From: Gemmatimonadota bacterium
GTDB taxonomy: Bacteria > JAAXHH01
Direction of reading: 5' to 3'
Assembly (NCBI GenBank): GCA_009835325.1
Contig: VXWP01000005.1
Span: 35,436-91,241 of the forward strand
DNA length: 55,806 bases
Part shown: positions 1 through 55,806 of the stretch, in pieces
Numbering within the stretch: position 1 is the stretch's first letter
Layout of the letters: each line of letters opens with the position of its first letter
The notes under the pieces: model-generated
What the model was told of the DNA's origin: nothing
The model's database searches: none
What the model saw: only the letters and a program-made list of their open reading frames with translations
Made by a program: the position numbers and the translations under genes

Positions 1-3000
1 GGTCTGGTGACGGCCGTCAGAAACGGTACCGCGGTTATCACGGCCCGTTCGGGCAGCGCGGCTGCAAATGTGGAAATAACGGTTCGAATACCCAGCCCGG
101 ACCGGGAGGTACTTATAGCGTTGTACCATGCCACTGGCGGACCTGGCTGGACGAACAGTACCAACTGGCTCAGCTCGGAACACGTTGGAGAGTGGTATGG
201 CGTGACAACCGACGGGGAAGGACGTGTAACGGGCCTGAACCTGGGGAGCAACGGGCTGCAAGGACCGCTGCCGCCCGAGCTGGTACAACTGAACGGGCTT
301 CGGGGTCTGTCCCTGGAGAATAACCAGCTTTCCGGTTCTGTCATGGCGGAACTGGGCCGGCTTGGAGCGCTTACTCACCTGTATCTTTTCGGCAATCTGT
401 TGACGGGTGCCATCCCTCCGGAACTGGGTCAGTTGGAGAACCTGATTCATCTGTGTTTGAATAGTAACAACCTGACGGGTTCCATCCCTTCAGAACTGGG
501 CGGAATGAAGAATCTGAGGTGGTTGCATCTGCAAGAAAATACAAACCTCTCCGGCCAGATTCCCCTCCCGCTGACCATCCTTGACCTGGACGCGTTGCAG
601 CTGCAGGGAACGCGTGTGTGTATAAATGACGATCCCGTACTGAAAAGTTGGGTAAGTGGAATAACTGACGCACGAGTTGCGGACTGTGAAGGATTCGATC
701 TGGAGCGCATCGCACTGGAAGCGCTCTATCACACGACCAACGGCTCGAATTGGAATAGAGACGAAAACTGGCTGAGTGATGCGCCATTAGCGGATTGGTT
801 CGGCGTGGAAACGGACGAAAGCGGTCGGGTAGTAAGTCTTAAGCTGATCGGAAATGGATTGACGGGACATATACCGCCGGAACTGGCACAACTGTCCAGC
901 TTGACACGGCTGGGTCTCGGTTTTAACGAGTTGACAGGGCAAATACCCACGCAACTCGGATCGCTAAGTAACCTGGCAGTGTTGAATCTGGCATCAAACC
1001 ATATGGCAGGCAACATTCCGGTTGAACTGGGTAAACTGGCCAACCTCGAGGAATTGAGACTGGATTCAAATTCACTCTCAGGTGAAATTCCTGCCGAACT
1101 GGCACGTCTCTCTAACTTAAGGGAACTGTACCTGTCCGATAACCACCTCTCGGGCGGTATTCCTGTCGAACTGGGCCAACTCGAGAGGTTAACGTTATTG
1201 TGGCTGGCTAGCAATCGATTGGAGGGCGAAATACCAGAAGAACTGGGTCAGTTAAGCAATCTTGGCGAATTAAGACTTGGTATCAATTCACTCACTGGCG
1301 GTATTCCCGCCGAACTTGGCCAGTTAAGATCGCTAAAGGCACTGTCATTAAGTGGGAACCAGTTGTCAGGAGAGATCCCTGTCGAATTGGGGAATTTGAC
1401 AAACCTTACCGAGTTGATTCTTGAGGCTAATCAGCTTACAGGCAGCATCCCCGCCGAACTGGGCCAGCTTACCAGTTTGAAAGATCTCAAGCTAAACAGT
1501 AACCACTTAACCGGCAACATACCGGCAGAAATCGGGCAACTGGCCAACCTGGGAAGGCTGATACTCCATCGAAACCGTTTGACGGGTCGTATTCCCGCTG
1601 AACTTGGGGAACTTCCCACACTCTGGGGCCTTTTTCTAACAGACAACTTTCTGACCGGCCCTATCCCCGTAGAATTGGCTAAATCGAGTAATTTGAAATA
1701 TTTGTATCTCGGAGAAAACGAATCATTGAAAGGTCCACTGCCCAGGGCACTGCTTACTATACCCCTGCATGAACTTGATATTGGAGGAACGCAGTTGTGC
1801 CTACCCGTCGATGCCGAATTTCAGTCGTGGTTTATGGACATCCAGAAAGCGCTCGGTGTCAAGCACTGTGATCGAAAACTGGTGACAGTAGACAAAAACG
1901 CCTTGATAGCACTGTACCATGCGACCGGCGGGCCGAACTGGGAAAACAACGAGCACTGGCTGAGTAACCAGTCAATCGGCCAGTGGTTCGGCGTCACGAC
2001 CAATGACGCAGGTCGTGTGGAACAGTTGAGTCTGGAGAACAACAATCTGGATGGTACGCTGCCTGCGGAACTCGGTAGGCTCACTGACCTGCGAGGGTTG
2101 CGAATCGATGGCAATCTTCGTCTATCGGGTTCACTGCCTCGCGAACTCACCGGGTTATTCATGGATACGTTGCAACTGAATGGAACGCAACTGTGTGTAC
2201 CAACCGTGGTCGCGTTTCAAACATGGATAGAACAGATTGCACACAAGAGCGGAGTCGTAAATTGCGATGAGAACACGACTACGCGGGACAAAACAGCGTT
2301 GGAAGAACTGTTTCACATGACAGGCGGACAGTACTGGACGAACAACACGAACTGGCTGAGCGACGCGCCACTCGACGACTGGTACGGGGTGACAACCGAC
2401 GCTGAAGGACGCATTACAATACTCGATCTGTCCAGAAACGGTCTTGCAGGTACGCTACCAGCCGAGTTGGGAGAACTCACGCATCTCACCTCACTGTCGT
2501 TCAGTGAAAACAAGCTGTCCGGCGCTATTCCCGTCGAACTGGCAAATCTATCCAATCTTGCTGATTTGGATCTCGGATACAATCAGATGTCGGGAGGAAT
2601 CCCTTCGGAACTCGGACGCTTGTCCAAACTCGTATTTCTGGATCTGACGGGAAATCAGCTTATTGGTATCATTCCAGGGGAACTGGGACAACTGACGGAA
2701 CTCTACAGGTTGCGGTTAGGTGAGAACCGGTTGACGGGCGAAATCCCCGCGGAACTCGGCGATGTTGTAAATCTGCGCATTTTAGCGCTGTATAAAAACC
2801 AGCTTACGGGCGGTATTCCACCCGAACTGGGACAGCTTGCTCACCTGGAAGAGAAGTTTCTATACGACAATCGGCTGGAAGGGAATATCCCCGCTGAACT
2901 CGGTCGTCTCAGCAAGCTTAGATGGATGTATCTATTTAACAACCAACTGACGGGTAGCATACCCGGTGAACTTGGACGACTTTCTGATCTCTCGATACTG

Positions 3001-4704
3001 GATGCAGGACACAACAGACTGACGGGCGAATTACCCGCCGAGTTTGGCAACCTCGAGAACTTGAAAACGCTCAAGTTAAACAACAACTCGGGCATGCACG
3101 GACCACTACCCCTGACGCTCACCCAACTTGAACTGAACACCCTGTTTTTGGACAACACGCAGTTCTGCGCACCCAATGATCCCGCGTTCCAGCTGTGGTT
3201 CCAGGACATCGAAAGCCACGGTGATATAGCGACATGTCTTCCGGCCATGAACCCCAAGGTATATCTGACCCAGACTGTGCAATCTTTCAAACGACCAGTT
3301 CCCCTTGTCGAGGGGAAGGCTGCCCTGCTGCGTGTGTTCTTCGAAACAGAGGAAGCAGTCCTGAGCAGGCCACCGGTTCGAGCCGCCCTTTACCTGGATG
3401 ACCACCTGGTTCATGACGTAGTCATACCAGCCGGTCCGGTTAAGATCCCTATCGAAATTGACGAAGGATCGATCGAGCAATCAGCGAATGCACTGGTGCC
3501 CGCATCGGTGGTCAAACCGGGTTTGCAGTTAGTGGTCGATATGGGTGACGACGGTGTTCCGGGACCTGGGTTGGATATAGTAGATCGCGTCCCTGAAACG
3601 GGGAGAATGGATTACGATGTACGGTCTGTACCGGACTTCAACTTGACCCTGGTTCCCTTGTTGTGGATGGAGAATCCGGAATTTGAAGTTGTCACCAGAA
3701 CCGAAGATCTAGGCCCGAATGACGATCTATTCCGACTGACAAGAGACTTGCTGCCTGTAAAGGAGTTTCAACTGGACATACACGATCCCGTATATACCTC
3801 ATTTAGGCCAGTGCTCGATTTCGGCACTCAGATACTATCAGAGATAGAGGCGCTTCGGGTATTGGAGGGGAAACCAGGTCACTTCATGGGCATCTGGGTT
3901 GAAACGGGCTTTGGAGTAGCGAAAATGAGAGGACTCAGTAGCGTAGCTAGTTTAGAAGGCTCTATAATGGCGCATGAACTGGGCCACAATATGAGCCTTG
4001 GACATGCTCCATGCGGAGTAGCTCCCAACCCGGACAGGTTATTCCCCAATGCGGATGGTTCAATTGGCGCCTGGGGATATGATCATCTTAGTGGTGAATT
4101 AAGACATCCGTCAAGTCCTGACATAATGAGTTACTGTTTGCAAAATGTCTGGATCAGCGACTACCATTTCAAGAAGGCAGTCGACTACCGTACTTATGAA
4201 GAGGAAGCTATGCTCTACTCAGCTTTGTCCGCACCGACGAAGAGCCTGCTGCTCTGGGGCGCGCTGAGCAAAGGCGGCGACCTGGCGCTTGAGCCTTCCT
4301 TCGTGGTCGAAGCTCCACCGGTGCTTCCGCAAGGCGATGGTCCATACAGACTCGCAGGCGAAGATGTGGACGGCCGCATCCTGTTCACGCTGGATTTCGA
4401 CATGAGTGAGATCGCAGACGGCGACGGGGACAGAAGCTTTGCCTTCGCGGTACCCGTAAGCTCGAATTGGCGTGACAGGCTGGTGCGCATTTCGCTTTCC
4501 GGCCCTGAGGGATATGTGGAGATGGCCAGAGACGGCGGCCGATCGACCGTACTGTTGCGAAATCAGTCTGATGGACAGGTCAGAGGATTTATGCGAGGCT
4601 GGCCGGAGACGGGGGCGACTGTGCGTGGTGCGCGCCGCGTATTGCCCGAACCGGGACTCGATGTAATGGTGAGTCCGGGCATCCCCAATCCGGCTGACTG
4701 GTAA
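1..4704 (+). CDS. Giant leucine-rich-repeat protein with C-terminal metzincin-like zinc protease (5' end outside window)
   Basis: The frame is open from base 1, and the first residues (GLVTAVRNGTAVITARSG) look like the tail of a bacterial Ig-like (BIG2) domain, so the true start is upstream. Numbering from the GTG at base 7, four blocks follow, starting near residues 33, 236, 632 and 763. Each opens with an LRR N-cap of the form ALYHATGG..W....NWLS...GVTTD, continues with plant-type LRRs (N.L.G.IP.ELG.L), and ends in a short Cys-containing cap. After about residue 1080 comes a protease-like region with HELGHNMSLGH (1323-1333), which fits the zinc motif HExxHxxGxxH, and a later Met-turn DIMSYC. 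It is probably a secreted or surface adhesin-protease. Bases up to about 4200 are visibly less GC-rich than the tail and the neighbours. Protease clan assignment is by motif only. Confidence 0.85.
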   Translation, partial: GLVTAVRNGTAVITARSGSAAANVEITVRIPSPDREVLIALYHATGGPGWTNSTNWLSSEHVGEWYGVTTDGEGRVTGLNLGSNGLQGPLPPELVQLNGLRGLSLENNQLSGSVMAELGRLGALTHLYLFGNLLTGAIPPELGQLENLIHLCLNSNNLTGSIPSELGGMKNLRWLHLQENTNLSGQIPLPLTILDLDALQLQGTRVCINDDPVLKSWVSGITDARVADCEGFDLERIALEALYHTTNGSNWNRDENWLSDAPLADWFGVETDESGRVVSLKLIGNGLTGHIPPELAQLSSLTRLGLGFNELTGQIPTQLGSLSNLAVLNLASNHMAGNIPVELGKLANLEELRLDSNSLSGEIPAELARLSNLRELYLSDNHLSGGIPVELGQLERLTLLWLASNRLEGEIPEELGQLSNLGELRLGINSLTGGIPAELGQLRSLKALSLSGNQLSGEIPVELGNLTNLTELILEANQLTGSIPAELGQLTSLKDLKLNSNHLTGNIPAEIGQLANLGRLILHRNRLTGRIPAELGELPTLWGLFLTDNFLTGPIPVELAKSSNLKYLYLGENESLKGPLPRALLTIPLHELDIGGTQLCLPVDAEFQSWFMDIQKALGVKHCDRKLVTVDKNALIALYHATGGPNWENNEHWLSNQSIGQWFGVTTNDAGRVEQLSLENNNLDGTLPAELGRLTDLRGLRIDGNLRLSGSLPRELTGLFMDTLQLNGTQLCVPTVVAFQTWIEQIAHKSGVVNCDENTTTRDKTALEELFHMTGGQYWTNNTNWLSDAPLDDWYGVTTDAEGRITILDLSRNGLAGTLPAELGELTHLTSLSFSENKLSGAIPVELANLSNLADLDLGYNQMSGGIPSELGRLSKLVFLDLTGNQLIGIIPGELGQLTELYRLRLGENRLTGEIPAELGDVVNLRILALYKNQLTGGIPPELGQLAHLEEKFLYDNRLEGNIPAELGRLSKLRWMYLFNNQLTGSIPGELGRLSDLSILDAGHNRLTGELPAEFGNLENLKTLKLNNNSGMHGPLPLTLTQLELNTLFLDNTQFCAPNDPAFQLWFQDIESHGDIATCLPAMNPKVYLTQTVQSFKRPVPLVEGKAALLRVFFETEEAVLSRPPVRAALYLDDHLVHDVVIPAGPVKIPIEIDEGSIEQSANALVPASVVKPGLQLVVDMGDDGVPGPGLDIVDRVPETGRMDYDVRSVPDFNLTLVPLLWMENPEFEVVTRTEDLGPNDDLFRLTRDLLPVKEFQLDIHDPVYTSFRPVLDFGTQILSEIEALRVLEGKPGHFMGIWVETGFGVAKMRGLSSVASLEGSIMAHELGHNMSLGHAPCGVAPNPDRLFPNADGSIGAWGYDHLSGELRHPSSPDIMSYCLQNVWISDYHFKKAVDYRTYEEEAMLYSALSAPTKSLLLWGALSKGGDLALEPSFVVEAPPVLPQGDGPYRLAGEDVDGRILFTLDFDMSEIADGDGDRSFAFAVPVSSNWRDRLVRISLSGPEGYVEMARDGGRSTVLLRNQSDGQVRGFMRGWPETGATVRGARRVLPEPGLDVMVSPGIPNPADW

Positions 4705-4750
4705 CGTCAGCTACGGATCGTAACATGAGTGTTTCCTATAGATTAACAGC

Positions 4751-5524
4751 ATGCAAGAAAAGAACTCCAGTTTGAATCACTTTCAGGAAGTCATCTACGG
4801 CCGGAACCCGGTCAGGGCGGCCCTGCAGGCGGGCCGGAGCCTCAACCGGATCTACATCGCCGAAGGAGTCGCGCGCCAGGACGTGGCCGACATACTGGAC
4901 CTTGCCCGGAAACGGGGCGTCGTGTTCCAGTTCACCGAACGCCGCCGGCTGGACCGCCTGACCGAAGGCAGGCACCAGGGGGTCGTCGCCACGGTGGCCG
5001 GCCATCAGTACGCCGAAATGGCGGATATCCTGGCCTCGGCCCGCAGGTCCGAATCTCCCCCCTTCCTCGTCCTGCTGGACGGCATACAGGATCCCCACAA
5101 CCTGGGCGCGATCATTCGCACCGCCGACGCGGTTCGCACCGACGGCGTCGTGATACCCCGTCGAAACGCGGCGGGATTGACCGCCGCCGCGGTCAAGGCT
5201 GCCGCCGGGGCCAGCGAGCACGTTCCGGTCGCGCGGGTGGCGAACATGAACCACGCCATTCAGGCGCTTCGCGAAGCGGGCGTCTGGCTCGTGGGCCTCG
5301 CGGCGGACGGTCCTACGCTTTTCAGCAAAATGGACTATACCGTCCCCGTGGCGCTCGTCATAGGCGGCGAGGGCAAGGGACTGAGGCCCCTGGTCCGGCG
5401 CAACTGCGACGAAGTGGTGCGGCTTCCGGTCGCCGGGCACGTGGATTCGCTCAACGCCTCCGTGGCGGCGGCCCTTGTGTTGTACGAGGTCTTTCGCCAG
5501 CGCCGGGATATAGCGGACGGGTAA
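4751..5524 (+). CDS. rlmB: TrmH/SpoU-family 23S rRNA 2'-O-ribose methyltransferase, RlmB type
   Basis: A 257-residue protein of normal RlmB length. It has an N-terminal substrate-binding domain (residues about 15-90, starting VIYGRNPVRAAL) and a SPOUT knot domain. The three SpoU motifs are present: LLDGIQDPHNLGAIIRTADA in the middle, VIGGEGKGLRPLV, and VRLPVAGHVDSLNASVAAAL near the end. The family methylates the ribose of G2251 in the peptidyl-transferase loop of 23S rRNA using S-adenosylmethionine; some relatives act on other rRNA or tRNA sites, so the exact target is inferred. No clear Shine-Dalgarno sequence precedes the ATG. It sits 46 bp after the LRR gene, whose composition is different, and is probably a separate unit. 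Confidence 0.9.
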   Translation: MQEKNSSLNHFQEVIYGRNPVRAALQAGRSLNRIYIAEGVARQDVADILDLARKRGVVFQFTERRRLDRLTEGRHQGVVATVAGHQYAEMADILASARRSESPPFLVLLDGIQDPHNLGAIIRTADAVRTDGVVIPRRNAAGLTAAAVKAAAGASEHVPVARVANMNHAIQALREAGVWLVGLAADGPTLFSKMDYTVPVALVIGGEGKGLRPLVRRNCDEVVRLPVAGHVDSLNASVAAALVLYEVFRQRRDIADG

Positions 5525-5529
5525 ATCCG

Positions 5530-5558
5530 TTGACACGGTTGCTTCGCGGCGTTATGCT
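5530..5558 (+). promoter_or_regulatory. Putative sigma70 promoter of ppdK
   Basis: TTGACA at 5530-5535 and TATGCT at 5553-5558 are separated by 17 bp. They lie about 95 bp upstream of the ppdK ATG, just after the rlmB stop codon. The match is by eye; the transcription start is not known. Confidence 0.55.
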
Positions 5559-5654
5559 ACCGCCCTGTGTTTTTTGGCGAAAAGACCGGTGAGCGGGACG
5601 GAAAAGAGCAATGGAATATAGTAAAGGAAAACAGTAAAGGAGCACGGTAGCGTT

Positions 5655-8366
<2,712 letters not shown>

Positions 8367-8369
8367 ATC

Positions 8370-9515
8370 ATGTGGGAACTCTTCTGGCGATTCCTGGCAC
8401 TGGGATGCATCAGCTTCGGCGGTCCCGTCGCACACCTGGGGTACTTCCGGACCGCCTTCGTGGACCGGTTGAAGTGGCTTGACGAAGCCTCCTACGGCCG
8501 GCTCGTCGCCCTGAGCCAGTTTCTTCCCGGTCCATCTTCCAGTCAGGTCGGCTTTGCCATTGGATACCAGCGGGCGGGGGTAGCCGGCGGCGTCGCCGTG
8601 TTCCTGGGGTTCACGTTGCCGTCCTTCGTCCTCCTGTACCTGCTTGCCATCGCCGGGAGCACGGTGACGGACACGGTCTACTTCGGCGGATTCGTCAAGG
8701 GACTGAAACTGCTGGCCGTGGTCGTGGTCGCCGATGCCGTGCTGGGCATGTATTCTACCTTCTGCCGGCGCCGGCTCGCAGGGGCGATCTGCATTCTGAC
8801 CGCGTCGGCCCTGCTGGTCGCCCCTGCGATGGCGACCCAGTTCGCGGTCCTGGCGGCAGGCGCGCTGGCCGGCTGGCGCTTTCTGCGCGCGCCGGAGGCG
8901 TCGCCCGGCGGGCGGCTTCGTTTCTCCTGGCTGCCGCTGACGCTCTTCTTTCTGCTCCTCATCGGTCTTCCGCTCCTTGCGAGTCTGTCGCCGGACCTCG
9001 ATCTGCTTTCCCGGTTCTACCAGGCCGGGAGCCTGGTATTCGGCGGTGGACACGTGGTCCTGCCGCTGCTCCAGCAGACCGTGGGCGACGCGCTGCCCAT
9101 CGATCGTTTCCTGCTCGGTTACGCCGCCGCCCAGGCCATTCCGGGCCCCATGTTCGCCATGTCGGCGTTCCTGGGCGCCGGCATGAGCCCGGATCACGCG
9201 CTGGCCGGCGCGTTGATCGCGGTCCTCGGGATTTTCCTTCCGGGATTCCTGTTGATCCTGTCCTTCCACGACACCTGGGAAACCCTGGCGCGGAAGCCGG
9301 GCGCCGCGGGTGCGGTGGCGGGGGTCAACGCGTCGGTGGTCGGACTCCTGCTGGCCGCGCTCTACCAACCCGTGTTCGTCAACGCCGTCTTCTCGCCCCT
9401 GGATCTCGCGCTCGCCATCATCGGGTTCTTCCTGCTCAGGGTGTTGCGCCTGCCGATCCTGGCGCTGGTCGCGTTCTTCGCCGCGGCAGGAGTGTTGGCG
9501 GCCGTCTCGGGTTGA
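8370..9515 (+). CDS. chrA: Chromate transporter family (CHR) membrane protein
   Basis: A 381-residue membrane protein with two homologous halves, as in long-chain CHR proteins. The first half opens WRFLALGCISFGGPVAHLGYFR, the family signature (FGGP followed by AH), and has ALSQFLPGPSSSQVG. The second half repeats the pattern with FGGGHVVLPLLQQ and AAQAIPGPMFAMSAFLG. About ten hydrophobic segments are visible. Characterised members export chromate or take up sulfate-like oxyanions; the substrate here is not known. The start ATG is 3 bp after the ppdK stop, which suggests translational coupling, although a functional link with PPDK is not obvious. Confidence 0.88.
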   Translation: MWELFWRFLALGCISFGGPVAHLGYFRTAFVDRLKWLDEASYGRLVALSQFLPGPSSSQVGFAIGYQRAGVAGGVAVFLGFTLPSFVLLYLLAIAGSTVTDTVYFGGFVKGLKLLAVVVVADAVLGMYSTFCRRRLAGAICILTASALLVAPAMATQFAVLAAGALAGWRFLRAPEASPGGRLRFSWLPLTLFFLLLIGLPLLASLSPDLDLLSRFYQAGSLVFGGGHVVLPLLQQTVGDALPIDRFLLGYAAAQAIPGPMFAMSAFLGAGMSPDHALAGALIAVLGIFLPGFLLILSFHDTWETLARKPGAAGAVAGVNASVVGLLLAALYQPVFVNAVFSPLDLALAIIGFFLLRVLRLPILALVAFFAAAGVLAAVSG

Positions 9516-9626
9516 AGAGCCAGGTGACTGGACGGACGGCCACTTCCACACGGCCATCTATCCTGTCTGATGTCGGTGGTACGGAGCAGTGGATAAGGCA
9601 CTGGCGAGTGTTACCGGGCAGAGCGC

Positions 9627-10412
9627 TTAAGACCAGGCCTCGCATCCGCCGAACGCCATGTGCTTTCCTGCTTCGTACGTGGGGAACTTCCGGTAGGTGT
9701 TGATCCCGGAAGCGGGATCACCGCGGAAAAGGAACAGGCACGGCCAGTCTCGCGTGACGCGCGTCGTCGCGGGCATGTACTGGATCGAGCCGCCACGCCG
9801 CCACACGTCGCTCTTGTTCGGATCGGATCCATGCAGCAGCAGCGGATGATGGACCGAGACGTCGCCGGGGGCCAGCGCCAGGTCGACCGCCTGGTTTTCG
9901 TCGAAGACGTCCGGATCGGCCTGGTTAAGGATGTAGTTTTCTTTTCTCTCCGGGGAGTGGTTGAGCAGACCGGATCGGTGCGATCCGGGGATCACGCGTA
10001 CACAGCCGTTGGAGGTCGTCGAGCCGGTCACGGCGAACCAGATGGTGATGACGTCCATGGGCTCGAGGGGCCAGTAGTGTCCGTCCTGGTGCCAGAGGAC
10101 CCCCTTGCCCTTGCGGGGCGGCTTGCAGATGTAATCGGCCGCGAAGAGGGCCACGTCGGGACCGACCAGGGCTTCCGCCACGTCCAGCAGGCGTCGATCG
10201 CTCAGGAAACGGACCCAGAAGGGGTCGTCGGCAATGAGCCAGTGTCCCAGCGATTCCGGGGGCAAGTCGGGGTGACGGACCATCAGCCAGTCGATATGCC
10301 GGTCGATTTCACGAAGCAGATCGGTCGGAAGGACATCCCGCACGATGACGAATCCATCCCGGTCGTAGTCTTCCCGGATACCTTTCAGATCGGGAAAAGT
10401 GTATTCGGACAT
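9627..10412 (-). CDS. Phytanoyl-CoA dioxygenase (PhyH) family oxygenase
   Basis: A 261-residue Fe(II)/2-oxoglutarate oxygenase of the PhyH family. The facial triad is complete: WHQDGHYWP supplies His108 and Asp110, and LLLHGSDPN supplies the distal His, followed by an Arg-containing strand. The fold start DYDRDGFVIVRDVL is typical. The Trp-His-Gln-Asp form is that of hydroxylases acting on small molecules. It stands alone on the minus strand, divergent from the binding-protein gene at 10578. GGAG lies about 13 bp before the ATG. No substrate can be named. Confidence 0.88.
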   Translation of the reverse strand: MSEYTFPDLKGIREDYDRDGFVIVRDVLPTDLLREIDRHIDWLMVRHPDLPPESLGHWLIADDPFWVRFLSDRRLLDVAEALVGPDVALFAADYICKPPRKGKGVLWHQDGHYWPLEPMDVITIWFAVTGSTTSNGCVRVIPGSHRSGLLNHSPERKENYILNQADPDVFDENQAVDLALAPGDVSVHHPLLLHGSDPNKSDVWRRGGSIQYMPATTRVTRDWPCLFLFRGDPASGINTYRKFPTYEAGKHMAFGGCEAWS

Positions 10413-10577
10413 GCGGCTGGCACTCCGGCGGAGGCGGTCGCCTTTACGGTTTCAGCGGACGGTGATCCGGATTCGGAAAATCGAATATGGCATACACTGA
10501 CTATGTCGGTTAAATTAGAATACTACACAAGGGACAATTCGACTGGATCCGAACGCATCCATGTGCGCTCAACGTAA

Positions 10578-12296
10578 ATGACCATGCAACGTATCACCAT
10601 AATCGTATCGCTGATCCTGTTTCTTCCGGTCTCGGAACTCTCCGCCCAACGCGTCAACTCCATCGGCGTCGAGATGCCCGAAGACGCGGCGCCGCCGGAG
10701 CATCAGCGGCTGCGGTTTTTCGAGATGGACGGGACGTACATGGAGTGGTTCAAGACCATTTACAAGCGCAGCCCGGCCACCAACCTCATCTCCGAGCCGC
10801 TGGTCCGCCAGGACCACAACTACGACCTGGTGCCAGCCGCCGCGAAGTCCTGGGAGGCCACGCCGGACGGCAATACGTGGCTCTTCCACCTGCGGTCCGG
10901 GATGCAGTGGGACGACGGCCGGCCCTTCACCGCCCGTGACTACGTCTTTACCTTCCGCCGGGGAGCGGATCCGGACAATGCCTACGACTTCGAATGGCAC
11001 TACCGCATCATCAAGAACTGGAGCGACGTTGTCGGCCGGCGGCTTCCCGTGGATTCGCTGGGCGTGGAGGCGATAGACGATACGACGCTGGCCGTCCATA
11101 CCGAGCAGCCGGTCCCCTACCTGCCCTTCAACCTCATTATGAGTTGGGCTTCGCCGAAGCACGCGGTGGCCAAGTACGGCGAAGAATGGTCAACCCGGGC
11201 GGAGACCCATATTTCGTCCGGCCCCTTCAAGGTTACGGAATGGCGCAAGAACGAGATCATCATCCTGGACGCCAACCCGATGTACCGGGGATCTATGCCG
11301 CCCCTGCTCGACCAGGTGATCATCCGGGTGTTCTCCCAGTCGGCCGTGCCGCTTATGCTCTCGGCTTATACAGCCGACGAGGTGGACATGATCCTCCTGA
11401 ACGGGCAGGCGGCGCTCGGACGGGTCAAGAGCGACCCTGTGCTCCGCCATGAATTGCATTCCATGGTCAACTTCGTCACGTTCTACATGACCATGGATAC
11501 GTATAATCCGCCTTTCGACGATCTGCGTGTCCGGCAAGCCTTCGCCCACTCCATCGACCGCACGGCCCTGACGGATTCCGCCCTGAAGGACGTGGGCGTG
11601 GCGGCCTACAGCATGCTGGCGCCCGGTTTCCCCGGCGCGAAACCGGAGGTCTTCCGCCATATGCTGCCCTACGATCCCGAACGGGCCAGGCAGTTGCTGG
11701 CCGATGCCGGATACCCCGACGGCAAGGGCTTTCCCCAGGTCGATATCTGGATCCGCACCCATGACTACCAGGCCACCCGCTTGCCCGCGGAGGCCATCCA
11801 GGCGATGATCGCCGAAGCGCTGAACGTACGGGTAGGGGTCAGGGTCATCGAACGAAAGGTGTTCACCGACGGCCTCAACAACCACGAGGTGACGCTGGCA
11901 CTGGTGGCCTACAGCCAGGATTTCCCCGATCCGGCCAACCTGCTCGGGCTCTGGCGGTCCAGGGGACGCCATGCATGGCACGACGACACCTTCGAAAGGC
12001 TGATTCACGAGGGCAACGAGTTCATGGGGCCGCCCGAGGAAAGGTACGCCATCTACCACGCTGCCGAACGCAGGCTCGTGGAGAACGTGGGCGGCATCTT
12101 CCTCTGGTTCCCCGTGGAGCACCGCCTGTGGAAACCGGATTTCCACAGCCCTACCCTCCAGCCCAACCGCCTCGGAATGGAGGTCTGGTCCAACCTGACC
12201 TGGATGAACGGGTATTTCAGGGATACGGATCGTGACGCGGCGGATCAGCCGCGCAACCGCGGTCTCTGGGACTGGCTCAAGTCCGCCCTGGACTGA
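10578..12296 (+). CDS. Family 5 extracellular solute-binding protein (oligopeptide/dipeptide ABC type)
   Basis: A 572-residue periplasmic binding protein of the DppA/OppA family. Residues 1-23 form a signal peptide (hydrophobic IIVSLILFLPVS, likely cleavage after LSA). The mature part has the family pattern: EPLVRQDHNYDLVPAAAKSWEATPDGNTWLFHLR, then FTARDYVFTFRRGADP, the central FNPPFDDLRVRQAFAHSIDR-like segment, and AGYPDGKGFPQVDI. Members bind peptides, nickel, sugars or other solutes for an ABC importer. No permease or ATPase gene is adjacent, so it is an orphan here. The only neighbours are a divergent PhyH gene and a convergent operon. An in-frame ATG two codons downstream is an alternative start. 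Confidence 0.9.
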   Translation: MTMQRITIIVSLILFLPVSELSAQRVNSIGVEMPEDAAPPEHQRLRFFEMDGTYMEWFKTIYKRSPATNLISEPLVRQDHNYDLVPAAAKSWEATPDGNTWLFHLRSGMQWDDGRPFTARDYVFTFRRGADPDNAYDFEWHYRIIKNWSDVVGRRLPVDSLGVEAIDDTTLAVHTEQPVPYLPFNLIMSWASPKHAVAKYGEEWSTRAETHISSGPFKVTEWRKNEIIILDANPMYRGSMPPLLDQVIIRVFSQSAVPLMLSAYTADEVDMILLNGQAALGRVKSDPVLRHELHSMVNFVTFYMTMDTYNPPFDDLRVRQAFAHSIDRTALTDSALKDVGVAAYSMLAPGFPGAKPEVFRHMLPYDPERARQLLADAGYPDGKGFPQVDIWIRTHDYQATRLPAEAIQAMIAEALNVRVGVRVIERKVFTDGLNNHEVTLALVAYSQDFPDPANLLGLWRSRGRHAWHDDTFERLIHEGNEFMGPPEERYAIYHAAERRLVENVGGIFLWFPVEHRLWKPDFHSPTLQPNRLGMEVWSNLTWMNGYFRDTDRDAADQPRNRGLWDWLKSALD

Positions 12297-12299
12297 TTT

Positions 12300-12361
12300 G
12301 ACCGGCCGACCAGGCTGAACAGACTGACCAGGCTGAACAGACTGACCAGGCTGACTAAGCT
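12300..12361 (+). repeat. 9-bp tandem repeat array (GACCAGGCT family), intergenic
   Basis: Beginning four bases after the stop of the binding-protein gene there are six contiguous 9-bp units, alternating GACCAGGCT and GAACAGACT and ending GACTAAGCT, preceded by a partial unit. It is the only non-coding member of a repeat family found inside genes elsewhere in this window. Confidence 0.85.
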
Positions 12362-12391
12362 GACCGCAAGCTCGCAAGCAGTGTTAGCAGT

Positions 12392-13609
12392 CTACTTCAG
12401 GGGACTTGAAAAACCTTTCAGCGCTTCCTCGTCGATCAGGACACCCAGTCCGGGCCGATCCGTTACGGGAAACGCGCCGCCCGTGGGCTTCGGGGCTTCC
12501 AGCGCATAGCGGCACCGCGTGGGAAAGGACTCGTGGCCGTGTTCCATGACCAGGAAGTTGGGGATGGCCGCGGACAGCTGGATGGTCGCGGCGGTGGCGA
12601 GCACTCCACCGCCCCCTATGTGGGGTGACACGGGGATATTGTAGGTCTCCGCGAGCACGGCGATGCGTTTCCCCTCGGTCAGCCCCGTTCGCCCGATATC
12701 CGGCATCACCACGTCGCAGGTCCTTCGGTCGAAGGCTTCCTTCATCTCGAACCGGGTGCGGTACCACTCACCGTTGGCGACGTGCATGTCCAGTGCCCGG
12801 GTCACCTCCGCATGACCCGCCAGGTCTTCGGGCAGGGTTGGCGCCTCCAGCCAGTAGATGTCCAATGCTTCCAGTTCCCGGCCCAGCCTGATCGCCCCGC
12901 CCACGTCGAATTCGGTATGCACGTCCACCATGACGGAGATGTCCGGACCGACGCGCTCGCGGACGGCCCTGGCGATGGCGACGGTACCGGCGCGGTCCCT
13001 GGACGGGGACAGTTTCAGTCCGCGGTAGCCCGCGGCCACGAGTCTTTCGGCCCGGTCCGCCGCGGTGGCGGGGTCGCGGCCGGCGCATCCCGAGTAGATT
13101 TCGACCCGGTCCCGGAACCGTCCCCCAAGCAGTTTATGGACCGGCAGGTCCAGCGCTTTTCCTTTCAGGTCCCACAGGGCGATATCGCACGCGGCGAGGG
13201 CGTCGACGTAGAAACCGGTCGGATGTCCCCTTTCCCGCATGCCGTCGTAGAGTTGCTGCCACAGGAACTCCACGTCGAAGGGGTCCGCGCCGATCAGAAC
13301 GGGACGGCACAGGTTCTCCACGATGGTCCGCGTCGTATCGGGCAATATGGGACTCTGCCCTTCACCGTAGCCGACCAGGCCCTCTTCGGTCGAGACGCGC
13401 ACCACCAGGGTCTCGTGCATGTCGGACTTGAAGGCATGCCTGTTTTCCGGGATGAAATACGGTGAGGAAGCACCGGGTTCGGGGGATACGCCGTGTGCTC
13501 CCGGTCCGGTCGCTCCCGAGCCGTCCGTTCCCTGGCTTACACGCAATTCCTGGCCGGCTTCTCTCGGGATTCGTACCGCGAAAGCTTCGACGTTCGATAT
13601 TTTCATCAT
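12392..13609 (-). CDS. Mandelate racemase/muconate lactonizing enzyme family protein (enolase superfamily)
   Basis: A 405-residue enolase-superfamily enzyme that would abstract a proton alpha to a carboxylate, as in acid-sugar dehydratases or racemases. The N-terminal capping domain starts MKISNVEAFAVRIP. The barrel has ALAACDIALWDLKGKA, the metal ligands Asp (MVDVHTEFD), Glu (YWLEAP) and Glu (VANGEW), the VMPDIGRTG strand and the catalytic-type His in SPHIGGGG. The usual KxK motif reads GLKLSPS, so only the first Lys is kept. An insertion rich in Gly and Pro lies at residues 25-50. The SD GGAGG overlaps the end of rtcB, 1 bp away, so it is the last gene of the operon. Confidence 0.85.
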   Translation of the reverse strand: MMKISNVEAFAVRIPREAGQELRVSQGTDGSGATGPGAHGVSPEPGASSPYFIPENRHAFKSDMHETLVVRVSTEEGLVGYGEGQSPILPDTTRTIVENLCRPVLIGADPFDVEFLWQQLYDGMRERGHPTGFYVDALAACDIALWDLKGKALDLPVHKLLGGRFRDRVEIYSGCAGRDPATAADRAERLVAAGYRGLKLSPSRDRAGTVAIARAVRERVGPDISVMVDVHTEFDVGGAIRLGRELEALDIYWLEAPTLPEDLAGHAEVTRALDMHVANGEWYRTRFEMKEAFDRRTCDVVMPDIGRTGLTEGKRIAVLAETYNIPVSPHIGGGGVLATAATIQLSAAIPNFLVMEHGHESFPTRCRYALEAPKPTGGAFPVTDRPGLGVLIDEEALKGFSSPLK

Positions 13610-13610
13610 C

Positions 13611-14876
13611 TCAATCCTCCGGTCGCTCGCCGGCCGGCGCCATCTTCACCAGCCTGGGTTCGAAGCGGGCCACCACCTCCACCAGGTCGGTCTGCGCCGC
13701 CATCACTGCTTCGATATTCTTGTATACGAAGGGGACTTCGTCGAGACCGGCGGACATAAGCGTGACGCCTTTCTCCCGAAGCAGCCGGTTGGCGTCCTGC
13801 CAGTTCAGGCTCCGGATCGCCCGTTTCCGGCTCATCACGCGGCCTGCGCCGTGGGCGGCGGAGTTCATCGACGCACGATTGCCCTTTCCGCGGACCACGA
13901 AGGCCGGACTCGCCATCGAGCCGGGTATGATGCCCAGTACGCCCGGGCCTGCCGGCGTAGCGCCCTTGCGATGTACGATTGCTTTCCGGTCAGGTCTACG
14001 GCCGTGCAGGTCGGACTGGCCGTGCAGGCCGGACTGGCCGTGCTGGTCGCGCTGACCGGACCGGCCGGGGACGGCGATCTTTTCCTTCCACGCGAAATTG
14101 TGGTGGTTCTCCAGGTCCAGCAAAACTTCCGCACCGAGGTGGCCGGCCATGTGCCGGTGTATACATGCGTGGTTGGCCTCCGCGTAATGGCCCATAAGCT
14201 CCATGGCCGCCCAGTATTCCTGTCCCGGCTCGGTGTCCAGGTCCAGCCAGGCCAGGTGCCGCTGTTCCCGGGACAGTTCGGGGCGCATGGACATGGCCAG
14301 CCTGCTGTAATAGGAGGCGACCATGGCGCCGGTCCCCCGGCTTCCGCTGTGGGAGAGCAGGGCGAGGTAGGTGCCAGTATCGAGCCTATTCAACGGCTCA
14401 TTCAACGTCAGTTCGCCGAATTCGACGAAATGGTTGCCGCTCCCGCTGGTGCCCAGTTGGCTCCAGGCCTTGTCCTTCGCTTTTTTGGTCACGGGAGAGA
14501 CGGACCAGTTCCGGTCGAGGACCGGGTGGTTCCGGCGCTTCTTGAATCGGGCCCCCACGCCGAAGCGCGTCTCCGCCGAGATGGCCTTCTTCAGGCGGTC
14601 CGTACCCCGGTCGTGCCGCAGCGTGCCCAGCGGCAGGTCCAGGACGGTCAGTTTCATCCGGCAGGCGATGTCGACGCCCACGGCGTAGGGAATGACCGCG
14701 TTGTCCGTGGCCAGCACGCCGCCGATGGGCAGGCCGTAACCCACGTGGGCGTCCGGCATCAGCGCGGCGGCCACGGCCACGGGAAGCGCACAGGCCCGCT
14801 CCATCTGCTGGATCGACTGCTCGTCCAGGTCCCGTCCCCACTGCCGGTAGGGTATGCGATCTGCCAAAGCGGTCAT
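13611..14876 (-). CDS. rtcB: RtcB-family RNA ligase with a 9-bp-repeat insertion
   Basis: RtcB ligates RNA 2',3'-cyclic phosphate or 3'-phosphate ends to 5'-OH ends using GTP and Mn2+. The 421-residue protein shows the family motifs: MPDAHVGYGLPIGGVLAT, GVDIACRMKLT, LGTSGSGNHFVEFGE, LLSHSGSRGTG, ENHHNFAW, HRKGATPAG and AAHGAGRVMSR, where His342 is the expected guanylylation site. Residues about 271-291 are an insertion, coded by seven 9-bp repeat units, between NFAWKEK and the HRKGATPA segment. In relatives known to me this loop is short. The gene sits in a metabolic operon (TauD upstream by 6 bp, racemase downstream by 1 bp) with no RtcA or archease gene. Confidence 0.93.
   Translation of the reverse strand: MTALADRIPYRQWGRDLDEQSIQQMERACALPVAVAAALMPDAHVGYGLPIGGVLATDNAVIPYAVGVDIACRMKLTVLDLPLGTLRHDRGTDRLKKAISAETRFGVGARFKKRRNHPVLDRNWSVSPVTKKAKDKAWSQLGTSGSGNHFVEFGELTLNEPLNRLDTGTYLALLSHSGSRGTGAMVASYYSRLAMSMRPELSREQRHLAWLDLDTEPGQEYWAAMELMGHYAEANHACIHRHMAGHLGAEVLLDLENHHNFAWKEKIAVPGRSGQRDQHGQSGLHGQSDLHGRRPDRKAIVHRKGATPAGPGVLGIIPGSMASPAFVVRGKGNRASMNSAAHGAGRVMSRKRAIRSLNWQDANRLLREKGVTLMSAGLDEVPFVYKNIEAVMAAQTDLVEVVARFEPRLVKMAPAGERPED
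14004..14066 (-). repeat. 9-bp tandem repeats inside rtcB
   Basis: Seven 9-bp units, read on the coding strand as GGCCAGTCC, GGCCTGCAC, GACCAGCAC, GGTCAGCGC and similar. They encode three-residue units (GQS, GLH, DQH, GQR) and keep the reading frame. Confidence 0.8.
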
Positions 14877-14882
14877 GTCCTC

Positions 14883-15773
14883 TCAGAAGCCGGCAATCTG
14901 GCGTCCGCTGAAGGTGAGCCGGAACATGAGCCGTTCGTAACGCGTGTCGTCAAAGGGCGTCGGGGCGTGCAGCGTGCACCGGTTGTCCCAGACCACCAGG
15001 TCGCCCGGACGCCACCCGTGCATGTAGGTGTAATCTTCTCCGGTCGCGTGGGCCTGCAGATCGTTCAGCAGCGCCGATCCCTCCGCGGGCGACATCCCTT
15101 CGACGGATTCTATGTGGCAAAGGGGCAGGTAGAGGGATTTTCGACCGGTCTCCGGGTGTCGCGCGACCAGGGGCCGGACGATCGGGGGAAACTGTGCCAG
15201 TAGTGCTTCACTTAGTGGCGGGCGATGCGGATTCTTCTTCCTGAGCAGTTCGTTGAGATGGTTGTAGGAATGGACGGTCCGGATGGAATTGGTGCGTGCT
15301 TTGACTTCGTCCGGCAGGTGCTCGTAGGCCGCGGTCATGCCCGCGAAGCCCGTTTCCCCGCCCTCGGGGGGCGTGCGGATGCAAAACAGGCAGGATCCGA
15401 CGGGCTGGGGATGGCGGAATGAATCGTCCATGTGCCACAGCAGCGGCGGCGGGTCCGCCTGGATGAAGAGCGCGGTGTACTTTCCGTTCTCCTTCGCGTT
15501 CCCGATGCGCAGGATGTCGGGGAACCCCGGAACCAGGAAGGCCGGATCATATTTCTCGTTGCCCTCGGGTGTCCCGAACCGGGTTACGAACCGGCGGAGA
15601 TGGGAGGGTTCGATATGTCCCTGGTTACGGATGACCACCAGTCCGCCTAACGCGTGAAAAGCGTCCACGGCTTCCTTGACCATGGCTTCATCGAGCCGTG
15701 CGAGGTCCACGTCTCCGAGTTCGGCACCGAACCCGGACCGGGTCAGCGAAGTGTATCCGGACGTTTCAGCCAT
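14883..15773 (-). CDS. TauD/TfdA-family Fe(II)/2-oxoglutarate dioxygenase
   Basis: A 296-residue oxygenase of the TauD family. The iron ligands are visible: LLWHMDDSFR gives His114 and Asp116, and RCTLHAPTPFDD gives the distal His near residue 269, followed by the RLMFRLTF strand with the 2-oxoglutarate-binding Arg. The family hydroxylates taurine, 2,4-D or other small carboxylates and sulfonates; the substrate here is unknown. It is the second gene of the minus-strand operon, 19 bp after the PLP lyase and 6 bp before rtcB. Confidence 0.9.
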   Translation of the reverse strand: MAETSGYTSLTRSGFGAELGDVDLARLDEAMVKEAVDAFHALGGLVVIRNQGHIEPSHLRRFVTRFGTPEGNEKYDPAFLVPGFPDILRIGNAKENGKYTALFIQADPPPLLWHMDDSFRHPQPVGSCLFCIRTPPEGGETGFAGMTAAYEHLPDEVKARTNSIRTVHSYNHLNELLRKKNPHRPPLSEALLAQFPPIVRPLVARHPETGRKSLYLPLCHIESVEGMSPAEGSALLNDLQAHATGEDYTYMHGWRPGDLVVWDNRCTLHAPTPFDDTRYERLMFRLTFSGRQIAGF

Positions 15774-15792
15774 ACCGGAAGGGTATCCTGGA

Positions 15793-16956
15793 TCAGCGCA
15801 GTTTTCCGCGGCCGAGAATGGGCCAGACCGTCTCGACGACTCCGTTGCGGATCCCGTAGAGGTGGTCGTGGAGGAACAGGGTGACGTCGGTGTAGGCCAC
15901 CATGAGATCTAGTTTGTCCCCGACGGCGATCTCGTGATTCGGGTCGGTGAAGGTCACGGTCCCGTGTTCCGCGGACATGCGCACGCTCTCCACGTCATCG
16001 ACGCCCACCGGCATGGGCATGCCGAACCACGCGGGCACCGTCTTGAACCCGGCGTCCACGATCAGCCGGTCCGGTTCGGGGCGGCTGGTGACCGTGACGT
16101 GCACGAAGATGGCGGGGTCGGTCCGAACCCCCCACAGGGTGTACATCACGTCGTTGAAGATCGCGCCGCCGGCCTGGATCTCGGTGATCCCTTCCAGGTC
16201 GGGCGTGACCGACAGGGTGCCGCTTCCTCCGCCGCTCACGATATCGCAGGGCAGTCCCGCGGCCCGGCAGCGCTGTGCGGAGTCCACGAGATCTCCCACG
16301 GCCCGCCTGATCTCCCCGTGTTTCCAGTCGGAGTCTTCGTCCACGCAGGCGTGACCCTCCCAGGCCATGACCCCCCGGAAACGCAGGCCGGGGGTCTGGT
16401 GGACCTTCCGGGCAAGCTCGACGACCGGTTCGCCGGGCCGGACGCCGGCCCGCTCCATGCCCGTGTTCAGTTCGACGAGCACGCCGACCTCGACGCCGGT
16501 TTCCACCGCAGTGCGGCCCAGTTCCTCCAGCGTGGCGTCGCTGTCGACGGCGACCTTCACGTCCGCTTGCCTGCAGAGACGAGCCAGGCGGATGTATTTC
16601 GGCGGTCCGACCACCTGGTTGGCGATGAGGACGTCCTCGACTCCGCCCGCGGCCATGACCTCGGCTTCACCGAGCTTGGCGCAGGTGACGCCGATGGCGC
16701 CGGCCTTCAGCAACATGTGGGCAATCGCCGGGATCTTGACCCCCTTGATGTGCGGGCGCCAGTCCACGCCGGCTTCCTTCAGCCGATGCCCCACGGTGCG
16801 GATGTTGTTTTCAAGACGATCCAGGTCAACCCAGAGGACCGGGGTGTCCAGATCTTCCTTGCGCGTTCCGATCTCGTCCAAAGTTTGATCCCTCACTAGG
16901 TTCACCACGGGCCTTACGCGGTGTGGGTCTCCGGCAGACCAGGGCAAAAAAGACAT
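15793..16956 (-). CDS. Fold-type III PLP enzyme, D-threonine aldolase / D-serine dehydratase-like
   Basis: A 387-residue protein with the alanine-racemase-like TIM barrel of the DSD1/D-threonine aldolase family. LDTPVLWVDLDRLENNI opens the domain, and RPHIKGVK holds the likely PLP lysine (Lys71), in the place of the usual RPHxK. The barrel strands VDSDATLEEL, VLVELNTGMERAGV and DIVSGGGSGT follow. The C-terminal LFLHDHLYGIRNG resembles the metal site of these enzymes. It probably cleaves or dehydrates a beta-hydroxy-D-amino acid. It leads the four-gene operon. No strong SD precedes the chosen ATG; GTG codons about 18-21 residues later are possible alternative starts. Confidence 0.82.
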   Translation of the reverse strand: MSFLPWSAGDPHRVRPVVNLVRDQTLDEIGTRKEDLDTPVLWVDLDRLENNIRTVGHRLKEAGVDWRPHIKGVKIPAIAHMLLKAGAIGVTCAKLGEAEVMAAGGVEDVLIANQVVGPPKYIRLARLCRQADVKVAVDSDATLEELGRTAVETGVEVGVLVELNTGMERAGVRPGEPVVELARKVHQTPGLRFRGVMAWEGHACVDEDSDWKHGEIRRAVGDLVDSAQRCRAAGLPCDIVSGGGSGTLSVTPDLEGITEIQAGGAIFNDVMYTLWGVRTDPAIFVHVTVTSRPEPDRLIVDAGFKTVPAWFGMPMPVGVDDVESVRMSAEHGTVTFTDPNHEIAVGDKLDLMVAYTDVTLFLHDHLYGIRNGVVETVWPILGRGKLR

Positions 16957-17063
16957 AGCTCACGAGATTTCGTCGGTTATCACCGACTGAACATTTTGTA
17001 CCATGTCGGCGAGAATACGTCAAGGATGTTCAGAGACCCCATTGCCAATATACGGAGGACATC

Positions 17064-17300
17064 ATGGAGATTGCAGGACTTCTGATCCAACCGGCCGTTT
17101 TGCTGGCGGCCTTCGTCTTCTTCTGGCGGGAAGCCAAGGCAGGACGCCAGGAGCTGAAGGTCGAACTGAAGGTCGAGATGCAGAACATGGAAACGCGTAT
17201 GCAGAACATGGAAACGCGTATCCGGGAAGACATCGGGAAGATGGAGCACCGGATCGCCCGGATCGAAGATATCATGCTCAGTCAAAAACAGACTTCATAA
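17064..17300 (+). CDS. Small membrane-anchored coiled-coil protein
   Basis: A 78-residue protein with a good SD (GGAGG, 6 bp before the ATG). Residues 4-21 form one hydrophobic segment (AGLLIQPAVLLAAFVFFW). The rest is a charged helix with heptad spacing (METRMQNMETRIREDIGKMEHRI). The helix is built from DNA duplications: a 12-bp unit twice (17154-17177) and a 21-bp unit twice (17181-17222), the latter exactly one heptad. No enzymatic motif is present. It lies between the operon ending at 16956 and the sulfatase. Proteins of this form are common but unassigned. Confidence 0.7.
   Translation: MEIAGLLIQPAVLLAAFVFFWREAKAGRQELKVELKVEMQNMETRMQNMETRIREDIGKMEHRIARIEDIMLSQKQTS
17181..17222 (+). repeat. 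21-bp tandem duplication (one coiled-coil heptad)
   Basis: Two 21-bp copies differing only in the last base encode QNMETRM and QNMETRI. A preceding pair of 12-bp copies (17154-17177) encodes LKVE twice. Confidence 0.85.
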
Positions 17301-17372
17301 CCACAATATCTGAAGAGAGGCGGGACTATGGAAAGCGGAACGCCAGGGAGATCTGAAACAACGAGCAGTCCG

Positions 17373-18830
17373 TTATCCCTGGTACCGGACGTCTTTGAAG
17401 GGTGAAACCAACGGGGCGTCCGGGCAATGCAGCCGGCCGTTCACGACCCATCCGCAGTTTCGCGCCTCGAGTTCAGACACGAGATATCCCTCCCACTGCT
17501 CCAATTCCTTTTCATAGGCCGGGTCGCTCACCAGGTTGCGGCACTCGCCGGGGTCCTCGTCCAGGTCGAAGAACTGCTTCTGATCGATTCGCGGCAGCCA
17601 GATGAACTTCCGGTGGCCGTCGGTCACGTACTGCATCTCCTGTTCGGGCGCGTAGCACCAGCAGTGCTCGCCGTGCAGGTAGTCTCGCCAGCCTTCGGTT
17701 TTGCCCCGCATCAGTGGGAGGAGGCTTTGTCCTGTCACTGTGGGCGGCACGTCCAAGCCAGCCGCGTCCAGGATCGTGGGCATGATGTCGCGGAGTTCGG
17801 CCACGCCGTCCGGAACGGGTGCCTTGACCTCTTCATTCCAGGCAGGCGGCGGGCAGACGATCAGCGGAATCCTCGCGCTCCCCTCGTAGGCGTAGGTCTT
17901 GCGCCAGAGATGGTGGTCGCCCACCATGTCGCCGTGGTCGGATGTGAAGATGACCCAGGTGTTGGACCAGGCCTCCGGCTCGTGCCGCTCCATCCAGTTC
18001 TTGAGCCGGCCGATCTGCGTGTCGATGAAGGAAATCTCCCCGTAGTACCCGGACCTGCCGCGATGGATGCGTGCGGCCGACTGCTTCCCGTGCCATGCGT
18101 TCAGGTCCGTGGCGTCGAAGGGCACGTCGTGCATGTCCGCCCAGTCGCCGATGTACGGCGGCGGGGTTTCCCGGTCGTGGTAAAGGTCGAAGTACCATGC
18201 GGGCGGCACGTACGGCGAATGGGGCCGGGCGAAGCTGATGTTGAGGAAGAAGGGTTTCACGCGGTCGCGCCGCGCGATGTGATGGATCGCCCTGCTCATG
18301 GTCCAGGCCGTCGGATGGAGGTATTCCTCTGTATGCCACGGACGACCGATCCACGAGTTCCAGTTGACCCCGTGATCGTCCGGCGTGATATCGCGCCGTT
18401 TCTCCCGGTCGAACCACTGGCGGTATTCGTCCCGCAGGCCCTGGGCGATCAGCCGGCCGGATTCGTCCAGTTCCGCTGACTGGAAGCCCATGTCCGCGCG
18501 CTGCGGCGTGAAGTGGCCCTTCCCGACCAGGTGGGTGGCATATCCCGCGTCCGCCAGCGTGCCGGCCAGGGTATGGGGGAAGTCGTTGGGTATCGGCCCC
18601 TGTCCCCGCCCCATGCCGAGGACGCCCGTGTGCCACTGGTCCATGCCGGTCATCACGGTCGAACGGGCGGGAATGCAGGAAGGGACCGCCGTGTAGGCGT
18701 GGGGAAACCGCGCGCCCCGTGCGGCCAGGTGGTCCAGGTTGGGTGTTTCCGCTACCGGATGTCCGTCGCAGCTCATGCAGTCGCCGCGCATCTGGTCCGC
18801 CATGATGAAGATGACGTTGGGACGGGACAT
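17373..18830 (-). CDS. Sulfatase (arylsulfatase family, type I formylglycine)
   Basis: A 485-residue sulfatase-fold hydrolase. The N-terminus RPNVIFIMADQMRGDCMSCDGHP supplies the first metal-binding Asp, and VPSCIPARSTVMTG is the CxPxR formylglycine signature with Cys52. FTSDHGDMVGDHHLWRK is the second conserved metal/active-site block. The family removes sulfate esters from carbohydrates or aromatic compounds; some relatives are phosphonate monoester hydrolases or choline sulfatases, so the substrate is open. No signal peptide is visible, suggesting a cytoplasmic enzyme. The SD AGGAG lies 10 bp before the start. No formylglycine-generating enzyme gene is in the window. Confidence 0.92.
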   Translation of the reverse strand: MSRPNVIFIMADQMRGDCMSCDGHPVAETPNLDHLAARGARFPHAYTAVPSCIPARSTVMTGMDQWHTGVLGMGRGQGPIPNDFPHTLAGTLADAGYATHLVGKGHFTPQRADMGFQSAELDESGRLIAQGLRDEYRQWFDREKRRDITPDDHGVNWNSWIGRPWHTEEYLHPTAWTMSRAIHHIARRDRVKPFFLNISFARPHSPYVPPAWYFDLYHDRETPPPYIGDWADMHDVPFDATDLNAWHGKQSAARIHRGRSGYYGEISFIDTQIGRLKNWMERHEPEAWSNTWVIFTSDHGDMVGDHHLWRKTYAYEGSARIPLIVCPPPAWNEEVKAPVPDGVAELRDIMPTILDAAGLDVPPTVTGQSLLPLMRGKTEGWRDYLHGEHCWCYAPEQEMQYVTDGHRKFIWLPRIDQKQFFDLDEDPGECRNLVSDPAYEKELEQWEGYLVSELEARNCGWVVNGRLHCPDAPLVSPFKDVRYQG

Positions 18831-19091
18831 GGTTTTCTGCTCCTGAATGACGCGCTCCTGGATGACGCGGAGTCCGGCAATGAGCCCGGCGGATGGGATT
18901 CATAACTTACGTGTCCCGTGTTTGCTGTCAAGATCGGAAGCCTTCCTCACATCACGGTAAATGACTACGGTATACGACTACCGTTAAGCCGTTAATCCCC
19001 TTGACATTGGGGCGGTCTCCTCCACATTTCATGCAGGGCAGGGCCGTCGATATTCGAGACCTCGGGATCCCGTCAAAGGAGGCATGCGCAC

Positions 19092-20309
19092 ATGGCTGCG
19101 CGCGACAAACCCATATCAGATGATGAGCGGGCATTCTGGGCGGACATACGGCGCCAGTTCTACCTCGAGGACGGCGTGACATTTCTCCAGGGCGGCTCGG
19201 TGGGTCCATCGGCGAGACCGGTCATCGAGCAGGTGATCGATTGGCTGCGGCAGGTGGAGGAGAACCCGCTGCGCAACCAGGGTGGCGGGCTCATGCGGTC
19301 CCTGGTCGAGTCGGCCCGCGAGAAAGTCGCCGATTTCACCGGGTCTTCCGCGAAAAACATGGCCCTGGTTCTCAACACCACGATGGGCATGAACGTCCCC
19401 GCCCGCGGGTTGCCCCTGCAGCCCGGCGGAGAGGTGTTGATGAGCGACCAGGAATACCCTTCCGTCCAGCGCATGTGGGAACACATGGCCAGGACGCAGC
19501 ACGTGCTGATCCGGAAGGTTCCCCTGCCGACGCCGCCCGATTCACCGGGGGAGATCGTCGACGCCTTCGCCGCCCATATCACACCACGTACCCAGGTCAT
19601 GGTCTTCTCCCACGTCTACTGCACCACGGGTCTTGTGGCGCCCGTTGACGAACTGACCACCCTGGCCCACGACCACGGCGCCGTGGCCGTGGTGGACGGC
19701 GCGCACGCGGTCGGCATGGTGCCGGTCGATATCGAAGCCTGGGGGTGCGATTTCTATGCAAGCAGTACGCACAAGTGGCTGCTCGCGCCCAAGGGGACGG
19801 GCATCTGCTATGTCGCGGATCCCTATCTGAGCGCGTTGCCGGCGCCCATTCTGGGATACAATACCTTTCCTGTGACCCACGCACGCCGGTTCGACGTGAC
19901 GGGGACACACGACACGACGCACTTCGCCGGACTGGGCGCCGCCATCGATTTTCAATTGGACATCGGATGGGAAGACCGGATCAGGCCCTATTGCCTGGGT
20001 CTGGCCCGGTACTTGCGCGAACTGATCACGACAGAGATCGATGGCGCCCGCATGACCGTGCCCCCCGGACCCGATATGTCCGGATTCCTGACTTCCTTTA
20101 CCATCGATGGCTGCAATCTCCAGAAGATCGTTCAGCTCATGTGGGAGGAATATCGCATACAGATCGCCGGCACACGGGCCGGCCATCTGCCCGTTTTCCG
20201 CATATCCACGCACTTCTACGACAGTTACGAGGATATCGACCGGTTCATCGATGCGTTGAAGGAGGTGCTCGCCACCCGGCGGGACGAGCTGTTCGAAGAA
20301 CGGGATTGA
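19092..20309 (+). CDS. Class V aminotransferase-fold PLP enzyme (isopenicillin-N epimerase/cysteine desulfurase-like)
   Basis: A 405-residue fold-type I PLP protein. FLQGGSVGPSARPVIE is the N-terminal substrate loop, VVDGAHAVGMVPVDIEAWGCDFYASSTHKWLLAPKGTG holds the PLP-binding Asp/His and the Schiff-base Lys228. The family includes isopenicillin-N epimerase, cysteine desulfurases and serine aminotransferases. The short SSTHKW loop and lack of a catalytic Cys loop favour the epimerase/lyase-like group. AAAGGAGG at 19077-19084 fixes the ATG at 19092. A TTGACA at 19001 could be part of its promoter. The helicase gene starts 10 bp after the stop. Confidence 0.85.
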   Translation: MAARDKPISDDERAFWADIRRQFYLEDGVTFLQGGSVGPSARPVIEQVIDWLRQVEENPLRNQGGGLMRSLVESAREKVADFTGSSAKNMALVLNTTMGMNVPARGLPLQPGGEVLMSDQEYPSVQRMWEHMARTQHVLIRKVPLPTPPDSPGEIVDAFAAHITPRTQVMVFSHVYCTTGLVAPVDELTTLAHDHGAVAVVDGAHAVGMVPVDIEAWGCDFYASSTHKWLLAPKGTGICYVADPYLSALPAPILGYNTFPVTHARRFDVTGTHDTTHFAGLGAAIDFQLDIGWEDRIRPYCLGLARYLRELITTEIDGARMTVPPGPDMSGFLTSFTIDGCNLQKIVQLMWEEYRIQIAGTRAGHLPVFRISTHFYDSYEDIDRFIDALKEVLATRRDELFEERD

Positions 20310-20319
20310 CCCGGAACCC

Positions 20320-21717
20320 ATGCTCAGACTCGAATTCGACCGCGGGACCATCCTGGTGCACGGCGACCGGGACCAGGTGGACGCGCTGTCCCTGCCCGGC
20401 TGCGCGTTCGACCGCCGGGTGGCGCTGCACCGCGCGCCGGCGCGTCATTACCGCGAGATCATCACCCGGCTCAACGACCGGGGCATCCCCCACCAGGACG
20501 ACGCCCGGTCCTACGGGAAGCTGGACTTGTCCTTCCAGTCGGACCGGTCCCCCTTTCCCTACCAGCAGGAGGCCGTGGACGCCTGGTGGAAGGCGGGCGG
20601 ACGGGGCATCGTCGTACTGCCGACCGGCGCGGGCAAGACGTTCGTCGCGCTCATGTGCATGGCCCGCGTCCAGCGCGGCACGCTGGTCGTCGTCCCGACC
20701 ATCGACTTGATGCAGCAGTGGTACGGCGTGATTTCCAGCCAGTTCGACACCGAAGTCGGGCTGATCGGCGGGGGATACAACGACATCGAGCCCGTCTCCG
20801 TGTCCACCTACGATTCCGCGTACCTGCACATGGAGCGGTTCGGCCATCAGTTCGGACTCGTGGTCTTCGACGAATGCCACCACCTGCCCGGCCCCTCCTA
20901 CCTGATGACCGCGGACCTGTCGCTGGCGCCCTACCGACTGGGATTGACCGCCACGCTCGAACGGGAGGACGGGGCGGAACACCTCCTGCGGGACGCGATC
21001 GGCGATACGGTCTACCGCCAGGAGATCCGTTCGCTGAGCGGGGAATATCTTTCCGGATACGAGACCATAAAGATCAGCGTGCGTCTTTCGCCGGAAGAGC
21101 GGGCGGAGTACCAGGAGGCGAGAAACACCTACCGGGCGTTTTTGGACAGCCAGCGGATCGCCCTCTCCGGCCCAGGTGGATGGGTGCGTTTCCTGGCGGC
21201 GACGTCGCGTAGCGAGGAGGGACGGAGGGCTTTCACGGCCTACCGAACCCAGAAGGCCATCGCCCAGGGGTCGCAGGCCAAGCTGCGCGTCCTGGAACGG
21301 CTGATCCGCCAGCACCGCCGCGACCGCATGCTCATTTTCACCAGCGACAACGAAACGGTATACCGGATCTCGCGACGGTTCCTCGTCCCCGCCATCACGC
21401 ACCAGACGAAGGTCAAGGAGCGCCAGGACATCCTGGCGGCGTTCAACGCGGGCAGGTACCCCTTCCTGGTCACGTCCCGCGTGCTGAACGAAGGGGTCGA
21501 CGTCCCCGAAGCCAACGTCGCCGTGGTACTATCCGGCACCGGAAGCGTGAGAGAGCATGTGCAGCGTCTTGGCCGGATCCTGCGCCGCGTCGAGGGGAAG
21601 CACGCATTGCTCTACGAACTGGTGGCCGAGCAGACGGGCGAGGAATACGCGAGTAGCCGGCGAAGGCAGCACAGCGCCTACCGGAAGCCGCCGGCTCAGG
21701 AGAACGCGACATGCTGA
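20320..21717 (+). CDS. XPB/Ssl2-like superfamily 2 DNA helicase
   Basis: A 465-residue SF2 helicase resembling archaeal and bacterial XPB. After an N-terminal damage-recognition-like region (about 1-75) come FPYQQEAVDAWW (Q-motif-like), Walker A PTGAGKT (101-107), DECH (184-187), GLTATLEREDGAE including the XPB RED motif, and the second RecA domain with FTSDNETVYRIS, VLNEGVDVPEA and QRLGRILRR. XPB unwinds DNA in repair and transcription. The next gene overlaps by 7 bp and encodes Bax1, the nuclease that pairs with archaeal XPB, which strongly supports the assignment. Confidence 0.9.
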   Translation: MLRLEFDRGTILVHGDRDQVDALSLPGCAFDRRVALHRAPARHYREIITRLNDRGIPHQDDARSYGKLDLSFQSDRSPFPYQQEAVDAWWKAGGRGIVVLPTGAGKTFVALMCMARVQRGTLVVVPTIDLMQQWYGVISSQFDTEVGLIGGGYNDIEPVSVSTYDSAYLHMERFGHQFGLVVFDECHHLPGPSYLMTADLSLAPYRLGLTATLEREDGAEHLLRDAIGDTVYRQEIRSLSGEYLSGYETIKISVRLSPEERAEYQEARNTYRAFLDSQRIALSGPGGWVRFLAATSRSEEGRRAFTAYRTQKAIAQGSQAKLRVLERLIRQHRRDRMLIFTSDNETVYRISRRFLVPAITHQTKVKERQDILAAFNAGRYPFLVTSRVLNEGVDVPEANVAVVLSGTGSVREHVQRLGRILRRVEGKHALLYELVAEQTGEEYASSRRRQHSAYRKPPAQENATC

Positions 21718-22964
21718 CGGGCGACCTGCTCCGCGTCCGGTTCCGCAAGGGACAGATCCAGCTTCCCTACATCGACGAAGCGAGCGGGGACCACCTGGGC
21801 GTGGCCGAAACGCTGATCCGCGCCTTCGACAGCCATATAGGCGGATCCCGGCAGGAACTCGACGAAGAACTCGCGGATATCACGGGTGCGGGAACGGAAT
21901 TCCTGTTTCATCGCGGCCTGAGCAAGCTGTTGAAGGATCGCTGCACGTTCGCGGCCGCTTCGCCCGTCGACCCGGTGGAACTGCGAAGCGAAATCTTCGA
22001 ATCGGCGGCGGCGGCTTACCGGAATACGGACCAGGTCCGCATCGACCGGGAGGCCGTTCTGGCCGAGGCGGCGAAATCGGCCGGCATCGAAGCAAAGGAG
22101 GTCGACCGGGCCTTCTATGCCGATCTCAAGGCGGCCGAACGGCTGGAGACTTTCAAGTCCTGCACCCCGGAGTGGCTTCTGGGCAGGTACAATGTCGCAC
22201 TGGCCCAGGCCGTCCTGTTCCGGGCGACGGAACTCGACCTGCATGTCGAGGGCGAGACCCCGGCCCGTTACCGCGACCTCTTCCGGAAGCTGAAGTTCTT
22301 CCGGCTGCTCCACGAGATCCGGCAGACCGGTCCGGGGAAATACCACATTCGTATCGACGGCCCCATGGCGCTCTTCAAGTCGTCCCAGCGCTACGGATTG
22401 CAGATCGCCCAGTTTCTTCCCGCGGTTCTGCACTGCGGGAACTGGCGGATCGCCGCTTCCGTGAACTGGGGCGCCAGGCGTCGGGAGGGCGTGTTCAGGC
22501 TGACGCCCGAAACGGGACTCAAACCCATCGGCCCTTCCACGGGCCAGTGGATACCCGATGAGGTGGCCTGGCTCGAAGAACGGTTCGGCCGGCTGAAAAC
22601 GGTCTGGCGCATGACGGCCGGATCGGAAATCATCGACCTCGGAGGGCAGGGCGTACTGGTTCCCGACTACGTTTTCACCCATCCGGCCGCAGGGACGAAA
22701 GTGTACCTGGATTTCCTCGGTTTCTGGCGTTCCGCGGCGGTCCGGACGCGTCTCGACCTGCTCAGGCGCCACGGCCCTCCCAACCTGATCCTGGCGATTT
22801 CCGACGATCTCGCCGTGGACGACGAATCCTCGTCGGGGCTGCCGGGTGAGGTGTACAGATTCCGGCGGACTCCCGTGGCCCGCGACATCCTCGGAATCCT
22901 CGACGCCATGACGGCGAAGACCCCCGGAGAATCTCCGGCGACGCTGGATCTGTTCGATCACTGA
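21711..22964 (+). CDS. Bax1-type (DUF790) nuclease, partner of XPB
   Basis: A 417-residue protein with the DUF790 N-terminus MLTGDLLRVRFRKGQIQLPYID, the HRGLSKLLKDRCTF segment, and a C-terminal nuclease-like domain with VLVPDYVFTHPAAGTKVYLDFLGFWR, where Asp and Asp/Phe-rich strands fit a PD-(D/E)xK-type fold. Archaeal Bax1 binds XPB and cuts DNA at bubbles, acting like XPG in excision repair. Its ATG lies inside the end of the helicase gene (ATGCTGA overlap), so the two are probably made in equal amounts. No photolyase or Uvr genes are nearby. Confidence 0.88.
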   Translation: MLTGDLLRVRFRKGQIQLPYIDEASGDHLGVAETLIRAFDSHIGGSRQELDEELADITGAGTEFLFHRGLSKLLKDRCTFAAASPVDPVELRSEIFESAAAAYRNTDQVRIDREAVLAEAAKSAGIEAKEVDRAFYADLKAAERLETFKSCTPEWLLGRYNVALAQAVLFRATELDLHVEGETPARYRDLFRKLKFFRLLHEIRQTGPGKYHIRIDGPMALFKSSQRYGLQIAQFLPAVLHCGNWRIAASVNWGARRREGVFRLTPETGLKPIGPSTGQWIPDEVAWLEERFGRLKTVWRMTAGSEIIDLGGQGVLVPDYVFTHPAAGTKVYLDFLGFWRSAAVRTRLDLLRRHGPPNLILAISDDLAVDDESSSGLPGEVYRFRRTPVARDILGILDAMTAKTPGESPATLDLFDH

Positions 22965-23011
22965 GAAGCGGCATAAATGGGTTGATTTGAACGTCCGCCG
23001 TGCCATAGGTT

Positions 23012-25789
23012 ATGGCCATGTCCTCCCCTCCTTCCACTTCCGTCACATCGTCATGGATTACCCGGGGTTTCGAGGCCTTCCGCCGGGGCGCCTTCAGCAA
23101 TGGCGGCCAGAATCTCTATGTGTCGCGGGCGGGGGTGCTGCAACGCATCCACCAGTTCGACCTGGACCGCGACGGCTACGTAGATCTCGTCTTCTGCAAC
23201 AGCCAGAACCACGGTGAAAAACCTCCGGTCACCGTGTACCATGATGTATTCGGACGGACCACTTCCCGGTTCCTGCCGTCCGACGGGGCAAGAACGGGGG
23301 TCGTCGCCGACCTGAACGGGGATGGATACGACGACCTGGTCGTTGGCATGTTCTACAACGGTATCCGGCGGGATCTCAACGCGTTCCTTTACTACGGCGG
23401 TCCGGACGGACTCGGTGAAAGGCGTGTGCAGTACCTGCCCGCGCCTTGCTGCACTTCGGTGGCCGCGGGGGATTTTGACGGCGACGGCAGGCCGGATCTG
23501 GCCTTCGTTTCCGGCGGCAGGCTGCGGCTGTTTCCTCAGACGGCGCTGGGATTCGAGCCGAAGGGCTACCGGGACCTGGATATCGAGGCGGACCAGGCCG
23601 CATCCTGCGACGTGGACGGCGACGGGTTCGCCGACCTGGTCATCCGGACCGCCCGGGGGAATGTCCGGGTATACTGGGGCGGCCCGGACGGAATCGTGCC
23701 GGAACGATCATCCGACGTCCCCGTCGATACCGACCCGCCGGATAAATCGGACCAGGCGGACCAGGCGGACCAGGCGGACCAGGCGGACCAGGCGGACCAG
23801 GACCTCGATGGCTATCCCGAAGAGGTCGATCCCGCTGTCCCGCTGGTCTCCGTGCTCCGGGTCCGGGGTGTGCCCCATGTATTCGTCGCGCGGACCGATG
23901 CGGTCTTTCTCGTGCCCTTCGAAGGGGGACGGGCGGCCGGGACGCCGGTCCGGCTTTCCTGCCGGAACGCCTTCGCCGCCGCCTCGGGCGACCTGGCCGG
24001 GGACGGACGTTGCGACCTGGTCGTGGCCTGCCGGGACCGCCACGACGGGGAGGAGTGTTCGTGGCTGTACCACGGCGGGGACGAGGACAGGTACAGCGAT
24101 CAAAACAGGACGGCGATCCCCAGCCGTTACGCCTGCGATGCGGCGGTCGGGGATCTGGACGGGGATGGCAGGTCCGAGATCGTGATCTGTCAGACCCATA
24201 CGCCGGAAAGCTATACATCGGAATCCCTGGCGTACCGCTGGGGCCGGGACGGGCTGGCGCCGCCGCGCGTCCTCGAGACCCATGACGCCCGGCGGGTGCT
24301 GCTGGTCCGCATGGCCCGCGCATCGGACGATCCCCTTCCTCAGGCCGTTTTCATCAACCAGTTCAGCCGGAACCTGAGGGGCGACATCCCCGTCTGCGTC
24401 TATCACGGCGGTCCCGACGGGTTTGACGCGGAACGCCGCCAGGAAGTACCGGGGTGGGGCGCGGTGGAAGCGCTCCGATGCGACCTGAACGACGACGGGA
24501 TGCCCGATCTGATCCTGGCCAACGCCTCAGAGAACTCGGTCCGCCAGGATCCGGGGTCCTACGTGTATTACAACGGGGAAGGGCGATTCGGAAGCGAACC
24601 GGACGTGCGCCTGCCGACCGTGCGGGCCCACGGGGTCTGTTGCGCGGACCTGGACCGGGACGGATACCTGGACCTCGTCTTCTGCGGTTTCGATAATCCG
24701 GATATCGTCATCTTCTACGGCGGACAAGACGGCTTCGACGCCGGCCGAACGGAGCGCATCCGGCTCGAATACGAGGGCGTCGTGTACAAGGATCCGCGCT
24801 GGATCTTCCTCGTCGACCTGAACGGCGACGGCTGGCTCGATCTGGTCGTGCCGCAGATCGCCGACGACTACAGCTTCATCCTCTGGGGCGGGCCGGAAGG
24901 CTTCAGCATGGACCGGTGCCAGGCGCTTTCCGTGTGGCACGCCGCCTGCGCCCGGGCGGCGGACCTCAGCGGGAACGGGTATCCCGACCTGGTCATCGGC
25001 GGACACGAGCCGTCGATCGGGGCGCCCCACGACTCCTTCGTGCACATCTACTGGAACGGTCCCGACGGGCTACGCGAGGACCGCCGCACCCTCCTGCCGT
25101 CCAACGCGGTGAACGCCATGTCCATCATGGATTTCAACGGCGACGGCCTGCTCGACCTCTTCGTCTGCTCCTACCACGACAACCGCGTGCGGGACATCGA
25201 TTCCTACATCTACTGGAACCGTGCCGGCCGGGGATTCTCCGCCGACGACCGCACCCGGCTATTCACCCATTCCGCGTCGGGCTGCGTGGCCGCGGACTTC
25301 GACGGTGACGGCCGCGTCGACCTCGCCATCGCCTATCACAAGGTCGAGGGCGACCACGTCGGCCATTCCGCCGTCTGGTGGAACGGTCCCGGTGGGTTCG
25401 ACGCCAGGCGGGTCACCCGGCTGCCCACGACAGGTCCCCACGGCATGACCGCCGTGCAGACGGGCGACATGTTGGACGCGGGTCCGGAAGAATACTATGT
25501 CTCGGCGCCGCACGAGATACCCCGGGGACAGGCTGTGACCGGTATCGACTGGGAGGCGGAATACGGACCGGGCACCTGGGTGCACGCCCAGGTCCGGTGG
25601 GCGGACTCGGAGGAGGCGCTGGCACGATCGGCATGGCTTGGCACCGGGGGAGCAGGCACCTGGTACGAAACACCCCAGCCGGTGCGAGCCGCGGGCGCGG
25701 GACCATGGGTCCAGTACCGGCTTGCGTTGGGTGCGAAAAACGGAGGAAGCACCCCGAGGGTCACGGAAGTCCGGCTGGAAACGGGCTGA
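23012..25789 (+). CDS. FG-GAP/VCBS beta-propeller repeat protein
   Basis: A 925-residue protein built of about a dozen FG-GAP/VCBS blades, each with a calcium loop such as DLDRDGYVDLVF, DLNGDGYDDLVV, DFDGDGRPDLAF, DVDGDGFADLVI, DLDGDGRSEIVI, DLNDDGMPDLIL and DFNGDGLLDLFV, and a YYGGPDG-type turn. This implies two propellers. After about residue 820 a small beta domain follows (TGIDWEAEYGPGTWVHAQVRW). Residues about 244-264 are a (Asp-Gln-Ala) run coded by perfect 9-bp repeats. No signal peptide or SD is visible at this ATG, so the start and location are uncertain. Such proteins usually bind carbohydrates or protein partners. Confidence 0.85.
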   Translation: MAMSSPPSTSVTSSWITRGFEAFRRGAFSNGGQNLYVSRAGVLQRIHQFDLDRDGYVDLVFCNSQNHGEKPPVTVYHDVFGRTTSRFLPSDGARTGVVADLNGDGYDDLVVGMFYNGIRRDLNAFLYYGGPDGLGERRVQYLPAPCCTSVAAGDFDGDGRPDLAFVSGGRLRLFPQTALGFEPKGYRDLDIEADQAASCDVDGDGFADLVIRTARGNVRVYWGGPDGIVPERSSDVPVDTDPPDKSDQADQADQADQADQADQDLDGYPEEVDPAVPLVSVLRVRGVPHVFVARTDAVFLVPFEGGRAAGTPVRLSCRNAFAAASGDLAGDGRCDLVVACRDRHDGEECSWLYHGGDEDRYSDQNRTAIPSRYACDAAVGDLDGDGRSEIVICQTHTPESYTSESLAYRWGRDGLAPPRVLETHDARRVLLVRMARASDDPLPQAVFINQFSRNLRGDIPVCVYHGGPDGFDAERRQEVPGWGAVEALRCDLNDDGMPDLILANASENSVRQDPGSYVYYNGEGRFGSEPDVRLPTVRAHGVCCADLDRDGYLDLVFCGFDNPDIVIFYGGQDGFDAGRTERIRLEYEGVVYKDPRWIFLVDLNGDGWLDLVVPQIADDYSFILWGGPEGFSMDRCQALSVWHAACARAADLSGNGYPDLVIGGHEPSIGAPHDSFVHIYWNGPDGLREDRRTLLPSNAVNAMSIMDFNGDGLLDLFVCSYHDNRVRDIDSYIYWNRAGRGFSADDRTRLFTHSASGCVAADFDGDGRVDLAIAYHKVEGDHVGHSAVWWNGPGGFDARRVTRLPTTGPHGMTAVQTGDMLDAGPEEYYVSAPHEIPRGQAVTGIDWEAEYGPGTWVHAQVRWADSEEALARSAWLGTGGAGTWYETPQPVRAAGAGPWVQYRLALGAKNGGSTPRVTEVRLETG
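23741..23803 (+). repeat. 9-bp tandem repeats inside the FG-GAP gene
   Basis: Five perfect copies of GACCAGGCG in a row (23750-23794), flanked by GATAAATCG and GACCAGGAC. They encode Asp-Gln-Ala units and keep the reading frame. Confidence 0.9.
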
Positions 25790-25827
25790 CAGACCGGGTC
25801 GGCGGATGGATCACCGGAGAACAGGGC

Positions 25828-26688
25828 ATGCGCAAGGCGTCGGAAGTTTTCGATGAGATTCAACGCTGGGCGGAAGCGGACGATCAGATCAGGGGACTGG
25901 TCCTGTCGAGTGGCCGGGTCGATGGAAACGATACGGTCGATCTGTTGTCGGACTACGACGTGATCGTGTACGTCAGGGATCAGGAGCCGTACAAGCGGGA
26001 CGATCACTGGCTGGAAGCGTTCGGATCCGTGATGACGCGCTCGCCACCCTCGCCAACCTTGTTTGATGATGGCAGGATAGGCCGCATGGTGATCTATGAC
26101 GATGGCATCCGGATCGACTGGAGCGTTGCGGACGCCGAATCCATGCACGACCTCAACGGCGAGCCCGAACCTTACCGGGTGCTGCTGGACAAGGACCGGA
26201 TTGTAAAGAACCCCATACTGCCCTATCACAGCGCCTACCACGTTCAAAGACCTTCAAAGGACGAATATGACGAACTGGTGGCCGATTTCTGGTGGGACAT
26301 CATCTACGTGGCCAAGGCCCTGTGGCGCGATGAGCTCTACTGGGCAAAGCACATGAACAGAAAGGTCCATTCCCCCTTTCTTGAAAAAGTCATCGAATGG
26401 CATATCGGCATGAAAAACGACTGGTCGGTTACGACCAACAAACACGGCCGCTGGTTCAAGCGTTACCTGGACCCCGGGACATGGGCGGAAATCGAATCCA
26501 CGTATTCGGGTGCGGACCCGGATCAGAACTGGGATGCCCTGTTCAATGCGACCCGGCTGTTCCGGAGGCTTGCCGTCACCGTCGCCGACGGAATGGGTTT
26601 CGACTATCCTCATGAAACCGACCGGCGCGTCACGGCGTACATGGGGAAGATCAGGCGGCTGGACCGGGACGCCGAGGATTTCGTGTGA
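25828..26688 (+). CDS. Aminoglycoside 6-adenylyltransferase (AadS/ANT(6))-like nucleotidyltransferase
   Basis: A 286-residue protein resembling streptomycin adenylyltransferases. The N-terminal nucleotidyltransferase core reads IRGLVLSSGRVDGNDTVDLLSDYDVIVYV, with the catalytic Asp pair in SDYDV, and RMVIYDDGIRIDWSVAD supplies the third carboxylate. The C-terminal helical domain (FWWDIIYVAKALWRDELYWAKHMNR) is the family's substrate domain. Chromosomal homologues often have no proven antibiotic role. The ATG at 25828 is chosen because GGAGAACAGGG precedes it and it follows the FG-GAP stop; the open frame upstream overlaps that gene. ALDH7 starts 23 bp after its stop. Confidence 0.82.
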   Translation: MRKASEVFDEIQRWAEADDQIRGLVLSSGRVDGNDTVDLLSDYDVIVYVRDQEPYKRDDHWLEAFGSVMTRSPPSPTLFDDGRIGRMVIYDDGIRIDWSVADAESMHDLNGEPEPYRVLLDKDRIVKNPILPYHSAYHVQRPSKDEYDELVADFWWDIIYVAKALWRDELYWAKHMNRKVHSPFLEKVIEWHIGMKNDWSVTTNKHGRWFKRYLDPGTWAEIESTYSGADPDQNWDALFNATRLFRRLAVTVADGMGFDYPHETDRRVTAYMGKIRRLDRDAEDFV

Positions 26689-26711
26689 ACCCAAACACTG
26701 GAGTATCGAAG

Positions 26712-28250
26712 ATGAAGGCACTGCTTGAGAAACTGAACATCGAAGCCTTGAACGCCGGGGCCTGTACGGGGATGGACGGCTGGATACACGGGGAGGGACC
26801 GATCCTGACGTCGTACAACCCGACGACCGGCGATCCGATCGCGGGCGTTCGGCAGGCGACGCCCGAGGTCTATGACCGGGTGATCGAACACGCCCGCGCC
26901 ACTTTCGATACCTGGCGAGCGCTGCCCGCGCCGAAGCGGGGCGACATGGTCAGGGACCTGGGCAACATCCTGCGGGAGTACAAGGAACCGCTGGGTGAAC
27001 TCGTCTCCCTGGAGATGGGGAAGATCCGCGTGGAGGGCATGGGGGAAGTCCAGGAGATGATCGACATCTGCGATTTCGCCGTGGGACTTTCCCGCCAGTT
27101 GTATGGACTGACCATCGCGAGCGAGCGGCCGAGTCACCGCATGAGCGAGCAGTGGCACCCCCTGGGCGTGATCGGCATCATCACCGCCTTCAATTTCCCC
27201 GTGGCGGTCTGGTCGTGGAATGCTTCCCTGGCCTCGGTGTGCGGCGACGTCACCGTATGGAAGCCGAGCGGGCAGACGCCGTTGACGGCCGTGGCCACGC
27301 AGCACCTGTGCAACCGGGTCATGGCCGACCATGGCGTGGACGGCGTGTTCAACCTGGCCATCGGCCGCGGCAGCGACGTGGGCAATTTCATCCTCGATGA
27401 CGAACGCATCCCGCTCGTATCCTTCACGGGTTCGACCGCGACGGGCAGGACCGTGGCCGCACGGGTCGCTTCCCGGTTCGGCCGCAGCATACTGGAGCTG
27501 GGCGGCAACAACGCGATCGTCGTCACCGAGCACGCCGACCTCGAGCTGGCCGTGCCCGGCATCGTCTTCGGCGCCGTGGGTACGGCGGGACAGCGGTGCA
27601 CTTCGACGCGCCGCATCATCGGGCACAAGCGCATGACGTCGACGCTGGTCGATCGATTGGCCCACGCCTATGCGCAGGTGCCGATGGGAGACCCTATCGA
27701 CGACGGTACGCTCATGGGACCGCTGGTCACGGCCGATGCGGTGGACGACATGATGCAGGCCATAGAGCAGGCGAAGGCCGAGGGCGGCGAGGTCGTCATC
27801 GGCGGGAAACACCGACCGGACCTGGGACCGAACTTCGTCGAACCGACGATCATACGCATGCCCGCACAGTCGGCTATCGTGAAACAGGAGACCTTCGCCC
27901 CGATTCTGTACATCCTGGAGTATGAAACCCTGGACGAGGCCATCGACCTCCACAACGACGTGCCCCAGGGGCTTTCCAGCGCGATCTTCACCGACAGCCT
28001 GCGCGAGGCGGAGCGGTTTCTCTCCGCGACGGGATCGGACTGCGGCATCGCGAACGTGAACATCGGCACGTCGGGCGCCGAAATCGGCGGGGCCTTCGGC
28101 GGCGAGAAGGAAACGGGCGGCGGCCGCGAATCGGGCTCGGACGCCTGGAAAGCCTACATGCGCCGCCAGACCAATACCGTCAACTGGTCCACCGATCTCC
28201 CGCTGGCCCAGGGAATCGAATTCGACACCGGCGGAGCGGACGGTGACTGA
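26712..28250 (+). CDS. ALDH7-family alpha-aminoadipate semialdehyde dehydrogenase
   Basis: Oxidises 2-aminoadipate 6-semialdehyde to 2-aminoadipate with NAD(P)+, the step shared by lysine and hydroxylysine breakdown. The 512-residue protein has VIGIITAFNFPVAVWSW (cofactor fold), FTGSTATGR, the general base Glu262 in LELGGNNAI, and the nucleophile Cys296 in GTAGQRCTSTRR. The C-terminal NVNIGTSGAEIGGAFGGEK and TGGGRESGSDAWKAYMRRQTN are characteristic of ALDH7 (antiquitin). Start 26712 is preferred (GGAG 8 bp upstream) to a GTG at 26685 that overlaps aadS. It precedes a PhyH gene and faces the kinase/phospho-lyase fusion whose predicted product is its substrate. Confidence 0.92.
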   Translation: MKALLEKLNIEALNAGACTGMDGWIHGEGPILTSYNPTTGDPIAGVRQATPEVYDRVIEHARATFDTWRALPAPKRGDMVRDLGNILREYKEPLGELVSLEMGKIRVEGMGEVQEMIDICDFAVGLSRQLYGLTIASERPSHRMSEQWHPLGVIGIITAFNFPVAVWSWNASLASVCGDVTVWKPSGQTPLTAVATQHLCNRVMADHGVDGVFNLAIGRGSDVGNFILDDERIPLVSFTGSTATGRTVAARVASRFGRSILELGGNNAIVVTEHADLELAVPGIVFGAVGTAGQRCTSTRRIIGHKRMTSTLVDRLAHAYAQVPMGDPIDDGTLMGPLVTADAVDDMMQAIEQAKAEGGEVVIGGKHRPDLGPNFVEPTIIRMPAQSAIVKQETFAPILYILEYETLDEAIDLHNDVPQGLSSAIFTDSLREAERFLSATGSDCGIANVNIGTSGAEIGGAFGGEKETGGGRESGSDAWKAYMRRQTNTVNWSTDLPLAQGIEFDTGGADGD

Positions 28251-28286
28251 CCCCGCTTCTCAAATCAATCACAGGGAGGAATACGC

Positions 28287-29156
28287 ATGTCATCCAACGG
28301 AGCGTTTATCATCGACAAGAACCTGGGCGCGCGCCTGGATGAGACCCAGGCCGATCTGACCAGGGTGAACGCCGACGGCCGGGACGTGGTCCCGCCGACA
28401 GACGAAGAGAAGTACCTGTTCGACAAGGACGGCTGGCTCTTGATCCCCGGGGTGCTTTCCGAAGCCGAATGTGAGGAGATGCGGGCGTTCTGCCTGCAGC
28501 TGCACCATGATCCGGAATCCATACCTGAACGGGAGCGGTCGGCGCTCGGCGGTCCGCTGCAAAGCCTGACGGATCATCCGCGGGTGGTGGGGTTCATGAA
28601 CGAATTCCTGGCCTATCCCGGCCTGTCCAACCAGATCTGCTACGGTTTCAGGCAGGAATCGGCCACTCTGTTCTACCGGGAAGCCGGCGACGGCGAGTTC
28701 GGGCCCCACAACGGGAACGGCATGCTGCGGCTCCCCGGCGACTCCCATCTCTACCACTGCATTCCCGGGAAGGCCAACTCCGCGCTGACCCGGGTGGTCT
28801 GGGAGTTGAACCCGGTGGAGGAGGGGAACGGCACGCTCCTGGTAACCGGCAGCCACAAGTCCGTCTTTCCCACGCCGTCCTCCATCCAGTCACCGGATTC
28901 GCCGCTCTGGGATACATATACCTGTCCGGCTGGATCGCTGATGTTCTTCACCGAGGCCCTGACGCACAGCGGAAGGCCGTGGGTCAGCGAGAAGTATCCG
29001 CGCGTCGCCATTTTCAGTTGCTACAACTCCGTAAACTCCAGGTGGCACAACTGGGATCCCCATCCGGAGCTGCTCGCCTCCATGCCGCCCCTGCGCCAGA
29101 CGCTCTACCGCGGCGTCTACGCGGGGAACAATCTGGTGGGAGGCGTGATGCTATAG
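28287..29156 (+). CDS. PhyH-family protein with HxG in place of the HxD iron motif
   Basis: A 289-residue PhyH-like oxygenase. The N-terminal part has YLFDKDGWLLIPGVLSEAEC, and the C-terminal half TRVVWELNPVEEGNGTLLVTGSHKS and FFTEALTHSGRPW, with the distal His227 and a following Arg. At the place where PhyH enzymes carry His-x-Asp the sequence reads GPHNGNG (His141-Asn142-Gly143), so the carboxylate ligand seems missing. Relatives with His-Gly-Gly at this site are, from memory, common in marine bacteria, and iron halogenases also lack this Asp. The SD GGGAGG is strong. The stop codon abuts that of the convergent fusion gene. Confidence 0.85.
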   Translation: MSSNGAFIIDKNLGARLDETQADLTRVNADGRDVVPPTDEEKYLFDKDGWLLIPGVLSEAECEEMRAFCLQLHHDPESIPERERSALGGPLQSLTDHPRVVGFMNEFLAYPGLSNQICYGFRQESATLFYREAGDGEFGPHNGNGMLRLPGDSHLYHCIPGKANSALTRVVWELNPVEEGNGTLLVTGSHKSVFPTPSSIQSPDSPLWDTYTCPAGSLMFFTEALTHSGRPWVSEKYPRVAIFSCYNSVNSRWHNWDPHPELLASMPPLRQTLYRGVYAGNNLVGGVML

Positions 29157-32100
29157 GACCGGCGGCCGATTCCGCAGGTAGTCTTCTTTCAGTACCTTGC
29201 CCAGACAGTGCAGGAGATAGTCGGCGTTCTCCCGGGTGAAGACCAGGGGCGGCTTGATCTTCAGGACGTTGTGCAGAGGGCCGTCGGTACTGATCAGCAC
29301 CCCGTGGTCCCGCATCCGGTTGGCCACGTACGAGGCCTGGGGGCCGCCCGGCTCCAGCGTGTCGCGGTCCAGCACGAGTTCCACGCCCACGTAGAGCCCC
29401 ATGCCGCGGACGTCACCGATGATCGGGTGGTCCGGCGCCAGGGCGCGAAGCCCTTCCAGCAGGTAGCCGCCCACCTCCAGGGCATTGGCCTGGAGCCCTT
29501 CTTCCTCGATAATATCCAGCACCGCCAGGCCGATGGCGCAGGAGACCGGGTTCCCGCCGAAGGTGTTGAAATACTCCATGCCGTTGTCGAAAGCGCCCGC
29601 GATCTCGGGGGTGGTAACCACCGCGCCCAGCGGGTGGCCGTTCCCGATTGGTTTTCCCAGGGTGACGATGTCCGGAACCGCGTCCTGGGTCTCGAATCCC
29701 CAGAAGTGCGAACCCACGCGTCCGAATCCCACCTGCACCTCGTCGGCGATACACACGCCGCCCGCTTCGCGCACCCGCCCAAATGCCTCTTTGAAATAGC
29801 CGTCCGGCAGCACGATCTGCCCGCCACAGCCGGGCAGGGACTCGGCGATGAAGGCGCTGATGCCGCGGTCCTGTTCCGCGAGCGAATCGATCCGTTCGCG
29901 TATGCGCTCCGCATACCGAGCGCCTGTTTCCGGCGTATAGCCCTTGAACGGACCGCGGTAAGGGTCGGGCAGCGGCACCTTGTGGACATGAGGCGGCGCG
30001 CCTTCGCCGCCTGGGCCGTCGAACTTGTACGGACTGATGTCGACCAGGGACGTCAGGTTGCCGTGATAGGCGCCGTCGAGGATGAGCAGGTCCCGCCGTC
30101 CGGTATAGGTCCGCGCCAGGCGGAGGGCGAGGTCGTTGGCCTCGCTCCCTGAGTTCACGAAGAAACACACGCGGAGCGGTTCGGGCAGCTTCGTGCAGAG
30201 GCGTTCGGCGTAGTCCACGAGGTTGTCATGCAGGTAGCGGGTATTGGTGTTCAGCACGGCCATCTGGCGGTGGCTCGCGGCGACCACCCGGGGATGGCTG
30301 TGTCCCACGTGGGGCACGTTGTTCACGGCGTCGAGGAAGACGCGGCCCTCATCGTCGTACAGGTATTGCATGTGGCCCCGGACGATCTTCAGGGGACGCC
30401 GGTAGGAGACACTGAGGGACCTGCCGATGTGCTCGCGGCGGGACGACAGGACCTCCTGCCGCGTCCGCTGGTCCGGCGGGAAGGCTCCGGCGGGCACGCC
30501 AAGCATGGCGTTCGGATCGGGGGACAGGCTCCGCCAGACGTTCCGCTGGCTCGGTCCTCCGACGCCGGGGAAATCGCCCTTCTTGCCCAGCATGTCGGTG
30601 ACGACCTGAAAATGCAGGTGGGGCGGCCAGCCGCCGTTAACCGTGGGGTCGCCGAGGGTGGCGAACCGTTCCCCTTTTTCGATCCGTTTGCCCTCGTATA
30701 GTCCGTTGAGCGATTCGACGCTCAGATGCCCGTACAGCGTGTAGAACGTCAGATCCGAACCGGCCGTGCCTTCCGGTCCTACCGTGCGTTCCCGTTCTTC
30801 CGCGGCATGTTCCAGTATGATGCAGGGGCCGTAGTCCAGCGGCTGCGTGTTGTTCCTGAAGCTGTGGACCTTTCCCGCCATCGGCGCGAAGACCGGCGAT
30901 CCTGCGGGCAGGAAGACATCCATGCCCAGGTGGATGGTCCGGCGTTCCGGCATTTCATCGGAATCCAGGGCGAACTGCCCGGCGGTGTAGACCTGGCGTG
31001 CTTCGTCGTAACGGCCGATCCCCGCCTCGGCCCCGGCTTCTTCCATGCGCCGGAAAACCTCCCTGGCAAGGTCGTCCACATCGATGGAACTTCCCAGCAG
31101 GGCCCGGTCCGGGCTGCTCACGCTGAGATCGAATACCAGGGCGGTGGAGAGGTCCACTTCGGGACCCATGACCGGTGCGAAGGCGCCGCGCTTCGATGCA
31201 AGGTACGCTTCTATGCCGGGAGTCTGCGGACACGGCGGCCGACCGCAGGCGTCCCGGAACAGGTATTCCGCGAAGGATGGGGGGACGTCCTCGAGTTTTT
31301 CGAGGAGGTCCCAGGCGTTCTCCTCGCTGACGGACAGGTAGGCGTTCTCCGGTTCGGCCGCCTGTTGGTGGGCCGAGATGGCCACGCTCATGCAGAGCCG
31401 CATCACGGCGCAGTGGTACAACAGTTTCAGTTCCAGGTCCGTCATCGGGTGCTCGGTGTGGTACCCGGCCGCGACGCGGGCGGCCGCCGCAAGGGGTTCG
31501 GACTTGCCGAGCATGACATAGGCGGCGGCGACGGCCGGTTCGAAGAGCGCGCAGGAATGCACCATGTCGCCGAAGTCGATCAGGCCGGCCACTTCCAGTT
31601 CGCTCGGAGCCGGGTCTTCGGGTTGGCCCCTGCGGCCTAGGCGGACCAGGACGTTCTGGTCGTTGGCGTCATTGTGAATGAACTGGCGCGGAAGGGTGTC
31701 GAGCCAGGGTCCGACGGCCTGTTCGTACGCTTCGCAGAAACCCATGACCAGCTCGCGCCGGCCGGCGTCGGGGATCAGGCCGGCGTGCCGGCGCACGACG
31801 TCCGGTCCGTTGTCCATGTTCCAGATGAGTTCCGGTTGCTTTTCCTCGTGGGAGAAACCGGCGAAAGCGCGGGTCAGCCGTCCGAGGAAGGCGCCGAGGT
31901 GGTTCAGCAGGCCGGGATCGTGCGGCCTGGCGTCGCAGAGGGGCCGTCCGTCGACGTAGGTCAGCATTCGTACCAGGTGATGGCGTCCGTCGTGTCCATC
32001 GACCCGGGTGATGGCTTCGCCGTCCCCTGTGCGGCATACCCAAGGCCAGGCGGCTTCTTCGTAATGCGCGGCCAGGTGTTCCAGGGCGGCATGCTGAAGG

Positions 32101-32324
32101 TCGAGGATGCCGCGCCGCTCGCCCGCGCCGGAGATCTTGAGGACGAACACCTCACCGTCGCCGGCCGTCACCCGGAAGTTCTGATCGCGCTCACTCGGCA
32201 ACGCGCACAGCGCGCCGGAAACGCCGTACAGGGAAAGGGCGAGTTCACCGGCCTCTTCAGGACTGAAACGGGGTCGGTTCTCGGAGATGGCGGACAGAGG
32301 GGGCCTGCTACCGGGCATAGTCAT
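29151..32324 (-). CDS. Trifunctional fusion: APH-type kinase + M23 peptidase + class III aminotransferase-fold phospho-lyase
   Basis: A 1057-residue fusion. The N-terminal aminoglycoside-phosphotransferase-like kinase (about 20-370) has the catalytic loop HNDANDQN (217-224) and metal-binding LIDFGD. The middle M23 domain (about 430-620) keeps all zinc ligands: His465 and Asp469 in HLGMD, His569 and His571 in HLHF. The C-terminal class III aminotransferase domain (about 640-1050) has [31 protein letters not shown] and Lys891 in [12 protein letters not shown]. Such tri-functional proteins led to the identification of vertebrate hydroxylysine kinase and the phospho-lyases for phosphohydroxylysine and phosphoethanolamine. 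The likely role is phosphorylation of 5-hydroxylysine and its ammonia-phosphate elimination to aminoadipate semialdehyde. The start lies within the last bases of the upstream PhyH gene. Confidence 0.9.
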
Positions 32325-33219
32325 CGTCGTTGTTCCCGCGCCAGTCGGGGAGATAGCCCTCCGTACGTCCGTAACCATAGGAGGGCCCGATCTGGTTGGC
32401 GGATTTCCAGGGCCACGCCTGGCCGCCGATGAGGCGGAATTCATCGCCTGTGCCGCAGAGCCAGTAGAACATGTGGGCCACGTAACGGGCGGCCCCGTGC
32501 CCCCCGTAGTCGGCGTGCCTGAAGTCGAAATCCGGTTCGACGATCCAGTCCCGCGCAGGAGGCACCGTGCGCCAGTAGCTGTACTTCAGCATGTGCCGCA
32601 GGCCGGTTGCGGTGGACGCGCCACGGCGATGGAGGATGCTCTGCGAATGCAGGCCGATGGTGCCGGCGGGACCCGAACACAGGACGCCGTTCTCCTCCTG
32701 CGTCCGCCGGGTCGTGCGGATGTGGGAGCCGGGCGTGACTTCGGTGGGTCCCATCTCATCGGGGGTGTCCTGGGGGAAATAGAACACCTCGACGAAATGG
32801 ACTTCCGGTCCGAAGAGGTGATCGGCGTCGTGATGCCAGCCCTGGGGACCCTCAGGGCATGCGACCCGGTGGTCGCTGACCAGCACCGGCAATCCCACGT
32901 GACGGCCGAGGAGCGAGCGAAGCGCACCCGCCAGCACGGGATTGAGCAGGACGTGCTCGATGAACCAGTCTTCGAGCAGGATCGAACTCGGTTCATGGGA
33001 ATTCCGGATCCGGACCAGGTCGTCTTCAGTTATACCCTCGGGCATGTAGCACGGATTGGCGGGAATCTTCCCGTTCAGGTAATCGCGCGTCCGCCGGTTG
33101 ATCTCGTCGGGCACGACGCCCTCGAAATGCAGGTATCCGTCCCTGCAGAAGCGCAGCACCTCCGAATCCGTGAGCGTGGGCTCGCAGTCGAAAGTCCGCC
33201 GGGATGCGTCGTACTGCAT
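32308..33219 (-). CDS. PhyH-family dioxygenase upstream of the kinase/phospho-lyase fusion
   Basis: A 303-residue Fe(II)/2-oxoglutarate oxygenase. QGWHHDADHLFG gives the HxD motif (His129, Asp131), and SILHRRG supplies the distal His. LRFCRDGYLHFEGVVPDEI is the usual N-terminal element. AAGGAATAAAAC precedes the ATG. Its last bases overlap the start of the fusion gene by about 17 bp, so the two are co-translated. This makes it a candidate to act on the same substrate, for example hydroxylation of lysine or removal of a side group, but the sequence does not prove this. Confidence 0.88.
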   Translation of the reverse strand: MQYDASRRTFDCEPTLTDSEVLRFCRDGYLHFEGVVPDEINRRTRDYLNGKIPANPCYMPEGITEDDLVRIRNSHEPSSILLEDWFIEHVLLNPVLAGALRSLLGRHVGLPVLVSDHRVACPEGPQGWHHDADHLFGPEVHFVEVFYFPQDTPDEMGPTEVTPGSHIRTTRRTQEENGVLCSGPAGTIGLHSQSILHRRGASTATGLRHMLKYSYWRTVPPARDWIVEPDFDFRHADYGGHGAARYVAHMFYWLCGTGDEFRLIGGQAWPWKSANQIGPSYGYGRTEGYLPDWRGNNDDDYAR

Positions 33220-33372
33220 GTTTTATTCCTTGATTATGGGTCTGCGCGGCGTCAATTTCCAGTACGAACCTGTCTCGAGACAACAGTAAAATATGCAGTG
33301 CGTTCTGACGGCGGGACAAGGGTTTTCCGACCGGGCACATGCATTGCGGCCATCGCGAAAGGGTTAGAAGCC

Positions 33373-34488
33373 ATGGGTATCTATGAAGACATCGGCGTGC
33401 GTCCGGTCATAAACGCCATCGGCACGGCTACGCGTTACGGGGGCGCCCTTCTGGACCCGGAAATCATGGAGACCATGCGCGTGGCTTCCCGGGAGTTCTG
33501 TATCCTGGACGAACTGCATGAGAAAGCCGGGGAGAAGGTCGCCCGAATGCTCGGCGTGGAAGCGGCTTACGTCACCGCCAGTGCCGCGTGCGGCCTGGTC
33601 ATCACCACGGCGTCCTGCATGACCGGGACCGACCCGGAGCGGATCCGCCAGCTTCCGGACACGACCGGGATGCGTGACGAAGTGGTCGTTCAGAAAACGC
33701 ACCGGATCGCCTACGACCAGGCCATCCGGCTGACCGGCGCAAAGCTTATCGAGCTGGACGACTCGGACGGTCCGCCCGTAGAGGCCATGCGGGCGGCCAT
33801 CGGCGACGGCACACGCACGGCGGCGGTCTTCTACCTGGGCAAGAACTTCAATGACGACAACGCCGTCCCCCTGGAACAGGCCGTGGCCATGGCGCATGCC
33901 GTGGACGTGCCCGTCATCGTCGACGCCGCCTCGGAATGCCCGCCGGTGTCCACGCTGACCCGGTTTACGGAAGCCGGCGCCGACCTGGTCATATTCAGCG
34001 GTGGCAAGAGTCTCCAGGGTCCCCAGTCGACCGGCCTCATCATCGGGCGAAAGGACCTGATCAGCGCCTGCGCGGTGAACGGGACGCCCTTCGCCACGGT
34101 CGGCCGGCCGATGAAGGTCAGCCGGGAGGAGATTTTCGCGTTCATCAAGGCCCTCGAGATCTATCTGAACCGGGACCACGCGGCGGACGCGGCGGCCTGG
34201 GAGGACAAGGTGCGCTACATCGAGAAGGAACTCGACGGAATACCCCACGTCACCCTCAGCCGGCTGGATCCGGAAGAAACCTATGCCGTGCCCCAGCTCA
34301 TGGTCGCCATCGACCCGGAAGCCGGCCTGACCGGGGACGACGCAGTGAAGGCCCTGCTCGACGGCAGTCCCAGGATCATCGTGCAGGAAAGAGGCGAGGG
34401 AGCGTTTTCCATCAATCCGCACAACCTGCAGGACGGCCAGGAGCGGATCGTGGCGGATCGGTGCCGCGAGGTGCTTACGGGCGGGTAG
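33373..34488 (+). CDS. SelA/DgaE-like PLP-dependent lyase
   Basis: A 371-residue fold-type I PLP protein of the selenocysteine-synthase-like/D-glucosaminate-6-phosphate ammonia-lyase group. The opening GVRPVINAIGTATRYGGALLDPEI and AAYVTASAACGLVITTASCM are family marks, VPVIVDAASECPP holds the PLP-binding Asp, and VIFSGGKSLQGPQSTG holds Lys212. Members eliminate ammonia from phosphorylated amino sugars or act on other amino acids. The open frame continues far upstream, but AAAGGG 12 bp before the ATG at 33373 and the start of homology fix this start. It is transcribed away from the PhyH/fusion pair. Confidence 0.85.
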   Translation: MGIYEDIGVRPVINAIGTATRYGGALLDPEIMETMRVASREFCILDELHEKAGEKVARMLGVEAAYVTASAACGLVITTASCMTGTDPERIRQLPDTTGMRDEVVVQKTHRIAYDQAIRLTGAKLIELDDSDGPPVEAMRAAIGDGTRTAAVFYLGKNFNDDNAVPLEQAVAMAHAVDVPVIVDAASECPPVSTLTRFTEAGADLVIFSGGKSLQGPQSTGLIIGRKDLISACAVNGTPFATVGRPMKVSREEIFAFIKALEIYLNRDHAADAAAWEDKVRYIEKELDGIPHVTLSRLDPEETYAVPQLMVAIDPEAGLTGDDAVKALLDGSPRIIVQERGEGAFSINPHNLQDGQERIVADRCREVLTGG

Positions 34489-34609
34489 CGGCCTGGTCGG
34501 GGACCCCGCCCGTCCAAACACCGGTCGAACCGGGTAAAATTGCTTGTCCTAAGCCACCCCTCGGCCGGAAAACACCTTGCAAACTTTCGTAACAAAACTA
34601 TTTTCAACT

Positions 34610-34618
34610 TGATACAAT
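34610..34618 (+). promoter_or_regulatory. Possible extended -10 promoter for the autotransporter gene
   Basis: TGATACAAT (TG-n-TACAAT) lies in an AT-rich stretch 133 bp before the ATG at 34751. No good -35 box is at the right distance. The motif TTTTCAAC occurs twice around it. Confidence 0.35.
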
Positions 34619-34750
34619 TTTCAACATGATCGTCTATTGAAAAAGCGTTCGAATCATACCCCTTGCCCGGACAACCGGGTTGATCAGATTGATTACGCTG
34701 GCTGCGATATATACCTGCCACGCACTTCATACTCCCGAAGGAGACCTCCG

Positions 34751-37700
34751 ATGACACAGCATGTCATTTGGAAAACCCTGAATGCCCTCGTTGTTGTGTC
34801 TGGCGTACTCGTGCTCTACGGCGTCTTAACCGATGCGCGCCCGGCACTCGCGCAAACACAGATATCATGTCCACTGCCTGAAGGGGCAACGCCTCCAGCG
34901 GACCCGGCTGTGACGGCCCGGCAGGTGGAAGAAGGCAGCGCCACCCTTGAAGACTTCGCGCTCGCCGTGCGGGAGCGGTCCAGGGAATATGCCCGCGGGG
35001 CCGCGTCCCACGAGGAAGGGGTATATATCGGATGTATCGTCAGGCAGGAGGATGGAATTTGGCGTTCCGGTTCCACCTACATCGTGAGCTTGACGCTCGA
35101 CGGAAGAGTGTACATTCACGCGAAGAACATGGCACTGTCGGGCCGGCAACTCAACCCCTTGATTTACGGATCGATCCTTCTTTCCCTGGGCGTCCCCCAA
35201 ACCGTTCTGCTTAACCTGGCATCTCCCGATCCCGCTACTGCCGGGCAAGCCTTAAACGCCCTCCTTGGCACATTATCGCAGGAACCGGACGGCGCATTCG
35301 ACGCGACCGTCCCTATTCCGGGCCTGTCACCAGGCATACCCGGCGCCTCGGGCCATACCGCCGTCTATGTGGACCCCAACATAGGTTCTCCGGTCGTGCT
35401 GCTGGTCGGATTCGACATCAATGAGTTGCACCTGGTCAACGAAGTCATCGATTACGGCGACCCGGCCATTACCGCCAGTGAGGTGGTGGACCGGGAGACC
35501 CTGAAGGCCTTCGTCGGGGAAGCAGGGGAATATTATCTCAACCTCTTCCAGACCGAGGGTCGCGCCTCATCCACGAGATCCAGGGTGGCCCTGCGGGATC
35601 CGAACGGACCCTGGCGACATGGCTCCGTGTACCTCTACGTCCTAGACCTCACCAGCAACACGATCCTGGTTCATGGCGCGTTTCCGGACCGATTCGAGCT
35701 TCGGCCCCTGGTAGCGACCGTGCGGGACGTCGTGACCGGAGAACTCATTCTGCCACAGGTCATCGAAGCGGCGAAAAGCAACCCGGAAGGCGGTTTCGTG
35801 GAGTATTACTTCGACGACCCGTCTGACGACACCGACAGTGCCGACGTCCCCAAGGTGGGATACGCCCGCAGGTTCACAGGTGAACTTCCGAGGCCAGACG
35901 GAAGCGTCCTCCCGATCGACGTCATCATCGGGTCAGGGTTTTATGGACGCGCGCCCGAGATTGTCGCACCCTGTCCACTCCCCGACGGCGTTGCTCCTCC
36001 GCTGGACCCGGCTGTGACGGCGCAACAGGTGGAAGACGGCAGCGCCAGCCTGAGGGACTTCACGCTGGCCGCCAGAGAGCGGCTGAACGTGGAAATAGGA
36101 GACGGCGTGTACCTGTACAATCTGTGTCTCATCAGGCGGGAAGGGGGGCCTTACCGTTCCGGTTCCACCTACCTCGTGCAACTGACGCCCGACCGCAGGG
36201 TGTACGTTCACGCGAAGCAAATGGCGTTGTCGGGACGGCGCATCAAAGCCTCGCTCTATACCGCGATCCTGACTGCGCTGGGCGTCACGCCAGCCGATCT
36301 GGTCAGATTGCAATCTACCGATCCCGCCATCCGGGGCCCCGCATACGCCGCCTTCATCGACTTATTGTCGCAGGAACCGGATGGCCCATTCGATGGGACC
36401 CGCTTTGGTGTGCCTGGCGCCTCCGGCCATGTCGGCAGCTACTACTCGGAGCATCTTGGCGTCCCGGTCTTGCTGCTCGCGGGACTCGATCTGAACGAAA
36501 CGCACCTGGATGAGGAAGTCATCGATTACGGCGACCCGGCCATTACCGCCAGCGAGGTGGTGGACCGGAGAACCCTGAAGGCCTTCGTCGCGGAAGCGGG
36601 GAAGTACTTTCTCAACCTTTTCCAGACCGAGGGTCGGGCCTCTTCCACGAAATCCAGGGTTGCCCTGCGGGATCCGAACGGTCCCTGGAGGCATGGTTCG
36701 GTGTACCTCTACGTCCTGGACCTCACCAGCAACACGATCCTGGTTCATGGCGCGTTTCCGGACCGATTCGAGCTTCGGCCCCTGGTAGCGACCGTGCGGG
36801 ACGTCGTGACCGGAGAACTCATTCTGCCACAGGTCATCGAAGCGGCGAAAAGCGACCCGGAAGGCGGCTTCGTGGAGTATTACTTCGACGATCCCACCGA
36901 CGACACCGACAGCGCCGACGTCCCCAAGTTGGGATACGCACGCCGGTTTACAGGTGAACTCCCGAGGGCAGATGGAAGCGTCCTCCCGATCGACGTCATC
37001 ATCGGGTCGGGGCTTTACAATCCTGCACCCGATGAACCGCTGGAGATCACCCTGACGGTATCTCCCGCCACGCTGACGGAGGATGGCGGGGTCCAGACGG
37101 TGACGGTAACGGCCACGCAGTCCAACGCACCGATTCCGGTAGCGTCGGTGATCGACCTTTCTCTGTCCGGCACCGCCACCGCCGACGATTACAGCGTCAC
37201 GGGAGATCTGGTCATCACGATACCCGCCAGAGCGACGGAGGGGTCGACGGATCTGACCTTCACGGTCACGGACGACACGGTATACGAATCCGGGGGCGAG
37301 ACGATTGTCATTACCGCACGCAGCGAGGATGTGGACCTCGATACCGCCACGATTTCGGTTACCGATTCCTATGATGCTCCGGCGACGATTGGTACCCCGC
37401 CGGTGGTAACGCTGGAGGCGGGAGACGACGAGACGGTCGACGCGGGACCGCTGTTCAGCGGTACGGATCTGAGCTATTCGGCGTCCTCGGCGGACAACGG
37501 CGTCGTCGAAGCAGTCATGTCGGGCGCCGCGCTGACGGTAACGGGGGTGCGCAAAGGCGGCGCCACGGTCACCGTCTCGGCCCGTAACGCGGCGGGCGAG
37601 GCGAGTCTGGCCGTCAGCGTGACCGTCACGGCCATTGCGGCGGAGAGAGAGGCTTACGAGAACATCCTGGCCGCCATGGGCCGGAGCATGCTGTCCAGCG

Positions 37701-39046
37701 TCTCCGCAACCATCGGCGGCAGGTTTTCTGCAGGTGGCGGACGGGAGATCACCGTGGGGGGCCGCAGGATCGGCGGACTCGCATCGGGCATCACGGCGCT
37801 GGCCGGACTGACCGGCCACGGCCGGCAGACCGCATCAAGGGAGATGGCGTTGCTCCAGGGCTCGGAACGTCGCAATGGCGCGACCGGAGACTACCTGCTG
37901 CGGACGAGTTCGTTCTCCTACGCGCTGGAGGATCATTCCGGCAGCGGCGGGTTCAGATGGTCCGTCTGGGGTGCCGGCGACCTGCAGAACTTCGAGGGTG
38001 AACCCGACGTGGATACCAGTTACGACGGAAGCCTCAAGACGGCGTATCTCGGTTTTGACGTGGCCACGGGCCGCAGTTGGTTGGCAGGTATCGCCTTGTC
38101 ACGCGCTATGGGCGAGTCCGACTACGACGTTACCGTGGCGAGCGGCAGCCTGGAATCGCGTCTTACCGCGGTGCTGCCGTACTTGCGCTGGGCCTGCCCC
38201 ACCGGTTTCACGGAAGTGTGGACGATCGTGGGTCTAGGCACCGGCGAAGCCGAGGTGGAGGACGGCACGAGCGACCTGTCCATGCGCATGGGCATGCTGG
38301 GCGCACGGTCCCGGCTGGCCTCCTCGGGCAGTCTGGGACTCGATCTGGTGGGCGACGCGGGGTTGCTCCGCCTTTCCACCTCCGACAGTGAATCGGCCGC
38401 GCTGAGCGACATTGCGACCGGCGTACAGCGGATACGGGTCGGCCTGGAAGGGTCGCGTACGACCGCCCTCGCAGGTGGAACCACTGTAACGCCTTACGCG
38501 CAGGTGGCCGGACGCTACGACGGTGGCGACGGCCAGACCGGACAGGGCCTGGAGGTCTCCGGCGGACTCCGCCTGACCGGCGGTCGCGTCGGCCTTAATG
38601 CCCGGGGCCGTTTCCTGGCGGTCCATACGGCCGAGGGATACCGCGAGAACGGCGTTTCCCTCGTCGCCTATCTGCGGCCGAACGCTGACGGCCAGGGTCT
38701 TTCGATGTCCGTGGCCCCGCGCATAGGGGCCGGAACCACAGACTCCGGCATGATGTGGCGCGAACGGCCCCTGGCCGCCTCCACCCTGCGCGGCGGCAGC
38801 CGCGCCCGTTCCATGCGGGCCGAGGTGGGATACGGCCTCGCTTCATCGCCCACGGGCGTGCTCTTCACCCCCTTCGGCGACCTATACCTCGACGGGGATG
38901 AACGCCGTCAGTTGCGGCTGGGCGCCCGCATAGGCGCTGCGGACCTCGGTCCGCGCACCGGATCCCTGGAGCTTTCCGGCTCACGGATCGACCGTCGCGG
39001 CGCATCCGACCATCGCATCGGCCTCGTTGCACGCATGAGCTTCTGA
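34751..39046 (+). CDS. Autotransporter with tandem Cache-like sensor domains
   Basis: A 1431-residue type V-like exported protein. Residues 1-35 are a signal peptide (WKTLNALVVVSGVLVLYGVL, cleavage after ALA). Two long repeats (about 40-400 and 408-760) each contain two Cache-like segments, with patterns such as GSVYLYVLDLTSNTILVHG, VIEAAKS.PEGGFVEYYFDDP and PIDVIIGSGFY. A Calx-beta-like domain (about 762-880) with ITLTVSPATLTEDGG follows, then an Ig-like domain (884-960), a linker, and an outer-membrane barrel (about 1055-1431) ending RIGLVARMSF with a terminal Phe. AAGGAGA precedes the ATG at 34751. Cache domains normally sit on chemoreceptors and kinases, so their use on an outer-membrane passenger is unusual. 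Confidence 0.85.
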   Translation: MTQHVIWKTLNALVVVSGVLVLYGVLTDARPALAQTQISCPLPEGATPPADPAVTARQVEEGSATLEDFALAVRERSREYARGAASHEEGVYIGCIVRQEDGIWRSGSTYIVSLTLDGRVYIHAKNMALSGRQLNPLIYGSILLSLGVPQTVLLNLASPDPATAGQALNALLGTLSQEPDGAFDATVPIPGLSPGIPGASGHTAVYVDPNIGSPVVLLVGFDINELHLVNEVIDYGDPAITASEVVDRETLKAFVGEAGEYYLNLFQTEGRASSTRSRVALRDPNGPWRHGSVYLYVLDLTSNTILVHGAFPDRFELRPLVATVRDVVTGELILPQVIEAAKSNPEGGFVEYYFDDPSDDTDSADVPKVGYARRFTGELPRPDGSVLPIDVIIGSGFYGRAPEIVAPCPLPDGVAPPLDPAVTAQQVEDGSASLRDFTLAARERLNVEIGDGVYLYNLCLIRREGGPYRSGSTYLVQLTPDRRVYVHAKQMALSGRRIKASLYTAILTALGVTPADLVRLQSTDPAIRGPAYAAFIDLLSQEPDGPFDGTRFGVPGASGHVGSYYSEHLGVPVLLLAGLDLNETHLDEEVIDYGDPAITASEVVDRRTLKAFVAEAGKYFLNLFQTEGRASSTKSRVALRDPNGPWRHGSVYLYVLDLTSNTILVHGAFPDRFELRPLVATVRDVVTGELILPQVIEAAKSDPEGGFVEYYFDDPTDDTDSADVPKLGYARRFTGELPRADGSVLPIDVIIGSGLYNPAPDEPLEITLTVSPATLTEDGGVQTVTVTATQSNAPIPVASVIDLSLSGTATADDYSVTGDLVITIPARATEGSTDLTFTVTDDTVYESGGETIVITARSEDVDLDTATISVTDSYDAPATIGTPPVVTLEAGDDETVDAGPLFSGTDLSYSASSADNGVVEAVMSGAALTVTGVRKGGATVTVSARNAAGEASLAVSVTVTAIAAEREAYENILAAMGRSMLSSVSATIGGRFSAGGGREITVGGRRIGGLASGITALAGLTGHGRQTASREMALLQGSERRNGATGDYLLRTSSFSYALEDHSGSGGFRWSVWGAGDLQNFEGEPDVDTSYDGSLKTAYLGFDVATGRSWLAGIALSRAMGESDYDVTVASGSLESRLTAVLPYLRWACPTGFTEVWTIVGLGTGEAEVEDGTSDLSMRMGMLGARSRLASSGSLGLDLVGDAGLLRLSTSDSESAALSDIATGVQRIRVGLEGSRTTALAGGTTVTPYAQVAGRYDGGDGQTGQGLEVSGGLRLTGGRVGLNARGRFLAVHTAEGYRENGVSLVAYLRPNADGQGLSMSVAPRIGAGTTDSGMMWRERPLAASTLRGGSRARSMRAEVGYGLASSPTGVLFTPFGDLYLDGDERRQLRLGARIGAADLGPRTGSLELSGSRIDRRGASDHRIGLVARMSF
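35645..35779 (+). repeat. 135-bp perfect internal repeat, copy 1
   Basis: Identical base for base to 36719-36853. It encodes the DLTSNTILVHGAFPDRFEL part of the Cache-like domain. Confidence 0.95.
36719..36853 (+). repeat. 135-bp perfect internal repeat, copy 2
   Basis: Second copy, 1074 bp downstream of the first. The flanking repeat sequence is similar but not identical, so identity is confined to this core. Confidence 0.95.
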
Positions 39047-39085
39047 TCATGATCTGGAGCCTCTTCGCGCAATAATCGTTTCGCG

Positions 39086-39122
39086 TACTTTGAATTTGTC
39101 TTTCGAATAAGTATTCAAAGTA
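39086..39122. promoter_or_regulatory. 10-bp inverted repeat in AT-rich intergenic region
   Basis: TACTTTGAAT (39086-39095) and ATTCAAAGTA (39113-39122) form a perfect inverted repeat with a 17-base spacer. It lies 40 bp after the autotransporter stop and about 100 bp before the hydrolase gene. There is no T-run, so it may be an operator as well as a weak terminator. Confidence 0.5.
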
Positions 39123-39224
39123 TAGAGTTTAAACGCTTGACGAGCACTTAAGCGAGGGGTACGTTAAACGCCCACACCCGAGTCCATTGGTTAAGGCTTC
39201 GGCGGAAGGACGATTTTAGGCTAA

Positions 39225-40166
39225 ATGACTGAAGACAAAACCTGGATCGTACCCGATCCCCATGCATCGTGTGAAGTCCGCCTGGACGACGAGACCGTGA
39301 CTGTGCTGCGCAGGCACGGGAATCCGCAAGGCCCGCGTCTCGTCCTGAGCCACGGCAACGGACTCGCCATAGACCTTTACTTTCCCTTCTGGTCTCTCCT
39401 CACCGACGACTACGATCTGATACTGTACGACCAGCGGAATCACGGCTGGAATACCGTCGGCGATCAGCAGAAGCACGATGTGCCGACGCTGATCCACGAC
39501 CAGCGCCTGATCCTCGAGGCCATAGACGATCATTTCGGGCAGAAACCGAAAGTGGGCGTCTACCACTCCGTCTCGGCACTGATCACCCTGCTGTCCATCT
39601 CGACCTTCAAGGATCTGATGTCATCGGGCCCGGCGATAGATTTCTCCGGACTGGTCCTCTTCGATCCGCCCCTCTGCAAGCCGGGGGTCAGCCAGGTCGA
39701 ATTCGACGCGGCCGCGGAACAGGTCGCCGCCGCCACCAGGCGACGCGGGCATCTGTTCCAGACGGAAGAGGACTTCGTGGAGCTGCTCAGCTACTCGCCC
39801 GGCTTCGTCCGCGTCGTCCCGGGGGTAAGGGAACTCATGGCGAAGACGACGCTGCGGCCGACCGACAGCGGGGACGGTTTCGAACTGCGGTGCCCGCGGG
39901 AATTCGAGGCCCAGATCATCGATTATTCGAGGAGCTATTCGGTGCTTGTGGATTTCGATGCGCTCGACTGCCCGACGAAAGTCATCGGGGCGGACCCCAC
40001 CCTTCCCTATTCCTACCTTCCGACCCTGGACCTGCGCGACATGGTAACGGTCGACTACGACTTCCTGCCCGAGACGACGCACTTCTTTCCTCTGGAGCAG
40101 CCGGAGGAATGCGTGTCGCTGATCCGGGAATTTCTCGAAAGCAACAACCTGGCGCACTCGGCCTGA
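39225..40166 (+). CDS. Alpha/beta hydrolase-fold protein
   Basis: A 313-residue alpha/beta hydrolase. LVLSHGNGLAIDLYFPFW is the HGxG-type oxyanion segment and LILYDQRNHGWN follows as in esterase-like members. The nucleophile elbow reads GVYHSVSALITL, so Ser115 is kept but the flanking glycines of GxSxG are replaced. LPETTHFFPLEQPEECVSLIREFL near the end supplies the catalytic His. A TTGACG box at 39137 may belong to its promoter. It converges with the permease gene, 36 bp apart. Substrate unknown. Confidence 0.82.
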   Translation: MTEDKTWIVPDPHASCEVRLDDETVTVLRRHGNPQGPRLVLSHGNGLAIDLYFPFWSLLTDDYDLILYDQRNHGWNTVGDQQKHDVPTLIHDQRLILEAIDDHFGQKPKVGVYHSVSALITLLSISTFKDLMSSGPAIDFSGLVLFDPPLCKPGVSQVEFDAAAEQVAAATRRRGHLFQTEEDFVELLSYSPGFVRVVPGVRELMAKTTLRPTDSGDGFELRCPREFEAQIIDYSRSYSVLVDFDALDCPTKVIGADPTLPYSYLPTLDLRDMVTVDYDFLPETTHFFPLEQPEECVSLIREFLESNNLAHSA

Positions 40167-40202
40167 GACGTCCATTCGCCCTGTGAGGGCTTGAGTGGAA
40201 GG

Positions 40203-41981
40203 TCAACCGGTAGGATCTGCCGTCGTCTTGGCCTTGACGCGAACGGTGACGATATCCGTGTCGTGGTACTGTTGGTGGCGGACAGAAGACGCGAGGTGCC
40301 GCAGGAGCCGGAGAGAGACTTCCTGTTCGATAGACGTTTCGTCGGTATCGTCGGGTAACGTGGCGAGCCTGTCCTGTATGTTCCCGCCTTTCGGTGTGAC
40401 GACAAACTCCAGTACCGCCCAGCCTTCTTCCCTGGATACAACGAGCCGCAGATTACTCCCTTTTCGTTCTCCGGGCACTCCGGGCTTTTCGGGCTCTTTT
40501 TGCCGGATGAGCGTCAGCAGGGTCTCTTCGGCGACGGCGTCGAGGCGTCCGGCCATGGCCGCGTCCCAGCCGGACCGGGAGGCGAAGTCCCCGAGGAACG
40601 ATCGGATTTCAGCCAGGGCGGATGTGTCCAGTGCCGTCTCCATCCGGTAGCGTCGGTGTCCGGTGGCACTGAGTGCCAGGTTGAGGAGAATAGCCACCAG
40701 ACCCCCCGCGGTCATGCCGTTCCGGAACAGGCCCCCCGCGAACTGCGAGACGAAATCCGGGTAGATCAGTTCAAATTGCAGGCTGAATCCCACCAGGAAA
40801 GCGGCGCCCACGATGAAGCCTTTGTTCTTGTCGAGGCCGTCCTGGATGACGATCTTGAGACCCACGATAAAAAGCATCGCCAGCAGCACGATGAAGTATG
40901 CCGCGAAGACCGGATCCGGAATCGCCAGGACCAGGGCGAACACCTTGGGCAGGAACACGAGCACTACGAAAGCGGCGCCGGTGAAAAGGCCCACGGTCCG
41001 GGCGGCTACGCCGGTGAGTTCGATAAGCGGTACGCTGGTCGTGTAGGTCGTGCCCGGCACGGTCCCCGCGAGTCCGGAGAGGAAAGATCCCACGCCGTCG
41101 ACGGTCATGGCGCCCTGAATCGATCTGAAATCGACCGCCCTGGTCTGTCGCCATGATATGCGCTGGATGGCGACGCAACTGCTGATCGTACGGAGCGAGA
41201 CGACCACCGCCACCAGCAGAAAGCCGGGAAGCAGCACCCAGAAATCGCCTCCGAAACCCACGTCGAAACCCGGCCAGAGGAATGCGGGCAGGTTGATCCA
41301 GTCCGCCTCCGCGATTCTATCCACGTCGAACAGACCGAAACAGCCGCCGACCACGGAGCCGGCGGCCACGCCGATGATCGGCGCCCAGAGCCGCAACTTC
41401 GCTGAACCCTTGAGCGTTAAGCCGGAAATGACGGCCACGGTGGCCACGGCGCTGAGGACGGCGCCGAGCGACAATTGCCCATCCGGCGTCGACGACAACA
41501 TATCGCCCATCACGGGCATCACCGTAACGGGAATCAACATGATCACAGTGCCAGCGACCGTGGGCGTGAGGACGCGCTGGAACAGCGAAAGCCGCCACGA
41601 AAGGGCGATCGGAACCAGGGAGGACACGACGACGAGCACGGCGAGCAGGGCCGGTCCGCCGGCCGCCAATGTCTCGATGCAGATCGATATGTACGCCGCC
41701 GACGTGCCCATGACCAGGAGATGGCCCGAACCGATCCTGCCGAAGCGAAGGACCTGCAACATCGTGGTCGCGCCGCAGATCGCGACCGAGGCGAATACGG
41801 CCCACGCGACGGTGTCCTCCGTTTGTCCGGCGGCCCGCATGACGATCATCGGGATGATCATGACCGCGGCGATGTTCAACAAGGCCAGCTGCAGTCCCAG
41901 GCCGAGCGCGAGCATCGTCGGAGGCGGTTCATCCGGTTGAAACCGCAAGCCAGAACGGACGACGGATCCATCAGAACTCAT
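40203..41981 (-). CDS. NCS2 (xanthine/uracil) permease with C-terminal cytosolic ATPase-like domain
   Basis: A 592-residue protein. Residues about 15-440 carry 12-14 membrane segments with NCS2 features: GLQLALLNIAAVMIIPMIV, GTSAAYISI, and GSFLSGLAGTVPGTTYTTSVPLIELTGVAARTVG, the signature region. Residues about 450-592 are soluble (ALAEIRSFLGDFASRSGW, RLDAVAEETLLTLIR) and resemble an RsbW-like GHKL ATPase, though its N-box Asn and Gly boxes are not evident. The start at 41981 is preferred over one 26 codons upstream because GGGAGA lies before it. It is divergent from the ACP gene. The substrate is probably a nucleobase. Confidence 0.85.
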   Translation of the reverse strand: MSSDGSVVRSGLRFQPDEPPPTMLALGLGLQLALLNIAAVMIIPMIVMRAAGQTEDTVAWAVFASVAICGATTMLQVLRFGRIGSGHLLVMGTSAAYISICIETLAAGGPALLAVLVVVSSLVPIALSWRLSLFQRVLTPTVAGTVIMLIPVTVMPVMGDMLSSTPDGQLSLGAVLSAVATVAVISGLTLKGSAKLRLWAPIIGVAAGSVVGGCFGLFDVDRIAEADWINLPAFLWPGFDVGFGGDFWVLLPGFLLVAVVVSLRTISSCVAIQRISWRQTRAVDFRSIQGAMTVDGVGSFLSGLAGTVPGTTYTTSVPLIELTGVAARTVGLFTGAAFVVLVFLPKVFALVLAIPDPVFAAYFIVLLAMLFIVGLKIVIQDGLDKNKGFIVGAAFLVGFSLQFELIYPDFVSQFAGGLFRNGMTAGGLVAILLNLALSATGHRRYRMETALDTSALAEIRSFLGDFASRSGWDAAMAGRLDAVAEETLLTLIRQKEPEKPGVPGERKGSNLRLVVSREEGWAVLEFVVTPKGGNIQDRLATLPDDTDETSIEQEVSLRLLRHLASSVRHQQYHDTDIVTVRVKAKTTADPTG

Positions 41982-41998
41982 TGGGGCGATTCTCCCGG

Positions 41999-42059
41999 TT
42001 GCCGTTTGCGTATTTTCTATACGAATTCTATAAAAGTTCGTTTGATTTAGAAACGGCAA
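41999..42059. promoter_or_regulatory. Paired 9-bp inverted repeat, candidate operator in the permease/ACP divergent region
   Basis: TTGCCGTTT at 41999-42007 is repeated inverted as AAACGGCAA at 42051-42059, 52 bp centre to centre, about five helical turns. The right arm sits between the -35 and -10 boxes of the ACP promoter, and the left arm is next to the permease start. Confidence 0.45.
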
Positions 42060-42070
42060 ACAGTTATACT
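42042..42070 (+). promoter_or_regulatory. Putative sigma70 promoter of the ACP gene
   Basis: TTGATT (42042-42047), 17-bp spacer, TATACT (42065-42070), 57 bp before the ATG, within an AT-rich stretch that contrasts with the surroundings. Confidence 0.6.
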
Positions 42071-42127
42071 ATGCAAGCAATCCCAATAAACCGTTTGATA
42101 CACCCCCAATTGGAAAGGAAGACATCC

Positions 42128-42370
42128 ATGGCTTCGACCGCTGTTCGTATAAGGAAGCTCATCCAGGACAACCTGGAAGTCGACGGACAACCCATCGCAC
42201 TGCCGGACGATCTCAACATCAGCCTTACTGAGGCCGGCGTTTCCTCCGTGGACATTCTTGCGTTCGCAAAGCTTGTCGCCGAGGAATTCAACATGGAATT
42301 CTCCCCTCAGGATTGCGTTGACGTCAAGACGGTGCAGGAACTCGTCAGCCGCCTGGACGCCGCCGCCTGA
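42128..42370 (+). CDS. Stand-alone acyl carrier protein
   Basis: An 80-residue acyl carrier protein. SLTEAGVSSVDILAFAKLVAEEFNMEF aligns with the ACP core helix, where LGxDSL becomes AGVSSV; Ser40 is the expected phosphopantetheine attachment site, and the usual Asp before it is Ser39. The SD AAAGGAAG precedes the ATG at 42128, and a good promoter and a hairpin terminator flank the gene, so it is its own transcription unit. It converges with the PKS gene, whose last module lacks an ACP, which makes it a candidate partner in trans. No ketosynthase III or other fatty acid genes are adjacent. Confidence 0.85.
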   Translation: MASTAVRIRKLIQDNLEVDGQPIALPDDLNISLTEAGVSSVDILAFAKLVAEEFNMEFSPQDCVDVKTVQELVSRLDAAA

Positions 42371-42415
42371 GCATTCCTTTCGACGGTCGCGCGTTTCAAC
42401 CGTAACGCGAATGAC

Positions 42416-42457
42416 AAGCCCGCCTGTGAGAGCGTTCGAGCTATTGCAGGCGGGCTT
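42416..42457 (+). terminator. Hairpin terminator between the ACP and PKS genes
   Basis: AAGCCCGCCTG (42416-42426) pairs perfectly with CAGGCGGGCTT (42447-42457), an 11-bp GC-rich stem with a 20-base loop. A short TTTGTGCGTTT follows on the plus strand. It may serve both convergent genes. Confidence 0.7.
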
Positions 42458-42479
42458 TGTGCGTTTGGCGCCGCCGGTC

Positions 42480-42530
42480 GGGCCGTTGGAGCAGTCTGCT
42501 GGGCCGTTGGAACAGTCTGCGGGCCGTTGG
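42480..42530. repeat. 21-bp tandem repeat just after the PKS stop
   Basis: GGGCCGTTGGARCAGTCTGC-type units occur twice and a third begins, ending 4 bp before the PKS stop codon. Confidence 0.8.
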
Positions 42531-42533
42531 CGC

Positions 42534-45500
42534 TTAGCGGATCCAGTAGCTCATGCGCTGGAACGGATAGCCGGGGAGGGCGCGTCTTCGACGGGACTCA
42601 CCCGCGAACAGTCCGCCCGGTGATACCGGCAAACCGATTTCGTAAGCCGTCTTCACCGCATGCATGAATCCGTCTCCTTCCTCTTCGTCGTTTTCATCTG
42701 CAGCATGAGCGAGGCCGCCGAACAAGGTCAGCGCCGCGGCGGCTTCGTCCGCCTGCTTTTCCGGCCATGCTTCGGATATACCCGCCGAAAACCTCGATAC
42801 CGGGCCAATTTCTATCAGCGTATCCACGGCAAGATCGGCCAGGCTTCGCGCCGAAGCGCCCGATCCCTGGCTCGATTCCTGGCCGGCGAGCGATCCCTCG
42901 CCTTCGACTGTCCGATGGATCCAGCGGTCCAGGTCCGCCATCTCTGCCGGCCCCACCCTTTCTCCCGTGGCTCCGCAGACGATCGTCAGTGACGGCGTCG
43001 ATACGGATATCCCATCCAGCCTGGTCTTCGATGCTTCCGCGGCTAAGGGTGCGGAGCGATTTCCATCCATGGTCCCGCCGATCTCCCCGCGCGCCATTGC
43101 GATGCGTAGTCCCTCGTCGAGTGTGAACGCTCCGGCAGCCTGCGCGGCGGCGATCTCCCCGGCGTTGCGGCCACAGACTGCCGAGGGCCGTACATCCAGG
43201 CTGGACCACAGGGCGGTGATCGCGCACTGAAGGGCATAGGCCGCCGGGTCCGCCCAGGCTGGATCGTCGATCGGATGCGCCGTCCCTTCCCCGTCGAACA
43301 GGGGATCGAGCAGGGAGGCCTCCGTTTCGCCGCGGTACAGCGCTTCGCAGTAATCCAGGACGCCTCGCACCACGGGTTCCGAATCGTACAGGCGCTTGCC
43401 GGTATCCCGCCATCCGTCGTCCCAACCATCATATACGAACGCCACCTTCGGCGCGGCCGCGGCCACATTGATCGAGTTCGACTCGACGGAATCAGAACGG
43501 GCCTCATTCGACGCGAGTACGTCCAGTCCTTCGCGGAGCGTTGCGACACTGCGAAACACCACGCCGTTCCGGTAACTGAAGTGGCTTCTACCCACACTTG
43601 CGGTCCACGCCATATCCGACAGGAACTCATCTACCGATTCCGCGTTCGAGCCGGCCGCAAGATTACGATCCAACCAGGACAGGTAACTTCCCGCGAGTTC
43701 CCTGAGTGCCGCCGGGTTCTTGCCCGAGAGCGGCAGGAGGCGGCTCGTCCGCGCCCCGGGACGCACACTGTCCCGTTCCGGTTCCGGAACGCCCGGAGGC
43801 AGTTTCACCGCGACGGCCTGCCGTGCGCCGGTCGCTTCGATCTCCGTTTGCGCCGATCGCGCGCCATCGGCGCGCGTCCCATAGCCTTCGACCACCACGT
43901 GGGCGTTCGCCCCGGATATGCCGAAGGCGCTGACCGCCGCGCGATGCGGCCGTTCGGGACAGGCCGGCCAGTCCACGGTTTCCGAGGTCACCCGCACGGG
44001 AAGGCGGTCCCATTCCACGTTCGGGTTCGGCTTCTCGAAATGAAGTTGTTTCGGGATGCGCCTGTGACGAATCGCCATGACTGCCTTGATCAGTCCGGCG
44101 AGGCCGGCAGCAGACTCGAGATGGCCGATATTGGTCTTCACCGACCCCACCAGGAGCGGCCGGTCCGGCGCGCGTCCCCTGCCGTAAACCGCGGCGGCCG
44201 CCTGCACCTCGATCGGGTCGCCCAGCGCCGAACCGGCGCCGTGGGCCTCCAGATAGTCCACTTCCGCGGGATCGACGCCCGCCTGCGCCAGCGCGTCCTC
44301 GATCACCCGTTCCTGCGCCGGACCATTGGGCACCGTGGGTCCCGCGGTCGCACCGTTCTGGTTGACCGCCGAACCCCGGATGACGCCCCAGATGCGGTCG
44401 CCGTCCGCCTGGGCCGCGCTCAATCGTTTCAACACGACCACGGCGCAGCCTTCGCCTCTAACGAAACCGTCTGCTTTGGCGTCGAAGGCGTAGCAACGAC
44501 CTTTATTGGACAGCATGCCCAGGTAGGCCATTTCCGACGTGATATCGGGGGACAGCACCGTATTTACCGCTCCTGCCAGAGCCATATCCACTTCTCCGAG
44601 ACGGAGGCTGGCCACAGCGTGGTGCACGGCAAACAGGGCCGACGCACAATTCAGTTCCAGAGGGACCGAGGGACCTTCCAGGCCCAACAGGAAGGAAATC
44701 CGGCTTACTGTCAGGCTTCTGGCCGTACCCAGGAAATTGACGCCGCCTCCCTGGTTCTTCATCAGATCACGATACTCGCTGGAAGATATACCCGTGTACA
44801 CCCCCGTACGCGAACCTCGGAGCCTGTCCGGATTGATTCCCGCGTCATCGATCGCGTGCCAACTCGTCTCCAGCAGGAGCCGCTGCTGGGGATCCATGCT
44901 GCGCGCTTCCAGTGGCGATACCCTGAAGAACCTCGCATCGAACTGGTCTATGTCGTCTATGAACCCTGCGCGACGCCAACCTTCGTCGCCCTGGTCCGGC
45001 CCATCCGGCGATACACTCGCCGTTCCGGTGTCGGGACGCACGTCCGTGACGGCATCCGTACCTTCTTCCAGCATGCTCCAGAAGGCATTCAGGTCCGGCG
45101 CGCCGGGAAAACGGCACGCCATGCCGATAATGGCAATGCCTTCGTTTTCGGACCGGGAAACGGCACCGCTCGCGGGTCCTGTGGGCGCTTCCGGGACAGC
45201 AGAGGCACCGCTCGCGGGCCCTGTGGGCGCTTCCGGGGGCGCGATGGCAAAGCGGCCGGATCCGGCAGGCGCTTCCGAACCCGCGGCTTCGCTTCCGCTG
45301 CCACCGGATTCAGGATCGCCGCTTTCCAATTCCGCGTCGCCGATCTCGTCCATCAGGTGGGTGGCGAGAGACGAGATATCCGGATAGTCGAAAACCAGGG
45401 TATTGGGCGCCGTGTAGCTGCCCGCAAGGGCGCGGTTCAACCGGTTCCTCAGTTCGACCGCCATCAGCGAATCCATGCCGAGGTCGAAAAAACCCACGGT

Positions 45501-48500
45501 AGGCGCAGGCGTGGACGACAGCCGAAGCACCGATTGCACTTCCCCTTGCAGGAAGGAAACCAATACGTTCTCCCGTTCCGCGGAGGGTGTATTCCGCAGA
45601 CGGGTCAAGACGTCATCCGAGGATTCCGGCGCCTCTTCCGCCTCCTCCTGGGCAGCCGTGAGCAGGTCCTCGAGCAAGGGCGGCCGGCTTTCCGCCGCTT
45701 CTTCGAATACGGACCAGTCCATCGCCATGACCACGGAATGGGTTCCATCCTGCCGGACCAGCCGGTCCAGTGCCCTCAGGCCCTGCTGCGGGGTAAACCA
45801 GCGACCGCCGAGAGCCGCGCGTTGGCTTTCGATCCGTTCTTTCTGCTCCGCTGCTTCGCCGATCTCCGACCAGGCGCCCCAGGCGATGGCCTGTCCCGGA
45901 AGCCCCAACGCCCGTCGGTGGCCGGCCAACTGGTCCAGGAATGCATTGGCCATGGCGTGGTTCGCCTGGCCCGGGTTGCCCATGACGCCGACCCGGCTCG
46001 AGAAGAGCACGAACAGATCCAGGTCCCGGTCCCGGGTCGCCTGGTGAAGGTGCCAGGCGCCCAGTATCTTGGGCCGCAACACGGTCTCGAAGTTCTCCCA
46101 GCGCTGGTTCCCCAGCGCGCCGTCCGACAGCACACCCACGCTGTGGATCACCCCGCCCAGGGGCGGCAGATCCCGGTCCATGCGCTCGAGCATCGCGTCC
46201 ACCGCGTCCAGATCCGTCACATCCGCCAGTTCCACCTGTACCGCCACACCCCGCTCCCGGAGTTCCTGTATGGCTTCTTCGGCTTCCGCGTCCGGCTGGC
46301 GGCGGCCATTCAGCACGATCGTGCCGGCGCCGCGATCCGCGAGCCAGCCGGCCACCGCGCAACCGATGCCGCCCAGTCCCCCCGTCACCAGGTAGGTGCG
46401 GTCCTTCTTCAATCTGCCGGTGACCAGCGGGGGCGGCGTAACGACGATCTTTCCGAGATGGCGGGCGGACCGCATGAAGGACAGGGCGGCGCCTGCTTCG
46501 GCCAGGGGCCAGCGGCTGTGTATGATGGGTTTAAGTTCTCCCGAAACCAGGCGCTCCATGATACCTCTGAGGACGCGGCCGACCCAGGCAGGGTCCGTCT
46601 TCTTCAGTACATCCAGCTCCAGGATGTCGTAGGCCACGTCGGGACGCAGCGCGGCCATCTCGTCCCCGGTCAGGATGTCGCGCCGGGCCATCTCCACGAA
46701 ACGGCCATCGGGCTTGAGGCAGGACAGGCTGGCGTCGATGAACCCCTCGCCCGTCAGGCTGTTCAGGACCACGTCCACCCCTTCGCCACCCGTGGCTTCG
46801 AGGATCTCCGGTCCGAACGCCGTCGTGCGGCTGTCGTAAATGTGCTCTACGCCCAGCGAGCGGAGATAGGCCTGTTTCGGAGCGCTTGCCGTGGCATGGA
46901 CCTCGGCCCCCGCGGCCTGAACCAGCTGGATGGCCGCCAGTCCCACTCCGCCGGCACCGGCGTGAATGAGCACTTTTTCTCCCGCCTCGAGTCCCGAGTA
47001 CTCGAAGGAAAGCGCGGCGGATACGAAGGCGCTGGGTACCGTGGCGAGTCCGGAGACGGAGAAGCCCTCCGGCGCGGGCGCCACGAGATCCCCATGGGTG
47101 ATCATGAGCGGTGCGAAGGCGCCGAAGCCCAGACCCACCACGTGATCTCCCACCGAGACGGACGATACTCCGTCGCCCACCTCGGTGATCACGCCGCACA
47201 TCTCCCGTCCCAGGAGACCCTCTTCGATGAAGCCGAGGGACCGGAATACATCCCAGAAATTGAGTCCGGCCGCCTCGACCGCTACACGAACTTCGCGGGG
47301 TTCGAGCGGGCGCGGCGGTAGTGGTTGTACGAAGGGTTGGTCGAAGACGCCCGCCGGGTCTGGCGCCAGCACCCATTCCTGGTCTTCCGGAAATTCCAGG
47401 CTACCTGTACTGTCTCCCATTCGAACCAGCCGTGCCACCAGGCGGCCTTCCCGACGGTAGACGATGTGGTTCTCCTCGTCCGGGTACATGAGTTCATTGA
47501 CGAGATCGGGACCCGGCGCCAGTTCCGCGGGATCCAGATCCAGCATCCGTGGTTGCAGATGCGGCGCTTCGCGGGCCACCCCCTTGCCGAATCCCCACAG
47601 GGCGGCACCCGCCAGTTCACCGCCGAGCTCCCGTTCCAGTACCTGGGACCCGCGGGTGATGAACCAGACGCCCCTGGCCGGGGTCGAATCGGTGTCGATC
47701 AGCCCCTGCACGAGTGCGAGGGCACAGGCTCCTGCACGCTGCACTTCCGCGGCCAGTTCCAGCGTGTCGGTCTGCGCACCGGGGCCGTCCAGGCCGGCCA
47801 GGTGTACGACGCCGCTGAACGGCACGTCCCGCGGCAGGCTTTCGATCACCGATCGCCACGATTCCCGTTGTCCCCATTCCGCGGTGGTCCTGACGATACC
47901 CGGGCCGTTTGTGGCAGGCAATCCGTCCGCTGCATCGCCGTCCCGCACCAGGCAGACCGTCTGGTTCCGCGCCGCCAGTGCGGACGCGAGTTCCTCCGCG
48001 CGTCCCGTCCGGTCCTCGGTGAGGATCCACGCGCCGGCAGGTTCGGATACCTTCGCCGGTCCCTGAGCCACGATCACGCCTTTGTCCAGGATCGTGGATG
48101 CGTCCGATGTATCCGGCCCGCCTGGTCCGTCTGGTGCGCCTGTTCCGTCCGGTCCGTCGGGTCCCAGCACTTCCGATTCCGCGAATCCCGCGTCGCCAAG
48201 GGCCCGCCGCCAGACGTCGGGGCCTGCGAGCGCGTGGTGGGGCCGGTAATCGTCGGCGAACCGCCACCAGCCGTCGAGTTGTCCGAAGGTCAGGTCCATC
48301 CAACCCAGTCCGCTGAGGTTCTCGAGTGCGATCAGATGGCCGGACGGTGCGAGCAGATCCCTGCAGTGACCGAGGGTCTCCGTCAGGTACCGTGTCGCGT
48401 GCAATACGTTCGACGCGATCAGCAGGTCATAACCATGGGGTTCGAATCCCTGCCCGATCGGGTCCTTTTCGATATCCAGCGGGCGATAGTCGATGGCTCC

Positions 48501-51500
48501 GCCGCGGTCGCCGAACCGGGATTCCGCTTCGGAGAAGAAACCCGCGGAAATATCGGTGTAGGTGTAGAGGAACCGTCCTTCCGGAAGCTCGGGCAACACG
48601 GACGCGGTCGCGGACCCCGTGCCGGCCCCGACTTCGATTACCCTGAGGCGCCGTCCATCCGGCAGTGTGGAAACGAGGGCCTGCACCGCCTCCGTGAGCA
48701 TCCTGTTCGCGGCCCGCGCGACGGGCGCTTTCAGATAGAGATCGCCCGCCGTCGGTTCTCCGCTGCTGAACAGGAGGGTCAGGGGGTCCTCTTTTCCGCG
48801 AAGCACCTCCGCCAGGGCTAGGCCGGACCGCAGGAACAACCCGATCTCGATCTGGCCCTGGTCATACCTGTCCTTCATCCAGTCGGCGAAGGCCTCGAGG
48901 TCGGCGGGCATGTGTTCAGGGAGCGGATCCTCCGGACCCACAACCACGCGGAATCCGTCGTCCCGCTCATCCATTACGCCGGATCTGGCAAGCATCTCGA
49001 AGAGCCGGCGAAAGAGGCGGGTGTGTTCGGGCAGGACGCCCAGCGCCTGCCGGAGATCGTCGGGATCCACCACCGCGCCTTTCTCACGCTGCCATCCCAG
49101 TTCCTCCAGCGACGCGAGTGCGCGGGACCGCGACCATCGCTCCAGGTCCGCCAGCAGGGCGTTCCGGTTCTCCGGATCCACGCCGGCGTCCGTCAGGTAG
49201 CCCGTAAACGACTGTGCGTTGCCCGCGACTTCCGACGGACTGGGAAAGAATTCCGCCGCTTCGATACCCGGAGCCAGGGGGCGCTCGCGCCATACGACCT
49301 CGTACAGCAGGTCATTCACGCCTTCGACGGCCGCCAGAAGGGCCGCCCGGGTCGCCCGTTTCACCGTGTATCCGCTCAGGCGGCCGACCAGGGCGCCGTT
49401 CGGATCGTAAATCCGCATCTCGCCGCTCAGTACTTCCGGCGTCTCGTCCGGGTTCGCCTCGGCGCCGCGCGAGGATTCGCCCAGCAGCACGTGACAGACC
49501 ACCCGGTCCGGCAGCGGCCCCGCCAGCCACATCCGCTCCCAGCCGAAGGGCAGGTAGGTCGCTCCGCCTTCGGTCTCCGCCACGTTCCGGGCAACGCCCA
49601 TGACCTGGAAGCATCCGTCGAGGACGAGCGGATGCACGTCCAGCCCGTCCCTGTCGTGGGGTTCCGTTATAGAGACCTCCGCTACCGCCTCGCCCGGCCG
49701 GGACCATGCGTTTCCGAGCGTGCGGAAGCTGGGACCGAGATCGACCCCCGTACTCGCCCGGTGGCGGTAGTAGCCCGCAACGTCCACGGGCAAGAGTCCG
49801 TCTTTCAGCGCTTCCAGGTCGACCTGCCGGTCAACCTGGCCAGCCTGGCCAGCCTGACCAGCCTGACCGGACTGGCCGCCCGTACCGTCTCCCGGATCAG
49901 GGGCGCCCGGTGCGATGCGCCCTTCTACATGGACCGTCCACTCTTCTTCATTCCCCTTGCTGTAGATCTGCATGCCTCTGGATGCATCCGGTTTCGCCGT
50001 CTCGATCACGACCTGAACCCGTCGTCCGTTGTCGGCCCCTTCCTCGTCGTCGAAGACCATCGCGTTGTGTAACTGCATGTCTTCCAAAACCATCGGACCG
50101 CTTCCCTCAAGCATTGATACGGCACAGGCCATGGAACCGTACAGGGCGCCTGGAGCCAGGACGCGGTTGAAAACGCGGTGGTCGTTCAGCCAGGATGGAT
50201 CCGCGGGGAAGATCTCCGTTTCGAAGGTGATCTCGCCGCGGGCGGACTCGTGACGGTCTCCCAGCAGGGGATGGCCGGCGCCGCTCCGACGTTGCTTCGG
50301 CGCTTCGACCCAGTGCCGCTGGCGTTGGAACGGGTACCCCGGCAACGAGATCCTGCACCGGGACTCCCCGGCGAACAGTCCTTCGAAACGGATCGGCAGG
50401 CCGGCCTCATAGGCCGCTGCTACAGCGTTTACGAGACTGCCCACTACCGGTATCGGCGAATCATCGGAGGGACGGGTGAGACTGGGGAGCACTTTGGGCG
50501 CCGGTGTCTGCGGAGTTTCCGGCCAGGACGAAACGGTCAGGGGCGCCAGGATCGCGTGCGGACCGATCTCGACGACCAGGTCCGCGCCGAGCGCGGCCAG
50601 CGTGCCGACACTTTGGGCGAAAGCCACGGGTTCCCGCGCGTGCCGCTTCCAGTAGGCCCCGTCGAACAGGTGATCGGAAGCTACTTCCCGTCCCGTCAGA
50701 TTGCTCACCACGGGAATCGACGGGGTACCGATGGCCACCCCGTCCAGTGAGGATTCCAGCGCGTCCAGGGCCGGTTCCACCAGCGCGCTGTGGAAGGCCC
50801 TGGTGGTGTTCAGCCGTCTTGCACGGATCCCTGCCGCCTCGAAGTGTCTCATGACGGCTTCGACGCCCGGGACCGTTCCGCTTACCACCTGGTGCGACCC
50901 GTTGTCCGCCGAGATATTGCACCCGATTCCGCCGGCCGCTTCGAAATCGCCGGCCGCTTCGTTCAGCACTTCCAGTTCGGCTTCGACCCGTTCCGCGGGC
51001 GCGAAAACCGCGGCCATGGCACCTTCTTCGGTACCGGACAGCAAGGTGCCCCGCGTGGCGGCGAACCGCATCCCGTCTTCCAGGCCGAATACCCCCGCGG
51101 CATGCGCCGCGGCCAGTTCCCCGACGCTGTGGCCCATGACCACGGCCGGCCGAACGCCGATGCTTGACCAGAGGGCCGTCAGCGCACATTCCAACGCGAA
51201 AAGCGCCGGTTGCTCCCAGGCCGTGTCGTTCAGCGGTCCTACCGCTTCGTTACGGCCGAACATCACATCCAGCAGTGAGGTCTCGCGGACCTCCTGGAAC
51301 ACCGCTTCACAGCGGTCCAGTACCGCACGGGCTACGGGCTCCTGTTCGTAAAGCGCCTGCCCCATGCCGACCCACTGGCTTCCCTGGCCTGTATAGACAA
51401 ATGCAATCTTCGCCGGTTTCAGGGCGTGCTCGATCGGGCCGGTTCCGGTCAGTTCGGTGAGCCGTTCCCGCAGTGAATCGATATCGTGGAAAGCAATGCC

Positions 51501-53234
51501 CGCGCGGTGATCGAAATGGCTTCTTCCCACGCCCGACGTCCACGCCATATCCGAAAGGAGCCCTTCCAGACCGGCCTCGCCGTCGCCGTCGACGGAGTGC
51601 GATTCTTCGGACCGGCCGGTCTGCTGGTCGAGCCAGGAAAGGTATCGGCCGGCCAGTTCGCGTAACGCGTCGTCCGATTTGCCCGACAGTGGTAGCAATC
51701 GGGTCTTGCGCGGTCCCAGGTCATCGGACGGCACAGGCGCGCCAGCCACCGATTCAGGCAATGAAGCGGCCACAGCGACCGGCGATCCGGCGACCGGCGA
51801 TCCGGCGACCGGCGATCCGGCGACCTCGCGGCCGCCTTCCCCTGCTTCATCCGGTGCGCGGTACTCCTCCACCACGATGTGGGCGTTGGTTCCGGAAATG
51901 CCGAAGGAGTTCACGCCCGCCATGCGCGTGCGCCCGTCCGTACGCGGCCAGTCTATCATTTCCGTGGTAACCCGTATGGGTAGGTTATCCCAATCGATAC
52001 CGGGGTTCGGGTCGTGGAAGTGAAGGTGCTTCGGGATCACTCCATGCTTTACCACCAGGGCGGCCTTGATCAGTCCGGCCACACCCGCGGCCGACTCCAG
52101 GTGGCCGAGATTGGTTTTGACGGAACCCGTCAGCAGCGGATGATCGGCGCCGCGTCCCCGGCAGTAGACTTCGGACACGGCGTCGATCTCGATCGGGTCG
52201 CCCACGGTCGTCCCGGTCCCGTGCGCCTCCAGGTACTCCACGTCCGTAGGAATTACCCCCGCCTGGTCCAGCGCGTCTTCGATCACCTGGATGAGTGCGG
52301 GGGTATGGGGGACGGTCAGGCCCGTGCTGGCTCCGCCGTGGTTTATGGCCGAACCGCGGATGACGCCCCAGATCCGGTCGCCGTCGGCCTCTGCCTCGCT
52401 CAGCCGTTTCAGGACCACCACGCCGCATCCTTCGCCCCGTACGTAGCCGTTCGCCGACGCGTCGAAGGTCTTGCACTGTCCATCCGGTGACAGCATCATG
52501 GAATCGGCGCGCAATTCGTAAATACGGGGATTCAGGAGCGCCTGCACGCCGCCCGCAAGGGCCAGGTCGGCCTTGCCGTGCTGCAGGTCCGATACCGCGT
52601 CGTGGATCGATACCAGAGACGACGCGCAGGCGGCGTCCACCGCCTTTACGGGACCCATCAGGCCCAGTACGAAAGCGACCCTGCCGCAGGTGCCGTTAAG
52701 GTTCGTGCCGCTCAGTGCGTAGAGACAGGAGGCCGCGTCGGAGGGCCGGGTGGATTCCAGGACCAGCATGCGGTACTCGTCGTTGCTGATCCCGGTGTAG
52801 ACCCCGGTACGGCTGCCTTTCAGGCTGTCCGGGTCGATTCCCGCGTCTTCCAGCGCCTGCCAGCTCGTTTCCAGCGTCATCCGCTGCTGCGGGTCCAGCA
52901 ACTGCGCTTCGACCGGTGAAATCCGGAAGAAGGACTCGTCGAACTGGTCGATGTCGTCCACGAAGGCGCCATACCTGCAGCCGTCGCTGATTACCGCGCC
53001 TTCCGGGAAGAGCGTGCCGATGCGCCCGGTACCCGATCCGGGGACGCCCTCGGTCACCGCGTTCCCACCCGCTTCAAGCAGGCGCCAGAATGAATCCAGG
53101 TCCGGTGCGCCGGGAAACTTGCAGGCCATGCCGATGATCGCGATCGACTGTTCGTGCACGGCGTTCCGCTTCGTCCTTTCCCCGGATCGACCGGCCGCTT
53201 TCTCGCTCGCCCGTGGTGGTGTTTCGATCGACAT
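42534..53234 (-). CDS. Type I polyketide synthase: KS-AT-DH-MT-psiKR-ER-KR-ACP-KS-degenerate AT
   Basis: A 3566-residue PKS. Module 1: KS (about 30-455; Cys203 in DAACASS), AT (about 575-890; Ser703 in GHSVG, His815 in AFHS, malonyl type), DH (about 985-1280; His1019, Asp1206), C-methyltransferase (about 1390-1700; VIEVGAGTG 1532-1540), structural KR-like segment, ER (about 1970-2270; HAGAGGVG), KR (about 2275-2460; TGGLGGIG, with His2426 where the catalytic Tyr is expected) and ACP (Ser2589 in GMDSL). This set would make a methyl-branched saturated chain. Then KS2 (about 2710-3130; Cys2863 in ELNCASA, both His motifs kept) and an AT-like domain (about 3230-3566) with GRNAG (3355-3359) for GHSxG. 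The protein ends at the post-AT linker YPFQRMSYWIR. AAAGGGA precedes the ATG; E2 lies 32 bp upstream. Confidence 0.96.
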   Translation of the reverse strand: MSIETPPRASEKAAGRSGERTKRNAVHEQSIAIIGMACKFPGAPDLDSFWRLLEAGGNAVTEGVPGSGTGRIGTLFPEGAVISDGCRYGAFVDDIDQFDESFFRISPVEAQLLDPQQRMTLETSWQALEDAGIDPDSLKGSRTGVYTGISNDEYRMLVLESTRPSDAASCLYALSGTNLNGTCGRVAFVLGLMGPVKAVDAACASSLVSIHDAVSDLQHGKADLALAGGVQALLNPRIYELRADSMMLSPDGQCKTFDASANGYVRGEGCGVVVLKRLSEAEADGDRIWGVIRGSAINHGGASTGLTVPHTPALIQVIEDALDQAGVIPTDVEYLEAHGTGTTVGDPIEIDAVSEVYCRGRGADHPLLTGSVKTNLGHLESAAGVAGLIKAALVVKHGVIPKHLHFHDPNPGIDWDNLPIRVTTEMIDWPRTDGRTRMAGVNSFGISGTNAHIVVEEYRAPDEAGEGGREVAGSPVAGSPVAGSPVAVAASLPESVAGAPVPSDDLGPRKTRLLPLSGKSDDALRELAGRYLSWLDQQTGRSEESHSVDGDGEAGLEGLLSDMAWTSGVGRSHFDHRAGIAFHDIDSLRERLTELTGTGPIEHALKPAKIAFVYTGQGSQWVGMGQALYEQEPVARAVLDRCEAVFQEVRETSLLDVMFGRNEAVGPLNDTAWEQPALFALECALTALWSSIGVRPAVVMGHSVGELAAAHAAGVFGLEDGMRFAATRGTLLSGTEEGAMAAVFAPAERVEAELEVLNEAAGDFEAAGGIGCNISADNGSHQVVSGTVPGVEAVMRHFEAAGIRARRLNTTRAFHSALVEPALDALESSLDGVAIGTPSIPVVSNLTGREVASDHLFDGAYWKRHAREPVAFAQSVGTLAALGADLVVEIGPHAILAPLTVSSWPETPQTPAPKVLPSLTRPSDDSPIPVVGSLVNAVAAAYEAGLPIRFEGLFAGESRCRISLPGYPFQRQRHWVEAPKQRRSGAGHPLLGDRHESARGEITFETEIFPADPSWLNDHRVFNRVLAPGALYGSMACAVSMLEGSGPMVLEDMQLHNAMVFDDEEGADNGRRVQVVIETAKPDASRGMQIYSKGNEEEWTVHVEGRIAPGAPDPGDGTGGQSGQAGQAGQAGQVDRQVDLEALKDGLLPVDVAGYYRHRASTGVDLGPSFRTLGNAWSRPGEAVAEVSITEPHDRDGLDVHPLVLDGCFQVMGVARNVAETEGGATYLPFGWERMWLAGPLPDRVVCHVLLGESSRGAEANPDETPEVLSGEMRIYDPNGALVGRLSGYTVKRATRAALLAAVEGVNDLLYEVVWRERPLAPGIEAAEFFPSPSEVAGNAQSFTGYLTDAGVDPENRNALLADLERWSRSRALASLEELGWQREKGAVVDPDDLRQALGVLPEHTRLFRRLFEMLARSGVMDERDDGFRVVVGPEDPLPEHMPADLEAFADWMKDRYDQGQIEIGLFLRSGLALAEVLRGKEDPLTLLFSSGEPTAGDLYLKAPVARAANRMLTEAVQALVSTLPDGRRLRVIEVGAGTGSATASVLPELPEGRFLYTYTDISAGFFSEAESRFGDRGGAIDYRPLDIEKDPIGQGFEPHGYDLLIASNVLHATRYLTETLGHCRDLLAPSGHLIALENLSGLGWMDLTFGQLDGWWRFADDYRPHHALAGPDVWRRALGDAGFAESEVLGPDGPDGTGAPDGPGGPDTSDASTILDKGVIVAQGPAKVSEPAGAWILTEDRTGRAEELASALAARNQTVCLVRDGDAADGLPATNGPGIVRTTAEWGQRESWRSVIESLPRDVPFSGVVHLAGLDGPGAQTDTLELAAEVQRAGACALALVQGLIDTDSTPARGVWFITRGSQVLERELGGELAGAALWGFGKGVAREAPHLQPRMLDLDPAELAPGPDLVNELMYPDEENHIVYRREGRLVARLVRMGDSTGSLEFPEDQEWVLAPDPAGVFDQPFVQPLPPRPLEPREVRVAVEAAGLNFWDVFRSLGFIEEGLLGREMCGVITEVGDGVSSVSVGDHVVGLGFGAFAPLMITHGDLVAPAPEGFSVSGLATVPSAFVSAALSFEYSGLEAGEKVLIHAGAGGVGLAAIQLVQAAGAEVHATASAPKQAYLRSLGVEHIYDSRTTAFGPEILEATGGEGVDVVLNSLTGEGFIDASLSCLKPDGRFVEMARRDILTGDEMAALRPDVAYDILELDVLKKTDPAWVGRVLRGIMERLVSGELKPIIHSRWPLAEAGAALSFMRSARHLGKIVVTPPPLVTGRLKKDRTYLVTGGLGGIGCAVAGWLADRGAGTIVLNGRRQPDAEAEEAIQELRERGVAVQVELADVTDLDAVDAMLERMDRDLPPLGGVIHSVGVLSDGALGNQRWENFETVLRPKILGAWHLHQATRDRDLDLFVLFSSRVGVMGNPGQANHAMANAFLDQLAGHRRALGLPGQAIAWGAWSEIGEAAEQKERIESQRAALGGRWFTPQQGLRALDRLVRQDGTHSVVMAMDWSVFEEAAESRPPLLEDLLTAAQEEAEEAPESSDDVLTRLRNTPSAERENVLVSFLQGEVQSVLRLSSTPAPTVGFFDLGMDSLMAVELRNRLNRALAGSYTAPNTLVFDYPDISSLATHLMDEIGDAELESGDPESGGSGSEAAGSEAPAGSGRFAIAPPEAPTGPASGASAVPEAPTGPASGAVSRSENEGIAIIGMACRFPGAPDLNAFWSMLEEGTDAVTDVRPDTGTASVSPDGPDQGDEGWRRAGFIDDIDQFDARFFRVSPLEARSMDPQQRLLLETSWHAIDDAGINPDRLRGSRTGVYTGISSSEYRDLMKNQGGGVNFLGTARSLTVSRISFLLGLEGPSVPLELNCASALFAVHHAVASLRLGEVDMALAGAVNTVLSPDITSEMAYLGMLSNKGRCYAFDAKADGFVRGEGCAVVVLKRLSAAQADGDRIWGVIRGSAVNQNGATAGPTVPNGPAQERVIEDALAQAGVDPAEVDYLEAHGAGSALGDPIEVQAAAAVYGRGRAPDRPLLVGSVKTNIGHLESAAGLAGLIKAVMAIRHRRIPKQLHFEKPNPNVEWDRLPVRVTSETVDWPACPERPHRAAVSAFGISGANAHVVVEGYGTRADGARSAQTEIEATGARQAVAVKLPPGVPEPERDSVRPGARTSRLLPLSGKNPAALRELAGSYLSWLDRNLAAGSNAESVDEFLSDMAWTASVGRSHFSYRNGVVFRSVATLREGLDVLASNEARSDSVESNSINVAAAAPKVAFVYDGWDDGWRDTGKRLYDSEPVVRGVLDYCEALYRGETEASLLDPLFDGEGTAHPIDDPAWADPAAYALQCAITALWSSLDVRPSAVCGRNAGEIAAAQAAGAFTLDEGLRIAMARGEIGGTMDGNRSAPLAAEASKTRLDGISVSTPSLTIVCGATGERVGPAEMADLDRWIHRTVEGEGSLAGQESSQGSGASARSLADLAVDTLIEIGPVSRFSAGISEAWPEKQADEAAAALTLFGGLAHAADENDEEEGDGFMHAVKTAYEIGLPVSPGGLFAGESRRRRALPGYPFQRMSYWIR
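45172..45245 (-). repeat. Tandem repeat in the linker after the PKS ACP
   Basis: Two copies of a 48-bp unit encoding PEAPTGPASGA-type Pro/Ala-rich linker sequence, between the ACP and KS2. Confidence 0.75.
48111..48164 (-). repeat. 9-bp tandem repeats in the PKS after the methyltransferase
   Basis: Six 9-bp units, on the coding strand GGACCAGGC-like, encoding GPD/GTG/APD triplets at the end of the MT domain. Confidence 0.8.
49833..49877 (-). repeat. 9-bp tandem repeats in the PKS dehydratase domain
   Basis: Five 9-bp units, on the coding strand GGTCAGGCT and GGCCAGGCT, encoding Gly-Gln-Ala units in a loop between the two halves of the DH fold. Confidence 0.85.
51779..51823 (-). repeat. 15-bp tandem repeats in the PKS KS-AT linker
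   Basis: Three near-perfect 15-bp copies encoding GSPVA, in the linker between KS1 and AT1. Confidence 0.85.
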
Positions 53235-53266
53235 TATCGTCCCTTTCGTCTACTTAGTTTCTTTCG

Positions 53267-54526
53267 TCAACTGGGTCTGTTTTGGAGACCGTCCACCCTG
53301 CCGAATACCGACTCCGGTGCTTCCGCCAATTGCTTGATTCGCTGCAGGAACCGGGCGGCCGGCGCGCCGTCCACGATCCGGTGGTCGAAGGTCAGGCTGA
53401 GCGCCATCATGCGGCGCACGCCGGTCTCCCCGCTTGATTCGTCGACAACGACTACCCGCTGCACCGCCCGCCCGAGCCCGAGTATCGCACACTGGGGATA
53501 ATGTATGATCGGGGTGAAGGCGTCCACGTCAAACATGCCCAGGTTGGTCAGGGTGAAGGTTCCGCCCTCGATCTGGTCGAGCGTCAGGCTGCCGTCCTGC
53601 GCGGCCTGGATCAGGCTTTTCGTTGTTGCCGAGACATCCTGGAGCGTTTTGCCCGGTACGTCCTTGATTACGGGCGCGATCACCCCGTCGGCTGTATCCA
53701 CCGCGATACCAATGTGGATGCCGTCGTTCAGCACCACGCCGTCGCGCCAGGATGCGTTCATGACGGGATGCTCGGCCAGGGCGACGGCGGTAATCCCGAC
53801 CATCAGATCGTACCAGGACGGGCGGTAAGCCTCTTCGTACAACGAGGAAAGCGCGGTAACGTCTGCCTCGGTGTTCAGGGTGACCGGCGCCGTGGTCCGA
53901 TGTGCCTCGACCATCCGGCGGGCGATGACCTGGCGCATGTCGCCCTGGACGGCGCCGGCCCTTCCGTCCGTCCCGTCCACCGCGGGTACGTGCCGCCGGC
54001 TGCCTTCGTGCCTGCGGGCGGCTTCGAGCACATCCCTTTCCACGATCCGGCCCGATCTTCCGGTTCCTTTCAATGAACGCCAGTCGATGCCCGCGGACTT
54101 TGCCGCGCGGCGGGCCCGGGGACTGATGGCGGGGGCGTCCTGCGCTCGAGGGGCGCCCACGGCGGTTCCGGCGGCCGGTAGGGTTGGTGCGGCCGCAACG
54201 CTTCCGCCCGTTCCGGCCTTGACGACTTCGCTCTCCGTATCGTCCGGTCTCCCCGCATTCGGATCAAAGGTCTCGAGTTCTGCTTCGGCTACGACGTAAC
54301 CCAGGAGCGTTCCCACGGGCACGTTCCGCCCCGGAGGCGGCGAAGCATCGGGGATCTTCAGGATGCCGGCCTCGAAAGACTCCACTTCCGCCGCGGCCTT
54401 GTCGCCCTCGATGGTGCATACCATTTCGCCCTTGATCACCGGATCGCCGTCCTTTTTCAGCCATTCGACCAGCGTGCCTTCTTCCATGTTCCAGCCCAGC
54501 CGCGGCATGACGATTTCGTAGGGCAT
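53267..54526 (-). CDS. 2-oxoacid dehydrogenase E2 (dihydrolipoamide acyltransferase)
   Basis: The 419-residue E2 core transfers the acyl group from lipoate to CoA. It has one lipoyl domain (1-80, Lys43 in EGDKAAAEV), an Ala/Pro linker, an E3/E1-binding domain (SPRARRAAKSAGIDWRSLKGTGRSGRI, about 130-170) and the catalytic domain ending with LTFDHRIVDG, His382. FTLTNLGMFDVDAFTPIIHYPQ is typical of the acyltransferase core. It starts 9 bp after the E1beta stop with AGGAA before the ATG. Pyruvate is the likeliest substrate; acetoin or branched-chain oxoacids are possible. No E3 gene is in view. Confidence 0.92.
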   Translation of the reverse strand: MPYEIVMPRLGWNMEEGTLVEWLKKDGDPVIKGEMVCTIEGDKAAAEVESFEAGILKIPDASPPPGRNVPVGTLLGYVVAEAELETFDPNAGRPDDTESEVVKAGTGGSVAAAPTLPAAGTAVGAPRAQDAPAISPRARRAAKSAGIDWRSLKGTGRSGRIVERDVLEAARRHEGSRRHVPAVDGTDGRAGAVQGDMRQVIARRMVEAHRTTAPVTLNTEADVTALSSLYEEAYRPSWYDLMVGITAVALAEHPVMNASWRDGVVLNDGIHIGIAVDTADGVIAPVIKDVPGKTLQDVSATTKSLIQAAQDGSLTLDQIEGGTFTLTNLGMFDVDAFTPIIHYPQCAILGLGRAVQRVVVVDESSGETGVRRMMALSLTFDHRIVDGAPAARFLQRIKQLAEAPESVFGRVDGLQNRPS

Positions 54527-54535
54527 GCGCCGTTC

Positions 54536-55513
54536 CTATTCCACGAGCAGTTCGCGGACGGCCTGTTCGATCGATGCCCTGTCCGGGACGACGGCCTGCT
54601 CGAGGGAAGGGCTGTAGGGCGTGGGCACGTGGGCGCCGTTCAGCCGCTTGATCGGCGCGTCGAGTTCGTCGAAGCCGTGTTCGGTCACGCGGGCCGATAT
54701 TTCGGCGCCGATCCCGCACGGCATGAAGGTCTCGTCCACAATGAGCAGCCTGCCCGTTTTCCGCACGGACGCTAGGATGGTTTCCACGTCGAGGGGCGCC
54801 ACGGTGCGCGGATCGACGATCTCCAGGGAAATCCCCTCGCCGGACAGTTCCTCCGCGACCTGAAGGGCATGATGGACCATGACGGTAAGCGCCACGACCG
54901 TGGCATCGGTACCCTCGCGAACGACCGCGGCCTGTCCGAAGGGCACCCGGTGCTCACCGTCCGGCACGGGCCCCTTAAGGTTCAGCAGATGCCGGTGCTC
55001 CATGAAGAAAACAGGGTCCTCGCCGCGCAGCGCCGTGGCGAACAGGCCCTTCGCGTCCGCGGGATTGGAGGGCAGCGCCACGCGGAACCCCGGGATGTGG
55101 ACGAAGAAGGGATAGTAGCTGCCGGAATGGTGGGTCGCCGCGGAGTGGCCAATGCCGATGCAGCCCCGAAGCACCATAGGCATCTTCAGCCGGCCGTTGC
55201 TCATGTACTGCATCTTGGAAGTCTGGTTGATCAGCTCGCCCAGGCCGTCGAGGATGAAATCTGTAAACATGAAATCCACGACGGGCCGGGCGCCGGTCAT
55301 GGCCGCGCCCGTGCACATCCCGATGAACCCCCGTTCGCAGATGGGCGTGTCGCAGAGCCTTAAGGGGCCGTGCTTCTCGTAGAGCCCGGCCGTGGTCTCG
55401 AAATTGCCGCCGCGTTCGCCCGCGCCTTCCCCGACCACGAATATGGCGGGGTCCGCGTCCATGGCGTCGGACAGGGCTTCCCGCGCGGCTTCCGTGAAGG
55501 TCTTCTCGGTCAT
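54536..55513 (-). CDS. 2-oxoacid dehydrogenase E1 component, beta subunit
   Basis: A 325-residue E1beta of the pyruvate/acetoin dehydrogenase type. FTEAAREALSDAMDADPAIFVVGEG starts the domain; DTPICERGFIGMCTGAAMTGARPVVDFMF carries the conserved Glu region near thiamine diphosphate; GIGHSAATHHSGSYYPFFVHIPGFRVALPSNPADAKGL and the C-terminal transketolase domain (IVDPRTVAPLD, LLIVDETFMPCGIGAEI) follow. The start at 55513 is chosen because its ATG overlaps the E1alpha stop as ATGA, a sign of coupled translation; the longer frame upstream overlaps E1alpha. Confidence 0.93.
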   Translation of the reverse strand: MTEKTFTEAAREALSDAMDADPAIFVVGEGAGERGGNFETTAGLYEKHGPLRLCDTPICERGFIGMCTGAAMTGARPVVDFMFTDFILDGLGELINQTSKMQYMSNGRLKMPMVLRGCIGIGHSAATHHSGSYYPFFVHIPGFRVALPSNPADAKGLFATALRGEDPVFFMEHRHLLNLKGPVPDGEHRVPFGQAAVVREGTDATVVALTVMVHHALQVAEELSGEGISLEIVDPRTVAPLDVETILASVRKTGRLLIVDETFMPCGIGAEISARVTEHGFDELDAPIKRLNGAHVPTPYSPSLEQAVVPDRASIEQAVRELLVE

Positions 55514-55806
55514 ACCGTCTCCCGGTACACGTGGCGGTCCGCCGTGTCGCCGTCGGGCCATGGACTGGCGGCCGCTTCCCTTTCCGCTTCTTCTACTTCC
55601 GTCCGGACGTCGGCTTCGATCCGGTCCAGATTGGACGCCGTCATCGTTCCCTCGGACAGGATACGGCGCCGGAACCTCGAAATGGGGTCCTTCTCCCGCC
55701 ACTTGGCGACTTCCTCCTCGGTGCGGTACACGCCGGTAAGGCCCATCCCTTCGGCATGGGGTCGGGTGCGGTACGTCTTCGCTTCGATGAGGGTCGGTCC
55801 CTCACC
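55510..55806 (-). CDS. 2-oxoacid dehydrogenase E1 component, alpha subunit (C-terminal part)
   Basis: The last 98 residues of E1alpha; the rest is beyond the window edge. The visible part starts GEGPTLIEAKTYRTRPHAEG, the usual sequence after the thiamine-diphosphate domain, and continues with TEEEVAKWREKDPISRFRRRIL. In many E1alpha proteins the segment after RxxPH contains a phosphorylation-type loop. It is the first visible gene of the operon E1alpha-E1beta-E2-PKS. Confidence 0.9.
   Translation of the reverse strand, partial: GEGPTLIEAKTYRTRPHAEGMGLTGVYRTEEEVAKWREKDPISRFRRRILSEGTMTASNLDRIEADVRTEVEEAEREAAASPWPDGDTADRHVYRETV

Follow-up and report, generated by a model that had tools for sequence, protein, structure and literature searches.

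Background and comparison with described systems

The sCache_2 chemoreceptors (for example, PscD-SD, 5g4y; the V. parahaemolyticus structures 4exo and 2qhk; Adeh_3718, 4k08) carry a single periplasmic domain between two membrane helices, with a cytoplasmic MCP output. In PscD, carboxylates of two or three carbons are gripped by Tyr90, His103, Tyr143 and Lys156, in a pocket that admits very small acids only (PMC5062169). Known members of the dCache_2 family (PF08269) are kinases, MCPs and cyclases (PMC4822843). Cache domains are also enriched in sponge Thaumarchaeota, where they were proposed as surface recognition factors (PMC7848895); these proteins are archaeal and are not described as exported or barrel-anchored.

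The window analyzed here, a stretch of 55,806 nucleotides from a Gemmatimonadota genome, encodes a 1431-aa protein that resembles several of these systems at once. It has the fold of the sCache_2 chemoreceptors (profile E-values 4e-16 to 5e-12) and keeps the four PscD residues that hydrogen bond the carboxylate, but its Caches are in tandem, predicted to be exported, and without an output domain. It scores above the Pfam cut-off for dCache_2, although each match spans only part of the 298-position model. With type Va autotransporters of non-helical passenger, such as EstA (3kvn), it has in common a signal peptide, an N-terminal passenger, a C-terminal barrel and a terminal aromatic residue; its passenger, however, is a Cache array rather than an SGNH hydrolase or a beta-helix. 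The searchable literature, which omits most subscription papers and preprints, yielded no description of an autotransporter with tandem Caches and no output; the Thaumarchaeota enrichment came nearest. The Cache domain and the barrel are each known, and no priority is claimed for their combination.

Gene structure and domain order

The open reading frame at 34751-39046 (+) is intact and real, its stop codon ending at 39046. An upstream TTG at 34637 was rejected as the start because the ATG at 34751 has a Shine-Dalgarno motif. The product begins with a signal peptide, followed by two pairs of domains (A1-B1-A2-B2; residues 40-757) that form the passenger; two Ig-like segments then lead to an autotransporter barrel:

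34738..34743, + strand: Shine-Dalgarno motif AAGGAG preceding the ATG at 34751, seen in the sequence
34751..34855, + strand: signal peptide, residues 1-35, ending ALA/Q (putative cleavage site); the sole Kyte-Doolittle segment above 1.6
34868..35455, + strand: A1, divergent Cache-like domain, residues 40-235, with Cys40 and Cys95; 57% identity to A2, A-versus-B profile-profile comparison
35456..35971, + strand: B1, sCache_2/dCache_2-type Cache, residues 236-407, with Y294, H308, Y352 and K368; Pfam dCache_2, pocket mapping
35972..36529, + strand: A2, divergent Cache-like domain, residues 408-593, retaining Y474 and H487 only; AlphaFold, profile-profile comparison
36530..37021, + strand: B2, sCache_2/dCache_2-type Cache, residues 594-757, with Y652, H666, Y710 and K726; AlphaFold, Foldseek, profile
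37031..37390, + strand: Ig-like beta-sandwich spacer, also found between Cache pairs in relatives; alignment
37409..37633, + strand: second Ig-like beta segment, residues about 887-961; strands on a low-confidence model, weak Big_2 match (E 2.4)
37910..39043, + strand: type Va autotransporter outer-membrane barrel with Phe at its end; Pfam PF03797 above cut-off, Foldseek

This architecture, a Cache array on an autotransporter, is well supported and very probably correct. By Kyte-Doolittle analysis, the signal peptide is the only transmembrane segment of the 1431-aa protein, and an NCBIfam search returned no match. An earlier remark that the passenger has no obvious signalling output holds, since the protein contains neither a second transmembrane segment nor an output domain. 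A1 and A2 are 57% identical, while B1 and B2 are 93% identical (92% at the DNA level); the two B domains thus stem from a recent duplication or conversion. The gene lies between an upstream PLP enzyme (SelA/class-V aminotransferase Pfam matches) and a downstream alpha/beta hydrolase, neighbours that suggest no operon partner.

Elsewhere in the window, 7-4701 (+) encodes a leucine-rich-repeat protein of 1565 aa, which has a Peptidase_M66-like match close to the C-terminus and may also act at the surface or towards the host. The 925-aa FG-GAP repeat protein at 23012-25786 (+) has a short, weak Pfam match to TcdB_toxin_midN, most likely because FG-GAP repeats are shared. The frame at 42537-53234 (-) encodes a reducing type I polyketide synthase of 3566 aa, with KS, AT, DH, methyltransferase, ER, KR and ACP domains and a second KS and AT.

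Cache identity of the passenger domains

The B domains are true Caches of the sCache_2 type. In the window protein they match Pfam dCache_2 with an E-value of 1.5e-9 and 37.9 bits (cut-off 26.5), and the same model is matched by 54 of 55 aligned units and by 58 of 60 diverse B domains. A B-domain profile searched against the PDB retrieved 4exo (3.9e-16), 2qhk (4.5e-16) and 4k08 (3.7e-15), followed by 5g4y (5.4e-12) and TlpB (2.4e-8).

A1 and A2 had no Pfam or PDB match in sequence-profile searches. Aligned with B by hhalign, however, the A domains gave a probability of 98.2% (E 3e-14), and the HMM matches were reciprocal. The whole A-B unit searched directly against the PDB returned chance matches only. 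Dilution of the profile by A is the probable cause, and treating A and B separately resolved this. The preliminary description had named structure prediction as a check on its Cache claim, and the AlphaFold model of the A2-B2 unit (pLDDT 89.7, pTM 0.87) is not a non-Cache fold: AlphaFold and Foldseek give a PAS-like Cache fold with an N-terminal helix, and helix and strand order are identical in A and B. Its top match, a Cache, was also its sole PDB match below E 0.001 (5g4y, E 2.9e-5; TM 0.61 by target, Foldseek leaving unspecified whether A or B is the aligned half). Profile comparison and model together indicate that A1 and A2 are divergent Caches, homologous to B and of predicted Cache-like fold. 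Thus, of the four Cache-like segments noted earlier, B1 and B2 are confirmed as Caches, and the divergence of A1 and A2 had been missed.

Conservation of a carboxylate-binding pocket

Pocket positions of PscD were transferred to the window protein by HMMER alignment to 5g4y. Tyr90, His103, Tyr143 and Lys156 correspond to Y652, H666, Y710 and K726 in B2 and to Y294, H308, Y352 and K368 in B1. None of the four residues varies among the B domains of the 55 aligned units, two of which are those of this window. Among 60 B domains with identity down to 22%, 50 have the complete set, and most of the exceptions have Arg for Lys or Phe for Tyr. Of 152 alignment columns, the 22 with the highest conservation include all four residues (probability under random placement, 3e-4). 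The A domains retain the pocket Tyr and His only, the other two residues being missing. The best PDB match of B, 4exo, contains pyruvate.

The earlier suggestion that the passenger may capture small ligands is strengthened by these invariant, putatively carboxylate-binding residues. Pocket residues are conserved throughout the sCache_2 family; thus, the B domains show retention of the site rather than any particular ligand, and this retention could be partly structural. On sequence grounds, B probably binds small carboxylates.

Barrel and stalk

The preliminary description had also placed an outer-membrane barrel behind the Cache segments, and this is borne out. Pfam Autotransporter matches the window protein with 29.1 bits (cut-off 26), and the chain ends in Phe. 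The AlphaFold model of the C-terminal region is poor (mean pLDDT 45), but its best Foldseek matches are BrkA (1.1e-6), NalP (6e-6) and EstA (7.9e-6), with EspP, Hbp and AIDA-I lower among the matches of this low-confidence model. A signal peptide, an N-terminal passenger and a C-terminal beta-barrel, the last modelled with low confidence, place the protein with type Va systems. The Calx-beta label given earlier to part of the stalk was an over-call and was rejected: at a threshold of E<=10, PF03160 matched neither the window protein nor any of six aligned copies. Predicted strands suggest only an Ig-like beta-sandwich in that region.

Distribution within the genus

The phylum is represented in the collection by 16 genomes, 12 of the window's genus and four others. 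NCBI labels relatives as Gemmatimonadetes, but this small phylum may be UBA8248/Spongiamicota, whose name reflects its abundance in sponges (PMC11920076). Predicted surface Cache arrays occur in 12 of the 12 genomes of the genus and in none of the four outside it. Architectures in the genus include three A-B units and a barrel (1807-1919 aa), and arrays with a barrel in which Ig-like spacers separate three to about nine Caches of type B (up to 2592 aa); dCache_2 matches are strong in these poly-Cache relatives. The 2592-aa protein (locus L061, 1-10001, -) has about nine B-type Caches, Ig-like spacers and one barrel.

MCP domains are absent from all 16 genomes of the phylum, including the window's genome, which has no MCPsignal match. 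A role as signal receptor or in chemotaxis was rejected, given the lack of flanking transmembrane segments, of an output domain and of MCPs. The window's genome encodes one conventional Cache protein, a histidine kinase as identified from its sequence; thus, Cache signalling and predicted Cache display coexist in this bacterium. A second barrel of the same type in this genome (L078; G000:C45:9500-17000) carries another passenger, in which Cache models match nothing.

Relatives in other phyla

The preliminary description had proposed a search for further combinations of Cache and autotransporter. Many were found, with a host-linked distribution across phyla that the description had not noticed. 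A scan of 84,980 species genomes yielded 43 loci, from labelled phyla including Gemmatimonadota, Latescibacterota, Acidobacteriota, Pseudomonadota, Nitrospirota, Binatota and Deltaproteobacteria. Isolate names indicate sponge or coral metagenomes. We read the labels RHO, COS, IRC and APA as Rhopaloeides, Coscinoderma, Ircinia and Aplysina, all of them hosts in the Robbins study (PMC8163846). Ircinia is also the source of the jk18x bins (PMC9531527), and Aplysina aerophoba that of MPMV bin56 (PMC5649159). For the SB06xx, p16x, Plut, m_rhlh7 and CO36386 relatives, the host is taken from the isolate name only.

Most relatives have a single A-B unit. The barrel end occurs in Alpha-, Gamma- and Deltaproteobacteria as well as in the window's genus; Latescibacterota and other Gemmatimonadota have a tail resembling FlgD_ig/Por_Secre_tail, Acidobacteriota have other tails, and some proteins of locus L036 have none. 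In L005, L007 and L036, FlgD_ig is above and Por_Secre_tail below the cut-off. In L005, L006 and L014, three to five single-unit Cache genes follow one another in tandem, and most of these genes encode a FlgD/T9SS-like tail. As the Cache module is joined elsewhere to surface or secretion tails of unrelated kinds, what stays constant is predicted export without signalling.

Latescibacterota and Gemmatimonadota sequences cluster with high support in the tree (L023 with L025; L015 with L007, L008 and L014). The anchor label changes four times on it, two of the changes being forced by well supported branches, and some relatives are near-identical across phyla. The sequences suggest lateral transfer with exchange of anchors as the simplest reading; mis-binned or mislabelled metagenome-assembled genomes may also lie behind cross-phylum groupings. 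Two peptide patterns gave 26 candidate stretches in viral contigs, none of them confirmed as a relative, and no relative was found in plasmids; carriage by mobile elements was therefore rejected.

Proposed function and alternative explanations

The best reading of the sequence evidence, with a probability of about 0.55, is a surface array that binds small monocarboxylates and does not signal. The protein would be exported by Sec and its C-terminal barrel would enter the outer membrane, so that two A-B Cache units are shown outside the cell on an Ig-like stalk. There, in the host matrix, B would most likely bind small monocarboxylates, of the class to which acetate, propionate, glycolate, lactate and pyruvate belong. 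The bound acid might then be concentrated at the surface, or its binding might control the conformation of the array or adhesion to the host; these roles are proposed because the array has no signalling domain. We infer the ligand class and the surface exposure of the passenger, and would put any particular biological role of the array at less than even odds. Several points count against this reading. The A domains lack two of the four pocket residues, no gene for an uptake partner adjoins the array gene, and the enclosed pocket of solved Caches does not in itself account for adhesion. The cysteine pairs of the A domains (40/95 and 408/459) could also close into disulfides ahead of translocation, a state that some autotransporters handle badly.

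The Cache units might instead be mainly structural or adhesive repeats of a modular surface protein that touches host tissue or other cells by its protein surfaces, ligand binding being vestigial. Variable unit number resembles repeat adhesins: close relatives have two or three units and L061 about nine B-type Caches with Ig-like spacers, and the 93% identity of B1 and B2, hence their recent duplication or conversion, fits the same pattern. We nevertheless consider this explanation unlikely, as the pocket residues belong to the best conserved positions, and secreted B-type domains that stand alone (L036, 7824-8486) are no stalks.

Host mimicry or immune evasion, with the surface Cache imitating animal extracellular Cache proteins or binding carboxylates on host glycans, would suit bacteria of a group in which eukaryote-like surface proteins are abundant (sponge symbionts; PMC8163846), and the Cache enrichment of sponge Thaumarchaeota, with its suggested recognition factors, points the same way (PMC7848895). 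Yet B is nearest to bacterial chemoreceptor sCache_2 and not to animal dCache_1, and the PscD pocket takes very small acids only (PMC5062169), which makes this explanation improbable. Least probable, and in our judgment very unlikely, is signalling after all, in which the barrel or a partner protein would relay outside binding to the periplasm. Cache is a sensor in nearly all known proteins (PMC4822843), but here the only transmembrane segment is the signal peptide, a known transducing domain is lacking, and other homologs have a secretion tail in place of the barrel.

A surface array that binds small monocarboxylates without signalling thus remains the preferred reading. A broader version is possible but more tentative: a mobile, host-associated Cache unit that binds carboxylates, no longer takes any part in signalling and passes between symbionts of sponges and corals from many phyla. 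Each would have fitted it to its own surface export, as a common tool for handling or recognizing small acids of the host or community.

Significance

Cache would here be a domain repeatedly exported without a receptor, its binding residues intact, in bacteria that lack chemotaxis receptors. On that view, Cache would be a general module for ligand binding at the bacterial surface, and it would offer a concrete, testable molecule by which unrelated symbionts of sponges cope with a shared chemical environment.

Follow-up and report, generated by a model that had tools for sequence, protein, structure and literature searches.

Why does a type I polyketide synthase (PKS) end in an acyltransferase (AT) domain that has lost its catalytic residues, and why is such a domain kept? 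The question is raised by a gene in a stretch of 55,806 nucleotides from a Gemmatimonadota bacterium (contig VXWP01000005.1), here called the window. An initial annotation, made from the letters alone, had suggested that the domain, termed AT* below, might be a structural or docking platform allowing the preceding KS2 to work with a partner in trans.

Organization of the locus

The PKS consists of a complete front module followed by a second KS and AT*, and AT* lies within the last 338 residues of the 3566-residue frame (window 42534–43550, minus strand; Table 1). The KS1 motifs CASS, HGTGT and NLGH are all found in the window, and the AT1 motifs GQGS, GHSVG and AFHS start at residues 616, 701 and 813, respectively. 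In the KR domain (residues 2280–2457) the motif reads GQANHAMAN; the His in it occupies the position of the Tyr that is a catalytic residue in many KRs. In the window's genus the PKS is immediately preceded by genes for a lipoyl-bearing E2 acyltransferase and an E1-beta subunit (53267–55702, minus strand), a possible source of acyl starters; no such E2 was found in the retrieved stretches of the two other genera described below. Elsewhere, the window contains an open reading frame with a match to streptomycin adenylyltransferase (25378–26688, plus strand, Pfam 3.7e-76), which overlaps the end of an FG-GAP repeat frame, and encodes a leucine-rich-repeat protein of 1567 residues in a stretch of lower GC content (1–4704, plus strand), which is cut by the window start.

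Table 1. Genes and PKS domains at the locus, with positions in the window
Feature	Position	Strand	Basis and remarks
Alpha/beta hydrolase, 313 aa	39225..40166	plus	Pfam Abhydrolase_6 9.7e-11; nucleophile-like HSVS
NCS2/xanthine-type permease	40203..42059	minus	Pfam Xan_ur_permease 1e-35; divergent from ACP2
ACP2, discrete acyl carrier protein, 80 aa	42128..42370	plus	Pfam PP-binding 1.3e-8; Ser40 in GVSSVD
Type I PKS, 3566 aa, KS1-AT1-DH-MT-ER-KR-ACP1-KS2-AT*	42534..53234	minus	Open frame and Pfam domains
Post-AT stretch, residues 3498–3566	42537..42743	minus	Ends GLFAGESRRRRALPGYPFQRMSYWIR
AT*, catalytically dead AT, residues 3261–3497	42744..43454	minus	GRNAG 3355–3359; small subdomain lost beyond about residue 3394
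KS2, residues 2696–3085	43980..45149	minus	Cys-His-His kept in the window
ACP1, residues 2562–2627	45354..45551	minus	Pfam PP-binding
AT1, residues 609–925	50460..51410	minus	Pfam Acyl_transf_1; catalytic motifs intact
KS1, residues 26–460	51855..53159	minus	Pfam ketoacyl-synt
Lipoyl-bearing E2 acyltransferase	53267..54526	minus	32 nt upstream of the PKS
E1-beta subunit, 2-oxoacid dehydrogenase	54536..55702	minus	

An acyltransferase fold without its catalytic residues

The catalytic pair of ATs is formed by the Ser in GHSxG and the His in AFHS. AT1 and AT* share 159 of 376 aligned residues (42%), and their alignment is interrupted by a single long gap of about 80 residues; together with Pfam, it bears out the claim of the initial annotation that the whole dyad has gone from the C-terminal domain. 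GHSVG of AT1 has become GRNAG, with Asn at position 3357 (codon AAC, window 43164–43166), and the opening YTGQGSQW has become YDGWDDGW, so that YDGWD stands in place of GQGS at residue 3268. The gap removes the middle stretch of AT1 that ends in AFHS, and near the end of the domain IEIGPH is replaced by IEIGPV, all as the annotation had described. Its likeness of AT* to AT1 also stands, but not the identity of two stretches given for both domains, as ITALWSS and GGLFAGESR read LTALWSS and EGLFAGESR in AT1. The missing stretch is the small ferredoxin-like AT subdomain. Taken alone, AT* matches Pfam Acyl_transf_1 (PF00698) with an E-value of 6.8e-16 over profile positions 2–134 of 319, compared with 1.3e-59 over positions 2–300 for AT1. 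Judged from these motifs, AT* is unable to load any substrate by the known mechanism; its frame is open to the end of the PKS without a stop codon, as first noted.

The structure prediction that the annotation had called for retains the AT fold (linker and AT*, pLDDT 80, pTM 0.84), an outcome that is well expected, as the underlying 56-row alignment included ATs with intact motifs. Foldseek ranks the CurL KS-AT didomain as the best match to this model (E 4.8e-17), and the model superposes onto it with a Z-score of 31.9 and an rmsd of 3.0 over 346 aligned residues (VIA-align). The model itself is proof of neither activity nor docking, and a KS2-AT* model from an 11-row alignment (pLDDT 29) was left unused. 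By the features of PF00698, AT* has the sequence and predicted fold of an AT and lacks the catalytic Ser, the catalytic His and the small subdomain.

Conservation and selection

AT* was found at 26 loci in three genera. It is present in 11 of the 12 genomes of the window's genus and, at full length, in two further genera detected in a search of 384 genomes; both are placed outside the window's phylum by the label 'same domain' and their absence from the 16-genome phylum set. The second genus carries AT* in 6 of 13 genomes and the third in 7 of the 18 genomes of its class, these seven being all sampled members of the genus, with two copies each in G396 and G398. Searches of 386 relatives of each of these two genera gave no fourth genus at an E-value of 1e-50; at most six candidates per genome were scored in the wider searches, and PKS-rich genomes may hold more AT*. 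Two loci from metagenome-assembled Gemmatimonadetes genomes (SB0665_bin_8 and IRC1_bin_16; L035 and L036) were not counted a second time. No match of at least 60% identity was found in 74 plasmid records (25–42% among the 20 matches listed).

Homologues with an intact GHSxG, which the initial annotation had named as a sign of decay, were looked for, and the Ser is absent from AT* at all 26 loci. GRNAG itself occurs in 4 of 11 rows of the window's genus. The motifs in its place are GR[NGD][AGV]G in the whole of that genus (n=11), and GHG[TA]G (n=6) and GAG[SA]G (n=9) in the wider family. In six of the nine GAG[SA]G rows a Ser follows one position after the lost one, possibly as a shifted nucleophile. 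The small subdomain is missing from every AT* (26/26), and AT* is free of stop codons throughout, G010 being read to its contig end. AT1 keeps GHS[VL]G and A[FY]HS in 22/22 loci at which it is readable, with GQGS varying to GQAS in three and to GQGG in another three, and KS2 keeps the catalytic Cys and first His at 26/26 loci and the second His at 22/26, with Tyr in the remaining four. Within the post-AT stretch, FAGE.RRR..LP.YPFQR...W is invariant in all 25 rows of alignment A5, which omits G010, cut by a contig end; alignment A4 is without L010, a duplicate of G010. In a quick tree without bootstrap, which carries a long-branch warning among its eight outside ATs, AT* forms a single clade (SH-aLRT 96) joined to AT1, and the AT* clade of the window's genus sits on a long branch (0.89). 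Since AT* is one clade next to AT1, the loss looks old and retained, as expected if a single KS-AT duplication was followed by a single loss of AT catalysis, a history that would fit the tree.

AT* is under purifying selection, which in the window's genus is no tighter than that on the inter-domain linkers. A dN/dS near 1 had been named as the other mark of decay, and all AT* medians lie below 1. With pairs of saturated or near-zero dS excluded, the AT* median in the window's genus is 0.44 (NG86, 11 genomes, 55 pairs, 0.32–0.59), beside 0.21 for AT1 (45 pairs), 0.13 for KS2 (55 pairs) and 0.40 (50 pairs) and 0.42 (55 pairs) for the linkers. The corresponding medians in the two other genera are 0.22 (13 pairs) and 0.26 (36 pairs) for AT*, 0.18 (7 pairs) and 0.27 (15 pairs) for AT1, and 0.27 and 0.22 for KS2. 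In codon bootstraps of 12 pairs from the window's genus, the upper 95% bound for AT* exceeds 1 once (1.05) and stays below it for the other 11.

A free acyl carrier protein beside AT*

The partner in trans suggested by the initial annotation now has a concrete candidate, namely the discrete acyl carrier protein ACP2, encoded beside AT* at 26/26 loci; its pairing with KS2-AT* is what we infer. The ACP2 gene, which was absent from that annotation, is convergent with the PKS in the window; the two lie tail to tail, with 163 nt between the end of ACP2 and the stop codon of the PKS. Its product matches solved free ACPs (best E 6.4e-5), and the phosphopantetheine Ser (GV[SN]S) is kept at all 26 loci. 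The gap between the two genes, stop codons included, is 63–187 nt at 25 loci; at the remaining locus, in G010, the PKS is split over two contigs, and the AT* tail and ACP2 are both on C4, 186 nt apart. The arrangement expected of a split module, an ACP encoded nearby on a separate chain, is hence seen at every locus. ACP2 is on the same strand as the PKS at 15 loci (the two other genera) and on the opposite strand at 11 (the window's genus), so that in the window the two genes are transcribed separately. Upstream of the ACP2 start there is a sigma-70-like site (window 42042–42070, plus strand); two such sites occur on both strands of the stretch, where 0.1 would be expected, and this is not functional evidence.

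A search model built from the window's genus only detects ACP2 in exactly those 11 of its 12 genomes that carry AT*, and in none of 27 other genomes searched. The sister genome G007 keeps only an AT1/DH fragment of the PKS after E2, its short match to the query being the tail of AT1 and not AT*; it has no ACP2, and no permease match was found at that locus. PKS fragments of the kind left by large deletions are seen in G007 (L048 9667–10452, near a piece of the hydrolase gene) and G392 (L104 7208–12445, near a piece of the permease gene). Two loci have a second, different free ACP beside the hydrolase, further downstream (G398b, L097 1980–2483; G400, L098 1151–1486).

The surroundings of ACP2 are also shared. 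Within the retrieved stretches, the hydrolase and the permease are each matched, in whole or in part, at 21/26 loci, and 20 of the hydrolases could be aligned. In the two other genera, a phosphopantetheinyl transferase adjoins the ACP at 13 of 15 loci, two of these being short matches, and the two loci without a match are both cut by contig ends; two of these proteins, scanned against Pfam ACPS, gave E-values of 7.9e-18 and 3.8e-17. The best phosphopantetheinyl transferase match in the window's genome is 32% identical and on another contig. No discrete AT gene was found among the scanned neighbours, which cover part of the neighbourhood; a frame of 375 residues on another contig gives a weak AT match.

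Two histories within one locus

Evolutionary distances divide the locus into two sets. At the 15 of 26 loci with all parts readable, the distances of KS1, AT1, DH, MT, ER and KR agree among themselves (0.84–0.94), as do those of KS2, AT*, ACP2, the hydrolase and the permease (0.86–0.99), whereas agreement between the two sets is poor (0.41–0.65) and ACP1 is intermediate. Recombination at a point close to ACP1 would account for this division. For ACP2, the correlation at the 19 of 26 loci readable for this comparison is 0.94 with KS2, 0.91 with AT*, 0.73 with ACP1 and 0.51–0.57 with the domains from KS1 to KR; within the window's genus alone (10 loci) the contrast is weak, with 0.76 for KS2 and AT* and 0.58–0.66 for the other domains. 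Because the hydrolase and the permease share the history of KS2, AT* and ACP2 (0.86–0.96, 15 loci), these correlations mark a block and not a specific pair of KS2 and ACP2. Between G000 and G004, dS is about 1.5 in AT1 and about 0.5–0.6 in KS2 and AT*, a difference that suggests module exchange.

A proposed split terminal module and its alternatives

We propose, with a probability of about 0.68, that the terminal module of the PKS is split: KS2 would act together with the free ACP2 in trans, and AT* would serve as a scaffold without catalysis. The proposal starts from the lost dyad, the AT fold kept in the model, the constraint on AT*, its constant neighbour ACP2 and their shared history; the KS2-ACP2 pairing, the docking and the chemistry are steps that we infer from these. 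The front module from KS1 to ACP1, with its intact AT1 and methyltransferase domain, would build a reduced chain, and the product, as far as the domains indicate, is probably reduced and methyl-branched. The Cys of KS2 would accept this chain, which would be finished on ACP2 in trans. The alpha/beta core of AT*, together with the KS-AT and post-AT linkers (LPGYPFQR), would hold the side of KS2 at which ACP2 docks, and on this proposal AT* is kept because it does so. The last step could be one condensation, AT1 or FabD having loaded ACP2 with malonyl, or the chain could simply be transferred from ACP1 to ACP2; the neighbouring hydrolase may then release it. The Tyr in place of the second His speaks against condensation in the four KS2 domains that carry it. 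Also to be weighed against the proposal are the linker-like constraint on AT* in the window's genus, with its one bootstrap bound above 1, the weak correlation contrast in that genus, the wider block that shares the history of KS2, AT* and ACP2, the opposite strand of ACP2 in the window, the second free ACP at two loci, and the Ser one position on in six GAG[SA]G rows.

Such a transfer leads to a more specific form of the split module, which we entertain only tentatively, in which KS2-AT* is an off-loading transacylase that moves the chain from ACP1 to ACP2 and needs no condensation, extender or AT activity. This would explain an AT without Ser at all 26 loci and agrees with the replacement of the second KS2 His in four of them and with the alpha/beta hydrolase belonging to the same block. 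Against it, Cys, His and His are all kept in 22/26 KS2 domains, as in a condensing KS, and the median dN/dS of KS2 has a low value of 0.13 in the window's genus, beside 0.27 and 0.22 in the two others.

A relaxed remnant is unlikely on balance. AT* would then have lost its function once ACP2 was separate, and would persist only for linkers that KS2 needs to fold, with no docking role. The resemblance of its dN/dS to that of the linkers in the window's genus (0.44 beside 0.40 and 0.42) is what this reading predicts, and the long branch of its clade there (0.89) points the same way. Yet the two other genera show similar constraint on AT* (0.22 and 0.26) and on AT1 (0.18 and 0.27), and the invariant positions at the 25 aligned loci extend beyond the linkers into the AT* core. 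Plain decay of the gene's 3' end into a pseudogene, which the lost motifs and the partial PKS genes of G007 and G392 might recall, is rejected as very improbable, since AT* has no stops or frameshifts and a dN/dS below 1, and the Ser is lost alike across three genera.

The split module could be taken one step further, to a doubtful but more general picture. AT* would be a pseudo-enzyme domain turned into a dedicated dock for a free ACP, the last KS would gate the passage of the chain from an iterative type I PKS to a carrier of type II, and the block of KS2, AT*, ACP2, hydrolase and permease would have passed between lineages, coupled to exchangeable elongation modules. In any case, a dead AT kept with a free ACP in three distantly related genera suggests a scaffold and not a broken leftover, and it points towards a common lipid or polyketide product of distantly related bacteria. 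KS2-AT*/ACP2 is a naturally recurring example of a PKS module whose AT is retained without the dyad and whose ACP is a free protein, and it makes the contribution of the AT to KS-ACP pairing, apart from catalysis, testable.

Comparison with known systems

KS2-AT* shares the KS, the KS-AT linker, the AT core fold and the post-AT LPGYPFQR with cis-AT KS-AT didomains such as those of CurL, the DEBS modules and MAS-like enzymes. Unlike in these, the catalytic Ser and His and the small subdomain are gone from AT*, and no ACP follows it in the chain. In trans-AT PKSs with an AT docking domain, a KS is followed by a non-catalytic AT remnant and the partner is supplied in trans, features which KS2-AT* shares. 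A trans-AT PKS is nevertheless rejected, since AT1 is intact in cis at every readable locus. Two further differences are that the partner next door is an ACP and not an AT, and that AT* keeps most of the AT core. Split PKS modules have KS-AT on one chain and the ACP on another, and KS2-AT* and ACP2 are likewise separate chains; the differences are that AT* is dead and that ACP2 is a free, type II-like protein.

The relatives of the window's genome presumably come from sponges. Sponge PKS/FAS clusters of the sup and swf types provide the nearest published context found (PMC3908369, PMC4245539, PMC9426513, PMC9864124, PMC4210886, PMC10469786), and both types are termed mono-modular (PMC3908369, PMC4245539). 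As described there, SwfA has the order KS-AT-DH-ER-KR-ACP and is accompanied by reductase and sulphotransferase genes, and the Sup enzymes are proposed to make mid-chain-branched fatty acids (both PMC3908369, PMC4245539, PMC9426513); SUP-like clusters are stated to occur in several phyla, independent of taxonomy (PMC9426513). Comparably, the window's PKS is spread over unrelated genera, and it has a methyltransferase domain. Unlike the mono-modular sup and swf, it has a second KS and AT*, and the descriptions at hand mention neither a dead AT nor a second KS. Nor was anything on a dead AT conserved alongside a free ACP found among the matches listed in a literature search of open-licence papers. 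The PKS itself may be identical with that of sup, the comparison being one of descriptions; new here is the ACP2 gene constantly beside AT*, and the two together would offer a point at which carrier systems of type I and type II naturally join.
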